DNA from: Amyelois transitella
Lineage: Eukaryota > Arthropoda > Insecta > Lepidoptera > Pyralidae
Assembly: GCF_032362555.1 (NCBI RefSeq)
Contig: NC_083512.1
Coordinates: forward strand, 8,296,001-8,360,000
DNA: 64,000 nucleotides
Direction: 5' to 3'
Shown here in pieces: positions 1-64,000 of the stretch. The notes under the pieces are model-generated. The model ran no database searches and was not told the DNA's origin. It saw only the letters and a program-made list of their open reading frames with translations. Made by a program: the position numbers and the translations under genes. Numbering within the stretch: position 1 is the first letter of the stretch; each line of letters starts with the position of its first letter.

Positions 1-103
1 CAGTTTATTTTCAATTTCCTTAAATATAACGATTGGTATTTCAGCTTCTTGCATTGATTCAATCAAATATGAGTACGAACAAAATGAGATTTTGTGACTG
101 GAC
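1..103 (-). CDS. possible partial exon at left edge, unknown protein
   Basis: Read on the minus strand, a good acceptor (TTACAG) lies at 104-109. Downstream of it one frame stays open for 34 codons to the window edge, and the other two frames close. The peptide looks protein-like (it includes SYLIESMQEAEIPIVIF) but I do not recognise it. It needs a preceding exon ending in phase 2, which the candidate exon at 1016-1196 does not supply by its best donor. It could be a chance open stretch. Confidence 0.25.
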
Positions 104-1015
104 CTGTAACTTACTAAACTTACATAATTTTATTTTGCAAACTACTTAATTTAAATTGCTGAACGACAACTGTTTCTTTACAGGTAAGCAATTTCAGAAG
201 TTATCTACAGCCAACAAATTTAAATAAGTTTTTGTCAGACACCTTTTTCCTGGCAAATGATCACATTATTACAAGGAATTACATAAGATGTGATGAGTAT
301 GCACAAACGTTTATAAGTTCCACAGGTTTGATAAATTAATATTTTGTAAAAAGGATAGGTTTTAAAAACCGTTTGACTAAGGTTCCGATACCCATAGGTG
401 GAGTAACTAAAAGGACGTAGGCAAGTTTTGCTATATTAAAAATCTGTTGCTCTACTTGTAGTTTAGTACTAACCTACTGTGTGTACAACAAAAAGCGTTT
501 ATCGATTTCCAAAGGCGCGAGGCGTGACTCGGGATGAATGGCGGTCGTTGTATGCTAGCAGATGGTTATAGCAGATATTTCTCTACAATTACCCGCCATA
601 TCACTAGCCAGCAACGGACAATAGCGGGCCACTGACCCGATCTAATCTCTCCCTTGATCTAAATGGTTTTTCGCAAAGATTATCTTCATTGGCTACATCA
701 CATTAAAGAGTTATGATAAAAATTATCTTGGGTGTAGTGGTGTAGAAGTAAATCTAGTCTAGTGTTTCATATTGTAAACAACATACTTATAGCTTCTAGT
801 CCGAAAATATGTATGTACTTACATGGATAGATCCGACTCTGATCCGATCCGACAGCTCTACGAGCGTATCTATAATCTTTATGTCTTAGGGAATTCAGTG
901 CCGACTGAGCATTGATATTTTCATGTATACCTAATAAGCACATGAATCCTCATTTTTCTGGAAGTAGGTACCTTAGTATTAACTTATTTTATTTATTGGA
1001 AAGAATAGACCGTAC
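104..1015. other. stretch without recognised gene
   Basis: AT-rich DNA between the two doubtful minus-strand exons. Both strands were read and no convincing exon, repeat copy or RNA gene was seen. If the flanking exons are real, this is intron. Confidence 0.4.
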
Positions 1016-1196
1016 CTTTTTGGTGTATCCGCTGACACTGCTGGCTAAGCTCTCGGCATCGTAATGTCGAGAAAAGGAATACGGGCCCGGATGGCTCCGG
1101 GACACGCATTGCCCCATATGCTTGTTCCACAGAACTCACTTCAGTCACATCTGTCTTTAATAAAGCAATGCACTTGGATGTTCCCACGATAATAAT
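1016..1196 (-). CDS. possible internal exon, unknown protein
   Basis: On the minus strand a 181-base stretch is bounded by an acceptor (CTGCAG, next to 1196) and a donor (AAAAAG then GTACGG, next to 1016). One frame is open throughout; the other two contain stops. The translation starts IIIVGTSKCIALL and ends ELSQQCQRIHQK. It ends in phase 1. Base composition is richer in GC than the surroundings, as in the clear exons of this window. I recognise no family, so this is a candidate only. Confidence 0.3.
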
Positions 1197-1635
1197 CTGC
1201 AGACGAACGTTTAGTTACATTCAGCATATGAATAAAGTGTCTTATTTATATTCTGAACGAATTTCGTAACTTGTAAATTTATGTTTGCGATAACGAATCG
1301 TTGTTGGTTGGTGATCGTGAAAAGAGAATTTGTGAGACAATTAAATACAAGTTAGGCTTATAAACTTGAGATTCTTTTTTTAGGCTAGTCACTATTTGGA
1401 TCTCAACTCTTATAATTAAGACAAACATCTGGCTTATTTGTCTTTTCAAAGCTGTTGGCTATATAAACGTGATTACATGTATATATGCAGTATGTTACTT
1501 ACAAATATTTAATTACAGTTTTGAATTGTTTCAGGGCTGCATGGGCAGGACTCGTGGAAATGTAGACTATCACATGCGATCATTTCCAACAAACTTTAAT
1601 ATAATATGCCTGGACTGTTTGGAATGCCTCTAAAA

Positions 1636-1802
1636 CATACATACATATAGTCACGTCTATATCCCTTGCGGGGCAGACAGAGCCAACAGTCCCGAAAAGA
1701 CTGATAGGCCACGTTCAGCTTTTTGGCTTGATGATAGCATTGAGACCCAAATATTGACAGGTTGCTAGCCTATCGCCTAAAAGAAGAATCCCAAGTTTAA
1801 AA
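1636..1802 (-). mobile_element. 5'-truncated SINE, (TATG)n-tailed family, with target duplication
   Basis: This copy belongs to the most abundant repeat family of the window. Its hallmarks, here in reverse, are the block around TATCCCTTGCGGGGCAGACA and a CATA-rich end. The insert is flanked by a direct repeat GCCTCTAAAA at 1626-1635 and 1803-1812, the target site duplication of a LINE-mobilised element. The family's sense strand runs from a GGTTCCCGGCACC head to a (TATG)n tail, so this copy is on the minus strand and lacks its head. Confidence 0.75.
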
Positions 1803-1812
1803 GCCTCTAAAA

Positions 1813-2194
1813 AAGCATCTTATTTAATACGATCATGATTTCTACGATTAGTTTACGATTTAGAAGATGGAACTGTATTAGTTCTGTCCTGAGCTGTTGA
1901 TACGTAAGCAATAATAATAAAAAATATGCTAAAAGAATTATTTGTTACAAGTTAAAGTGTTGTTCAAATTCACGTTCAAGTATTGTTTTCGATTTTTTAA
2001 AACCATCTTTCTTATTCAATTAAAATAAATCTTACAATGGGTCATCCAAGTTAAAAACTAATTCATTTATCGATCATGCAAATGAATCACATCAACTCCC
2101 ACACAAAAACACACTTCTCAATATATCAATTCACAGTCACATCACTTGTTGAATCCTAAACATCATGTGTCCATGCATTCGCGCGATGTTTTAC
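1813..2194. other. stretch without recognised gene
   Basis: AT-rich sequence with no exon or clear repeat recognised on either strand. Confidence 0.4.
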
Positions 2195-2290
2195 AAAGTT
2201 TTGAACAAACGGCGCGTCGCGCGCGCTGCGCACGAGTTTCGAGTCACCACTGCCTGCGCGCGCAGGTTGTTTGTGAACTCGGAGCCTATT
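2195..2290. promoter_or_regulatory. CpG-dense patch, possible promoter or 5' UTR
   Basis: An isolated GC- and CpG-rich island in AT-rich surroundings, with runs such as GGCGCGTCGCGCGCGCTGCG and CTGCGCGCGCAGG. Similar CpG-rich islands lie at the likely starts of the V-ATPase and SV2-like genes here. It may be the promoter of the doubtful minus-strand gene to its left. A short plus-strand open frame through it (2146-2403) has no protein-like features. Confidence 0.3.
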
Positions 2291-2771
2291 TTACAGCAAT
2301 GCTACGTATATCTCACAACCCTCATCCTCTAGTTATTTCAGTTAGGCTCGTCTTAAACATTGAGTCAGTGTTTTGTTGTTTTGGACTCGTCCTGGACGCT
2401 TAAATGGCTTTATTTTGCCGAATGACCAAGAGATTAATTAACTACCTAATGATAATCAAGTCATATAAAATATATGGAGGCTCATTCATGTATTTGTGTT
2501 GCGGCTGACGCCAGTATCATGGACAATTAATTTGCATGCCGATGATTAGGAACTGACAATAGGGAATGCGCTTATGTTAGTATCAATGCCACTGTTAAAC
2601 CTAGTACCAAATCAATTAAATTCATTAAAAAAACGTAGGAAGTTTGGTAGCTAAGTTATTATATTGAACCCTGGCTTGGCATCTAAATATATAACAAGGT
2701 ATCTACGTATCGATATTGTATTCCGGATCCAGCGTTCTTTTAAATTGCTAATAATCTTTTAAGAAGCCAGG
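2291..2771. other. stretch without recognised gene
   Basis: Nothing supportable was seen on either strand. Confidence 0.4.
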
Positions 2772-3160
2772 ATCAACTCAAACTCAAAAATATTTATTGC
2801 TTAACTGTGTAGACATATGGATGGAAATACATTTATATAGTAACAATAACAACATTTGGCCCGGCGGGCATGCAATATTCTGATAACCAAGTTTTTAATT
2901 TCTTTTTGATTAGAAGAGTAATATCTACTTATATATTCTTTTAATTTCTGCAGGTAAGTGGTTACAACAGTTCTTTTCTATTAGAAACAGAGTTAACAAC
3001 ATAGGTACCTATTGTTGGTTCACAACGAAGACAATAAATTTTCACAGTAACATTCCTAGAAAATACAATTTTCTGGACAATTTCCTAAAATCATATAAAA
3101 TTTCTCATTATATCTAAGCTTACTATACTTTATTCTATAATATAAACAAAACTCTTAACG
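2772..3160 (-). mobile_element. non-LTR retrotransposon 3' end fragment
   Basis: The stretch begins CAACTCAAACTCAAAAATAT and continues into 3'-UTR-like AT-rich sequence. Read in reverse, this is a LINE 3' end with a simple-sequence tail, the same design as the tail of the full element at 3921-8650. No coding sequence remains. The right boundary is approximate. Confidence 0.4.
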
Positions 3161-3920
3161 AAGAAGAAGATATCTTTAAAAACCTAGTTAACATACTTAG
3201 GTAAATAAAATGCCTAAGACTTGTAAGCCTGATGGTACTATTACCTTGATCACATAGGACTAAATCTATACTAGATAATATTATAAAGATGAAGAGTTTG
3301 TTTATTTGAACGCGCTAATCTCAGGAACTACTGGTTCGAATTGAAAAATTATTTTTGTGTTGAATAGACCATTTATCGAGGAAGGCTTTAGGCTATATAC
3401 CATCACGCTGCAACTATAAGGAGCGAAGAAATAATGGAAAATGTAAAAAAAACGGGGAAATTTATTCACCTTTGAGGGCTTCAATGATGTCCAAAATAAC
3501 TACTCCCGCGGACGGAGTCGCGGGCACAGCTTATATTATATATCTAGGTAACTATATCTAACAAAACTCAGATGTAGAGGTTAAGGGCAACTAAGTAGGA
3601 GTCTACTCGAACGACTAGGCTATCAATTATGGTGTTCATCCAATGCGTGAATATTTTGTAACGAAGAAAAGTAAAATAAATCCTTTGCGGTATAAATTTA
3701 GCCCTTGGACATAATTTCCGCTCGTGAAGTTAAAAACTGGTTTACCCAAGTTGAGATTAAAGCTCACTCGGTCAGAGGGATGTGGACCTATCGCCAGGGA
3801 GAAGAAGAATCACTGCCTTTTGAAACTTATTTATTTACCAATAATTACATACGTTAATTATAAATAATAAAGCAGCACCCCAGAGCCGAATTAGGTAAGA
3901 ACCACCTTTTTTTTAAGTTG
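3161..3920. other. stretch without gene; small repeat remnants
   Basis: Around 3505-3533 there is a GC-rich fragment (CCGCGGACGGAGTCGCGGGC) of a dispersed repeat common in Lepidoptera. Sequence near 3770-3815 weakly resembles the body of the (TATG)n-tailed SINE. No gene was seen. Confidence 0.35.
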
Positions 3921-4229
3921 GTTCAAATTCAAATTCAAAATTCAAATTCAAAATTTTTATTCATTATTATAGGATATTATTATATCGCTTAATAATTGTC
4001 GTATGGTTTAACAACTTGGTTGACGTCAAATAAATTACTTAAAAACTAAGTTTACTGCCGCTTCCAAGGCGTCAGTGCAGAAGAAGCGGTAACAAACTGC
4101 ACTGCAGCATTTTCATCAACAACGTCAACTTCACAATATTAAATTATACTTAGAATAGAATGTGGACGGGAGAATACATTGTTCACGGGAGATTTATATA
4201 TTTATGAGATTTAATATTGAAAAAAGAAA

Positions 4230-4256
4230 AATATATATATATATATATATATATTA
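4230..4256. repeat. (TA)n microsatellite
   Basis: About 12 uninterrupted TA units inside the retrotransposon 3' UTR. Confidence 0.9.
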
Positions 4257-4334
4257 TGGATTGCCAATTTTAAAAAGATTTATGTACAGAGTGTACTGAA
4301 ATTTTGATTTAAGTTCAAATTAAACTACAATTAA

Positions 4335-7226
4335 TTACGAGGTTCCTGTGCCAAGCTCGAGCCAGATGTTTTTATCATTAAGGTAATCATCAGTCCTATA
4401 ATAAGCCTTCCCACAAAGTACTTTCTTTACATACTCTTTGAATTTTCGGTTGGGCATATCAAGAACAGACTCCGGCAACCTATTATAAAATCGTATACAG
4501 TTCCCCATAAATGATTTACTGACTTTGCTAAGCCTATGAAACGGCATGACTAATTTATGTTTATTACGTAAATTTCTATCAGTTGTGGCACTAACTTTTT
4601 GAAAAAAAGAGGTATTTTTCCTAACATACATTATAAGATCAAAAATGTACTGGGACGCTACTGTAGGTATGTTTATTTTCTTAAAGAGTTGTCTTAACGA
4701 GTCTCTTGGTCCTAAGCCGTAAATTGCGCGAACGGCCCTTTTCTGAATTATAAAAATAGTTTGTATATCAGCCGCGCTACCCCATAAAAGTAAACCATAA
4801 GATAACAAGCTATGAAAATAGCTGAAATAAACAAGCCTAGCTGTAGCTACATCTGTCAATTGTCGGATCCTCCTAACAGCATAAGCGGCAGAGCTAAGTC
4901 TATTGGATAGTTTAGAAATATGAGCACCCCACTGTAGCTTTGCATCAATTATAATTCCTAAAAACTTTGTATTTTCAACAAATTCTAATTTCTGGCCTTC
5001 CAGTGTTATGTCAGTATTGGCCTGCCTTACGTTTGGAAGGGTAAATTTAATGCATTGGGTCTTATTAGCATTTAAAAGAAGATTGTTGGTTGAGAACCAG
5101 ATAGATATGGCCGACAGTATATTATTAACCGAACTTACATTTTCGCTATGGCGATCTAATTTAAATATTAAAGAAGTGTCATCGGCAAACAGCACTATAC
5201 CCGCCTGTTTTTCCACCATAAAAGGCAGGTCATTGACATATACCAAGAAGAGGAATGGTCCTAAAATTGAGCCCTGAGGAACACCCATTGAGACGCTTGA
5301 TCCGCTTGACTTTACTCCATTAATATCTACAGTTTGAAGCCTATCAGTCAAATAGGATGCCATTAGTTTAGTTGATTTGTGGTCAAACCCATATTGACGA
5401 AGTTTACGCAAAAGTGTCTGATGATCTACGCAATCAAATGCTTTAGAGAGATCGCAAAAGACTCCAACTGAATCCTGTGAACTCTCCCACGCGTCATAGA
5501 TTTGAGTAACAAGTGCTACTCCCGCATCAGTGGTGGACTTCCCGGCAGTGAACCCATATTGTTGGGAATGGAAAATGTTATTGATTTTAAAATATTGTTG
5601 CATTTGATTAAGCATCATCTTCTCAAACACCTTGCTCAAAACTGGCAATATAGAAATAGGTCTATAATTGCCAAGGACTGTTTTCTCCCCTTTTTTGAAT
5701 AGAGGTATTAATTTGCTACATTTCATTAAATTTGGAAAAATACCCTCATCAATACATTCATTAAATATAAAAGCTAGATCAGATGCAATAATATCTATGA
5801 TTTGACTTATGATACTAACAGACATACCCCAATGGTCTTCAGACTTTTTCAAATTAAGTTGTTTGAACGCCTTTAATATATTATCAGAGTTAACATATTT
5901 AAATTTAAAGACAGATTTGATGGGAGTTGTGTTATTATTAAGTAGGGTTTCAGCGCGCAATGGACAAGAGTCAACGTCAGAAGTTAGCTCCACAGGGATT
6001 TTTGCAAAGAAATTATCAAAAGCATTTACTATGTCCTGAGTTTTAGAAATACTTTTGTTACCGGATGATATTTGTTTAATACTGTCTCTATCTTTGATTT
6101 TGCCAGATTCTTTATTAATAATGTTCCATGTTTCTTTAATTTTATTTGGTGCGTTGTTTATTTTACTACTTATGTGCAAAGACTTGGCTTGCCTGCAAAC
6201 TTTTTTAAATAATTTTGAATAATTTTTGACATATTCTACAAAACTGGGGTCAAAATTGTATTGTTTCTGGGCATATAAGTCATATAACTTATTCCTACTC
6301 TTGTGAATACCTACTGTAGCCCATTCACTGAACTGTAATCTATTACGAATATTGACTTGTTTCTGCTTGAACCTTTTTGAGTATTCAGCAGAAATCATAT
6401 CAAATAAATTGTTATAATGTTCATTAGGATTATTTCCAGAATATGTTAAAGTATTTAATTGATTTGCAATGTTTATTTTAAATTTTCTTATGTTTTTGGA
6501 AGAAAGAGGTCTACACATAATTTTATCATTATTTAAATTGTTTAAGGACTCTTTCTCAAAGGTAACATATTGACCGGTGTGATCCGAGGGCAATTTGTGA
6601 ATAATTGATTTCCGTATATAAAGATTATTGCAAAAAAAATTATCCAGACACTTGGCAGATGTAGATGTTATTCGGGTTGGTTCGAAAAAAACATACTCTA
6701 AATTATAAGATTTAAACAAATTAATAAATTGTATACTAACGGTTGATTTAACTAAAATGTCAATGTTAAAATCACCACAAATAATTAATTTTTTATTACA
6801 TTTTGAGGTAACATGTAACACTTGATCCATTATTTTTAAAAATTGTTTAAATTCACAGTTTGGGGGACTGTACACACAAACAATTATATGATGATCTAGC
6901 TCGGCACAGGTCACTTCGGCACACCGCTCAACCGAAAGTCTGGTTATGTCTGTTCGCTCTTTACAGCGAAGACCGCATTTGATAAATATCATAGACCCAC
7001 CTCTAATTGCAGACTTTCTGTTTAAGCAGCTCACAATATTATAATTGTTTAGGCTGAACATCATCTCCCCCTCCATGAGCCAATGCTCAGTCAAACATAA
7101 AATGTCCACATTTAATTCTTCTAAAACTAGTTGTACTTCTAATTCTTTGCCGGGAAGACCTTGTATATTTTGATGGATAATTCTTAACCCTCGAGGGTTT
7201 CCCGTTGTCTGAGTGTGCAGTTTAAA
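4335..7226 (-). CDS. LINE ORF2: endonuclease and reverse transcriptase
   Basis: The frame is open from 7226 down to the stop at 4335, about 960 codons. The first ATG-type start seems absent: the codon at 7109 is GTG, and conserved endonuclease sequence (LRIIHQNIQGL) already lies upstream of it. An apurinic/apyrimidinic-type endonuclease comes first, with DILCLTEHW, CGDFNIDI and SDH. A reverse transcriptase follows with NYRPISILPVLSKVFEK, DLSKAFDCVDHQTLL, GVPQGSILGPFLF and the catalytic FADD box (usual form YADD or FADD). A thumb and C-terminal region follow with FLGIIIDAKLQWG. The frame overlaps the 3' end of ORF1 by about 40 bases, so expression probably needs frameshifting or reinitiation. 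Family: CR1/jockey superfamily; the clade is uncertain. Confidence 0.9.
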   Translation of the reverse strand, partial: FKLHTQTTGNPRGLRIIHQNIQGLPGKELEVQLVLEELNVDILCLTEHWLMEGEMMFSLNNYNIVSCLNRKSAIRGGSMIFIKCGLRCKERTDITRLSVERCAEVTCAELDHHIIVCVYSPPNCEFKQFLKIMDQVLHVTSKCNKKLIICGDFNIDILVKSTVSIQFINLFKSYNLEYVFFEPTRITSTSAKCLDNFFCNNLYIRKSIIHKLPSDHTGQYVTFEKESLNNLNNDKIMCRPLSSKNIRKFKINIANQLNTLTYSGNNPNEHYNNLFDMISAEYSKRFKQKQVNIRNRLQFSEWATVGIHKSRNKLYDLYAQKQYNFDPSFVEYVKNYSKLFKKVCRQAKSLHISSKINNAPNKIKETWNIINKESGKIKDRDSIKQISSGNKSISKTQDIVNAFDNFFAKIPVELTSDVDSCPLRAETLLNNNTTPIKSVFKFKYVNSDNILKAFKQLNLKKSEDHWGMSVSIISQIIDIIASDLAFIFNECIDEGIFPNLMKCSKLIPLFKKGEKTVLGNYRPISILPVLSKVFEKMMLNQMQQYFKINNIFHSQQYGFTAGKSTTDAGVALVTQIYDAWESSQDSVGVFCDLSKAFDCVDHQTLLRKLRQYGFDHKSTKLMASYLTDRLQTVDINGVKSSGSSVSMGVPQGSILGPFLFLVYVNDLPFMVEKQAGIVLFADDTSLIFKLDRHSENVSSVNNILSAISIWFSTNNLLLNANKTQCIKFTLPNVRQANTDITLEGQKLEFVENTKFLGIIIDAKLQWGAHISKLSNRLSSAAYAVRRIRQLTDVATARLVYFSYFHSLLSYGLLLWGSAADIQTIFIIQKRAVRAIYGLGPRDSLRQLFKKINIPTVASQYIFDLIMYVRKNTSFFQKVSATTDRNLRNKHKLVMPFHRLSKVSKSFMGNCIRFYNRLPESVLDMPNRKFKEYVKKVLCGKAYYRTDDYLNDKNIWLELGTGTS

Positions 7227-8617
7227 TTAACTGTCAAGTCAACAGAGTTACCATCACACAGAGTTGGCAATTCTGTAGTCAACTTATAATTAATATTTCG
7301 CTTACAATGTAAACTCGTCCAAACATTAATATTACTAGCTACCAATGTAGCAATTTTGTTCTTATGGTATCTGGATAGAAATATTCTATCATTGGTCTTA
7401 AAACAATCACCTATGAAATTGTTTGTGTCAAAAAACACAAATTTGTCACTGTGACGACATGTCAACGAATGCATAAAATTATTGAGTAGGTGAATGTTTT
7501 TATTAAGTTTTGGAGACTGGCAACTCATATATGGAAAAGCACATAAAATTATTTGGTTAACTTTTAATTTATTCAAAGATTCAAAACAGTTAATTATATC
7601 TTTCCTGCCAATTTTAAAACTATCACCAATTAATATTACTATGGTGGATTTATTATTTAAATTTACATTATTAATTCTCTTAATAATTTGGGTAAAAGAT
7701 GCATTTGACATGCAGTAATTTATAAAAGACTGATTTAGGGTATCACAAAAATATTTACCCATATTGCTACCAATACCGTCTGAAAATAGCACTGTATTAT
7801 AATTATAATGAGGTTTACAGGGTTCAGAGTTGGAATAAGTATCAAGCAAATTACCGGCACTGGGAGTGGGTGAAAGCAAGGTAGAATCATTGATATCGGG
7901 CTTGTTGAATTGCCCGCAGGTACATTCTTTTGATAAGAATTCAAGAGTCTCCTGGTTAAATGTACTGTCATGAATCAACTTTTCTACAGCCAACAGATGC
8001 TCAGTATTTTGCTGTCTTTGTTTATCATATTTATTAAACAGTTTAGAATAGTCATCCTGTAATTTTATGACATGAGTCTCCAATCTGATCCTATCAACCT
8101 CATATGCCTCTTGATTTTCTACCATTTTTTGATTGCAAGAGCTGATTTCCTTTTGTAACCTACAGTTCAATGAACTGCTTTTTATTAAGCATGATTTCCT
8201 AATGTTATTATTTTTTAATTGATATTTACATTTCCTAATTTTTTTAGAGAGTTTTAGGTATTTTTTTAATTTATTATGGCTCATATCAAGTTTTGGTTTG
8301 TTTTTATACATATTATCATAAGAAGTGTCACTAGTGAGATCAATAATTGAGGAATCAACTGAGGGTGACATAAGTCTACTTTCAATGAGCTCATCAAAGA
8401 GGCTGGACACCTCCTTTGACTGATGCGACTGGGCATCTTGCTCGTGTCTATTTATCAGCTCATATGCCTCACTCAGCTCCCTTTCTAATTCAGTAACACG
8501 TCTGAGTGTCTGCTCATACGTATCACTGCATTGGCGGAAAGAATCTACCACTAAATTAAGTCGGTTAAGCTGCCCGGTTAAGTCATCAAAAGTTGGTTGA
8601 AAATCTAGTTTTTCCAA
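7184..8617 (-). CDS. LINE ORF1: coiled coil plus SGNH/esterase-like domain
   Basis: A 477-codon frame starting at the ATG at 8617. Residues about 10-70 and 155-215 look like coiled coils (ELERELSEAYELINRHEQ; LETHVIKLQDDYSKLFNKYD), separated by a very basic stretch about 115-155 rich in K. The C-terminal half (about 270-450) has the strand-loop pattern of an SGNH hydrolase, with LFSDGIGS, IVILIGDS and late FLSRYHKNKIA. Esterase-type ORF1 proteins are known in CR1-like LINEs. The catalytic residues are not certain, so the domain call is inference. ORF1 probably binds the element RNA. It ends in TAA at 7184-7186. Confidence 0.7.
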   Translation of the reverse strand: MEKLDFQPTFDDLTGQLNRLNLVVDSFRQCSDTYEQTLRRVTELERELSEAYELINRHEQDAQSHQSKEVSSLFDELIESRLMSPSVDSSIIDLTSDTSYDNMYKNKPKLDMSHNKLKKYLKLSKKIRKCKYQLKNNNIRKSCLIKSSSLNCRLQKEISSCNQKMVENQEAYEVDRIRLETHVIKLQDDYSKLFNKYDKQRQQNTEHLLAVEKLIHDSTFNQETLEFLSKECTCGQFNKPDINDSTLLSPTPSAGNLLDTYSNSEPCKPHYNYNTVLFSDGIGSNMGKYFCDTLNQSFINYCMSNASFTQIIKRINNVNLNNKSTIVILIGDSFKIGRKDIINCFESLNKLKVNQIILCAFPYMSCQSPKLNKNIHLLNNFMHSLTCRHSDKFVFFDTNNFIGDCFKTNDRIFLSRYHKNKIATLVASNINVWTSLHCKRNINYKLTTELPTLCDGNSVDLTVNLNCTLRQRETLEG

Positions 8618-8650
8618 GCAATTACTTAGTCATTACCTAATGTCAACGTC

Positions 8651-8814
8651 ACGTCAGCCATGTTGTCAAAGTCATTATAATACAAATAAATTGGTAAACA
8701 AAACTTTATCTTGTTTTGTTTTTCATACTTAGGTAATAAATAAAAGAAGTAAGTCGCAATAACTTTAGTTCTAAGATTTTCTCAAAGAAAAGAAATATCT
8801 CTTACATTTTTCTC
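8651..8814 (+). promoter_or_regulatory. probable promoter and 5' UTR of the NATD1-TTC21B pair
   Basis: About 165 bases between the LINE 5' end and the NATD1-like start codon. Because no other intergenic space exists upstream of TTC21B, this is the likely promoter for both genes, unless TTC21B has one inside the NATD1 gene. No TATA box was recognised. Function is inferred from position alone. Confidence 0.4.
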
Positions 8815-9490
8815 ATGAGTGGAATGATAACACGTGCAAGCTTGAGAGCTTTTTCTACAGAAGCTCTGAAAGTATTGAATAATGTTGCCAAGCAACAGTT
8901 TGAAGTTGCTGTACGAGGTGGCAAGTGTAATAAGTGTATTTTTACATTAAAAAATTAATTGTGTTTAGGTATTTGAAGATAGTTTAGTCCCTGGAAGTCC
9001 TCGGCACTTAATGTAACCTGTGTTCACAAGTTTCAGTCCAGGAGAATGGGGGCCTTTGATAATGACTATAGACTACATACAATCGTCATTTTCTTTCAAC
9101 TTAAGAGCCAGGTTACATTACCATCAATTGTAAAATATTAAATATTAAAGTCTGTTTTAGCTGAAGCTGTGATTGGATATGAGAAAAGCGGTAAGCAAAT
9201 AACATTCGTCCACACGAATGTTCCTGAACAGTTTCAGGGCAAAGGGGTTGGTAAATTACTAGCTAAGGTATATTTTTATTCCTTTCTATTTTAAATAACT
9301 CATGATTATACAATTAATTGTGCTAATATTTCTCTTTTATTTTCAGTATGCATTTGACTACGCTCTTGCAAACAAGCTTGTTGTTGTTTGTAAGTGTCAC
9401 TTCTTAGCAAAATATTACGAAAATAATAGGAAGCAGTTTAAAAACCTGTCAGTCAAATTTGAACTAGAAGAGGAAGATCAAAAGAAATAA
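8815..9490 (+). CDS. NATD1-like GNAT N-acetyltransferase domain protein
   Basis: Three exons: 8815-8926, 9161-9267 and 9347-9490, joining in phase to a 120-aa protein; human NATD1 is of similar size. Junctions are AAGT|GTAATA, TTTTAG|CTGAAG, CTAAG|GTATAT and TTTCAG|TATGCA. The single domain is the small YjdJ-type GNAT fold. Its acetyl-CoA pyrophosphate-binding loop is visible as QGKGVG at residues 63-68, followed by the helix KLLAKYAFDYA. The N-terminus (MSGMITRASLRAFST) is basic and hydroxylated and could be a mitochondrial presequence. The substrate of this family is not established. Its last coding exon runs directly into the TTC21B reading frame, 2 bases after its TAA. Confidence 0.88.
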
Positions 9491-9492
9491 AG

Positions 9493-12400
9493 ATGGACAT
9501 AATTTGGTATAGGTGTAATGTACATTATTATTTACGTGAAAAATGTTTTGGAAAAGCCAGAAAAATAGTTAAAGAAGCATTACAATTAAAATCTGATACA
9601 ACAGAGTTCCTCTTTTACAATGGAGTTGCTAGTATTTTGGAAGGCCAAGTCCAGGATGGGATCAATGACCTCAATCCTTTGCAGTCTGACAGAGATCTGC
9701 AGTTAGCAGTAGTAATGGCTTTGATATATGGCCACAAGCTGGCTAATGTATTAGAGAAAGATGTCTTATACACCTTAGAATCAAAACTGAAAGAAGAAAA
9801 GAAACATGGGAACACCATGTCTTATTATTATGCAGGATTATTTTTGTCACTTGCAGAGAGGTATGAAAAAGCCTCTGAGTATATAACCAAGTCACTAAAA
9901 AAGGATTCCAATAATTTAGCTACAATGATTTTAAAAGGATGGAATGATATGTACATGACAGTTGGTGACATGCAAGCATCTACATTAGATTATTTAGAAC
10001 TTGCACTAACCAGGAGTGATAGAAATGTAGAAGCCTTACTTGGCCTTGCAAAATTCAAGTATTTTGCAAAAGATTTTGAAGCTTCAAATCTTACATTAGA
10101 CAGGCTGATAGTAAACAGCCCAGGACAAGTTGTGCCTTTAATTGAAAAACTTAAAAATGAATTTGCTTTGCAAAAATGGGAAGCTGTTTATGATACAATG
10201 GATCGAATATTACCCTTAGAACCTGATAATGTGGAAGTATACAAAATAAAGATATATCTGGCACTCTGTAAGAACGCAGACTACATTGAAGCTGCTGATC
10301 AACTGAACAGGTTTTTCGGTGTCCTAGAAATTGAAGAAGCAAATAATGGCTATCAGTTTTATAACACAACACAGATATTTTCCAAAATCTGTGGCAGATC
10401 AAGTGCTGTATTGTCACAAGTTTATAGATTCGCCCAATATGCATCAGAAATGTACCCTAATAATGTGGATTATTTGAGTGAAGTTGGCTATCAATGTATT
10501 CTTCAGGGGAAATATAAGGATGCTGTAAACTTTTTCAAAGCTGCAAGCAAAATAGACAGTAATTCTATAACAGCTCTTTGTGGCCTGACCCTTTGTCAAA
10601 TGTTTGAACATGGCCCCACAGAACAGATCACCCAACAAGTTGAGTTATTGTTTGAAATGCAAGGCATGACCAAATTACCAGTTTTGTATCTTCTATCAGC
10701 TCAGCTTAATGTTAAGAACTCTGTAAAAGCTTCATCCTTTCTGACCACTGCATATGAGACCAAATTTCTATATGCTAACCAAATCCCTTTTAGTTTAACA
10801 TATATCAAAGAATTAGATCCTGATTTCCTTCTAGATGTGTACAAAGAATATAGAAAGCATTTGCCCAAGAAGCCTTTTGTTATAGTAGACTATTTACTGT
10901 ACTCTCTAGATGGAAATGTCCCAGCTGTGTCTCATTGCTTCAAGTTACTTGAAAAAATCTGTGAGGCGTGTCCAAGTTTGATAGCAGCGTTGTATGAGTT
11001 GGCAAAGCTGAAGTTTTTATTTGGTTATTCGATGAAGGCTCTCAAATTAGCGACACAGGTAGGCGAACTAGACAGCACGCATGCTGGAAGCCAAATACTA
11101 TTGACTCAGATCTATATCCAGCAACAAGCCTACAATAATGCTGCACAGTGCTTAGAAATGTGTTTAAGTTACAACTTTAAAGTAAGGGACAGTGCAATGT
11201 ACCATTTTCTCAATGGAGTTATTCAGAAGAGTTCCAATCAATATCAGGAAGCACTGGCAAGTTTTACCACCGCCTTACAGATAGCTAATAGCAAGACCCA
11301 AGCGAATAATATGAGCCGTCTTTATGACTCAGATTTGAATATCATTGATAAAGCCACATTGTATCTGCAAATTATTAATATGCAAACATCTTTAGGGCAG
11401 TTGTCAGAAGCAGGGAAAACTATGCAGGTAAAAACCTTTCTTCCTCATGAAGCTATTTGAAAATAGAGTGTAAATTTCATCAAAGCTTTCATATTTTCTT
11501 AAATGCAATAGAAGACACTGATCGACTGACATATCAGCGCACAGACCAAACCTCTAGTATTTAAATATTTCAAATTTGGCATTCACGTTCCTAATGTGGT
11601 AAAACAGTAACATAATAGAGAATTTCCCGAAAATACTGCGAGAATGGATATTAACGGAGTTTTTTTTCTATACAGAGGAATGTATGGAATTTAATATATT
11701 GTTTCATATTATACTAATCAACATTAATTTTATACAAAAATTTGATGTTTTGCAGGAAGCAATTCAAGAGTTATCTTACACATCAGAAGAAGGCAGGTTA
11801 CTCATAGCAAGGGCAGACATGGCCATAGACAAAGGAGATGTGGATAATGCCATAGACATCTTGAATGAAATCAAACCTGGCCAACCATACTATTTCCAGG
11901 CTCATAGTAAAATGGCCCATATTTACTTGAAAGAGAAAAATGATCGAGCCATGTTCACCTCTTGTTTTAAAGACATAGTGAATAACCATCCTATGGCTGA
12001 TGCTCATGTTATGATGGGAGACGCCTTTATGTCTATTCATGGTAAGTTTTTTAGGCTACAAAAGATTCTCATAATTCAATGTTTAAAATCAATTCATGCT
12101 CATATCTCAAACTTAATCACTGTAATGATACCAAGCTAAAATTTTTTGTTAAAGGTAATAAGTACTTTTTACTTCGAATAATATGATATTGAAAATGACG
12201 AACTAAATTCCCTCTCATGCAATGTTCTTGTGGTTCCCTTATGCGCTGGGGTCGGCTTTTGTGCTTTACCTTAGCATAAGTTTAGGATAAGTTATAATGT
12301 CAAGTATGTTTTATATGGTATTCTATCTATTTATTTTTGTAAAAATCACACAAGCGATACTAATTGTTTTTGATTTTAAACAATTTAAAGAGAGAAACAC

Positions 12401-15400
12401 AGATTATTAGTCCTTTAGTATAAGTATAGACTAATAATGAAATGTTGTTTTAAGAACCTATCCAAGCTGCTGAGTCGTACGAGATAGCTCTTAGGGGGAA
12501 CCCCAAAGACATCCATCTGATTAAGAAGCTAGGCACAGCTCTCGTTAAGATGCACCAGTTCGATAAAGCCACCCAACACTATGAAGACGCTATCAAGTTG
12601 CTGAACGATGACGAACTCAAGTTTGATTATTTAGAACTACTTATCAAGGTATGTTTCAGGATAAATTTGACTTAAATTGGTTTAAGATTTTTAAATTCAT
12701 TAATCATCTAGGCAAACCCTAAACTTTGTTTAGAGATGCCTTCGAAAACACCCAAGCAAATAATGTTATTAATAAACAACCTTCAGTAGATATGTGCAAT
12801 TTAAAGTTTTGACTAAGATTTTGCATATTAAACAATAAAAACGCGAGAGCAACTTTTTTTATATAAGATTACATTGCATAAATCTAAAGATCATACCAGT
12901 TAAAATTATCGTTGCTATGTCAATTAGTGCACTTTTACTTTACAACATCGGCTTCATGTTCAAAGTTCCAGACAACTGAATGTAGTAAGGAAATCTCGTC
13001 TACATTTGTTGCATGGTACACAGATGAAAAAATAGACTTCTATGTTAGGTAATCATCAACAGCTGGTTTAAATATTTAGCCCTTTTCAGCTAAAGCAATA
13101 TGACAAAGTGGACTCAATAATTACATCAGACATAAACCAACTGTACAACAGAGATAAGGACGTAGCCACACTGAAGCGCCGCGTTCGCTACCTCACCACC
13201 CAAGCCAAATGTCGCCAACTCGCAAATCCAAATGCTGGCAACACTCATCTAATCCTCGCCGAAGCGAAAGAGTTACAAAATCACGTTGTAAAAAGAATAG
13301 AAATAGATTCGAGAGGAGATCTTCAAGAGGAGAGACGTATTCTGTCGGAAATACTTTGTTCGTTGGCGAAAGTGAAGTCGACTAAGGAACCAGCAGTCGC
13401 GGCGAATTTGTACTCCGAAGCGTTGATTAATTTGCCAAGGGAACCTAATACGCTGTTAGCCTTGGCCAAGTTATTTGCTGATGTAAGTTGTTTTTTTTTT
13501 TATTTTGTAGGGGTTAATAGCTGTTTCTTTATCTTCAAATTTAATTTAGGTCCATTGTAAAATCCTTAACAATGGATATTTTTTTTAACAAATGAACAAA
13601 ATTTTTAAAATTCTTTCCATTAATGAAAACAGTAAATTTGACGTTTCCTGTAAGATTCCTAAACCAAACTCAGTACAAAATTTTTTCATAATATTACGAA
13701 TGTTTGCAATGTTGTCCCTTAATTTGTGTGGTGTTAGCTTTCTTGTTCAAAACCTTTGTCTTGAAACTTTTGTTGACAGTTTCTCATTGGTTCATTCTGT
13801 ACTTAGATTTATACGAAGAGAAAATTCATGATGATGTTTCAGATGAACCACCCAGAGAAATGCGAGCAGACCTGTTCTGTGTTGCTGAGCACCGACCCCA
13901 ACAACGAGGCGGCCGCTGTCATGATGGCGGACCTTGCGTTCCGGAAGGTGGGCATAAAAAATATTTTCATGTTTACCAACATTGACAAGACCATATGTTT
14001 TATATTAGCTCTCTTTCTATTTCTGAAATCAAGCAAATAGACAGAGAAGATGAGACATATTATTATGCCTTGTCGACGTTCTTGAATAATCTTGCTTCTC
14101 ATTACTGACCGAGGCCGTAGTTAAACCTGAGTCTTCTCATTGGAAGATGCAAACTGAACACTAACGCCAGTGTTGTAATTTCTTGGGTAATAACAGAGAG
14201 AGGACTCTAAGAGTTACGGTCGATGGCGAAGCCAGACTGCGCGAATCCTTTGTGGGACAGAGAACACATAGTGACTAAGTAATTTCAGTCAGTTACTCAC
14301 CAAAAATTATTCAAGAATGGAACTAGTGCAAAGCGCAGCTTACTGCAGGGAAAAGTTGTAGGTACTTAACGCATAGCGCGGCAGATCCCCGTTGAGATGG
14401 ACAGAACAAATAAAGGCGCAACGAACTCTCCTGGTGACAAGTGCGCTATAAAGGCTGCGACCCGGCAAGAATAGCGTCGTATTACAGAACTCTTCAATCA
14501 ACCTGTCTATGATTGAAAATAATGTGAGTGAAACGTCTTAAGAAGAAGTAATCTTTACAGGTGGACTTCGAAACAGCCCAGCGTCACCTGAATCAGATCC
14601 TATCAGTGAAGCCGCTGAGTTGGGAGGCGCTCGCGCAGCTGATCGAAGTGCAGTGGCGGCGCGGCAAACTGGCCGAGGCCGAACCAGCTTTAGATGCAGC
14701 CAAGCTTGCGCTGGAAGACGCTGATGACCCAGGTAATTTGGTGTTTGATAGCTCAACCATCATCCTCGCCGCAAAATATCCATTGCAGGACTCAGGCGTC
14801 CCTTAAAAATTACCACCTTAATTGTAAGAAGCAGGCTGCATCTAGTGTCCAGCCGCAACCTTAATTAGGACGTCAGCCAATAGTGGATGGTTTCCCAACA
14901 TTACGCTTATGTGGCCTACCTTAAAGGAAAAGAGTTATGAATGTGAATTCTCGATAAAAGGATTCTTACACAGATTTGTCTCATTTTGCATACCTAATAA
15001 AATTTTAAATTTTCCAATCTTCTTCCTCCCAGGGTACTTCTATTGCTCGGGCGTGTACTCCTGTTACCTAGGTCGCGCCAACGCGGCATTGAGACAGCTG
15101 AATGTAGCGCGTCGTGGCGCCGCGTGGAGTCAGCGCGCCGCCACTAGGATGGTGTTGTTGTGTTTGGCTCACCAAGCACCAGATGCTCCACACGCCTTGG
15201 CTGACACCTTCGCCGCTTCTGGAGACGACTCGTGAGTTTATAAATGGTCTAACTTTCATACAATATGTCAATGGTGCTAAATTCAGGGTTTGTGCTGAAG
15301 AAGAAGAGTCTTTGCGACACTCGATTTACTTAGCCTTGATTCGATGGCAAGCTAGCGATGAGTGATCGGCATTCCCGGAGCTGGAAGAAAAATGGAGGAA

Positions 15401-17379
15401 TAAAAATGGTTTGACATAGGACATACCTACTTCCGAGGAAAGATCGCATGAAAACATCAAATGTCGCTACATCAACTGAATTCATTCGTTACTTATCTGC
15501 GTGACTTGAAGTCAAACATGGTATACGTAAACATAGTCCCCATTTTTTTGTAACAGTACACTTTTACATTATAATAATTCATCTACAGGGATACAAGAAC
15601 GCTTGCGCTGCGTACAGCGGAGAAACTACTAGTGGAAGTGGCGCCAAGTGAGCGTAAATCGCTTCAAGCGCTTCTTCAGCTCGCGACGAAACAGAAACAG
15701 CAAGCGGAGAAAGTGCTGCAGGATTTGTTGCCTCTTGTCACGGACGACGTGTACCAGGACGACCCATACTTGATACTGGCTATTGCGAACGCGTGAGTAT
15801 AATATAATTTTATGGTGGATTTTAAACTTGGAGTATTTTTAATCGTGTGGCTTTACAACTGCCATATCGCAATGACAGCCGGGACCAACAGCAACAGCAC
15901 GGAGTAGTTCGAAATAATTCGTGTGTGTGCAATGTGCAACTTGGAACGTTTTATTATATCATTTTTTTTTGCCTAAGCAGAGGTTACGGATTTGATATCA
16001 TCATTCTCCTGTGGTTTTGTTCAAGTTGCACTCTTTTTTTAAGAAGATTCTCGGTTCCGTCTAAAACCACGATACCTTACCTGGACCATGGTGACTCTTC
16101 TAGGTGCCTGAATGTAATGCCTGGTATTCTCACGATGCCACATGGTTAAAGTATCATAAGTTAAAAAGTCGAGGTTTTTCAAAATCAAGTTAGGTATGTG
16201 TTGTATTTCCAAACGTTTACTTTTGTTTCAGTTACAATATAATAAAACAACCTACAAGAGCCAAGAACATACTGAAAAGAACCATATCTGCGATCGCTTG
16301 GACACCAGAGAAAGCGGATGGTTTAGAGAGGTATAAACATTATTTCGGAAGAGCATGCAAAATTGCCAAACTATGTTTTAGTGAGATAAGCGGATCTCTA
16401 GTTTTGAAGCTATTTACTTTTAAATGAAATTAAAAACACACAAACGTTATCCTCTTAGCGTTAAGCCCGGTTACATCCTGGACAGGGGACGGCCTTTTCA
16501 CCATAATTTTTCCTGGATTGGGTAAATCAGGTTTTCACACGAAGCAACTTCGGTCAGACCTCCGCAACCTTTTCAGGAAAACCTAACCTATATTGGATCA
16601 GGGTAAAAGCTACACTACATTAGTGTACATATTACCTTTTACTACATCCACGGAAAGAGATAGATCCGGGAATCAAACGGCACGTAATGACCTTTCAGAC
16701 ACGTTTTAAACATTCTTAGGCAGTTACCACTGTGGATTTTTCATTACTGGCCAATCACAATAAAGTCCAACAATTATTACCCTTTATGTTTTAGATGTTG
16801 GTTGGAAGTAGCCGACAACCAAGTGAGCTCCGGAAGATCGGAGGCTGCGAAGGAGTTGCTCACGAAAATTCTGAATCACAATAATTCGTGTGCCACCGCC
16901 TACCAATATTTAGGTAATTTAATTATAATATTTTTAGTTATAATAGATGTAAATTGAGTGAACTGAGAGTTGATGGAAATAGTGATATTTTCAACTTAAT
17001 TGCCTATTCTTGGTTCCAAAGACTTGCGACTAAAAGCTGCTGTCTGCTTGGCATCGTCTTGAAAAATTGTGCTTATAACCAAATTTGATAATATGATTTG
17101 GTTCATTTCTAATAGCATAAGTTTCTATTAAATTTTGCAGGCTTCTTAGCTGAGAAAGAGCAGAACTACAAAAGCGCTGCCCACAATTACGACAACGCTT
17201 GGACACACGGTGGAAAAAGCGATCTAGCTGTGGGCTATAAACTAGCACACGCTTACCTAAAGCTGAAGAAATACCCAGAATGTATAGTGGTCTGCCGACA
17301 TATACTGAAGGCTCATCCAGATTACCCAAAAATAAAGAAGGAAATACTTGATAAGGCTAAGAGTAATTTGAGAACGTAA
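9493..17379 (+). CDS. TTC21B: tetratricopeptide repeat protein 21B (IFT139), IFT-A complex subunit
   Basis: Eleven exons: 9493-11427, 11756-12041, 12455-12648, 13090-13482, 13843-13947, 14561-14732, 15033-15231, 15589-15792, 16232-16330, 16795-16913 and 17141-17379. All junctions keep phase and give 1314 aa; human TTC21B is 1316 aa. The protein is a solenoid of TPR-like helix pairs from end to end. Recognisable family blocks include CLSYNFKVRD, EAAAVMMADLAFRK and the C-terminal VGYKLAHAYLKLKKYPECI. IFT139 is a peripheral IFT-A subunit that drives retrograde transport in cilia. In insects that means ciliated sensory neurons and possibly sperm. The start ATG is the first in frame after a stop at 9460. 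Exon 1 alone encodes 645 residues without an intron. Polyadenylation candidates AATAAA lie at 17501, 17606 and 17884. Confidence 0.95.
16485..16620 (+). repeat. dispersed repeat ('CTAACC..TATTGGATCA' family) in TTC21B intron
   Basis: Contains CCTGGATTGGGTAAATCAGG, CACACGAAGCAACT and CCTAACCTATATTGGATCA. These match in order the copy at 53140-53345 and, partly, those at 27461-27516 and 56230-56345. It lies in the TTC21B intron between 16330 and 16795. Edges are approximate. Confidence 0.5.
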
Positions 17380-17969
17380 ACTTTTTTGTTGAATTTCACA
17401 AATGCACTTACTGATTTGTATGCGGTGTGACGAATGGATTTAAGTTCTATGTATCGTTTACGCATTTTTGTAAAAAAAAAGGAGAAAAAGAATCGCAAAT
17501 AATAAATACTGAGAAGAATTTTAAACATAAACCTGCAAAAATACCTGAAATAAATGGAACCTGCCTATTCGATTTGAAACTTAAATTTGAGCCTACAAAG
17601 GTTAAAATAAAAATGAATTGGAGCTAATTTTATTACGTAAAAAGAAGTGTATTAATAGGAAAAACGTATAGTACGTATACAGAAAGATTGCATTCTTACG
17701 TGAGGTAACATCGGTAGAGGAATAACCCTTGCGCAATCCAAAAAAATGGAAACAAGGTAGAACACAGAAAATTCTTCTTTTAAAAGGGGAACAAAAACAC
17801 TTTAATGTAAACTATACTGTAATGTAGCTAATTTGAAATTAACAGAAATGTAGTACAATTACACAGTAATTCAATGTTCGCACAATAAAACGATCATGTT
17901 CAATATGCACTATGTTTTAATTTGTGACTGCGTTTCCCTTTCTCTAATCTACGTGGAAGATAATACTTC
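17380..17969. terminator. convergent 3' UTRs of TTC21B (+) and V-ATPase subunit a (-)
   Basis: The two stop codons are 590 bases apart. Plus-strand AATAAA signals lie at 17501-17506, 17606-17611 and 17884-17889. Minus-strand signals (read as TTTAAT or TTTATT on the plus strand) lie at 17916-17921, 17801-17806 and 17628-17633. If TTC21B uses its last site, the two 3' UTRs overlap or abut. Actual cleavage sites cannot be told from sequence. Confidence 0.5.
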
Positions 17970-20900
17970 TTAATCTCCTCCCTCTTCTTGTTCGAGGATC
18001 GTCTTGAAGCAGAACGGCTGGAAAATGTAGCCCAGACCCGCGTAGAATTTGCTCATGAACTCCACCCTGGAAAAGTAAATAAAACATTTAATAACTTCAC
18101 ATATATATGGTACAATGAAAAGTCCTGAGAATATAAATTAAAAGTGATAAAGTTTTGCCTTGCTATGGCTTATCGAGGAACCTTCAAATTAAACGAGATT
18201 AATCTCATGCTGTTTTGAACAACCGTCAAATGCACCAAGTGCTTTTTCCGCCTTGATTGTAAATTCTGTTGTTTTAGGCTAAAAAACATGTTCATAAGTT
18301 TTATCACCTATACAAAAGCTCAAATAGTGTAAATAGGGACCGCGGAAACTTAAAAGAGATTTAATGAAATTTTCATACTTGTACTGCAAGAAATTATAAC
18401 CTAAAAATTTGTGTTTTATAGGTATGCAACATTTTAAGATTCATACCTACGTAGTTTGCGAGCAAAAGTTAGTGTCAAATATTCCAACAAGAATTACCAA
18501 TGCAATCGCAGCGTGTGGAGGAAGGCGGAGAGCCCCTCCATCATGACGAGGATGGCCAGCGTGAACAGCGACCAGAACAGGAACGCCACGTACAGCTTCA
18601 CGCCGCCCACGTAGCCCTCGTCCTTCAGCCCGAAGGTCAGCACCATGTTCCAGAGCACCTCCGACAGTTCTGTGAATAAATTATTTGTATAGTAAGACCT
18701 ACAAACATAAAGTCGAACCTATTTCCAAGAAAAAAAAGTCTGCATCTATCCTCCTCGCATTTATTTTTGTTTATTCACATTCATAAATCTTATCGTGCAA
18801 GCTCGTATTCTGGTTAAATTTTGCTGATAATATCCAGACAAAGCCGGCGGCGAAAGTGAGGCGGACCCCGGGCCCCGAAGCACTTCTGTGGAGGGTGCAA
18901 CCAAGAACACGCAGATGATAGAGATAAAATGCAGACTTTAACCAGAGAAAGTTATGTTCGTCTAGGTATTTATACTCCAACTTTTATATCTATGAAAACC
19001 ACTGACATTTAACAGTACTTACAACAAGCAGCAACAAAATACTTTCAAGCTGTCTCTACCGGCCCGAGATTTCAAAAAACAGCTGAGAACGTGAACCTAA
19101 CCTTACCTATAAAATATAGTATCAAATTAACTAACAAAACGTAAACTTACCAGCGTGGGCAAGCGACAGCGCCCACAGTCGGAGGTACGAGGCAGTGTGA
19201 GAGATTGTACTGAGCACGTATTCTATCGTGTGTATGGCTTGGTGGATCATCACTTCGGAGAAGGGCTCCTCTTCGTGTGAACTGGACGCTTTGGCCTCGG
19301 ACTTGGGTTGCGGTTGGCCTGGTTGCCCGTCGATTTCCGTCTGTTCTTGCATCTCGATGCCTTGGTTCACGCTGCCGTTGGATCGTTCCGGCTGTAAGGC
19401 AAAACAATTTAATAAAGAAACGTCTATTCCGGCTAATAGAACAATATCGGCCTTTATCGATGTCCTACCAGACGTAAAGCACTTTTAAGCTACGCACCAA
19501 ACAAACTCAGATTAGTGGTTTGAGGTTGAACTGGTGATTGATAGGTGATCTAAGCATAGCCAAACGATTACATTGTCACATATATGCTTTCCGTAAAAAT
19601 GGACTTCTTGCAAGTCATTATTGATGGGATACAACAGTGTCATCCCATAATAATGAATAAAAATTTTGAATTTGTATTTGAAAATACCTTTGACTTTCTA
19701 ACATGAACTTGCAACTTGTTTATAAGAATTTACGCATACCTTTTCCTCCTCCTTATGCTTCTTCTTGCTAGCCATCATCAGGTACAGTGGTTTGCCCAGC
19801 AACATTACGGGGATGCAGCACAGAGCTATCAGTACAAAGATGCGTTGCAGTGACCCTTGGCCTTCGAACATGAACTCTTTGCAGCCGGGCTCGGGTTCAG
19901 TGCTCGAGAATAACATCATGTTGATGAAGAGAATCAGGACGGAGGGCGCACAGCCTTGTGTGTATGCTTGGTCTGGAATTTATAAGTAATATAATTAGTA
20001 AAAGCACATGAGACAAACCAATTGACTAAATAATAATAACCCTGTTTGGCTTGATTTAGGAAAACACCAGTTTTGTTGTTAGAAAGAAATTGGACTAACT
20101 CACTAATCACTAAAACGGAAGGTTAATTTTCGGTGAAATTTCGAAGGGTGTGAGACAGTAGACACTTTGGTATAGATATACTAGTGAGTAAGAACATGCT
20201 CTTTCTCTCTCATTCTTGCTTGATCCCAGCTGCCTTTTTCGGTCTTACCTCTTTACAATTTTTCCGATCTACAACGTCGTCACCAAAAAGAAAAGAACAA
20301 GCTAACATGAGACTACGGTTTTCTATTATATGGTTAAGTTAAAAATGAATTACTGCTAAAAAATAAAACTAACCAGTATTGGTTGTGCTGTAGACAACCC
20401 ACTTGTAGAACATCATGAACACCATGTACGCGAAGAGAAGGCACAGGAACACCACTTGCGGAAGGAATTCCAAGAAGATTGAGTAGCGGCGGCGGAAGAA
20501 GCTGAGAATCAACATAAACATGAAATTATCTTGTTAAATTAAATATATGGGATTTATTTAATGAACGATGCTCTATAAGCTTCTGTTTCAAAATTACGTT
20601 GAGTGTTTTGACTTTGAATTGTTATAAATTTTTAAATTAAAAACTTGTTTGATGCATTTAGAGATCATGTCATGACTCAAAATGAATAACTGAGATCAAA
20701 ATAAGAAATAAAATTTTGTGTTAGTACTCACTTGAAGTTAACTACACTCATGCAGACACCGAAAATCATGTGCACCACGCCGAAAATGATGGACAGTTTC
20801 ATTTTGTACGAGTTCAAGAAGATGATCTTGTTGTCGGCCGTCTGCAAAACAGTTTAGACAATTACGACCAAAATATTTAAACGAGGTTAGTCAGAAATCA

Positions 20901-23900
20901 CACACTTTAAATTTAAACTTGTAGGTAATGATGATGAGAAATTCTATGCTTTATAGGATTAAATGTACATTTCGTATAATCATCGTAATTGCATACTTCG
21001 TTGCTCACGCTATGTACCTACTCTTTCGCTTCGTAAATAAATATTTACTTTAATAGTTTTAAAAATCCCTACGACTTAAAATAACAAATTTACCTGCCAA
21101 ATAGGGTCAACACCAATGAAGTAAGGCTCGCCCAAATATGCATCTTTAGGGTCTAGCGTCAGAGCGGTGTTATGTTCCAATGTCTCGTTGTCATACGGGA
21201 CTGTCCAGGAAGACCCAAATATGTTCATAGATTTCGAGAATATATCGTTATACATGATTCCGGTGTACATAGAGAAACAGCCCATAAGAAGAATGATGTA
21301 GCGTCCGGCGAAGAAAATATTCCAGATTTCGTTGTTAGATTTTTTGGCAGCAAGGGAGACTTCTTTGCAGACCATCCAAGCGCCGAATAGGGCCATGATG
21401 GCGCCGTGACCCAAGTCTCCGAACATCACCGCGAACAGGAATGGGAAAGTGATGATGGTGTACAGGGCTGTAAAAAAGCAATCATTTTGAATATTTAAAG
21501 CGGGAAACCCTGGCGTCCTTCTTGGTTTATAATATTTCCTGGGCATGGACTTGTTTACTTGCGTACTACGCATAAAAAAGATTGGATTATTAGCGGTTCT
21601 GCCAACCAATATTAAAATAAATTTTAATATACTGATAAAGAAGTATGGAAATACTCCCTTATCATGGGCTATGATCCATATTGTTCCAGTTGCTTTGCCG
21701 GCCGGACGGAAAGTGGACCCTTTGTCCCAAACCCGGAGTCCACTTTCCGATATTTTTCGCCACTTTCTGATCATCATATCATCAGGGCAGGGATCACCCT
21801 TTTCACTTTGTCAAATAAACTACTAACATAACTACTTAAACTTCTAATATAAACTTTCTTCTCTTCACTGATATTTTTATGTTAAATATAGATTTATAGT
21901 ACAGATGTCGTATAGAAATGTGGCCTCCTGTAGTTAAAAAACTACGTACCAGGGTTAGCCTCCCGGTAGGAGGCGACTCCGTACGCGTCGATGAGGTTCT
22001 GGAAGCCGCGCGTGAACCGGTTGGTGCGGTTGAAGGTCGGCGGCTCCTCGTCCGTGGCGATGCAGTTCAGGAACGAGGGGATTGAACTGCCGCATGCGTT
22101 CTGTGAAGAATACAATTATTAAGGTTCCCATCCATCCATCTTGCAGGTTAGACAGAGACAGCAGTCTTTCAAGACCAAATGATAAGAATGAGATTCAAAT
22201 AGTGTGAGGCGGGCTACAACCTCACACTATTTGAATCTCATTTTTATCATCGCCTATAAGATGATTCCGAAGTTTATGAACCTATCCCTGAGTCGCCTTT
22301 TACGACCTCCAAGGGAAAGAGATGGAGTGGTCCTACTTTTTATATTGGTGCCGGGAACTAAAAAAGCCGGCAAAATTATTTAGGTCTATTCCATACATCA
22401 TCGCCGTGTGATCGAATCCATAAATACAACGATAGTTTTTAGGGTTCCGTTGTAGGTTTTAAAGATTCTGACAGAGTAGCAGATAATTTCTTTGCATTAT
22501 TTGAATAAATAATATTAATTGTAAGAAACTCACCGATCCATCAGCCAACGCCTTCTGCACGTTAGGCAGATCAGCGGTAGGAACCCAACATTCCCCGATC
22601 AGACATTTTTTAGTGACGTCCATATTGAACAGGTTAAGAGTGTGGTATATGGCCTTCATCTTGCGCACCATGATAGACCAGCTGGCCAGTTCCTTGGCAA
22701 CGCTGGCCAGGACTCGCTGTCTGTGGTCCCGGGTTTGGTTCAACACCTGTGGTTAATTTATTTTATTATCGTTGGCAGGTAGGTAAATGAAATCTGCACA
22801 TTTCGGAAATGGATGGAAATTAGGGCTCCTTTTTGGTTATTTTGTTATTTATTTAAAACTTTATTAAGCAATATATATCATAATAAAATGGGTGAACCGA
22901 ATGGCAATAGCATTTTTGCTTCTGTGTTAAAACATACTAAAATCGTCTCATTCGTTTCGGTATTCGTAGCTTTCTTTATCCCAAACTGAATGACATCTAG
23001 GTTATATGTATATAGTGTCAAATGTGGCCCAACCCAATTTTAAGGATGATACCACTGGAATAAACCACCAGAATGAATGATCTTAGCTTCATTAGATTTT
23101 CGAGTATTCGGCTATTAGAAGGTACCTTGTGCTCGTAAGTGACATCAGTATGTTATTGATCAATTTTAAAACTATAGTTATATAATATCAGCGCGTCATA
23201 GTTGACCTCCTAAGAGGACTATCACGGCCCTTTATAGCCGAGTATACGCAGTACTCACCATATTAAGGTCTTCGAGCCTAGTGCGCACTCCTTTGACCAT
23301 GTCCTGTCGCTCGGCGTTGGAAGGCGGGCACGGGTATAGGGAGGCGTGGAATCCAGTGCACACTTTCTTGATACGGGATTTTAGTTGTTCGCCTTGGAAG
23401 AACGCTACGAATACGGTCTTGTAGATCTCGTTACCCTGAGAGAAAAGGAAGAAAATAATTAAAAATAATTGTCTAACACATCATTAACCAGAGGCATAAA
23501 AACGTAACCAAAGTTAGTCGAACTTATACTTATAACTTACATTGATAGGATCCTCTAAAGGCTTATCCAGTTCAGCGCGTCGCAGAAACACGTTCCCGCG
23601 GGAAATGCGCCAGAGCATCCGCTCGAAGGCCGGCACTCGTTCCCGCTGGACCACGCCGGCTACGAAGCCTAGTCTACCCCGGTTAGCGGCTTGCTGGCCA
23701 GTCTCGTCTGATATCAGCGATCTGGCAAAATAAAAACCAGCAAATAAAAAATAGGTAACAGAAAAAGAAATAATGGAAACCAGGCCTTGGCCAGACGCCC
23801 TTAATAATGGAAACTTTACTCATATCGGATTATTCACAAAGTCATCTTATTAAAATCACACGGCACTCGTTTTCATGTAAGTCGTTCTCTTTTTCAGTAA

Positions 23901-26900
23901 AGTTAAACAATATTTATTTTTTTTATAAAAATAGACAAAAACTGACTTGGTTAGGGAATCCATGCCGAACTCTTCTTGCGCGCTGAAGAAAGACTCTGTC
24001 TTCTCAAGGACGTGACGAAGCTCCGTGAGCTCCAAGTAGTTCTGTTTCAGGTTCACGGCGTTATGGGAAAGCTCAAGGATTTCGTTTTCTGTCTTTTCCA
24101 AGTGAGCCTGGGAATAAAAGTGATGAAGGTGATTTATTTGAGAAACTTTTTAACTTCATGATATACCGACAGTGTTGACCTCAAGATCAATTCTTTAAGT
24201 AAAGTTGAATGCGCAAACCTGTTCTTGAGGCAATTGGACGCCATCTTTGTGCACCTCTGCTTCGATGTACCAAAGCGTGCGCTCCATCTCGTCAATTCAA
24301 TTTAATATTTGTAGTATCGAATTAATGTTTGGTAGGTTCTTACCTCAAGATCAATGATTTCCCTCGGGTTGGGAGCGCGAGGCGGCTCTTTAACTTGTGG
24401 CACATGGACGCCATCTTTGTGCACCTCGGCCTCGATGTACCAAAGATTGCGCTCCATCTCGTCAATTCAATTTAATATTTGTAGTATCGAATTAATGTTT
24501 GGTAGGTTCTTACCTCAAGATCAATGATTTCCCTCGGGTTGGGAGCGCGAGGCGGCTCTTTAACTTGTGGCACATGGACGCCATCTTTGTGCACCTCGGC
24601 CTCGATGTACCAAAGATTGCGCTCCATCTCGTCAATTCAATTTAATATTTGTAGTATCGAATTAATGTTTGGTAGGTTCTTACCTCAAGATCAATGATTT
24701 CCCTCGGGTTGGGAGCGCGAGGCGGCTCTTTAACTTGTGGCACATGGACGCCATCTTTGTGCACCTCGGCCTCGATGTACCGAAGCTTGCGCTCCATCTC
24801 GTCACAGCGGCGGACCTCATTGACGAATTTACGCTGGAACGCGTTCACTTCCGGATTCAACTGTAAACAAGAATTTGTACTTATTTAAAACACTGAATGT
24901 AATCTAAAAATTTTGAAAGTTAATGTACCGCATAGAGTGGGCAGTCAGATAATTAGCCCTGCTGTAATTAACCCCGTAAATCTCTTCTTATCCCAAAAAT
25001 GGGACGCCCTATTCAATCATTGATATGTTTCTGACTTTTTTTTCGCACTCGATCTCACCTTTATGCGTCAGAGCAGACTTAATAATAATTGTAAAACCCA
25101 CGAAAATATTTTAAACATAAACATAAGATGTAGGTATAATCTAAAATTACAACGTCAGTGCTTAATCCAAGTCTATCTTGGAATTTTACGTAGTAAATTT
25201 AAGACTCTGTTCTAAATTGGTGATCAAACAAAACAAATCTACTCAAATAATTCTATTATGAATTATACTTTGGTCTTTTTACCACGTTTTTGTTCAGAGT
25301 TCCAGTGGTCCCGCCGCCCGTTGCCAGGGTCAACCACTCCATTATACAACCCATTCAATTGGCCTATTTGCTTGAGGCGTTTATCTTTTTTGTAGCAGGA
25401 ATAGCCTCTCCGAAAGTTTTCTAGTTGATCTTTGGTTTGAATAAAAGATAATCTAAACTTCATCCATTAAAGATTTTCCTAAGAAACAAGAAATGTTTTT
25501 CCTTTCTTTATTAAACATTCCAGAAAAAAATTAAGCAAAAAAATAATGCCGTCCCGTACCTGGCCAAGGAACACTTTCTTACGAATAAGTAGATAAACAT
25601 TCCTGATTCATGTGACTTTTAATCTGTCTATCCCGTAACGGATAGAATAGTGATAATTGTTTGAGATATTTTTGTGCAAAACTGAATTGGAATTTCCGTA
25701 CAATCAACCTTGTGTCATAATTATCTTCTATTTTTATATGTTCACGGTTTTTTATGTGTTCACTTGATAAGTAATCGTATTACAGATTTAAATTCCACAT
25801 TATGAGACGAAATCACAAAAACAAGCAGCGTAAAAACAAAGATTGAGCTAATCGCTTAATGATTGAAGTAATTACTATCATAAGGTCGTATTGTCTAAGT
25901 GTAGTCTGAGGTTTACGATGTAGATTAAGAGTGCAACTATGTAACTTGATTTTTATTTTCTTAACTTGTGTACATACTTACATTCAGGATAATCTTAAAA
26001 TAGTAGCCTAAATATTATTCCTATGATGCTTTAAGAAAGTATTCCGGCTAAGTTTTATTTAAATACATTTAGTATAGTAAGTGTTACAAAATACACTTTG
26101 TTAAAAATTTATACAAACCCAAAAACTATCGCATTTATAATATTAGTAATTAAAAATAAGTTTACGCATTCACCCTAATCCACAGCTATCTTTACCTACA
26201 AAAGTTTATAACTTACAAATATTATAAACACAACGTGTACCTATGTACTTAGCTCTATCAGCTAACAAGAAAATTGCAATTGATTGATTACAAGAACTTG
26301 GGATGCTTGAATAGTGATACAACTTCATAATTTTATAGTCGATTCTGAAAATATTATACTTAGGTATCATACATAGCTATCATTTACTTGACATTTGGCC
26401 ACACACAACCGCGGAATTTAATAAGTTAGTATATTTGACATCATACAAATAACGTAATATAAATTGTAGGTATCGGAAACAGAGACGAGGAGATAATTCC
26501 ATAACTTAACGGATCGCATATTATTTCCTATCAAATACACAACAACCACAATACCCACATAGTTATGCAACCAATTGTGAAATTGATGTGGGCTAGGAAC
26601 AAATCGGTTGACGTACAGACGAGACAAACCGGTTGAACAGGGCGTGACAGGATTACATGGGGCCATGAGCAGTAGGTGCCCGAACCGTGCGTCCATCACG
26701 GATTGCAAATATCTAGGTACCATGTAGGGTAGATGGTATATACTTATTTTCTTTAATAATTCTATAGTACTTCATTTTATCTTTAGTATCCAATAAGCTT
26801 TTCTCCTATAGACCTCCACATAGTGTAGAATGACAATTATTATCTATACTAAAGCGTCGTTGTAAATGTAACTCTTACTTTGATGGTAGCTCCTTGACTA

Positions 26901-27725
26901 CTTTGATTGGATGGTATATCACTCAAGCAAGGGAACCTTATTCAAAGCACACTACTTATATGTTCGGGGGACCTTGTACCTAACATATGACAGATTTTTC
27001 TGTACGAATGTGACGTTCAATCGTTTGAATTTTAACTAGGTATATAAACAAGTGTTAAAAGAACTATTAAAATTGGTAAAGTTCTTTTAAATAAGTAAAC
27101 TAAGGCAAAATTTGGTTTAACGAACGCAAAATTAATTATGACACCTTTTAGTAAGTAATTTCTTATAATCAAAGCTGGTTTTATTACCCTAACGGACAAC
27201 TACTGTTACAATTAAATCAATGACTTATTATTATTACATCAACTATTCTCGTTTTAAACAAGAAATGCACCTTAACGAGTAGATACCTTTACTTCAAGGT
27301 CCAGGCACCAGATAACCTTCGGTTTGGCATGGCAAGCCGGTCAAGTTCACTCAATGCAAGTGAGATTTAAAGAGGAAAAATGTCGCGACTGTATTAAAGG
27401 GCAAACGAAAATAAACTTTTTATTTATGGACAATAAAATAAGTTCATTCTTGCGGGTTTTTCAGGGGAACTTAACCCATACTGGATCATGGTGTAAACCG
27501 CACTAGACGAATGTGCATATCTTTGCCGCCAAGGTATCCATGGGTAAAATATATCGATGAAAATCCTATTCTAAAGTGCCGGGAACCACACGGCATGAAA
27601 GTACTTACGTCTCGAAACTGCACGGTGCCGGCTTCGCCCAGCTCCGATACGGAGGTGTATGCCGCCTCTGGCTGGATGAAGAGCTGGCACAAGGCCATCT
27701 CCTCACTTCGGAACATCGCCCCCAT
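17970..27725 (-). CDS. Vha100: V-type proton ATPase 116 kDa subunit a
   Basis: Fourteen coding exons, in transcript order: 27609-27725, 24684-24860, 23947-24107, 23541-23721, 23259-23435, 22534-22746, 21950-22100, 21094-21467, 20732-20841, 20374-20501, 19740-19972, 19151-19391, 18498-18669 and 17970-18066. Phases all agree and give 843 aa, the usual length. The N-terminal cytosolic half starts [16 protein letters not shown] and includes [19 protein letters not shown]. The membrane half holds [15 protein letters not shown] sequence (here [20 protein letters not shown]) and about eight helices. The proton-path arginine is in [13 protein letters not shown], about residue 745. Subunit a forms the Vo half-channel for proton transport in endomembranes and, in insect gut or tubule, the plasma membrane. 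Which of the several insect paralogues this is cannot be decided here. Its second intron contains the 170-base exon-fragment array described separately. Confidence 0.96.
21707..21749. repeat. 12-bp perfect inverted repeat in V-ATPase intron
   Basis: CGGAAAGTGGAC at 21707-21718 is answered by its exact complement at 21738-21749, with a 19-base spacer. It lies in the intron between exons 21950-22100 and 21094-21467, in a stretch that stays open in the downstream exon's frame. It may be the remnant of a small transposon. Confidence 0.7.
22181..22248. repeat. long near-perfect inverted repeat made of SINE sequence
   Basis: Arms of 29 bases at 22181-22209 and 22220-22248 match with one mismatch around a 10-base spacer. 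Each arm carries the motif ATTCAAATAGTG found in the (TATG)n-tailed SINE. The rest of a copy (CGCCTTTTACGACCTCCAAG and GTGCCGGGAACT) continues to about 22365. This looks like two SINE pieces joined head to head. It lies about 80 bases upstream of the acceptor of exon 21950-22100. Confidence 0.85.
22249..22365 (-). mobile_element. SINE fragment, (TATG)n-tailed family
   Basis: Contains GTCGCCTTTTACGACC and GGGAAAGAGATGGAGTGGTC followed by GGTGCCGGGAAC, the head half of the family in reverse. Intronic in the V-ATPase gene. Confidence 0.6.
24174..24683 (-). repeat. tandem array of partial V-ATPase exon copies, 170-base period
   Basis: Two units (24514-24683 and 24344-24513) look identical. Each holds intron sequence plus the last 120 bases of the neighbouring true exon (24684-24860), including its GTAAGAACC donor. 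The exon-like parts are 24514-24633 and 24344-24463. They differ from the true exon at two codons (AAT for AAG and TGG for CGG). Upstream of GACGAGATGGAGCGC they show AT-rich intron sequence instead of the first 57 exon bases. A third, diverged unit lies at 24174-24343. No unit has a good acceptor. Use of GACGAG as an acceptor would add 38 codons in frame per unit, but it has no pyrimidine tract. The identical copies could also be an assembly error. Confidence 0.85.
24219..24293 (-). pseudogene. diverged exon-like copy, possible alternative exon of V-ATPase
   Basis: This reads GAGATGGAGCGC, then codes [14 protein letters not shown] as in the true exon apart from T and W. It then departs to QLPQEQ before a possible donor, CAG|GTTTGC. 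Within [11 protein letters not shown] the only base differences from the true exon are silent (GAA/GAG and GCA/GCC). Phase would fit the next exon (AHLEKTE). No good acceptor is visible, so it may be an alternative exon that has lost function or a relic. Confidence 0.45.
24861..27460 (-). other. V-ATPase first coding intron, mostly without recognised features
   Basis: The interval between coding exons 27609-27725 and 24684-24860. A 67-codon minus-strand frame at 25263-25463 has a few protein-like features but no family match. It could be a transposon scrap. No other gene was seen. Confidence 0.5.
27461..27516 (+). repeat. dispersed repeat fragment ('GGATCATGG' family)
   Basis: GGGGAACTTAACCCATACTG followed by GGATCATGGTGTAAACC matches the family at 53230-53300. 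It lies in the first coding intron of the V-ATPase gene. Confidence 0.55.
27534..27597 (-). mobile_element. SINE head fragment abutting a splice donor
   Basis: ATCCATGGGTAAAATATATC and GTGCCGGGAACCACACGGCA match the head of the (TATG)n-tailed SINE in reverse. Its outer end is 11 bases from the 5' splice site of the first V-ATPase coding exon (GTAAGTAC at 27601-27608). Confidence 0.65.
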
Positions 27726-27755
27726 CCTGCTGCCCCTTTATGTGCCCGTTTCGTT
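27726..27755 (-). other. Vha100: 5' UTR part of V-ATPase second exon
   Basis: Thirty bases between a clear acceptor (TTATTTCAG at 27756-27764) and the start codon. The upstream frame has an in-frame TAA, which supports the ATG at 27725 as start. Confidence 0.6.
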
Positions 27756-27814
27756 CTGAAATAATAAAAAAAATCGTAAATATAACATATACCTAGGACA
27801 TAGAAGAAGCTCAG

Positions 27815-27859
27815 TATTTCTAACTATTTATGTACTAGGCACATAAATAGTTAGAAATA
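27815..27859. repeat. 19-bp perfect hairpin, AT-rich
   Basis: Arms at 27815-27833 and 27841-27859 are exact complements with a 7-base loop (ACTAGGC). It lies about 60 bases inside the V-ATPase 5' UTR intron. The stem is shorter than usual miRNA precursors. Confidence 0.85.
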
Positions 27860-30800
27860 TAGATATGCATAGATTACTTGAAAAAAGTCAAGTAAAGAAA
27901 CGAACAAACAAACTTTCCCATTTATATTAGTATGAAGGTATTTATATAATACCTACTAAAGCATGAAAAAATGTGACATGGTAGGTATGATATGGAAGTA
28001 TGAACTAGATATAGAATAGTTTACTAATAATATTTTGAAAAGATAGACCTAGACACTTTTCGAATTCAGTTGAGTTTTTTCGGAAGTAATTATACTTTAC
28101 CGCGTTAATATGGTATTGCATGTATTCCTATGGTATTACTACCTCTACCATATCAGAATTGAATGTCTGTCAATAAAGTAATTATAATAACAATTTCATT
28201 CGCGGCCACATCTGTCGGACTAGTTATTCAAAGTGAGACAAGGCTAAGAAAATGATTGCAAAACTTATTTCTATGTGTGTACAGATGTCATTGAAGCTTC
28301 TGAACATGTTAACCTATTTATGATTGACAAATGAAACAGTCACGATCACCAATAGACGTGCTATTCAGTTAAATCAGTTCTCTATTACACCATCCAATTT
28401 CAGGGCGCCGATTTCGGAAGTATCCACGCCAACTCTGCACATATTGAAAAGTCCACAAATGCAAACACAAAACGTGTCTTTACATACCAAAAAATCTTAA
28501 ATAGATATTAAAGCTATTTAGAGTATATTATAGGTCTTTTAGAGAACCGTAAATTTTGGGGAACTGTCGGAACTACTCCCTAAATCGGCTCCCTTAAATT
28601 GAGCGGTGTAACAATAATTATTTAATTTTAACTTGTCGAGTGGAGCGTAAGTTACAACTTTTATTTTTTAACGAGACGGGTTGTGGGCACGATGCGTGAC
28701 GAAAACGAGTTGCGGTCCATTCGGTGTGACGCGTTGGTAGGCGCGGGCTTAGGTTAACTATTTTAAACCTGATTATTTATGTATAAAATTTGCCTAGTGC
28801 AAAATTTAAAATGCACCATCCAAATTATTGATATTTTCAATTATATTAATGCAGCGAAACATACAGAATTTGAAGTTATTAACATTATTCCTAGATATGC
28901 AAGTTTTCTTTTAAACAGGTCATTCATTAGTTGTACTCGTTGATTGAAAATAGGTAAAGGTACTGCAATTATAACATTACGTGCTGCAATCTGTAGTCCT
29001 GTTCACCAATGAACTGACCGTGTAGAAAATACAAAAATAATATTTTGCAAAACACCTAACGCATGAATAATTGTTTACCTAGTTAATTTGAGTATTCATA
29101 AAAATAACCAGCGATTTCCTGAACAAATACCAGACCACTTTTACAAGTTTCAGCACATGAGCACGATGACGTGATGGCGTTACAATACCGAAGAACTCTA
29201 GTTGCGATTAATAGTAGTAGATTCATTTTTAGTACGGTAGTTATTACCTACTTTAAAATAATTATATAATTTGCTAATGACGGGTTTGTTAAATAATACC
29301 TACATCAATACTATAGTGGCGATTCCCTACTATAATTAAATAAGTACGAAGTTTTACTGGACAAGTCGATATTCTCAAGGTGTAGACAAAAAATGTATCA
29401 TCATTAGATCATTACAATAACGTTCCCATCCAGTGAAGCAGGAATTGAATTCGCGGTCAAATACAAGGCCAGTAGTTTTTGCCGCTGCACCTAGCGACTT
29501 CGCCGTTTTTTACGAAACCCTCTTTCTCTAACCGCAGCTGCGTTTTAAAATAAGTAGTACCAACAAAAACTTAGGAAATCAATTAATGAATAGCTAAAGT
29601 TCAACATTTGCATTTTACCGTGAGGATAAACTTGTTAATAGTTCTGCTTCATGCCAATTTCTCACTGAGTGAGTGCATTGATATGCATTTCAGCATTTAC
29701 AATATTAAACTTTTATACAATGGGCCATTAAAATTTGCTACGGCTGATACATGGCTACTTGCAAGTGCTGTGACTACTGAATAGTAAGTTTTTATAACTA
29801 TATACATCTAAAACAAGTCAATTACTTAACCCCATTATTTTACAATGCAATTATTTGCACGAAACCACTTATCCACAATCGTTTAGCTAAGTACACAACG
29901 CTATATATCCTGCTCTGACCAACGGAAACAATTTAAAGTAGTGCTAGTAATTAAGTGCGAAGCTGAACGAAGTACGAGGTACTGTCTCACCTATCGTCTA
30001 TGCAAACCAGATTATTGTTTTAAATGATGAGCTCATTTGAATAATTGCTAAAATGCCAACACAAATACCATTGTGCGCGGATTCTCTGATAAACTAGCAT
30101 ACCACGTCCTTGGAATAATAATGTCACGTTAAAATATCTTATCTAAAGAAATACATGTTTTCGACATACAAATTTAGTTATTTCACTTTATTTATATAAC
30201 TTATGTAAAAGAGCATGATAAGTAGTTTTATGAATAAATTCTTTTTACTTTACTATGTTGTTCGGAAATGTCCAAAAACTTAGCTTTGGAAAGTAAAAGA
30301 AATGACAGGCATAAGAATATATTTCAAAGTTTGTTGAGCTTATGAACGACGACATGACTTTTCATCATAAGATCTATAACTTGGGGATTTACATGGTAAG
30401 ACTGAATGCCTAAGGTGTACGCAAATCAAATACCTAGTACCTTGAGCTTGCGTACACCTCATCTTCCTTACCGTCGGGCTAAGGTATTATAAAAAATACC
30501 GACAGAAATTTTCATATTTCAACGATTCGTTTACAGAAGTCTACTCTGACGAGTAATGGCACGAAAATTAAAAGCGGATGGGCTGATAGACGGGAACGCC
30601 TAAGAAAGAGAAAATATGCGGTCAAGCTGTTCGTAGGCCTTACGACAGTCGGAGAACACCAACGTTAGCGTCGTTTTCTCTTTACAAAACAATGACGAAG
30701 TATAACATTCTTCACCGACCGTCCCAACAAAGCCTCTTATCGACAAATATTGTGTTAGCATACAAGACAAGCAAGCGAAAATGTCTGGAAGCGCTTACTT

Positions 30801-31404
30801 CAATGGGATTTAATTTTTAACGACGATGACGGATGACGACGAGACGACATTATTCGGAAAAAATGCTTTACAAAGCAAGCAGTGAAGACTTTGGTTTTCC
30901 ATACTAATATCCATACTAGGTAATATAATAAAATAAAAGATTTGTATTTTTACAAATGAACTCAATATAATTTTTATAAAATTTGGCACGGATACGAAAC
31001 TCTTAGCAATAACATAAACTTTTTCGGGAAATACCCACGGGAGCCAAGCCCGCGTATATAAATATGTAATGAAACTAAAAAAAAAAACATTTAAGTACCC
31101 GACTTGAGCAGGTCTCGGTATTTGGTAAGTGAGTGAGTTAAACTGGTTGATCTTGTAGCAAGGCAGTCATACATTACACACGCATGCGCTTGCGCATGGG
31201 CAGGTAGGACACGCATTGAAGGCCACCGATCCGTCACAACAGTTTCCGCTTGGTATTTATCCCACTTCCGATTATATTCAATTTTCCTTAATGATATTAA
31301 CCTTTCCTTGTGATATTATTTCTAGATTTATAAGTTGAATGTTTAAATGGATTCTTTTTTAATAACTGAATTTTCAAATACCTATGTTAAGATGGCGACC
31401 ATAT

Positions 31405-31540
31405 TATTCAGTGTGAATTTCCGTTCCTGTGGGAATATTCTATAGTCCACCCCAAGACCATGAAAATAAGGAACCTACACGCACCATTTGGCCCATGCGT
31501 TGATATGTTAGTCAATCAGTCGGTGTCTTCTTTTAAAGAT
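31405..31540 (+). repeat. dispersed repeat ('GCGTTGATATGTTAGTCAAT' family)
   Basis: Shares AATTTCCGTTCC, GGAACCTACA and GCGTTGATATGTTAGTCAAT with the copy at 38985-39140. It resembles the 3' region of a SINE or LINE family widespread in Lepidoptera. Edges are approximate. Confidence 0.55.
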
Positions 31541-33489
31541 ATATTTCAAAATGAAAGCTTTTCATATAGAGTAAAAAAAGAAGTAGAAGCAGGTGCACTG
31601 CGAAGATTTTAAGCTCTTAAATAGAAGGTAAGAAATGAAATAATGAGATCTTTCTGCCTTTGGTTATTAGGGTAGGTGGCGATCTTCAAGTCACATTGTT
31701 GAGATGGATGATGTTCAAGCATAATTACACATAAAGAAGCTTGTGCTGGTAAAGATTAATCATCTCATGAATTTACATGATTAATTTAAAATACACATAT
31801 CTTGCGGTCGTGCACAAGTTTCCTGTTTATGATCCCGTTTTAGAATCCCTACTGCATTTCGTAATATTCGGGCAGGTAAGGTACATTAGCTTAGTTACAG
31901 CATCCAGCTTATAAACAATCGTAATACATGAGGTAAACCGACTAAAATTAGATGTACACATCGAAAACGAGGATGGTCGACGATGAGACGTTCGGCGTAA
32001 ACACGGTTAATAGATTGATTAAAATTAACATTTTATGACTACGGATTTAGATGATAAAATTAGTGTTTGGTGCCAGAAACTCACCAGATACTAAATTGAT
32101 CTTATGTGAAAAGTATAGCAATTGTTAACTTCATTAGTGACTATTTTTCCGATTGTTTATCGCAGTGTGCAATGTTTAAACTGAATAAGTTTGACGAAAT
32201 GTTTATTTCGTTTTCAATACATTAGTCATACGAGCGGTCATTGCTGTCATAATACCATCGTATTGTTTTAAATTCATACAGCTGAAGAAATAACTTCGGC
32301 TGCGACTGGAACATAAAACAAGCTTCGGCCAGTTTCCAATATGATTTATTACTTGCAACGCGTTTTCTGTTGCTAGTGTTGCAATGTTTTGTGTGACGTG
32401 ACTGTTTAAATTTTAAAACAATTTTTAGATGGAGTCTAAACAAAGTTACGTCAAAATTAACACAAGAAATTTATGAGCGATACGTGCCGCGCTCCCTTAG
32501 CATATAATATGTAAGAAATAAATTTGTCAAACACGGAGTATTTGATGTGCGTTTCAAGTTACACAATGTAAACTGATATTCGAAGTAACGCTAATTACAA
32601 CGTAGGTAGGTACTTTGTAAATAAAGAATAGTTCAATATTATTGATGATTTTAGTACATCACTACTGGAGAAGTGTCTAGGTTTACGCTTTGGAAAGCAA
32701 TATGCGGGAAACGACATGGTCTAGGCAAAGCGTGAAAGCACCCACGTAAGCACAGAATTGTGATGTTGGGTTTTGGGGTCGTAAATGTCAAGTTTAGTAG
32801 GTTGTAGGTGTCTACAATTATTTAAAAAAAAAATGATGTAGTGAATAAAAATTATTTGGATTCCTCGTAATTGGCGACGAATGTCGTAATTTTTGAGTAA
32901 ATTATATGTAGTAAGGATTGTATATTTAGGTATGTAGCTAACCATTTAATCGTATTTAATTTGCTGATTGTTCCTTAATCTGCCAACCTATGAACTCATC
33001 AAATCTTCATAGGTAATCGTCTAAGTTTATTATAGGTATGAATTCGCGTTATATCAATTGGCCATTCATGGTATCATCATATGTTAGAACTAAGTTTTGT
33101 ACCTATAAAAACCCTATTTTATGTTATCAAACTGATTTTATAAAAGGAATCTGTGTTAAGTACATATTTAATTCAGTAATTAATCAGTTCAGTCAAGTCC
33201 GTGAAACTGTTCCTAAGATTCTCTCTTTTTTATTTCTTTTTAGCCTTGCTTATCCAGATACTTATTTGGTATAGGTGTAAGTGTTAATCAAATTGTTGTC
33301 CACTACTTGCTTGTTGTAGTCATGTGTAAACTAATATCCACAAAATTACCTAAGATTTATAGTGGTGTAACGTAAAGTTGAACAAAAAGCAGATACGTAA
33401 GTACTTATTAATCTTCCCCGTGGATATCGTAAAGGGCGATTACCTTTAAATCTTAATCGGGTTAATTTTTTTACACAAACTAAATAGAG

Positions 33490-33650
33490 ATTGTTCTTTT
33501 AGGCGATGAGCTAGCAATCTGTCATTATTTGAATCTCAATTCCATCATAAGTCATACAGCTAAACGTGGCCTTTCAAACTTTGCGAGACTGCTGGCTTTG
33601 TCTTCCCAGTAGGGATAAAGACGTGGTTATACATTTGTATGTATGTACTC
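33490..33650 (+). mobile_element. SINE copy, (TATG)n-tailed family
   Basis: Begins near TTTTAGGCGATGAGCTAGCA and runs through AGTAGGGATAAAGACGTGG to a TGTATGTATG tail. Lacks its head, so 5'-truncated. Confidence 0.7.
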
Positions 33651-36573
33651 ATTAAAAAGTAGTGAGTAGGTCTGATGCTATTTTGAAAATACAAATTGAT
33701 AGCGCAATAAAATAGTAAGAAAAACCTACTTACAGAGGCCAGAATGTAAAGGCACAAGGTGTAATCAATCTTGATGAATGTGAACTTGTCAGATAAAACA
33801 CTTGAAATAAGTTAGAATAAGTGGCACGTTATCTGAGGGGCGCCTTATCTGCGTATGTGTAACATCTGAGAGCACGTGATAATGTTCTTACGAGATCTTG
33901 AATTCTTTCATATTAATTAAATAATTACATCATCACACATCTCACCTCTCTGGAGAGGAGCCGAATAATCCTGGATTCGGCAAAATTTTTATTATTACAT
34001 CAATGGGACAATTGAGTGGTATAAAATGACAATGACCGAGCATTACGGATACTTATGTGATCCGATTAAAATGATATGTCAGAAAGACGACGACATAAGA
34101 TAAAAAGATGTATTTTTTCCTTTTTTTAATTTACTTGAGGCAATGCTAAATATGTACCTAGCAACTTAAAATGTTAATTGATAAATAAGAAATTAAAATG
34201 TTGTGTAACAATAATAGGATTACCAAATAGACATTTGAAACTGGATTGTTATGGTAAAACCCATATAATCTGAGCTCTAGGTCAGTTCAAAGCTCATTAT
34301 ATACTCCCACATTTGGGCATACTAAATCCATGTGGTAATCTTATTAAATCTTTATGTTGTTTTTCTTTATGTAATTAGCAAAAGCGAATATACAATACTC
34401 GTCAGTTATAGGTTTTTCGTCCACAATAAAAAAAGGAATTATAGAAGTTTTCAAAAGTTACAGATCGATTTTAATAAGGTTTTGAAACCTGTAAATTAGG
34501 ATAGTTATCTTTATTTGATGGAAACACTATAACTGTTATGTATGATGAAAGGGAAAATAATAAACTAAAGTAAGCTGTTTCGTACTGAAGATAAACTTAC
34601 TAGGTAGGTACATATTCTTTGTACGGACGCAATCTCATAAAAAATTGCAATCATTTGTAAATAAAATACCTAAGCCTGCTTAGAAGATACCACACCTCAT
34701 ATTTAAACATGATTCATTAATGAAATCATGAAACAAATGTCATATGTAACTGATATTTTTTATTGCCTCTTCACAATACGGGCACAGTGCTTTTAAGATA
34801 TTATTTCACGTCACATCTTTTTGAAACGTTAAAATTTCTTTATATGAACAAATCTAGCTGTGATATTTCTGAAGGTTCAATTAACAATTACTTACTAGCC
34901 ATTAACTGCAAGGCTACAGGAAAAATATCGCGTAGAATACTTCCACAAGAGTGCCAGAGACGAATATTAGGGAACATGGTTTTGGAAAACTAAAACTAGA
35001 TTTAGGATTAGGTATAGGCTATTCATTTACACATAGATGAATTGGTAAAAATCTCAAAAAAAGTAAAGGGAACCAGACAAAGAATGACTTCTAATTCTAA
35101 CATATTTTATTTGAAGTATACATATAAGATAACAAAAGTTTGTATGTGATGGACAAGTACCATCACCATTTTTTCGGTCGTAAAAAAATAAAAAAGATTA
35201 TTCTATCTTCTCACATGACATTATTGACAGGATATGGGCCATTTATGCTAAAATGCTTTTGCGAACATGTGACCTTCTACATGTGGACATGTATCACCAA
35301 TTGGTATTTAGGTGACAACTTTATATGGCCGAATACTTCTACGTTGTTTAAACTAACGCAATAATTTTTACTTTTAAAGAGATTAAAGAACGATTAAGTA
35401 AGATGGATGACTTGCTCTAAACAAAGATGTAATTACTAAAGGAGACAAACAATATGCTAAGGACGATAAAATTAGTTCAAAAAGTGCTATTATAGAACAC
35501 ATCAGAATAATAATAAGAAAAAAGTTTGATAACTATTTAAACACTTGTGTAAACGGTTAACTTTGTAGGTGCACTTCACTCAAGTGCAGTCAGAAAGTCG
35601 TTATTAAATATTCAAGATCACCAGAATCGATTCTTTGTAAATTATTTAAAAATTCCCAACGATTACGGATTCTCTTGAACTATTACGCTTTATTAATTAA
35701 CCACATATTTTCCATTAGTTATCACGCCAATTAACTCATGGAGAGTAAAATACATATATAACAGAATGTGTACTATTTTAACGAATTACGCTGATAATTA
35801 TACACTTTACGTCTCAACAAGTTAATTTCACCAAATTAATAAGAAATTCCAAAGGCATCCGTTTAATTCGCCGCAGGCTCAGGTATCGCATGCGCGTTCT
35901 GTTATCGAATGTTACATGTAATAAAACCCATGCATTTAACATGGCAATTCACGTGCACGAAAACGAACCTTATATGAATGTTATTGGGTGTTATTTGGTA
36001 AAAAAAAAGCACATCGACGTACCTAAATATTCTCTCGTTTAACACACGTTAGGCGCGGCGTACGCGCGGGAAACAACTGAATCATTTGTTGCCTTGGTTG
36101 GTAAACTTGGTCGGCATGTGATCGTGCTAAAGGAATCAACTTCGTGATGTGATCATTACATTAGTGTGATGTAGTACTGTCCCCCGTTTTAATTAAATCC
36201 CGAAATCTAATTTTACCTTTGTAAATAGGTACTACGACTAAAATAAAAATGAATAATTTTATTAACCGACCGTAAATATACCCAGAACTGTTACAATGGA
36301 CCATAAATGTTTCCTCTATATTCTTGCTAGATGATTAATCGCAGAAAAAAAATATTTGTAAGAACCAACTTCTGTACATGAATTTGAAGTAATTACTTAA
36401 CACTCACTGAAACAATGAGTGGTATAATTTACGAATGCCGAAGAAACAAGAACAAAAGTAATAAAAAGTAGGCTTCAAAGCTTTTACAGGTGAAGAGGTG
36501 TCTAAATCCAGTATTCAGTGGGACAGAGTTGAGCATGTTAAAACTGAATTTACAAAATAAAGGCTTTACTTAC

Positions 36574-36720
36574 CTAAAATTTAACTTAGTTGGGTGGTAA
36601 AATAAAACCCGCAGCAATTGACCGATCTATCGGCGAGTGAGTCTCATCCGGTATCAGCTGATGATAAGGAAGCGACGATCTCGTGACCGTGCAGTTGGTA
36701 GCACTGCGCCTGCGCAGCCT
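36574..36720 (-). other. candidate non-coding first exon of V-ATPase
   Basis: On the minus strand a strong donor (TTTTAG|GTAAGTAAAG) at 36573 follows a CG-rich segment. Splicing to the acceptor at 27756 would give a 5' UTR. The 5' end is not determined. Other first exons are possible, for example one with donor GGTAAGTTTA near 38862. Confidence 0.35.
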
Positions 36721-36760
36721 CCGCCCGCTACCACTAGCACAAATCATAAATAGTTACAGA
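36640..36760 (-). promoter_or_regulatory. candidate promoter with NRF-1-like palindrome
   Basis: A GC-rich island in AT-rich DNA with TGCGCCTGCGCA (about 36703-36714), close to the NRF-1/erect wing consensus, plus ATCAGCTGAT nearby. It sits just upstream of the candidate first exon. Assignment to the V-ATPase gene is inference from orientation. Confidence 0.35.
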
Positions 36761-37984
36761 TATGACACTCCGTGCTGTAAATTCATGATATCATCCAAAT
36801 TTGGTTAAACATTTTCAAGGTACTTTTTCTCTTTCCTTAGCAGTGTAATCATAATCTCCAATGATTAATCCCAGAGGCAGAATGAAGTTTTATAAACAGT
36901 GACTGGTCATAGACTATTTCACTACAAGTCTTTATTCCACTTCCTGTAAAAAGTCCATTATATAATACTCCTCCTGACTCTGAGACTAGAATGAAAGTAT
37001 GACGATAAAATTTATGTATTACTTCCTATTTATCAGTACTTTGTATCCAAAGTTCTCCATAACCTAACAACCGTGAAGTCCACAAAAAACGAGATTATTT
37101 TCTATACTTTAGACATTTTACTCCCTTGACTTGACTCGTCACTATGTAAACAAAAGGTAGCACTGGCTCGGCTTGATTGGAGCCTCTCACATGCAAAGAC
37201 GATAGAAAACCTGTTTGAAAAATACGATTTTTAGTACCATGAATGAAAATATTATTAGAACTTGATTGGGAAGTTCCAAGTGACCTGTATATCATAGTTA
37301 TCACATTAAGCAAAAAAATACACACGTACGAAAAGATATACATCTATTTTTATAAAGCGTCGAAGATTACAGTGGATTGGATCTTGATTTTGGCCACTCG
37401 ATTATAGTCATAAGATGTAGATACTTGTTTTAACAATTTACAACATGAATTCTTATTTAACATTCATCATAAGTAACCGCCGTAAATGGTCTTCAAAATT
37501 AACATATCATTGTCAAATCTCAAGAGAATAATGAAGTTGATTTTGTAAATTATTCGAATATTGTTCTTATTAAATACCGAAAAATGTATTTATATACCAT
37601 AATTTCACTTTTAAAAATTTTATTGTTTATATGAATGGAATAAAATTTTATAATAGTATATCAGTTTTGATCTTCAGTTGGGCAAATATCAAAGGAAATG
37701 AGACATTATTTCTGTTTAAAATATTTATTGACAGCCATCACTTTAAATGTGTAATGTATTTTAAATTACAAACTACTTAATCTATAAAATCTTTAAGGTA
37801 TTTTATTTGCTTTGCATTGCAAAATCCAAAATATTTAAAGGAATTATGTACAAAAATTATTGCGTTGGTTTTAGGAATAGGATAAAATCACAAAGGTATC
37901 CAGGTCATTATCATTCTGTGCCAATCTATAATAAACAAGGAGTATCCTAAACTGTCAAGCTTGTATGAAGAGTTCGGTCTATCG

Positions 37985-38155
37985 CATGAGTCCTATTGGG
38001 ACATTTGTGTCCCTCGGGTCGTCACTCAATGGGACCTTTATCGTGTGGGATACACATAAGTGTTTTAGTCCCAAAAGTCCTATTACCATTATGGGACATC
38101 TCAATGGGACTATTGGGACAAGTTATAGTCTTGTCCTCGTTGTGTCCTCTTCAGA
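37985..38155. repeat. irregular GGGAC/GTCCC-rich stretch
   Basis: TGGGAC or its complement recurs at least eight times in 170 bases, including CAATGGGACC, TTATGGGACA, CAATGGGACT and ATTGGGACAA. Spacing is uneven. Not recognised as a known element. Confidence 0.5.
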
Positions 38156-38984
38156 AAGGAGCTCAACAGCTATTCGCTGTAAATTTGAAAAAAATTAATT
38201 AAAATTTTGCCAACCAATTCAATGTCACTATGCATTATGTGATTATTTGCACCATAAATTTTTAAGATAAATAAATACACATATAGTTGTATATCTAAAG
38301 TACAACTGTAAAATCGACCACATTTCCTTAGGTAAACAAATCGTTAATAATTCATGTTTTATATTGCAATTGTTTAACTTTATCTTTGTAGAAATTAATT
38401 ATGTATTATAATACATGACATATTGTTAATCATTTAATTTATAAGTACAGGGACTTATAATAGGGATTCGCATTCCGTTACAACGATAGATAAGTGAAGT
38501 GGTATTGATACAGCTATAAATTTATGTCAAGTGAAAGAAAATCAGTAGAAATTCATATCCATACATATGTACCATATATATGTACGTAAAATAAAATTGT
38601 AAAAGACCGAAGTCTGTACTTGAAAGATATTGCCAAAAATCGATATTTATGAACAGAAAATGTGATTTTTACAACTTCTGTCTGCCTGTTTGTATATACT
38701 CGTATCACGCGAAAATTTTTGCTTCCATATGAATAAGTACTACTTAAAAATTACTTCTCCCGTCCCTCTAACAGCTAGTTAAAGCTAAAAAAGCAATAAA
38801 TCGATATCACAGAGTCATGTTCTTCGGACGGGACGGGAGTCGCTTTGTATAATAAACTTACCCATTCCTGGATCCTGGTAATTGGTGGCTCTGTTCTAAG
38901 GAGGTCACACGCCGGGAAGTTCATGATGAATCGAAAATAAAGAAAATATGCGTTGGCTCAACTATTTAGACACCTTTATTATTA

Positions 38985-39140
38985 TTTATTTCCGTTCCCG
39001 CGGCTATTTCGGAAAATCCTCTCTTCGTGCACCCCTGAACCCACAAACGGAACCTACATGCCAAATTATTAAAGTCTCTGATCCAGCAGGTTGGGCTATG
39101 CGTTGATATGTTAGTCAATCAGTGTCATCTTTTATACATT
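38985..39140 (+). repeat. dispersed repeat ('GCGTTGATATGTTAGTCAAT' family)
   Basis: Longer copy of the repeat at 31405-31540. It contains TTCGGAAAATCCTCTCTTCG, TGCACCCCTGAACCC and GCGTTGATATGTTAGTCAAT. Confidence 0.6.
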
Positions 39141-39524
39141 TAGACTAGAAAAAGCAACGCAGCCCAAATTACAGCCACAAAATTGTCATTGCATACTTTT
39201 AAAAGTGCATTACTTACAATGTCGTATACTGTTAGCATATGGGCAACATTACACAGATAGAAGTACTAATTAACCTTGGAAGTCTTTAAGTATCTAATTA
39301 CAATGAGTAAACAGTAATATTATACGTTAGATAAAATTATGTGAAAGAGTTTAACAAATTCAGCAAATCACCAAATAACTTGCGAAGCAAAAAATATATT
39401 TTCGCTATGCGAAGTAATACCAGTCAATTAAGTTGAACTTTACACAGTACATGTTTACAGATCTGTAGATGGACTATGACAAAGATACATGGAATAAGAA
39501 AACAACTCATTATATACGGTATCA

Positions 39525-39612
39525 TTAAGCCAAACATCTGAACGTAACCTTTCAACCTTTTCGAAACTGTCGGGTCTGTCAACCCCGTGAGGGATAGACG
39601 TGAATATATATA
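39525..39612 (+). mobile_element. SINE tail fragment, (TATG)n-tailed family
   Basis: Contains CATTAAGCCAAACATCTGAA and CAACCCCGTGAGGGATAGAC, the 3' third of the family. Confidence 0.6.
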
Positions 39613-40431
39613 AATGTTTGCTATATAAGATAGATAATAAAATCAAAACAAAAATAAGATACTTATAAAAATTAAACAAATGATTTTTGAAATGCAATTT
39701 GTAGTATTATAGATATTTCAATATGGAAAACAGTCACTCATGGCCAGCTCAGTTAACATGATTTGGATTTCCAATGTAATAAAAACATGGTATAATATCT
39801 AATTAATATTCTTACAAATATTTACAAAACATACGTATAAACCAATTAGAACTTGTATTAAAACAAAAATGTATAAAAATAACAACTAACCGACACGATT
39901 CATTTATCAATCGAGTAAGCTCACGAATCTGTAACAAGAAAGGAAAATTATTTACGAATAGAAAGAAGATTTTAACATCTATGCTTAATATAATAAATAC
40001 GAAAGTCTGTTATGCTTTCAAGTCTTAATTTTTTACTGATTTTAATAAAATTTTGTATTCTTAATTATTCTAAGTAGCAAACTAGACAAATTTTGTGAAA
40101 ATTCCCACGAAAATGTTAATTTGACGCCGGCGGAACTGCAGGCAAAAGTATGCAACAATTTTTCGAAATAAATATCTTATTTGGAAAAAGACTTATTAGG
40201 AAGTTTGGATATGCGTTTATTATTTATTTACGCTTTATTCATTTGACTTATTTTCATGAAATGTCACAAAAACATAATATACATACATAAATACATAAAG
40301 TATTGTTCGATGAAGTACGGTAATCAAAAATTAACGACTATGAATCGGCTGTCAAAAACTGGTTTAAATTTTAAATATGAAACAAAATCATAATATTCCT
40401 TTTAATAAATGTATTACTCGTACATTTGCGG

Positions 40432-43400
40432 TTACTTACTTGTACTACTTAAAAGACTAGGAACTCTCATAGACCACAGTAATGGGTGGCTGCATTTTAT
40501 TTTAACAACTTCCGATCCGTCAAATGTATTTGATGTACTAACTAGGTCCCCGAATCTTAACGGTTGATTATCTGAGAACGAAATAAAAGCATGTAATTTA
40601 TCATCATCCTCCCGGCGTTAGTCTTAGTTACGTCCTCACACCTCTTGAAGAGGAGAAAGAGAGTTGAGAGTTTTACTATGTAATGTATAAAAATATTTTT
40701 TTTATACAACATCTCAAAGTCGGGAAAGTATCATGAATAGCTTCTATGCTGTAACAAAAAATAATTGTTAATAAATAAGACCAGCAACTTACCTAAATTC
40801 CATTTTAGCCCACTGGAGGTGACACTTTGACATGCTTCTCCGACTGGCACTAAAGAACACCAAGCTCTTTTATGCTGCCTTACATTCTCGGGAATGCTTA
40901 TTATATGATTCCCAGGACATAGAAGCCAAGATATAGAGTCGTCTGACATAATATATACTTTAATTTCTGGGCTTAGGATATTTTTCTCTCTCACTAGGAA
41001 TAACGCTTGTATGTTACCTAGTATGTGATCTATTCTTCCTGAAGTTTGAGCGATGACGATAACATGACTTATCTGTAATAAGAAGAAAACTAAGTTGCAG
41101 GTGACAGACTTATGTGTAATTAGAAGAAAACAGAGTTGTAGGATTCCACAAACCATGTCTTACTCCACCCACTAACTAACAGCTGAATGGGCCTATCAGT
41201 CTTGCCAAAACTGTTGTCTCTGTCTTCCCCGCAAGGGATATAGGCGTGATTATAATGAATGTATGTAACTTACATCTGTGCTTTGTGTTTGAAAACCATA
41301 ACAAAACCTGAGGCATGAAAACAAACCGTAATGCAGATGAATAATGCATTGAGTAAGTACAGACACTTGGCTGGATAAAGACATATGACATTCTTATAAA
41401 TAGTCATTCATCAAAAATTATTATACAATTAACTCGGACCCATATCGGACAAATAGCATTTAGTAAGGTCTTGTAATTTACAACTACCCCTTAGACATAC
41501 TTCTAATTATGGAATTCTGGATGCTAACAAGGTTGAATTGATTTAAAACTTATTTAATGTCAGTGCCTAATTTGAACATACCAAAACTTACCTCTAAATT
41601 TTCTTGTGCAATATGTGAATTTAATTCCATCAGAGCCTTTGTAAAATCTGTGTAGTTTTGATCTGGAGTGTATACTATCTGTAACAAGAACAAATTTATG
41701 ATATTTTTTACCAGTTGCAGTCAACCTAGGTAGTATCTAAAAATAATATATAATTTAATAAAGACAAATATAAGGTTACTTATTTGTTTATAACTTTTTC
41801 ATTTATTTTTTTGTTTTTTATTGGTCAACATTTCCATTGGAATTGAGAACACAATAAAAGTTTGTAGTTTGGCTTTTAAATTTTATTATCTATAGTCGAG
41901 TGGAAGTAATACCAATAAAAGAAAGTAATGTATGTAAAATAATTGAAACTTTAAAAAAATACAATAATATCCGCCAAGTGGAATAAAGATAGTTTGAACT
42001 TGGATAAGAATGACACCCTTAATGTCATTTGAATAAAGGTGCCAGCGTCAGTTATTTTTTATCTATAATCCTGACTTTGGTTGACATGCTTAATGATAAG
42101 AATGACCATCATGCTATAAAGTTTATTTCCAAACAAATGATAATAAGTAGGTATTATTATAACTCATAAGTAGGTATTATTATAACTCAGATACAAATAA
42201 AATATTTAAACATTTATTTATAATAGACATTGGAACTTTGCAACTGATGTTTTCTTATTTGATTTGGGAAGGTAGGTAGGTAATGATATAAGACCACTAA
42301 GGCCATCGCATTAGGCACAAGTAGTCCAAGGTGTGCTAATGCTCTCAAGAGTAACTTCAAAGATAAAGTGTTTACAATGGACACTTATATCTGACAAATT
42401 TTAACAATGAGCAAAGAAGTTGTTATACCAAGCTGTCACTTAGGTCTTGGGTCTACTCCCTAAAGCTGAAAAATTATACATATATTTTTTAGTTAAATGA
42501 CTTTATACCTAAATTTAAAATGTTTCACCTTACAACCTTTCTTTGTAAAATGCTCCTTGATATCAGGTAATATTGAGTCAAAGTCTCCAGTGACCAGGTC
42601 AGGAATCTTCATAGACTTTTGTAAATCTGACGGCATATTGCTGAGATATTTGTACCATTGTGTTGTTCCACCATCCACTGTTATTCTTACTATGGCTTAA
42701 ATTATAAAAATAAAAATTAGTATTTAATTTGCCATCAAAAACAAAAGATAGTTTATCAAAAGGTTTTGAGAAAACATTAAGATATAAACTAAAAAGCTGC
42801 AATTAGAATCTGACGGCCTCTGTGGCGCAGCAATAGTAAGCTTGTCTGTGACAGCGGAGGTCCCGGGTTCAAATCCAGGCCAGGGCATGAAGAGAAAAGA
42901 ACTTTTTCTGATTGGGCTGGGGTTTGGATGTTTATCTATATAAGTACATACATACATACATACATATGGTCACGTCTATATCCCTTGCGGGGTAGACAGA
43001 GCCAACAGTCTCAAATAGACTGAATGGCCACATTCAGCTATTTGGCTTAAAGAAAGAATTGAGATTCAAATAGTGACAGGTTGCAAGCCCATCGCCTAAA
43101 AAAGAATCCCAAGTTTATAAACCTAACCCTTAGTCGCCTTTTACGACATCCATGGGAAAGAGATGGAGTGTTCCTATTCTTTTTTGTACTGGTGCCGGGA
43201 ACCACACACATCTATATAAGTATGAATTATAAAATTTCGTATCACTGAATTAGTATCTCATAACACAAGTCTCAAACTTACTTCAAGGCTAACTCAATCT
43301 GCGTAATTTGTCCTGTATATATATGTTTATTTATTTAGAATGGATTGGAAAAATGCTGGAACTTAAATAACAGAGAAGTGTAAAGAAATTGTAGATTAAT

Positions 43401-43661
43401 ATTTTATTGTACATGATATTTTAAGCCATCTTAGAACTATGTTAGTTTAAAATGGTATTACTAAATTAGTAAAAATTAATCTTTAATTGATATAAAGCAC
43501 TCACCATTATTCCAAAAATGAGTCATGAATTCCAAACTTTGTACAATAGGTCTGTTAAGAATAAGGACAGCATACTGATTCGCTTGACTCAAAATAAATT
43601 CAGAAACATCCCACTTGCAGCATTTCACTATACATGGTAGCTGGCAGTATCTCTGCTGCAT
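40432..43661 (-). CDS. TPK1: thiamine pyrophosphokinase
   Basis: Five exons in transcript order: 43505-43661, 42529-42695, 41592-41678, 40793-41072 and 40432-40571, giving 276 aa (human TPK1 is 243). The enzyme moves pyrophosphate from ATP to thiamine, making the TPP cofactor in the cytosol. Family motifs include the catalytic-domain DGG (residue 60) and GDFDS with metal-binding acidic residues at 90 and 92. [13 protein letters not shown] and [11 protein letters not shown] follow. The C-terminal thiamine-binding domain holds [10 protein letters not shown] and [11 protein letters not shown]. The start is uncertain. An alternative first exon at 43858-43884 (MSMNGLSFI, donor GTACGT) could splice to an acceptor just inside the present start and give 283 aa. 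The gene stands head to head with CHMP5. Confidence 0.93.
41180..41265 (+). mobile_element. SINE tail fragment in TPK1 intron
   Basis: TTCCCCGCAAGGGATATAGG and GTGATTATAATGAATGTATG match the 3' end of the (TATG)n-tailed family. Confidence 0.65.
42810..43334 (+). mobile_element. tRNA-derived SINE, interrupted by a second SINE
   Basis: The head resembles a tRNA gene. An A-box-like TGTGGCGCAGCAATAGTA is followed by B box GGTTCAAATCC at 42866-42876. A tRNA-unrelated body follows, ending in TTTATTTATTTA. A TTAGAAT repeat flanks it (42803-42809 and 43335-43341). The body is split by the element at 42947-43209. It lies in the TPK1 intron between 42695 and 43505. Confidence 0.85.
42947..43209 (-). 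mobile_element. near full-length (TATG)n-tailed SINE nested in the tRNA SINE
   Basis: The insert runs from a CATA repeat (the tail, reversed) to GGTGCCGGGAACCACACACA (the head, reversed), about 263 bases. The sequence ATCTATATAAGTA occurs at both edges (42934-42946 and 43210-43222), a 13-base target site duplication. This copy defines the family's ends and shows that it moves by LINE-type target-primed reverse transcription. Confidence 0.9.
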
Positions 43662-43884
43662 ACATAAGATATTATTAAGTTTTCTTGCCTACAATAATTA
43701 AAATAACGTAAATGACAATAATGGTGGTAAAAAGTAAAACTTTATGAAACACATTTAATAATTATAACATTAATAATTATTAATAAACATAATTCACTCA
43801 AAGTTCAATTTATGTTAACTATAACTAATAAAAGAGAGATTTACAGGAAATACGTACAATAAAACTTAGTCCATTCATAGACAT

Positions 43885-44427
43885 TTTTGCAGTAGGTGAA
43901 ACTAGAACAAGATTACACTGAAATTGAAACTGATAAAACACAGAGTTCAGAAACTTTTCGTTGGTACACGAAGCCGATTTTATTCAAGGGCTAGATACAC
44001 GAGTTAAAATAAAAACAAGATGAGGTTCTCTGTCTTTCTCCACGTTTTTTATTTCAATTCAAGTAAATCAACTTTTTAACTTTCAAATCAACGTCAACTT
44101 GGAGTGCCAATTGTTTTGACAATGACATTGACAACATTATTTTTTAAATGCAAGCGCAATGCCACTTGACGCGTAAGTGCTTGTGCAGCGATCGATTTCA
44201 TTCGACCTAGCGCAGCGTGCCACCGACCTCTAGTTATTAGTCTTCAGTCGGAAGAAACCTGAAGAAAGAAAAAAAAATGTTCATTGCCACTGTCAATCTA
44301 GTTTGTTAATGTCAAATGCAAGATTGTTGTGAACGTGAGAAAAGAAAATAAAATAAATAAAATTTGCTATTTTCTATCAAAAATTAAAGTGTTTTGACAA
44401 GTTCGTGATAACCAAACGTCTACAAAA
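43885..44427. promoter_or_regulatory. bidirectional promoter interval of TPK1 and CHMP5
   Basis: The start codons of TPK1 (minus) and CHMP5 (plus) are 766 bases apart, or 543 if TPK1 uses its possible upstream exon. The interval holds a CG-rich core near 44160-44235, with CTTGACGCGTAAGTGC and GACCTAGCGCAGCGTGCCAC. No TATA box was recognised. Confidence 0.5.
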
Positions 44428-47415
44428 ATGAATAGAATATTCGGTAGAGGTAAACCGAAAGAGCCAGGCCCAAGTATTACGGACTGTATCAGTAATGTAA
44501 GTAGTCAACAAAATACTTGACCAATGATGATTCATCTTCGTTTTCTTAGGTACCTACACTACTATATTTTTTTCAAACATTATTGTCACGTCTATATCCC
44601 TTGCGGGGTAGACAGGCCTAACAGTCTTGAAAAGAATGAAAGCCACGTTCAGCTGTATGGCTTTATGATGAAATTGAGATTAAAAAAGTGACAGGTTGCT
44701 AGCCCATCGCTTACAACGTTCTAACGAAGAACGACCCAAGTTCAGAAGCCTATCCCTCAGTCGCCTTTTACGACATCCATGGGAAAAACGGTTTTAGTCT
44801 ATAGTCCTGAAAATTACATGGCACATATTTACATATAAATATAATGATATAAGTAGTATAATCTAGAAATTAAAATAAAGTGCTTCATCTTTTGGATCCA
44901 TTAAAAAAAATTCAATCACAACTTATAGTCCCTTACATCAAACATAGCCAACAGTTTTGATAACACTAAGACCACCTTCATGGGATGGTTTAACATTTTC
45001 AATGCTAGAATTCAAGAAACAAAATGATTTTAAATTATTTGGGGGAAGGTGGGCTGCCACATCATCTAAAGAATTGACATAGTTATAATTAGCTGGCCTA
45101 TCACCCAAAGAAGAATCTCAACTGTAGAAACCTTTCCGAAAGATACAATTGTTTGCTACTGGCATTCCAGGTTGATTCCAGAGCAGATAACATTGAACAA
45201 AAGGTACAGAAACTGGAGACTGAGCTCCGGAAGTACAAGGACCAAATGAACAAGATGAGGGAGGGGCCGGCTAAGAATGCAGTCAAACAAAAAGCTATGA
45301 GGGTCCTCAAGCAAAAGAAAATGTAAGTTTTTGTGGTATATTTGTAATGTTCCATCACTGATTTGGACATAGAGAAGAGACTTACTTTTTTCCTGGTTCC
45401 ACTGAGGTGAACAAATGATTTTCTGGATTAAACAGGCACAGATGAATTGGTATTTTATGTGTGAGTTTGGTAAGTTAATCAATTTATGGAAATATAGACA
45501 TTATATAATTACATTTATCTTTCATGTTGAATCCTACAAAAATTGAGAAATTTCCTAGGAAGTTTATAAACTAGCAATTCTTATTATTTTCCAGTGACAT
45601 ACTTTTTCATGTAACATTTTTGACATTCACTATGAGATATTGATTTTTCATTCGTCAACAACTATTCACAATCACTGATATATGTTACAGGTATGAACAG
45701 CAGTTAGAAAACCTCCGAGCGCAGTCATTCAACATGGAACAAGCGAACTATGCAACACAGACACTCAAAGACACCCACACTACTATAGCAGCTATGAAGG
45801 ATGGCGTCACACAGATGAAAAAGGAATTTAAGAAAATCAATATTGATTCGATTGAGGTTGGTACAGTTAACATTATAAGGAAGATAAATTGAGGGGAAAG
45901 TGTATAAAATGAATACATTGAATATTCAATGAATAAAAAAAACGAATGGTTTACATTAATGGATTCCATGTCCATACCTAATATATAACAATAGTTGGAA
46001 CAGTTTATTTGTTAAAACTATTGTTATATGTTATAAGGATCCTATTAAAGTTGTTAAGGATGGAAATCAACCCATATGTCCAGTCCATGTGTCCAAGGTT
46101 TTCTATTAGATATTAGGTAACTTATGTATAATCAAACTGTTATATGTTCTGATCAAAGCAAAGTCCATTTGGTCTCCATAGAAAGAGACTGAATGGTTCT
46201 TTGCTACATTCATAAAATCACGCTTCTTTCCCGGAACACTTCCGGTAGAATCTATATCTTTCCACTTGCTGTAATTCATGTATACTTTTTTCACTTGGGC
46301 CCTATACATCTTCTACTTTTCTTTTTATGCAGCGGTAACCCTTGTTTGTGTCACAGTAGCTCCCTAGTTCGAATACCGGCCAGGGCATTCAACCAAACTT
46401 TCTCTGATTGGCCTGGTTCTTGGATATTTTGCTATATAAGTATATATTATAAAATGTAATATCGTTGCGTTAGTCATAAAACAAGTTTCGAACTTACATC
46501 CAGGCTAACACAATTGGTATAAAGTGTCCTGGATATATATACCTATTTATTTATAACTTCATCCACATACATAAGTCTCTTTATGTATTCTTGTTGGTTT
46601 TGGGTACTCTTGTCTTGACTTTTTGCCAGGATTCTATGCTACTCTACCGTAAACCAATCCACCGTTATTATGTTTGAATTACATATAACTATATTTAAAT
46701 TGTAACATTGCAGGATGTTAATGATGATCTGGCGGACATGTTGGAACAAGCAGATGAGGTTCAGGAAGCACTTGGCAGACAGTATGGTATGCCAGAGATT
46801 GATGACGATGAGCTGGCTGCAGAATTGGATGCTTTGGGTATGTTTATAGATTCAAACTTTATGTTTATTTTATTTATTCATTTTAACTTAATGGTAGTTA
46901 AATTGCAACAGGTTAACAGTTGCAAGGACTTAATGCCATAAGTAATTCTCTGCCAGTTAAATTTTGGACCAAACTGAGATGTACGTACATATATAGAGGT
47001 GGAGCGATAACAGTTATGAATTTTCATATTGATTTTTTTTTTAAAGTAATAACAGTTGATTCTTTATAATGAGGGTGACAAACCTAGTGGAGAAATTAAG
47101 TTAAGATTATGTCTTATTTGGGTATTAATTTGAAATAAGTTAACCAAATAAGAACTTTCACTGTAACAAATGTTAATTTTTTTTTTATTCAAGATACGAA
47201 ATCTGTTTTATTCACTGAATATTTGTTTTTTCAATTAATCAACAGGCGACGAGATAGCCCAAGACGACGACACGTCGTACCTTGATGACGTGGTAAAGGC
47301 CCCCGCGGCGCCCGACCGCGAGCCGGGCGCCGACAGCGTGCGCAGCCGCGACGGAGTCCCCGTCGACGAGTTCGGCCTCCCGCTGGTGCCTAGCACGGCG
47401 CAGACGTCGCGCTGA
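44428..47415 (+). CDS. CHMP5: charged multivesicular body protein 5 (ESCRT-III)
   Basis: Five exons: 44428-44496, 45171-45322, 45691-45856, 46714-46837 and 47246-47415. They join in phase to 226 aa; human CHMP5 is 219. The protein is the Vps60 member of the ESCRT-III family, which remodels endosomal membranes during multivesicular body formation and binds LIP5/Vta1. The N-terminus [20 protein letters not shown] and the basic first helix are typical. A long coiled coil follows (about residues 25-150, including [16 protein letters not shown] and [14 protein letters not shown]). The acidic C-terminus holds [14 protein letters not shown] and ends [14 protein letters not shown]. The last exon is very GC-rich. 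Polyadenylation is likely at AATAAA 48688-48693. Confidence 0.96.
44580..44800 (-). mobile_element. SINE copy in CHMP5 intron 1, (TATG)n-tailed family
   Basis: CACGTCTATATCCCTTGCGG starts the reversed tail half, and CCTTTTACGACATCCATGGG closes the head half. An internal stretch around 44713-44735 (ACAACGTTCTAACGAAGAAC) departs from the other copies. Confidence 0.75.
44920..45145 (-). repeat. degraded SINE-like stretch in CHMP5 intron 1
   Basis: TATAGTCCCTTACATCAAAC, ATAGCCAACAGTTTTGATAA and GGCCTATCACCCAAAGAAGA match the (TATG)n-tailed family loosely. It ends 25 bases before the acceptor of CHMP5 exon 2. Confidence 0.4.
45983..46029. repeat. 14-bp perfect inverted repeat in CHMP5 intron 3
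   Basis: ATATAACAATAGTT at 45983-45996 is matched by its complement at 46016-46029 around a 19-base spacer. Purpose unknown. Confidence 0.8.
46325..46551 (+). mobile_element. degraded tRNA-derived SINE in CHMP5 intron 3
   Basis: Shares CCGGCCAGGGCAT, TCTGATTGG, ATATAAGTATATATTATAAA and TTACATCCAGGCTAA with the SINE at 42810-43334. The B box is decayed (AGTTCGAATACC). It ends in TATTTATTTATAA. Confidence 0.7.
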
Positions 47416-47512
47416 TGAGGTGATCCGCAAGTTTAACGTTCTTAATTCAAAAGTTTTCTTTAATATAAAAAAAAAATATTGTCGTGGCGTAGACGTCGCA
47501 TTGATAAGGTGA
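47397..47512 (+). repeat. 27-base direct repeat of the CHMP5 stop region
   Basis: The 27 bases spanning the last codons and stop (47397-47423) recur at 47486-47512, 89 bases downstream, with four differences. All four are transitions toward T or A, two of them in one CpG. The second copy lies in the 3' UTR. Confidence 0.75.
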
Positions 47513-48710
47513 ATGCGATTGGCTTGAAATTGAATGTACTAGATTTTTTTTCTTATTTAAACAAAAAGAAAAGAGAAAAAGTTGACCAGAAATATAGTAG
47601 GTCTAGGTAGGCCATATTGCGGCTTAAAAAGTAAATTAAAATATTGAGCTGAAAATAATTATACGAGCAAATTAAGCATAATCCAACATTATTAAGTTTT
47701 CATAGTCAGTCTTGTTACTGACTTCTTTTATGTTGTGCATACATATCTTCAAATAAGTCTGATTTTAATTGACAATAATGCGCTATTGTCAAATGACTTA
47801 TTACTTAAATGAGTCTACTAATAATATGACAACTATTTATAAATATGAAACGCAGAACTAGCATCATTGGCTCTTCTCAGTTTCTGGTCAAGTAAACTTC
47901 CCTATTAAGTTAATTTTTCAACTCTATCGCCAGGACAATAAGGTTAACATTATTTGAAATCGCCGCCACTGCCTTAGAAGGTTAAAAAGAAAAAAAAAAA
48001 ACACTCCTCGGATATTATGTAAATTAAAATTTATTAAATTTGCAAGTAAGACTGCACAGTTTTTGATCACCTATATTTTATTTAATAACCATTTTTGTAT
48101 AAGGCCTCTTATTTTTAAGCTAAGATAAATTTGCTGTTGTGATAAAAGTGAATGATTTTATATCTTAGGAGTATTGTAGAAAAACTAACAAAACATATGT
48201 TTAATAAAAAAAAATATATTACAATGCACCTTACGGTTTATGTAAATAATATAATTTGTTATATGTTTATTTTCTGCCGTAAAAGACACCATGAAAAGTA
48301 ATTCTAAACAAACATTTCTAATAAGGTCATGGAATTGTTTATATTAGGATTCCTTTACATTTTACTACTCGTAATATCAAAACGATGACGTCTGATTCCA
48401 CTCTTTATTACCCTTGCACAAACCAATGCTATTGTGCAATTAACACTAAGAAATTATTCACACAATTTTTATTATTTGTAGTCTATGGATCTGCTGGTTA
48501 ATATTATCATTGAGAGAAATGCGTGAAACCTACCTACTATAAGTAAAAGGGTACATTACTGAACTTTCCATATAAGGTCATGCAGGCTTTTTTGGCAATC
48601 ATTTAAACTAGGTGACTTGCCGATTATTTTTATAATATAAATATGTTGCTGTATCCCGTTTTATAAATATAATATAATTTTTATGTTAATAAACTTAAGT
48701 TGTACATTAT
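47416..48710 (+). terminator. CHMP5 3' UTR
   Basis: About 1.3 kb of AT-rich sequence without reading frames. The best polyadenylation signal is AATAAA at 48688-48693, followed by a T-rich stretch (ATTTTGTCTTTTATTATTTC). Confidence 0.5.
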
Positions 48711-49298
48711 TTTGTCTTTTATTATTTCTTGAAACTGCTTATCTTTCTTATACTTTTGAATGTACTTATTGCGTTTATACTTTTTATTGATACATATTTA
48801 AATCTACGAAGATATGTTAAGTAGTATTTAATAAATAATAATTATGTACGTAATATGGTGACAATTGCGTCGCGCGTGCCCTACAGGGGCAGAAAGCCTT
48901 AGACAGATGATCGGTGCAGTACATGTACATTTTTGAAAAGAAACCCAGATCTCGTTGTATACTAGTGTTTTAAATGAAACAACGTCATTAGGTAAAATAA
49001 ACCTTTAATATTTATAACAATAAATTAGGGCATTATATTACAGTCAAATTCTAAAATACTGGTTCATATTCGTTACTTAGGTAACTTCGGGGCGAGTATC
49101 ACTGGACCACCTGATCATTTTGACACGTCGATTCACACTGAACACAAGGTAGGCCATGATACTACAGTAGACTCGCTTGTCGAAAATAAATAATACTTAT
49201 AACACAATATTTACATCCTAATAAATGATATGTACAGCCACACAACTTGTGATCTACCCATTAAAGTCTAATTTGCACTATCTAGGTTTGATGTGAAC
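48711..49298 (-). terminator. intergenic gap and SV2-like 3' UTR
   Basis: CHMP5 and the SV2-like gene converge here. On the minus strand an ATTAAA-type signal (TTTAAT on the plus strand, about 49004-49009) lies about 290 bases after the stop codon. No gene in the gap. Confidence 0.45.
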
Positions 49299-52200
49299 TT
49301 AGTCTAGAGACTCTTGACCTGTCTTTGGCAAGAAGAAGCAGAGGATTGCAGCAACTGAAAAAGAAAATAATTGTTAAGATTCATAATTTATTTAATTAAA
49401 ATTGTGAAAATAAAATTAACGAAAGAAATAGGTGAAAATTTAAGTATGTGTTTTCCGCATAATAATTTTCCGATCAGAAACGTTTCACGTAAAATTTGAG
49501 ACCGTAATTTGTTTAGAAAATGTTCATATAAATAAAGCATTCTAAAGTTTTACAATTATATGATACTAAACAAGTAAATAGGTGTATAATAACTTCAATT
49601 ATAAAAAAAATGCATCAAATAAAACGCTTTCAATTATGGACCTTAGCTCAGTTCTAAGGTTCACAAGAGTAGTGTATACTTACTGAATAAGAATGCTGAG
49701 AAGACAACGATAGGCACCACACAGTTAAGGTCGATGAGGTACCCGAAAGACAGGTTGCCGATGAGGCCGCCGCCTCGACCCGCCGTCAGTGACAACGCGG
49801 CCGCCATTACCCTGAGAAGAAATAATGTGTCAGGAACAATACGCCAGAGTGGAAATGCCACGTGCCAATTCTACCCATTCATATATTCTCATTCACAAAC
49901 TATTTAATTCAATTCATATACACAAACTATTTAACTCTTTTCCCGGTGTGAATACATCTTTCCCCTTTCCCTGCATACTTCTTACGCTTCATCCACATTC
50001 ACCAATATTTTAAGCTCGGTTCTCTTGACCTGACTATTTACCAGGATGTCCCCGATTTGATTAAGATTCGTTCGACTTTAGACGTTCTGATTTACACTCG
50101 CCTACCTACTGTATATTGACTTTTTATCCCTTAGCGAATTGAGTTAATGCTTCGAATATGTAGCTTGGTTCAAAATTGCTATACGTATACTTCCAGCCTA
50201 CTCTCGTGTGAGAAATTAAATTATCTAAACACTTATATCCCTTTCATGGTTATATGAAAATAAATGACGAATATTTTACATTGATATTTTGACCTCGATC
50301 TTAACCTACCCAAAAAGTATAATTTCCTTCATCTTACCTAAGATTCGTAGGGAACAAGTCAACAAGCACGCAGAACACAAGACTGATGGCCAGCGAAGTG
50401 AGGGCTTCGAAAATACACGACAGGACAAGATTTTGCGTCGAATTTTGTACGTAGTATAGACCCACAGTCACCGCACCAGCAAAACTCAAACTGAAGACTG
50501 AAAATAAAGAAAATAGTCATTAACTTAAGTTTATTCCTTCATGGCATGAGTCATGCAGGTATTGCAAATATCAATATATAGAAATGTAATGTACCAGTAC
50601 ATATGTATGTACATCCATCTAGAATATTTAAAGGGAACGATGCTTTACTTAGTTAAAAATCATTTTTATAAATAGATGACATTGTCTTGCGATTAGGCTG
50701 AGATTTAAGAAAAAAAAGATTATTTTTTGCCATTTAGATAGGAACCCTAAAAAGGTCGCAGGATATGAATAATTGGTTGTCCTAAACCCATAAGTCATAT
50801 GATAATAACTCACTAAGGAAGAATTTGGCGCCAAGTTTGTGTACGCAAAGCGGCAACCATAGAGACGTAGGAATACACGCCAATCCGACGATGAGAGTGT
50901 GCATGTAGACGCTCTTGTCTATGGTCTTCATGCAGTCGAAGGGGTCATCTTCCACACCCCCTTCCAAATTGTCCACTTTGTATTCGGCGACGGTGCAGAC
51001 AGAGGCGTGTGTGCCGGGGAAGGCCTTTTCGTAGGTTTCGTAACGGTTGAACAGCTCGGGGAACCAGATCATGAGGGTGTAGTAGCTGGAATGAAAAGGT
51101 TACAAATTATAGTTACTATATGTACATGCCTTTATGTTTAGTTAAATATGTTAAACGATATTTATGCACACGCTATACTGCTCCAATATCCATCCCTCCT
51201 CTCATGGGTCTTCTAGAAGAGATTTCTATTGAAATAAGTAGCACTTTTGTACTACAATTACTGCATAAAATTCTTCAGTCTAGGAAGTCTTTAATAGTAA
51301 GCAAATGAATAAAAGTAATGTTAACTAGATGGTCCACTGACCAGTCCATTATGCGGTGCGACTATTCTATATTACTCATAATCACACCAAATATAGATAT
51401 TAATGTGTTCAAAGGATTTGCCAGACCTTTATCGGTGCGAGTTGACTTGTCTACCCCAGTTGTTAAAACTCGTCACTAACAGCCGTTTTCTCTAAAGACC
51501 TACCAACTTTCCGCTTTGTCCTTTTATCATTATCTTTCAGGCATTTGATCCGGTTACGTCTTGTCTGAAGCTGAGCTAAGTCCTCATAATACCTACGACA
51601 AAATATAAAAAAAATATTCTTCATACATAGGTATGCTTATTATATGACTAGTGCTGATAATTACCTTGTAGTTAAGCCAAACTGAATAAGACATGTGAGA
51701 ATTGTGTTCTTGAGGTAAGGGGGCTTGCACAAAGCTTTGGTCTGTACCCAGATTTCGCCGAAAAGTCTTTTCAAGTCTTTCTTCTTACGCATGCTGAGGC
51801 TTCGCACAGACTTCTGTGAGCCCTGGGAAGCTACAGACACGGTTCGTTCTTTCTCCTTTAAGGTTTTGATCTGTAAAACATTATGTTGGGTTAGTTATAA
51901 TGTAGGTAGAGTAACTATTATTAAGACTACCTTGGCCTAATAAATTACGAAATGGGGACTGCGTTTCTAATCGAAAAATATTTTAGCTCTCTTTTTCTCA
52001 TGTTAGTTAAAATTAAGAAAAAACTCGTTACTCTTTTTTCAACTAGTCGAAGTTGTATTTTCTACGTATACATTAACTCTATTATGGTTTCTGAAGAAAG
52101 AGGATAACCAGGGTCAGAAGAATTTTAAATATGAGAAGATATTCAAAAGTACTCACAGGATAATTGTCAGGATCATCTCCAGTGTTCGATTTGTAGATTG

Positions 52201-55200
52201 TCTTCAAGCATTTAAGGGCATCGTCGTAATCCCCACATTCCATCATGAACTTAGGGCTTTCAGGGAAAGTGAGAAGCCAGAAGCCAAGTGCTAGGGATGG
52301 GACACCGCAAGCCGCGACGAACCAGTTCCACGAGTCGTATGAGAACCAACCGCGTTCTATGCGAATACCAGTGATGGGGATGATTGCCCATGCTATTACT
52401 GTGGAGAATAAAATCAGTAAGTTAATTAAAAAGTAATTTCCGCCATATTAACAAGTAGGTAAGGAGCTCAGCGTACATTTTAATCGATGTTCTATCTTAT
52501 TAATGGTTAAGTAACGTGTTTAAGAAGCTTGTGTACGTTGTTTCAAAGTCCTGTCGTCTGAACGTTCAAAAATACATGGAAAAAAATTAACAAAAGTTAA
52601 AATAGTTTAACAAAGATTTTATAAGAAAACTTTAAACGTACTAAATTAGGTACCAATTCCAATTAAAGAAGGTTTTAAATTGGTATGCACAAGATTATAG
52701 ATTAACTTATTTCTATAGATAATTATGTACATTGAACTTTATGAACTCACATGGCAGTAAGATGACACCCAAAGTCCAGAACATTTCCATCCAGCAGAGG
52801 ATTTTCTCTCTGTATTTGGTTTGTTGGAACTCGCCGAGGTATGGGAAGCAAATACCCATAGCGCCAGCGACCCTGAAAAAGGATATCTTATATATAAAAT
52901 TCTCGTGTCCTTCGAAACGGCTTGACCGATTCTCATGAAATTTTGTGATATTAAGTAGGTCTGAGAATCGGCCAACATCTATTTTTCATGCCCCTTAGTG
53001 ATAGGGTTGTCCACCCTTAACATTTTTTTTAACTAGAAATTAAAAATTATTTAGATGGCAAAACAACGTTTGCCGGGACAGCTAATATTGATATAAAAAG
53101 ATACACAGTATATAAAATTTTAAATTTCCGTTATTACACTTTCCCACTTTCCTTCTTCTCACCACTCTGGAGAGGAGCCCGGGATAAGCCCTTAACCATG
53201 GATCCTGGATTGGGTGAATTTTTACACGAAGCGACTCCTGTCTGATCTCCGCAACCTTTGCAGGGGAACCTAACCCGTATTGGATCATATGGTTACACAT
53301 CCAGTTGCCTGAATGTGCAGGTTGCCTCACGTATTTTTGATTAGGTATGTTAAAAACTTAATGATTTTTATGTTCGTATGGAATTTGAAATAAGAGCTGG
53401 CCAAATTCATGTTATAGAATAAAGATTTTCTTAAAGGTAAAAATTGCCTATTTGACATATAACTTTAATCGTAGATATATTGACCAGCAATCGAAAGCAA
53501 AATTGTTGCATATTTAATTATCAGCTTAAGCAGAAGACCTTTAATGGCCATTAAAAAACCGACTGAAAGCAAATTGTTTGAAATGATGACACTGTTTCAT
53601 GTCTTATTTATGGCTAATCACTGGATGTGGGAACCATGCGATTATAAAGTGACGCGTAGAGATCAAATCGCCACTATTGTTATTTACAAGCGGTTGAATA
53701 TTAACACGTATGGACTAGGTAATAAAGTATAAATTAGCGATAGTTTTGTTGTCGACTTCAAGCGTTGTATTGTGGAAGTTTCATACGAAACGTGGCATTG
53801 TCACGTGCGTGGCAAGGATGTGTTTTTCCGATAGATACTTACGCAAACCCGTTGATGAAACGGCAGGCCATGAAGATGGGCAGGATCTGGACGAATGAGG
53901 AGAAGATTCCCACGAAGCCGTCCATCAAAAGTGTGGAGACCAGCACTATTTTCCGTCCTTTTGTGTCGGCCAAGCAACCCCAGAAGTATGAACCAATGAC
54001 CATGCCTGTAATATATCAAAATTTGTAATTAACACCAAGATCGCGGTTGACAAAAAGAGAATAATAATAATCGATAATTACGTGGTAAGGTAAATCACTT
54101 TGCTTACAAAAATTTTAAAAGCTATAAAACTACTAACTTATCTATAGCAATTAAAATAACATAGTAGTAATGTTAAGGTATACCAGTACAGTATTTTGTC
54201 AATATAATTAGGTATGTAGATAAGTAGGTAATATGCGAAAAGTAAGAAACTAAATTTTTAACAGCCTGTTTCTTCTAAAGACACAACACTCAACGAAAAG
54301 GCTAATAAACTTGGGATTCTCTTAGGCGATTTGTTGGCAACCTGTCACTATTTGAATCTCAATACCATCATTAAGCCATACAGCTGAATGTGGTCTTTCA
54401 TTCTTTTTGAGAATTTAGGCTCTGTCTACCAGTACGAGATAAATACGTCATTGTATTGCAATATTTATATTAGCAATATAATATTAGCAATATAATATTT
54501 GCAAGTTCCTTTTTGAGCTTAGGACACAATAATTGACTACTTACCTAACATAGGTGCGGCTGTAAGCCACCCTTTATCTGAAGACGTCATCTGGAAGTCA
54601 CATGTGGCGGCTGGTAGTACAAATGATACTATAGTGATGCCGATGGCTGTGTTGGCGTAAATCAGCCCGGTGACCGCCAGCAGGCAGAAGTGAAACCGAC
54701 CGAAGCCTGGAAAAATACAGCTGCATTGGGAAAAGAGTAAAAAGGGAACACTAGGAACAGAGGAGTAAGTAGAATGGCATTCCTAATGCCACGCTAAATG
54801 TAAGGGTAATAAGACCGTATGACAAATTTTATAGAATGATTGAAGGACGTGTAAAAATTGGTTTTTTGATTACCTCTGTGACGTTAAGTTATTAAATTTA
54901 GTTACTACATCTTTTACTATTTATTCTTATCTATCTGACGGAACAACGAAATTACCTCGATTTAAACGTATCACAAACGTTTTCGAAATTATTATCATGA
55001 TAACGTTTTTGTATAGGGACAGTTTTGTACTTACCACATTTATAAAAGCAGCTTGGAATAAAATAATAATAAATTAATAAGACCAAATATAATGTATTTT
55101 ATTTTAATTAGATAGTTATATTATTAGTATAGTTAAATAATTATTTTTATTTGGTTATTTATAGATAATTTTAACTCCTATTGTAAGTATCTAGTTATTT

Positions 55201-58200
55201 TTGATGCAATAAGAAAACATTTTAAAAAAAATATTATATGTATCTGATATATCTGATTTATATATAAGACAAGGAGTTCATTCTCATACTCCACCGAAAT
55301 GGCTTGACCGATTCTCATGAAATTTTGTGGGCATATTAAGGTAGGTCTGAGAATCGGCCAACATCTAATTTTCATACCCACAAAATGCAAAACAACGTTT
55401 GCCGGGTCAGTTAGTTCATTTGTATAAATCAAGATATGTCCCAAGTGAACATGCACCAATCAAGTGGACCTTGAAATTATAATACGCAGTGAAGATCCTG
55501 GGAAATATCACTGTCATTATTTACCATCATTAGTACAAATCAGCCATAGTTGTATGATGAGCCAGCCCACTATGGCTACTAATAGTAGTGTGTAATGACA
55601 ATGATGTATAAATGTCATGAAAGTACTGTCAGCTTCCGTCCCGGTCTGCTTGTACCATCTGCTTGTTTACTAATATACTTGGGATTCTTCTTTAAGGCGA
55701 TGGGCTAGCAATCTGTCACTATTTGGATCTCATTTACATCATCAATCCATACAGCTGAATGTGGCCCATTCATCTTTTCAAGAACGTTGGCTCTGTCTAC
55801 CCCGTAAGCGATAAAAACCTGATTGTTTATAGGTACGTATAATACTCACCGGCAGCAGAAATCGCGTTTTCGAAGTCCGCTCCATGTTCTAAGAAATCTA
55901 AACCTGTAAATGGAAAGGCACTTTTTTAGTGAGGACACTCAAAGATATTTTCATTGAAGTGCTGTATGGTTTTCGGAACTCCACCACTCCATATACAATA
56001 TATTGAATTTTTATTGCTTAAGGACATTTTTACAGCATGTTTGAACGATGAAACTAAGTTTCCATAAAAACAAACAGGAAGGTTTTAAAAAAAATAATCA
56101 TCATACAAATTGTTTGATCAGATGACCGGTCTTTTCTATGGGAAAATAAAATTTAATTAAACAATAAAAAATCATCCTTTTTATATGTTTTTCCTATAGA
56201 TGTCGTGAGAGACAACTAAGGGAATACCCACTTCCGCCCAGTGCAAAAACCATGATCCATTTTCCAAGACCCCTAAACCGTATTGGATAGATCGTGGTTA
56301 CATATCAACTTGCAGGTTTTCTCACGATGTTTTCCCACACCGTTAGAGAAAAACTAATAGATTACCTATACGGAGACAATTATATAAAATGGGATTGATA
56401 ATAATTGAAATTTCAAAGCGATTTCATTATTAGAAGTGTTAAACTGTCAACAGTTATAGTGTTAATGATGTAGGTTTGTCTTGTCTATTGGCGCAATTGC
56501 TTTTCTCTTGAACGTGACAAATTTATTGGCTACGATAAATTCATATATTTATGGGTCACAACTTAATAATGTTTGATTTTTCCTATATATAAAAAATTAT
56601 AGACGGTGCGTACATCAGAAAGTCCACCCAACTACGATTTGTAGAATCAAAGTGCTTCAAAGTTGTCCCAACAAAGTAGGTACCTAGTTTTGACAAGTCT
56701 ACAGTCACAACAAACTTTTCTTATATAAAAATTCTCGTGTCACAATGTTCGTTCCCGTATTCCTCCGAAACGGCTTGACCGATTCTCATGAAATTTTGTG
56801 AGCATATTGATGTGGCGAAATCTATGAATACGCCACAAATGACAAAAATAAAATCACGCGACGCTATCAGTCAAAAACAGCGAAAAACCTAAATCGCACA
56901 AGCAAAATATTTCACAGATTGGAACATATATACAACCTCCGACTTAACACCGTCGGAGCCGCGGTTCCCCAGGAAGATCTTCCCTTTGGTGGCGGTGGAG
57001 CCGAATCATCGCACCCGCTACATTGAGTAGGTCTGAGAATCGGCCAACATCTATTTTTCATACCCCTTAGTGATAAGGGTTGTCCACCCTTAACATTTTT
57101 TTTTACTAGAAATTACTTAAAAAAATTTATATGGCAAAACAACGTTTGCCGGGACAGTTAGTATCTATGTGAAATTCTAATTAAATCAAAGATCAAAACT
57201 GATTCGTTATCAAAATTAAAACAAAACGAAACAGAAGTCAAATGGAGTTGTTCAAACAGCGTTGTAGTACTTACTATCAGCGTTTATCTAATCTTATAGG
57301 TAGTGGAAACTCATAACTTATTTTATTTACTAGCTCTGTATAAGTGATCAATTTTATATTCAACAAGAGATGAAGGTTTCAGCCATAAATAAAGCTGGAG
57401 TGACATGACCAAACAGCGGTTGACTTTATCATTGTCAGACTGTGTGCAAACGCCTTTACTTTGACAAATACAGACAAGGACACGGTCATTAATTGTTGCA
57501 CTGTATGCATCAAGGTTAAAATTTCTAATTGTTTATTTATAGATTAATTCTACTTGGGACATTTTTGTTAAGTATTTGGAAGATCTTTAATTTGTTAGTG
57601 TCGTACGTTCAGGAGAACATAGTTCGCATAGTTTAATTTTCAAAATCATTTTTAAAGCCAGAAATAATAAATAAGCTATCTTTAAATATATTTGGAGAAT
57701 TTGAAAAACAAATTATAATATTATTTTAGTTTTCGCCGTCCAAGCGAAGCTGCAGGTATGGTAAGGGATAAAGACGTGATTGTATGTATTTATATATATT
57801 TATGTATAGGCACAGGTAAATGCCGGAAAAATTAGGTACCTATAGAATTGTCATAGACGTAATCTCGACACATAAACGAATCTCAATTCTCTAGATGAAT
57901 GGAGTTTACTCATAGAAGATGAGGCCAACCTAATTTTGACACTAAGCTCTGTCCTGTCTTGCCACGGTCATATTAATTGAAGATTATAAAATACTGGAGA
58001 TTTTAATTGAAGATTTGCCAAATAGCTTGGAAGACAATAACTAATTAAACAAAGAAGTTCCCCGCAATTTTAAAAACGTTTTATTATAACGATGAAAGTT
58101 ATGGCTTATTTTTATTTTTGGATATAACCTTACTAATGGATAATGTTTAATCATTCACATTTTTCTATTAAAAGGCAACCCAAGAGTTAACATTCGTACC

Positions 58201-61200
58201 TACTTAACTAAGCTCAAAGTTAATTATTCAACAAACAAAATTTCACAAGTTAATTCACAGGGCATCACTTGCATGTTACATTTGTCGCAGCACATAAATA
58301 TTGGTTCGCCATGACAATAAGGGGTACATTTTTATTTTAAGGTGCCGTAGTTAACATGAAAATCTAGATAGCTCGGGTACCTTGTAATTAAGAGTTAACT
58401 GTCTCATCTCTGCGTGTTCCCAGAAGCGCCTTCGGCCACTATTACTACTACGAGATAACTGTGATGCGATTATAACGTGTGGCCCGTCACGCACTATTTT
58501 ATCTCAGTACGCGGGAAAAAGCCAATGAAATATCTTCAATTTTATGGTTCGTAATGATGACATTGCAATCATATGAAGGTTGTACCCGTATACCCTCAGA
58601 GATTGCTAATATCGGAATGTTAATTGTATGGGTCGCTGTTGATTTTCCGTAGGTCAGGATTTTTTTCATTAGTTTCTATTTACATCTTTAAAGATACGCA
58701 TTATTATGCAGGATCACTAGTTATTATTATCTTTTTTTATTACGATAGCGTTAATATCGTATCAACTTTCGAACGTCTACAGCTGAACATAGGCCTCATC
58801 GAATGACTTCCACCTCGCGCTGCTGAAGGCGGCTTACATTAATCGTTTCTCCGCGGACTTTACCAGCCCCCGTAAAATGGTTTGCGCGAAAATATATCGC
58901 TGTCCTGTTACGTCCTCATAAAAAGCGAAAAAGCGATTGTTTAACGCTCGAAACGGCGTCGTGCTTGCCTTGCTTACTAAATAACTCGCGTTTATTTTCC
59001 TTGTCAGTTTCTCGCAGCGAGCTCATTTTTAATAAACCAAAGATTATTTTAAATATGGTTTAAATTTAATAAAAAAATATGTATTTTATTATTTTTAAAT
59101 TCTATTTAATACATAGGTACCTAAGTAATATATTATTTACTGGAGTTTCTTGAACTTTTACAGATAGGTTACAGATTTAAAATATTTATATGCCTGTGAG
59201 ATAGGTAATTATCACGGGGTAGGAAGGGACAATTACACGTTTAGCTAGATGGCTTAATGATGGAATAGAGATAAGGATCTGGCTAGGATAGAATCCTAGC
59301 CAATCTAAAATTGATAATCCTTATTAAGGTAATACTCATAGGTATAATGTTTACTATATAATAATATAATGTTTATAAACGGAACCTTGACCTCGTTCAA
59401 CCTTGCACTTGGGTGTTTTTATGCTTGTAACTGCCTGTTAAATGGAATGCAATTTATAAAACTCCTACATCTTGTTTCAGGCGCTAACAAACACACAATA
59501 GGACAGTCTTTGTCACGTCATAATTAGCAAATTAATAAGCATTTGTATTGAAGATTGGTATAAATGAGAGTGTCGAGCCTTGTTACGTGGATGGAATTGG
59601 AAACAAGATCGTAAATTAAAATACCTATTGCATTATATTTAAAGTAGATCGTACGATTAGTAAAATATATGAGTAGGTATAATGTTCATCGTTTATGATT
59701 TCGACAGCAAATAAATTAAATACTTCCTAGTTAAGCAAGTTATGAGCTTGGAAATTGTGATGAATTCTACAAGTTGCATAAATCCGCCCAAGTACTTTTA
59801 GCTGAATCGACATTTCCGACATTTCCGAGTTGTAAGTTTAGTCAATTTCACATCCTCCTTGCGCTTGGTCCAGTTAGATGTTATCCCTAGAGAGGAACCT
59901 TGATGACTCCTAAGACCCGATCCTTAACTTTTCACCCATCAAATGCAAATAATTCCAGCCCAATTTAAGACTTTAGGCGGGCAAGCAATACTTGTCATTA
60001 TCTCAAATTTTTAGTAAGTCATCCAGCTTTCATCCAGGGCCTTTGTTCCTGTCTACCCCATAAAGGACAAAGACGTGCCATGTGTGTGCAATTAAAGAAT
60101 ATTTAGAGCTCGATGGTGGCATGACTAATACTAATTTGAAGACTTGCTATATGTCTATATAGCAAGTCTTGATATTTGTTCATTGTATTTTAAAGACTTG
60201 ATAAAGACTCTGACTACCTAGCTGACATAATTTCAACAACCTGCTAAGTCTATAAATTTGATAAATAAATGATAACTTCATAGTCAGTGGGTTTAGCCCA
60301 CCTCTTATGTTTATTTCACAAGTATTTGATACCGATTCTGGCCTGTCAGTTACTGTTTATCTTATTTAGTAAGGAAAATAATATTATTAGAATAGATAAA
60401 TATCTACCTATATTTTTATTTATAAAGTAAAGTGGATTTTTAAGTTTATGTCTATACATTGAATAAGAAATCATCGGAAAACCAATAGTGACACTGAGAA
60501 TCCATAATCTCAATAGACGATAATACTCTTCACCAAAAGTTGATGACATCACTTTCGGGTGCCTTAGGGTTTGTTGACACGAGATGCAATGCAGCGGATA
60601 TGTGGTTGCAATAATAATGAATTAGCGTATACCTATTATAATTACGCATCTCGAGACGCGCCTCGTTTTGGAAAAGTCTCTCTCATCTCTACGTGAAGGT
60701 TGCACCCTCCGCAGAAGTGTTTCGGTGTCTGGAGCCCACCTCCCTACTTTTCTCTCTCCATTTGGTCCGGTTTTTAGCGTCCTCGGATTTCAGTCCATTG
60801 ATAAAGTTTTGGAAAAGTAACACTAACTTTATGTTTTTATCGTTGTCTGATATAGAAAAAATCCTCAAATGGCCGAAGGTCAGTTCAAATGTTTAAATAA
60901 ATTAATCATCTTTATATGGTATGTTTGCAATAATAGATGCACTCGTCATATTTACGTTTCAGAAGTGTCTTCTACTTGAGTAACGATCCATTGTTTCTTG
61001 ACCGAATAAGGATGCTAAATTATGAATTATAGCGTGAAAGAGATTGCAAGAACAATAAAATTTTCGTCCCCTTAGCAAGATAAGCTAAAGGGGTTTATTT
61101 TTACCCGCAGACTAAAAACAGAGTGGTTCAATTTCAAGTCTGTAGCAGCAACGAATATAATTTTTTAACAGTTTTCATGGCTTGACAATAGAAATATAGG

Positions 61201-62830
61201 TTTCAAAAAACACAGTACCTATTTATTTATTCTATAAACTTGGCATTCTTCTTGTAGGCAATGCGTTAGGAACCTGTCACTTTGAATTTCATTGACCCAT
61301 ACATCTGAACTGGCCTTTCGGTATTGTTTAGACTGTCGGCTGTGTCTACCCCGCAGGGGATAAATACGCGATAATATGTATGTATTACATAATTTAATTT
61401 GCAAAAATGAAAAACACTACAACATTACGTATAGTCAATTGCTAAGTGTATTAATTGAAATAAAAAAGAATTAAATCATTAAGTTAGACGTACAGCCCAT
61501 AAAAAATTTTGTTTTACTTGTAAGGTGTTGATATGAGGAAGTTCATAGTTAGGACCGATTAGGAATCGGAAACATCCTTGCTAAGGTGTGTTACGGTCAG
61601 TAGGTAAACGTCTTATCACATGCTTGTCGGGCCTGTGTCTATGCGTACCTATACGACAATGTTACACTACATAGGTATTAATCAAAAAATTAAGACTGCG
61701 TATGAGATTGTTATATTGCATAGGTATTAATCACAAAAAAGTTTGTTGAAAACTTTTAACTTGAATTTGTAGTAGGTAGTAAGCAGTTAGCTACAAAATA
61801 TTGCATGATGAACAATGGGTTACTTTAAAAAATCAGCAAATTAACTACTACCTACCATATGAATACCTATAAGTATGTATATCATGCCTTATTCCCGCAG
61901 CAGGCTGATACTACATCTTTCCACTTTCTGTAAATTTTCATTTCATGCATACATTTTTGCTCATCCAAGTTTATTGGCTCAGGGTACTGTCAATCTGAAC
62001 TTTACCATATTTTTGCAAAATAAATATTTCACTTTCTATATTTATCGGAAAAATTATTGCACAATATGTCCAAACCAAAGTTCAAACTACTCATTCTCTC
62101 TATAAATCTAAAACTTTTGTGCTTACCTCAATTACTTAAATATACATATTACTTAGCTTCCGGTTAAACTGCCAAAGCATACTGACATGACGAAATTAAG
62201 AATGTAAAGAAATTATGAAAGTACCTACATTCTATGGAAATTAAAAGAAATTCAAATGTCTGGTCTCCAAAACAAGAATTTGATTATGAGAGACTTAAAT
62301 AGGGCTGCGACAATCGTTTTAAAAGCCTTTTTTTATCGCAAGCTTCTTCTATTATAAATATAGTTATTACTTGTCTTAACTGTAGTACTATCTTATTAAG
62401 ACATGCTGTAATAAAAATTTAGAAGAAAAATATTTGTCGAGCAAAATAAATATGAATGACAGGCGTGTAGCTACCGTTTCCAAAGCATGGCAATTGTACG
62501 TACAATATCTTTTGTTTGAATACTAAGTCATACGCCTGGAGATTTTTGGTGTTTTTGCATTAAATCACTAGTTTAGTGTGATTAATTGAACCAAAGTTTT
62601 AACAAAACATTGTTTTTTTTTTGGGTGCTATAATTAGGACGGTAGTTACAAATTAAACTGACAGGAATTATAAAACTAAGAAGTGTGACAAAAACAAAAT
62701 CACTTTGAAATTTCAACATGCATTCCCATTGCATCGTGAGTTATATTTTTCTTTAAAAACTAACTTATAAATTAAGTATTAATTTTTATAAATTAATTTC
62801 ATAATTACCAACAAAAATACACTTACCCAT
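49299..62830 (-). CDS. SV2-like major facilitator superfamily transporter
   Basis: Eleven coding exons in transcript order: 62827-62830, 55850-55903, 54545-54706, 53843-54005, 52751-52872, 52157-52398, 51665-51870, 50814-51085, 50338-50497, 49684-49811 and 49299-49354. Phases agree throughout and give 522 aa. The start MGLDFLEHGADFENAISAAG is typical of the large insect 'synaptic vesicle glycoprotein 2-like' group. The first half holds helix 1 (FGRFHFCLLAVTGLIY) and the MFS signature GCLADTKGRK at residues 83-92. A basic cytosolic loop (SVRSLSMRKKKDLKRLF) follows the sixth helix. Between helices 7 and 8 lies an extracellular or luminal loop with cysteines (CTVAEYKV...DPFDCMK), as in SV2. The substrate is unknown. 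The first coding exon is only ATGG, then GTAAGT. Confidence 0.93.
52886..53085 (+). mobile_element. short non-autonomous Helitron-like element
   Basis: Starts TCTTATATATAAAATTCTCG and ends GGGACAGCTAA, preceded by a GGCAAA/TTTGCC hairpin 11 bases from the end. It lies between a host A and T. TC start, 3' hairpin, CTRR end and AT target are the Helitron hallmarks. It is in the SV2-like gene, 13 bases from exon 52751-52872. Confidence 0.75.
53140..53345 (+). repeat. dispersed repeat ('CTAACCCGTATTGGATCA' family)
   Basis: Best copy of the family, with CTCTGGAGAGGAGCCCGGG, GGATCCTGGATTGGGTGAAT, CACGAAGCGACTCCTG and CCTAACCCGTATTGGATCAT. It abuts the Helitron-like element. No TSD was identified. 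Family identity unknown. Confidence 0.6.
54305..54460 (+). mobile_element. SINE copy in SV2-like intron, (TATG)n-tailed family
   Basis: From AAACTTGGGATTCTCTTAGG to ATAAATACGTCATTG. 5'-truncated and mutated in the tail third. Confidence 0.7.
55252..55414 (+). mobile_element. decayed Helitron-like element
   Basis: Shares GGCTTGACCGATTCTCATGA, GTCTGAGAATCGGCCAACAT and AACAACGTTTGCCGGGTCAG with 52886-53085. The 5' end is diverged and the end reads TTAG. Confidence 0.65.
55677..55824 (+). mobile_element. SINE copy in SV2-like intron 1, near exon 2
   Basis: From ACTTGGGATTCTTCTTTAAG to GATAAAAACCTGATTG. (TATG)n-tailed family, 5'-truncated, 25 bases from the donor of exon 55850-55903. Confidence 0.7.
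56230..56345 (+). repeat. dispersed repeat fragment ('TATTGGATAGATCGTGG')
   Basis: CCCCTAAACCGTATTGGATA and GGTTACATATCAACTTGCAG match the family at 53140-53345 with decay. Confidence 0.45.
56719..57161 (+). mobile_element. Helitron-like element split by an LTR-like insert
   Basis: Starts TCTTATATAAAAATTCTCGT and ends in TTAG after the GGCAAA/TTTGCC hairpin. The halves 56719-56810 and 57023-57161 together match the element at 52886-53085. It carries 20-odd more bases at the left (CACAATGTTCGTTCCCGTAT), making it the fuller version of the family. Confidence 0.75.
56811..57022. mobile_element. 212-base insert with TG..CA ends, possible solo LTR
   Basis: Starts TGTGGCG and ends CGCTACA; the ends are imperfect inverted repeats (6 of 7). 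TTGA flanks both sides (56807-56810 and 57023-57026), a 4-base target duplication. TG...CA ends, a short duplication and size fit a solo LTR. Read on the minus strand it has GTATATATG about 100 bases in, as a TATA box would be. A small DNA transposon is the alternative. Confidence 0.55.
58772..58880 (+). repeat. retroelement-like fragment
   Basis: CTACAGCTGAACATAGGCCT and AATGACTTCCACC resemble the 3' region of a LINE type common in Lepidoptera. Short and without coding sequence. Confidence 0.4.
59281..59301. repeat. short perfect hairpin
   Basis: GGCTAGGAT and its complement around a 3-base loop. Probably of no function. Confidence 0.6.
59985..60085 (+). mobile_element. decayed SINE tail fragment
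   Basis: AAGTCATCCAGCTTTCATCC, GTCTACCCCATAAAGGACAA and AGACGTGCC match the 3' third of the (TATG)n-tailed family. Confidence 0.5.
60139..60170. repeat. 14-bp perfect hairpin with 4-base loop
   Basis: AAGACTTGCTATAT at 60139-60152, loop GTCT, then the exact complement to 60170. It lies in the SV2-like first intron. Confidence 0.9.
60700..60830 (-). pseudogene. possible LINE reverse transcriptase C-terminal remnant
   Basis: Read on the minus strand, the stretch codes a peptide with EDAKNRTKWREKSREVGSR. This resembles the C-terminal tail seen in some lepidopteran LINE polymerases. Very short; recognition from memory only. Confidence 0.3.
61231..61385 (+). mobile_element. SINE copy, (TATG)n-tailed family
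   Basis: From AACTTGGCATTCTTCTTGTA to CTACCCCGCAGGGGATAAAT and ATATGTATGTATT. 5'-truncated. Confidence 0.7.
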
Positions 62831-63060
62831 TTTGTCAAATTCACTCTTACACTTTTATACAAAAAAGAATCCCGCTTTGAGATCACGTTATGAGATATGA
62901 GCGGACACTTTACCGTGACATCGTCACCCTACAAGCAACACTAGATGCGCATACGCAACGCGTCGCGGGCGCGGCCTCAAGGATCTGCTGCCTACTGAGG
63001 CTTCAGCGCGAATGCCGGATGACTACCAACTCTCACTGAGGACTCCTTCGGTTGCAGATA
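62831..63060 (-). promoter_or_regulatory. 5' UTR and candidate promoter of the SV2-like gene
   Basis: Upstream of the start codon, a CpG-rich stretch (GCGCATACGCAACGCGTCGC, about 62946-62965) stands out from AT-rich surroundings. TSS and 5' UTR introns are not determinable. Confidence 0.4.
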
Positions 63061-63609
63061 ACGTTCGCGATCACTCATCTCGCGTTATCTTGTGACCATC
63101 GATCTCTGACAAGTCCTGATTAAATTTATATAATGCTTACGTAAACTCATTAACATAGTACTTCAGGTTTCATTGCCGAGGGTAAACAATTGTGCTTCAA
63201 TGGCTCGTTGAACTAAGGCTTTTTTGTCCATTACGGCACGAGATACTTACATAATATATTAGAATATGAACACCAGTTTAAATGATTTGATTAAATTAAC
63301 ATATTTAAAGATGCATACGCTTCGAAAATGTTTTTGTTGTGCATAGATAAAAAAAATGAGATAAAACTGCTAAGCATAATTATTACATAAGATTTGCGAA
63401 AGATATAAGCGTCAGCTTTTACGATAAGCTTGGCATTGAACTTACTACACCCCGATCATCGTAATTAAATATTTACATGAAGCAGTAACTCTTAGTTCTT
63501 CTAAGATTATAAAATGAACGCTAAATGTTTATTTCTTCTCATTTCCGCAAAGTTGTTGTGTTTCCAGTTTAAATAGAAAATGTCAGGTTTTGTGATATTG
63601 TGTATGTAT
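63061..63609. other. intergenic, nothing recognised
   Basis: AT-rich sequence upstream of the SV2-like gene with no exon or repeat seen. Confidence 0.45.
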
Positions 63610-63830
63610 GTAAATATCTCTTTCCAATGGATGTCGTAAAAGGCGACTAAGGGATAGGGTTTTAAACTTGGGTTTCTTTTTTTAGGCGATGGGCTAGCAA
63701 CCTATCACTAGTTTTTATCTCAATTCTATCATTAGGCCTAACAGCTAAACGAGGCCTTTCATCATATAAGACTTCTGGCTCTGTCTACCCCGCAAGGGAT
63801 ATAGACGTGATTATATGAATGAATGTAAAC
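63610..63830 (+). mobile_element. SINE copy, (TATG)n-tailed family
   Basis: CTCTTTCCAATGGATGTCGT, AAAGGCGACTAAGGGATAGG, CTACCCCGCAAGGGATATAG and ATATGAATGAATG run in order. Only the outermost head is missing, so this is one of the longest copies. Confidence 0.8.
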
Positions 63831-64000
63831 ACAGCCATTTATGTTGTTTACATACATTTGGGTCCTATGATCATACATTTAGGTATATAATAGTATGCAC
63901 TGCACGTGCATTTCGTTGGTCGTCTTTAACGTGTTTGCTGTTCAGTAGGTCAAGGGTTTGTGAAGATAGTACTGCATGGGGGAGTAAGGACGTGTTTTAT

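Follow-up and report, generated by a model that had tools for sequence, protein, structure and literature searches.

The plus strand of the 64-kb window (the whole stretch of DNA that was analyzed) carries a NATD1-like gene, for which a splice search gave three coding exons: exon 1 (8815–8926), opened by an ATG in the context TTTCTC ATG A, exon 2 (9161–9267) and the coding part of exon 3 (9347–9490), closed by the TAA codon at 9488–9490. The resulting frame is 363 nt long with its stop and encodes 120 residues. Intron 1 is bounded by AGT/GTAATA, a donor that looks weak, and TTTTAG/CTG, intron 2 by AAG/GTATAT and TTTTCAG/TAT. Twenty-eight GT/AG combinations keep the frame open and all of them use the intron 2 acceptor at 9347; the combination retained here is the one that leaves the GNAT core whole, so that the intron 1 junction is a matter of judgement. 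Searched over its whole length, the protein matched the Pfam profile PF14542 (Acetyltransf_CG, E 6.5e-19) at residues 28–102, covering 76 of 80 profile positions and ending before the stop codon. The translation also contains the sequence QGKGVG, which we take to be the acetyl-CoA loop motif of the GNAT family, and its solved relatives are 1r57, At1g77540 (2evn, 1xmt) and YjdJ (5i0c). By profile match, the product is assigned to the GNAT proteins of the Acetyltransf_CG family and is called NATD1-like here.

The next frame on the same strand is that of TTC21B/IFT139. Its first coding exon (9493–11427, 645 codons) starts at an ATG in the context ATAAAG ATG G and ends at the donor CAG/GTAAAA at 11427. 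Pfam recognized PF25062 from residue 10 (E 5e-62) as well as PF25060 and PF25058, and residue 7 of the frame aligned with residue 7 of the solved TTC21B chain 8fgw_D (E 4.1e-93); because of this last correspondence, the alignment identifies ATG 9493 as the homologous TTC21B start. The remaining exons, whose exact junctions are not all settled, lie at 11756–17379 on the plus strand and lead to the C-terminal domain and the stop. Ten open blocks follow downstream. Nine of them matched a TT21 family (PF25058, PF25068, PF25064 and PF25063) and together they reach 17379, where the C-terminal domain ends; the blocks from 13807, 15578 and 16194 did so with scores under the Pfam cut-off, and the block at 15108–15362 matched no Pfam family. 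Apart from these three sub-cut-off blocks and the unmatched one, the TT21 ARM domains follow one another in order from the N to the C terminus, and the TTC21B gene looks intact.

The two frames are separated by 2 nt: the NATD1-like stop (TAA, 9488–9490) is followed by AG (9491–9492) and then by the TTC21B ATG (9493–9495). Both lie on a single plus-strand exon (9347–11427), which holds the end of the first frame and the start of the second, and no intron or splice site is seen between them. The original prediction had described exactly this, namely two frames 2 bases apart on an exon that carries the first 645 TTC21B codons, and its coordinates proved exact. Since both frames share this exon, TTC21B must be switched on within or through the NATD1-like gene; the alternative drawn earlier between a shared mRNA and a TTC21B promoter inside the NATD1-like gene does follow from the sequence.

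Could the junction be an error of annotation or assembly, in which a wrong base creates the stop, or could a fused protein be made by -1 frameshifting? A stretch of 28 nt (9463–9490) is open in both frames, the TTC21B frame being open upstream as far as 9463. This amounts to just ten codons between ATG 9493 and the nearest upstream stop, and the homologous start at that ATG, together with this short extension, makes a fused or misassembled gene unlikely. The PF25062 match beginning at residue 10 and the PF14542 match ending ahead of the NATD1 stop also speak against a fusion, and we know of no TTC21B with a fused acetyltransferase. An assembly error breaking the frame at 9480–9500, which had been named as grounds for refutation, is likewise unlikely because homologous sequence runs unbroken in both frames up to the junction. 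An artefact or fusion of this kind is therefore extremely improbable.

We then considered how AUG 9493 might be translated. In a spliced leader running from 8700 to 9492 (480 nt), it is preceded by six AUGs, four of which have a purine at -3; two further ATGs, at 8640 and 8660, count if the mRNA starts further upstream. The NATD1 AUG stands in a weak context (C at -3, A at +4). The second AUG (8824) is NATD1 codon 4, and apart from residues 1 and 4 the protein contains no methionine. A study by Wall et al. 2005 reportedly dealt with the absence of in-frame AUGs in the first cistron. The four others lie out of frame; their ORFs comprise 18, 7, 14 and 19 codons and end at 9172, 9202, 9262 and 9407 respectively, and none of the upstream AUGs opens a frame that extends beyond 9490. 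AUG 9493 is alone among the seven leader AUGs in combining a purine at -3 with G at +4. Because the NATD1 AUG is weak, the TTC21B AUG strong and the short uORFs all closed before 9493, this layout would allow leaky scanning, combined with reinitiation downstream of the short uORFs.

These features speak for an obligate dicistron, in which a single capped transcript made from the NATD1 promoter would serve both proteins and TTC21B would be reached by leaky scanning and by reinitiation after the short out-of-frame ORFs. The dicistrons tested in green algae are marked by a first start that is weak and by a small number of AUGs ahead of the second start (PMC11892635), and the locus resembles these leaky-scanning dicistrons in its weak first start, strong second start and short gap. 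It differs from them in that the algal dicistrons have no AUGs before ORF 2, whereas six remain here. This number of AUGs within 480 nt, most of them with a purine at -3, weighs against an obligate dicistron, as does the count of out-of-frame AUGs in NATD1, which is not significantly depleted (4, versus 5.35 on average when NATD1 is recoded synonymously; a fraction of 0.24 of the recodings have 4 or fewer). Taken together, these data make the obligate dicistron a serious alternative, to which we give somewhat less weight than to the reading preferred below.

Reinitiation at AUG 9493 by ribosomes that have just finished NATD1, a route that had also been proposed, is the least likely one. With a gap of two bases, a post-termination ribosome would already sit on the new AUG. 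However, reinitiation after short uORFs requires a minimum spacer, and following long ORFs it presumably happens very rarely and with special cis or trans factors (PMC5972666); the 2-nt gap leaves almost no spacer. The RNA fold around the junction was no better than that of shuffled sequences (z 0.45; 135 of 200 shuffles at least as stable) and no Rfam family matched the window. On these two results, a reinitiation driven by RNA structure was rejected, and termination-reinitiation as a whole appears very unlikely.

Dicistronic loci are well documented in Drosophila, with 159 pairs in FlyBase release 6.04 (PMC4528330). Forty-five of the 159 are known from dicistronic mRNAs alone, while single-gene mRNAs exist for one member in 69 and for both members in 45 (PMC4528330). 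The original prediction, according to which eukaryotic pairs this tight are usually true dicistronic units, goes too far in view of these figures. In the fly loci with only polycistronic mRNAs, the spacing ranges from -34 to 319 nt (PMC4528330), a range that includes the 2 nt found here and so fits an obligate dicistron. The 3' gene usually obtains its own mRNA from a downstream promoter, as we propose for TTC21B, and the 5' gene its own from an upstream poly(A) site (PMC4528330). The locus shares with the fly loci two unrelated frames, a small first protein and a spacing of a few bases (PMC4528330); unlike them, it lies in a different insect and is known from its DNA sequence alone, so that the fit is one of layout, and NATD1-TTC21B is not named among the dicistronic pairs in the available text of PMC4528330. 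By this layout, we would tentatively place NATD1-TTC21B among the insect gene pairs of dicistronic type, as a closely spaced pair that is transcriptionally nested.

An RFX X-box-like palindrome, GTTGCC-A-AGCAAC, lies within the codons of NATD1 exon 1 (8884–8896, plus strand), 596 nt of genomic sequence before the TTC21B ATG. It is the sole zero-mismatch match to GTTGCC N [AG]G[CT]AAC in the 64-kb window, where the form GTTGCCAAGCAAC occurs once versus a mean of 0.02 in shuffles. It also fits RTNRCC N1-3 RGYAAC, the strictest X-box consensus used for flies and for RFX targets (PMC2375033). A strict X-box was found within 1 kb before the TTC21B ATG in 1.1% of 20,000 shuffles, within 3 kb in 3.0% of 6,000 shuffles and in 2.5% of 20,000 synonymous recodings of NATD1, percentages that flatter the X-box because it was noticed by eye and tested afterwards. 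Over the whole window, the strict consensus occurs twice, a count reached in 39 of 200 shuffles; the second match, GTTACCTAAGTAAC, lies on the minus strand at 49072–49085. Looser forms of the consensus were not enriched in the window (50 versus 57.9 and 6 versus 8.6 expected), nor were boxes with up to 2 mismatches (8 versus 9.3 expected).

Comparison with RFX-regulated fly genes gave close counterparts. The box of CG1126, a gene down-regulated in the dRfx mutant, is GTTGCC T AGCAAC and differs from the present one by the spacer base only, and CG4525 carries a box of the same type (GTTGCC A AGCGAC), the target here being also an IFT-type gene (PMC2375033). Unlike in the listed fly genes, the box is embedded in the coding sequence of the adjacent gene, and its distance of 596 nt contrasts with the 60–321 nt from the ATG at which most strong palindromic fly boxes are found, with exceptions at 2,731 and -22 (PMC2375033). 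The authors of the fly study also state that a single X-box ahead of an ATG has no predictive value unless it is conserved (PMC2375033). The box at 8884–8896 is a plausible cilia-specific control site for TTC21B. In an obligate dicistron, it would regulate the shared promoter or be due to chance.

The hexamer AATAAA (9486–9491, plus strand), which might serve as the poly(A) signal of an mRNA carrying NATD1 alone, overlaps the NATD1 stop and is followed by GU-rich sequence 10–40 nt downstream. The 30 nt starting 10 nt past the hexamer contain 7 GT/TG steps, a number reached by 4.1% of the 244 AATAAA that were scored. Because the hexamer is common in the AT-rich window (n = 245), we regard it as a weak hint that it could end a short NATD1-only mRNA. 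With respect to core promoters, no TATA box and no initiator-plus-DPE pair were detected at 8640–9493; four initiator-like hexamers or pentamers are present in this interval (9033, 9086, 9343 and 9449), none with a DPE. Together with the X-box, the AATAAA at 9486–9491 leaves room for mRNAs that would be at least partly separate.

The same signals might be coincidences in AT-rich DNA, the two genes being simply packed together by chance with separate ordinary promoters, that of TTC21B being weak and located in intron 2 or exon 3. The abundance of AATAAA and the unexceptional number of strict X-boxes in the whole window agree with this explanation. It would nevertheless confine a whole promoter to about 0.5 kb of transcribed NATD1 sequence, in which no core promoter pair was seen, and we consider it improbable.

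The reading that we favour, with a probability of roughly 0.45, is that TTC21B has an RFX-dependent start inside NATD1. In ciliated cells, RFX bound at 8884–8896 would drive a TTC21B mRNA whose 5' end would fall within NATD1 exon 1 or shortly before it. The remaining NATD1 exons would serve as its 5' leader, which would be 283 nt long after splicing if the start were just past the X-box. Ribosomes would bypass or translate the short out-of-frame uORFs, the last of which ends at 9407, and would then initiate at the strong-context AUG 9493. The NATD1 mRNA would be made from an upstream promoter and would either end at the AATAAA over the stop or continue as a long dicistronic mRNA. The low chance frequency of a strict X-box in the 1 kb before the TTC21B ATG, the resemblance of the box to that of CG1126, the strong AUG 9493, the fly precedent and the AATAAA with its GU-rich sequence all argue for an internal RFX-dependent start; the post hoc testing of the box, the lack of enrichment of its looser forms, the unexceptional count of two strict matches in the window, the caution of the fly authors about single boxes, the 596-nt distance and the missing core promoter pair weigh against it. 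A further, rather unlikely extension is that an X-box set in acetyltransferase codons has locked both genes together, so that ciliated cells would produce a TTC21B mRNA with a leader of NATD1 exons and other cells would use the same exons for an enzyme mRNA ending at the stop-codon poly(A) signal. The earlier suggestion that the arrangement couples an acetyltransferase to a ciliary transport protein found no support at the locus.

The observation itself is real and the arrangement is of a known kind, with many examples in flies; what is new here is the X-box in NATD1 exon 1 and the AATAAA across the NATD1 stop. If an mRNA or a promoter is common to NATD1 and TTC21B, the knockout or editing of one gene in an insect would alter the other, and automatic annotation would tend to fuse the pair or to drop one member. 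If the X-box is conserved in the coding sequence, it would offer a testable case of a ciliary promoter held by the codons of a neighbour, and if the arrangement is true and maintained throughout the insect order, a single piece of DNA would be under selection as protein, promoter and leader together. Otherwise, NATD1-TTC21B would be another member of a class of which flies have many. Among the open-licence PMC papers searched, we found no publication on the NATD1-TTC21B pair and none on TTC21B in Lepidoptera, NATD1 in insects or dicistronic RFX/ciliogenesis loci in Drosophila; the available text of PMC10556659 makes no mention of IFT139 or Ttc21. As expected for insect genes, the search for relatives gave 11 pattern matches in viral contigs and 7 in prokaryote genomes, none of which was confirmed.

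The surroundings of the pair were also inspected. A non-LTR retroelement lies on the minus strand (4335–8629), and its 5' end borders on the sequence upstream of NATD1, some 190 nt from the NATD1 ATG. Its 4335–7226 part encodes an endonuclease (PF03372, E 4.3e-10) and a reverse transcriptase (PF00078, E 1.8e-35), its 7184–8629 part is a 481-residue open frame that matched no Pfam family, and a search for target-site duplications found none above 10 nt. On the minus strand at 8623–8660, the sequence ATG GCT GAC GTG ACG TTG ACA TTA G is followed by GTAATG; it could be a very small coding exon that opens a divergent gene, or else a piece of the retroelement leader. Visual inspection of the short open frames in 1–4330 revealed no partner gene. 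In NATD1 intron 1, a perfect 12-nt inverted repeat (TAATGTAACCTG at 9009–9020 and CAGGTTACATTA at 9109–9120, 88 nt apart) is perhaps a small MITE; its 11-nt core has no other exact copy in the window. Further along the window, exons of the V-type ATPase 116 kDa subunit (21076–21810), of thiamin pyrophosphokinase (40731–41159) and of a sugar-type transporter (52082–52447) are all found on the minus strand.
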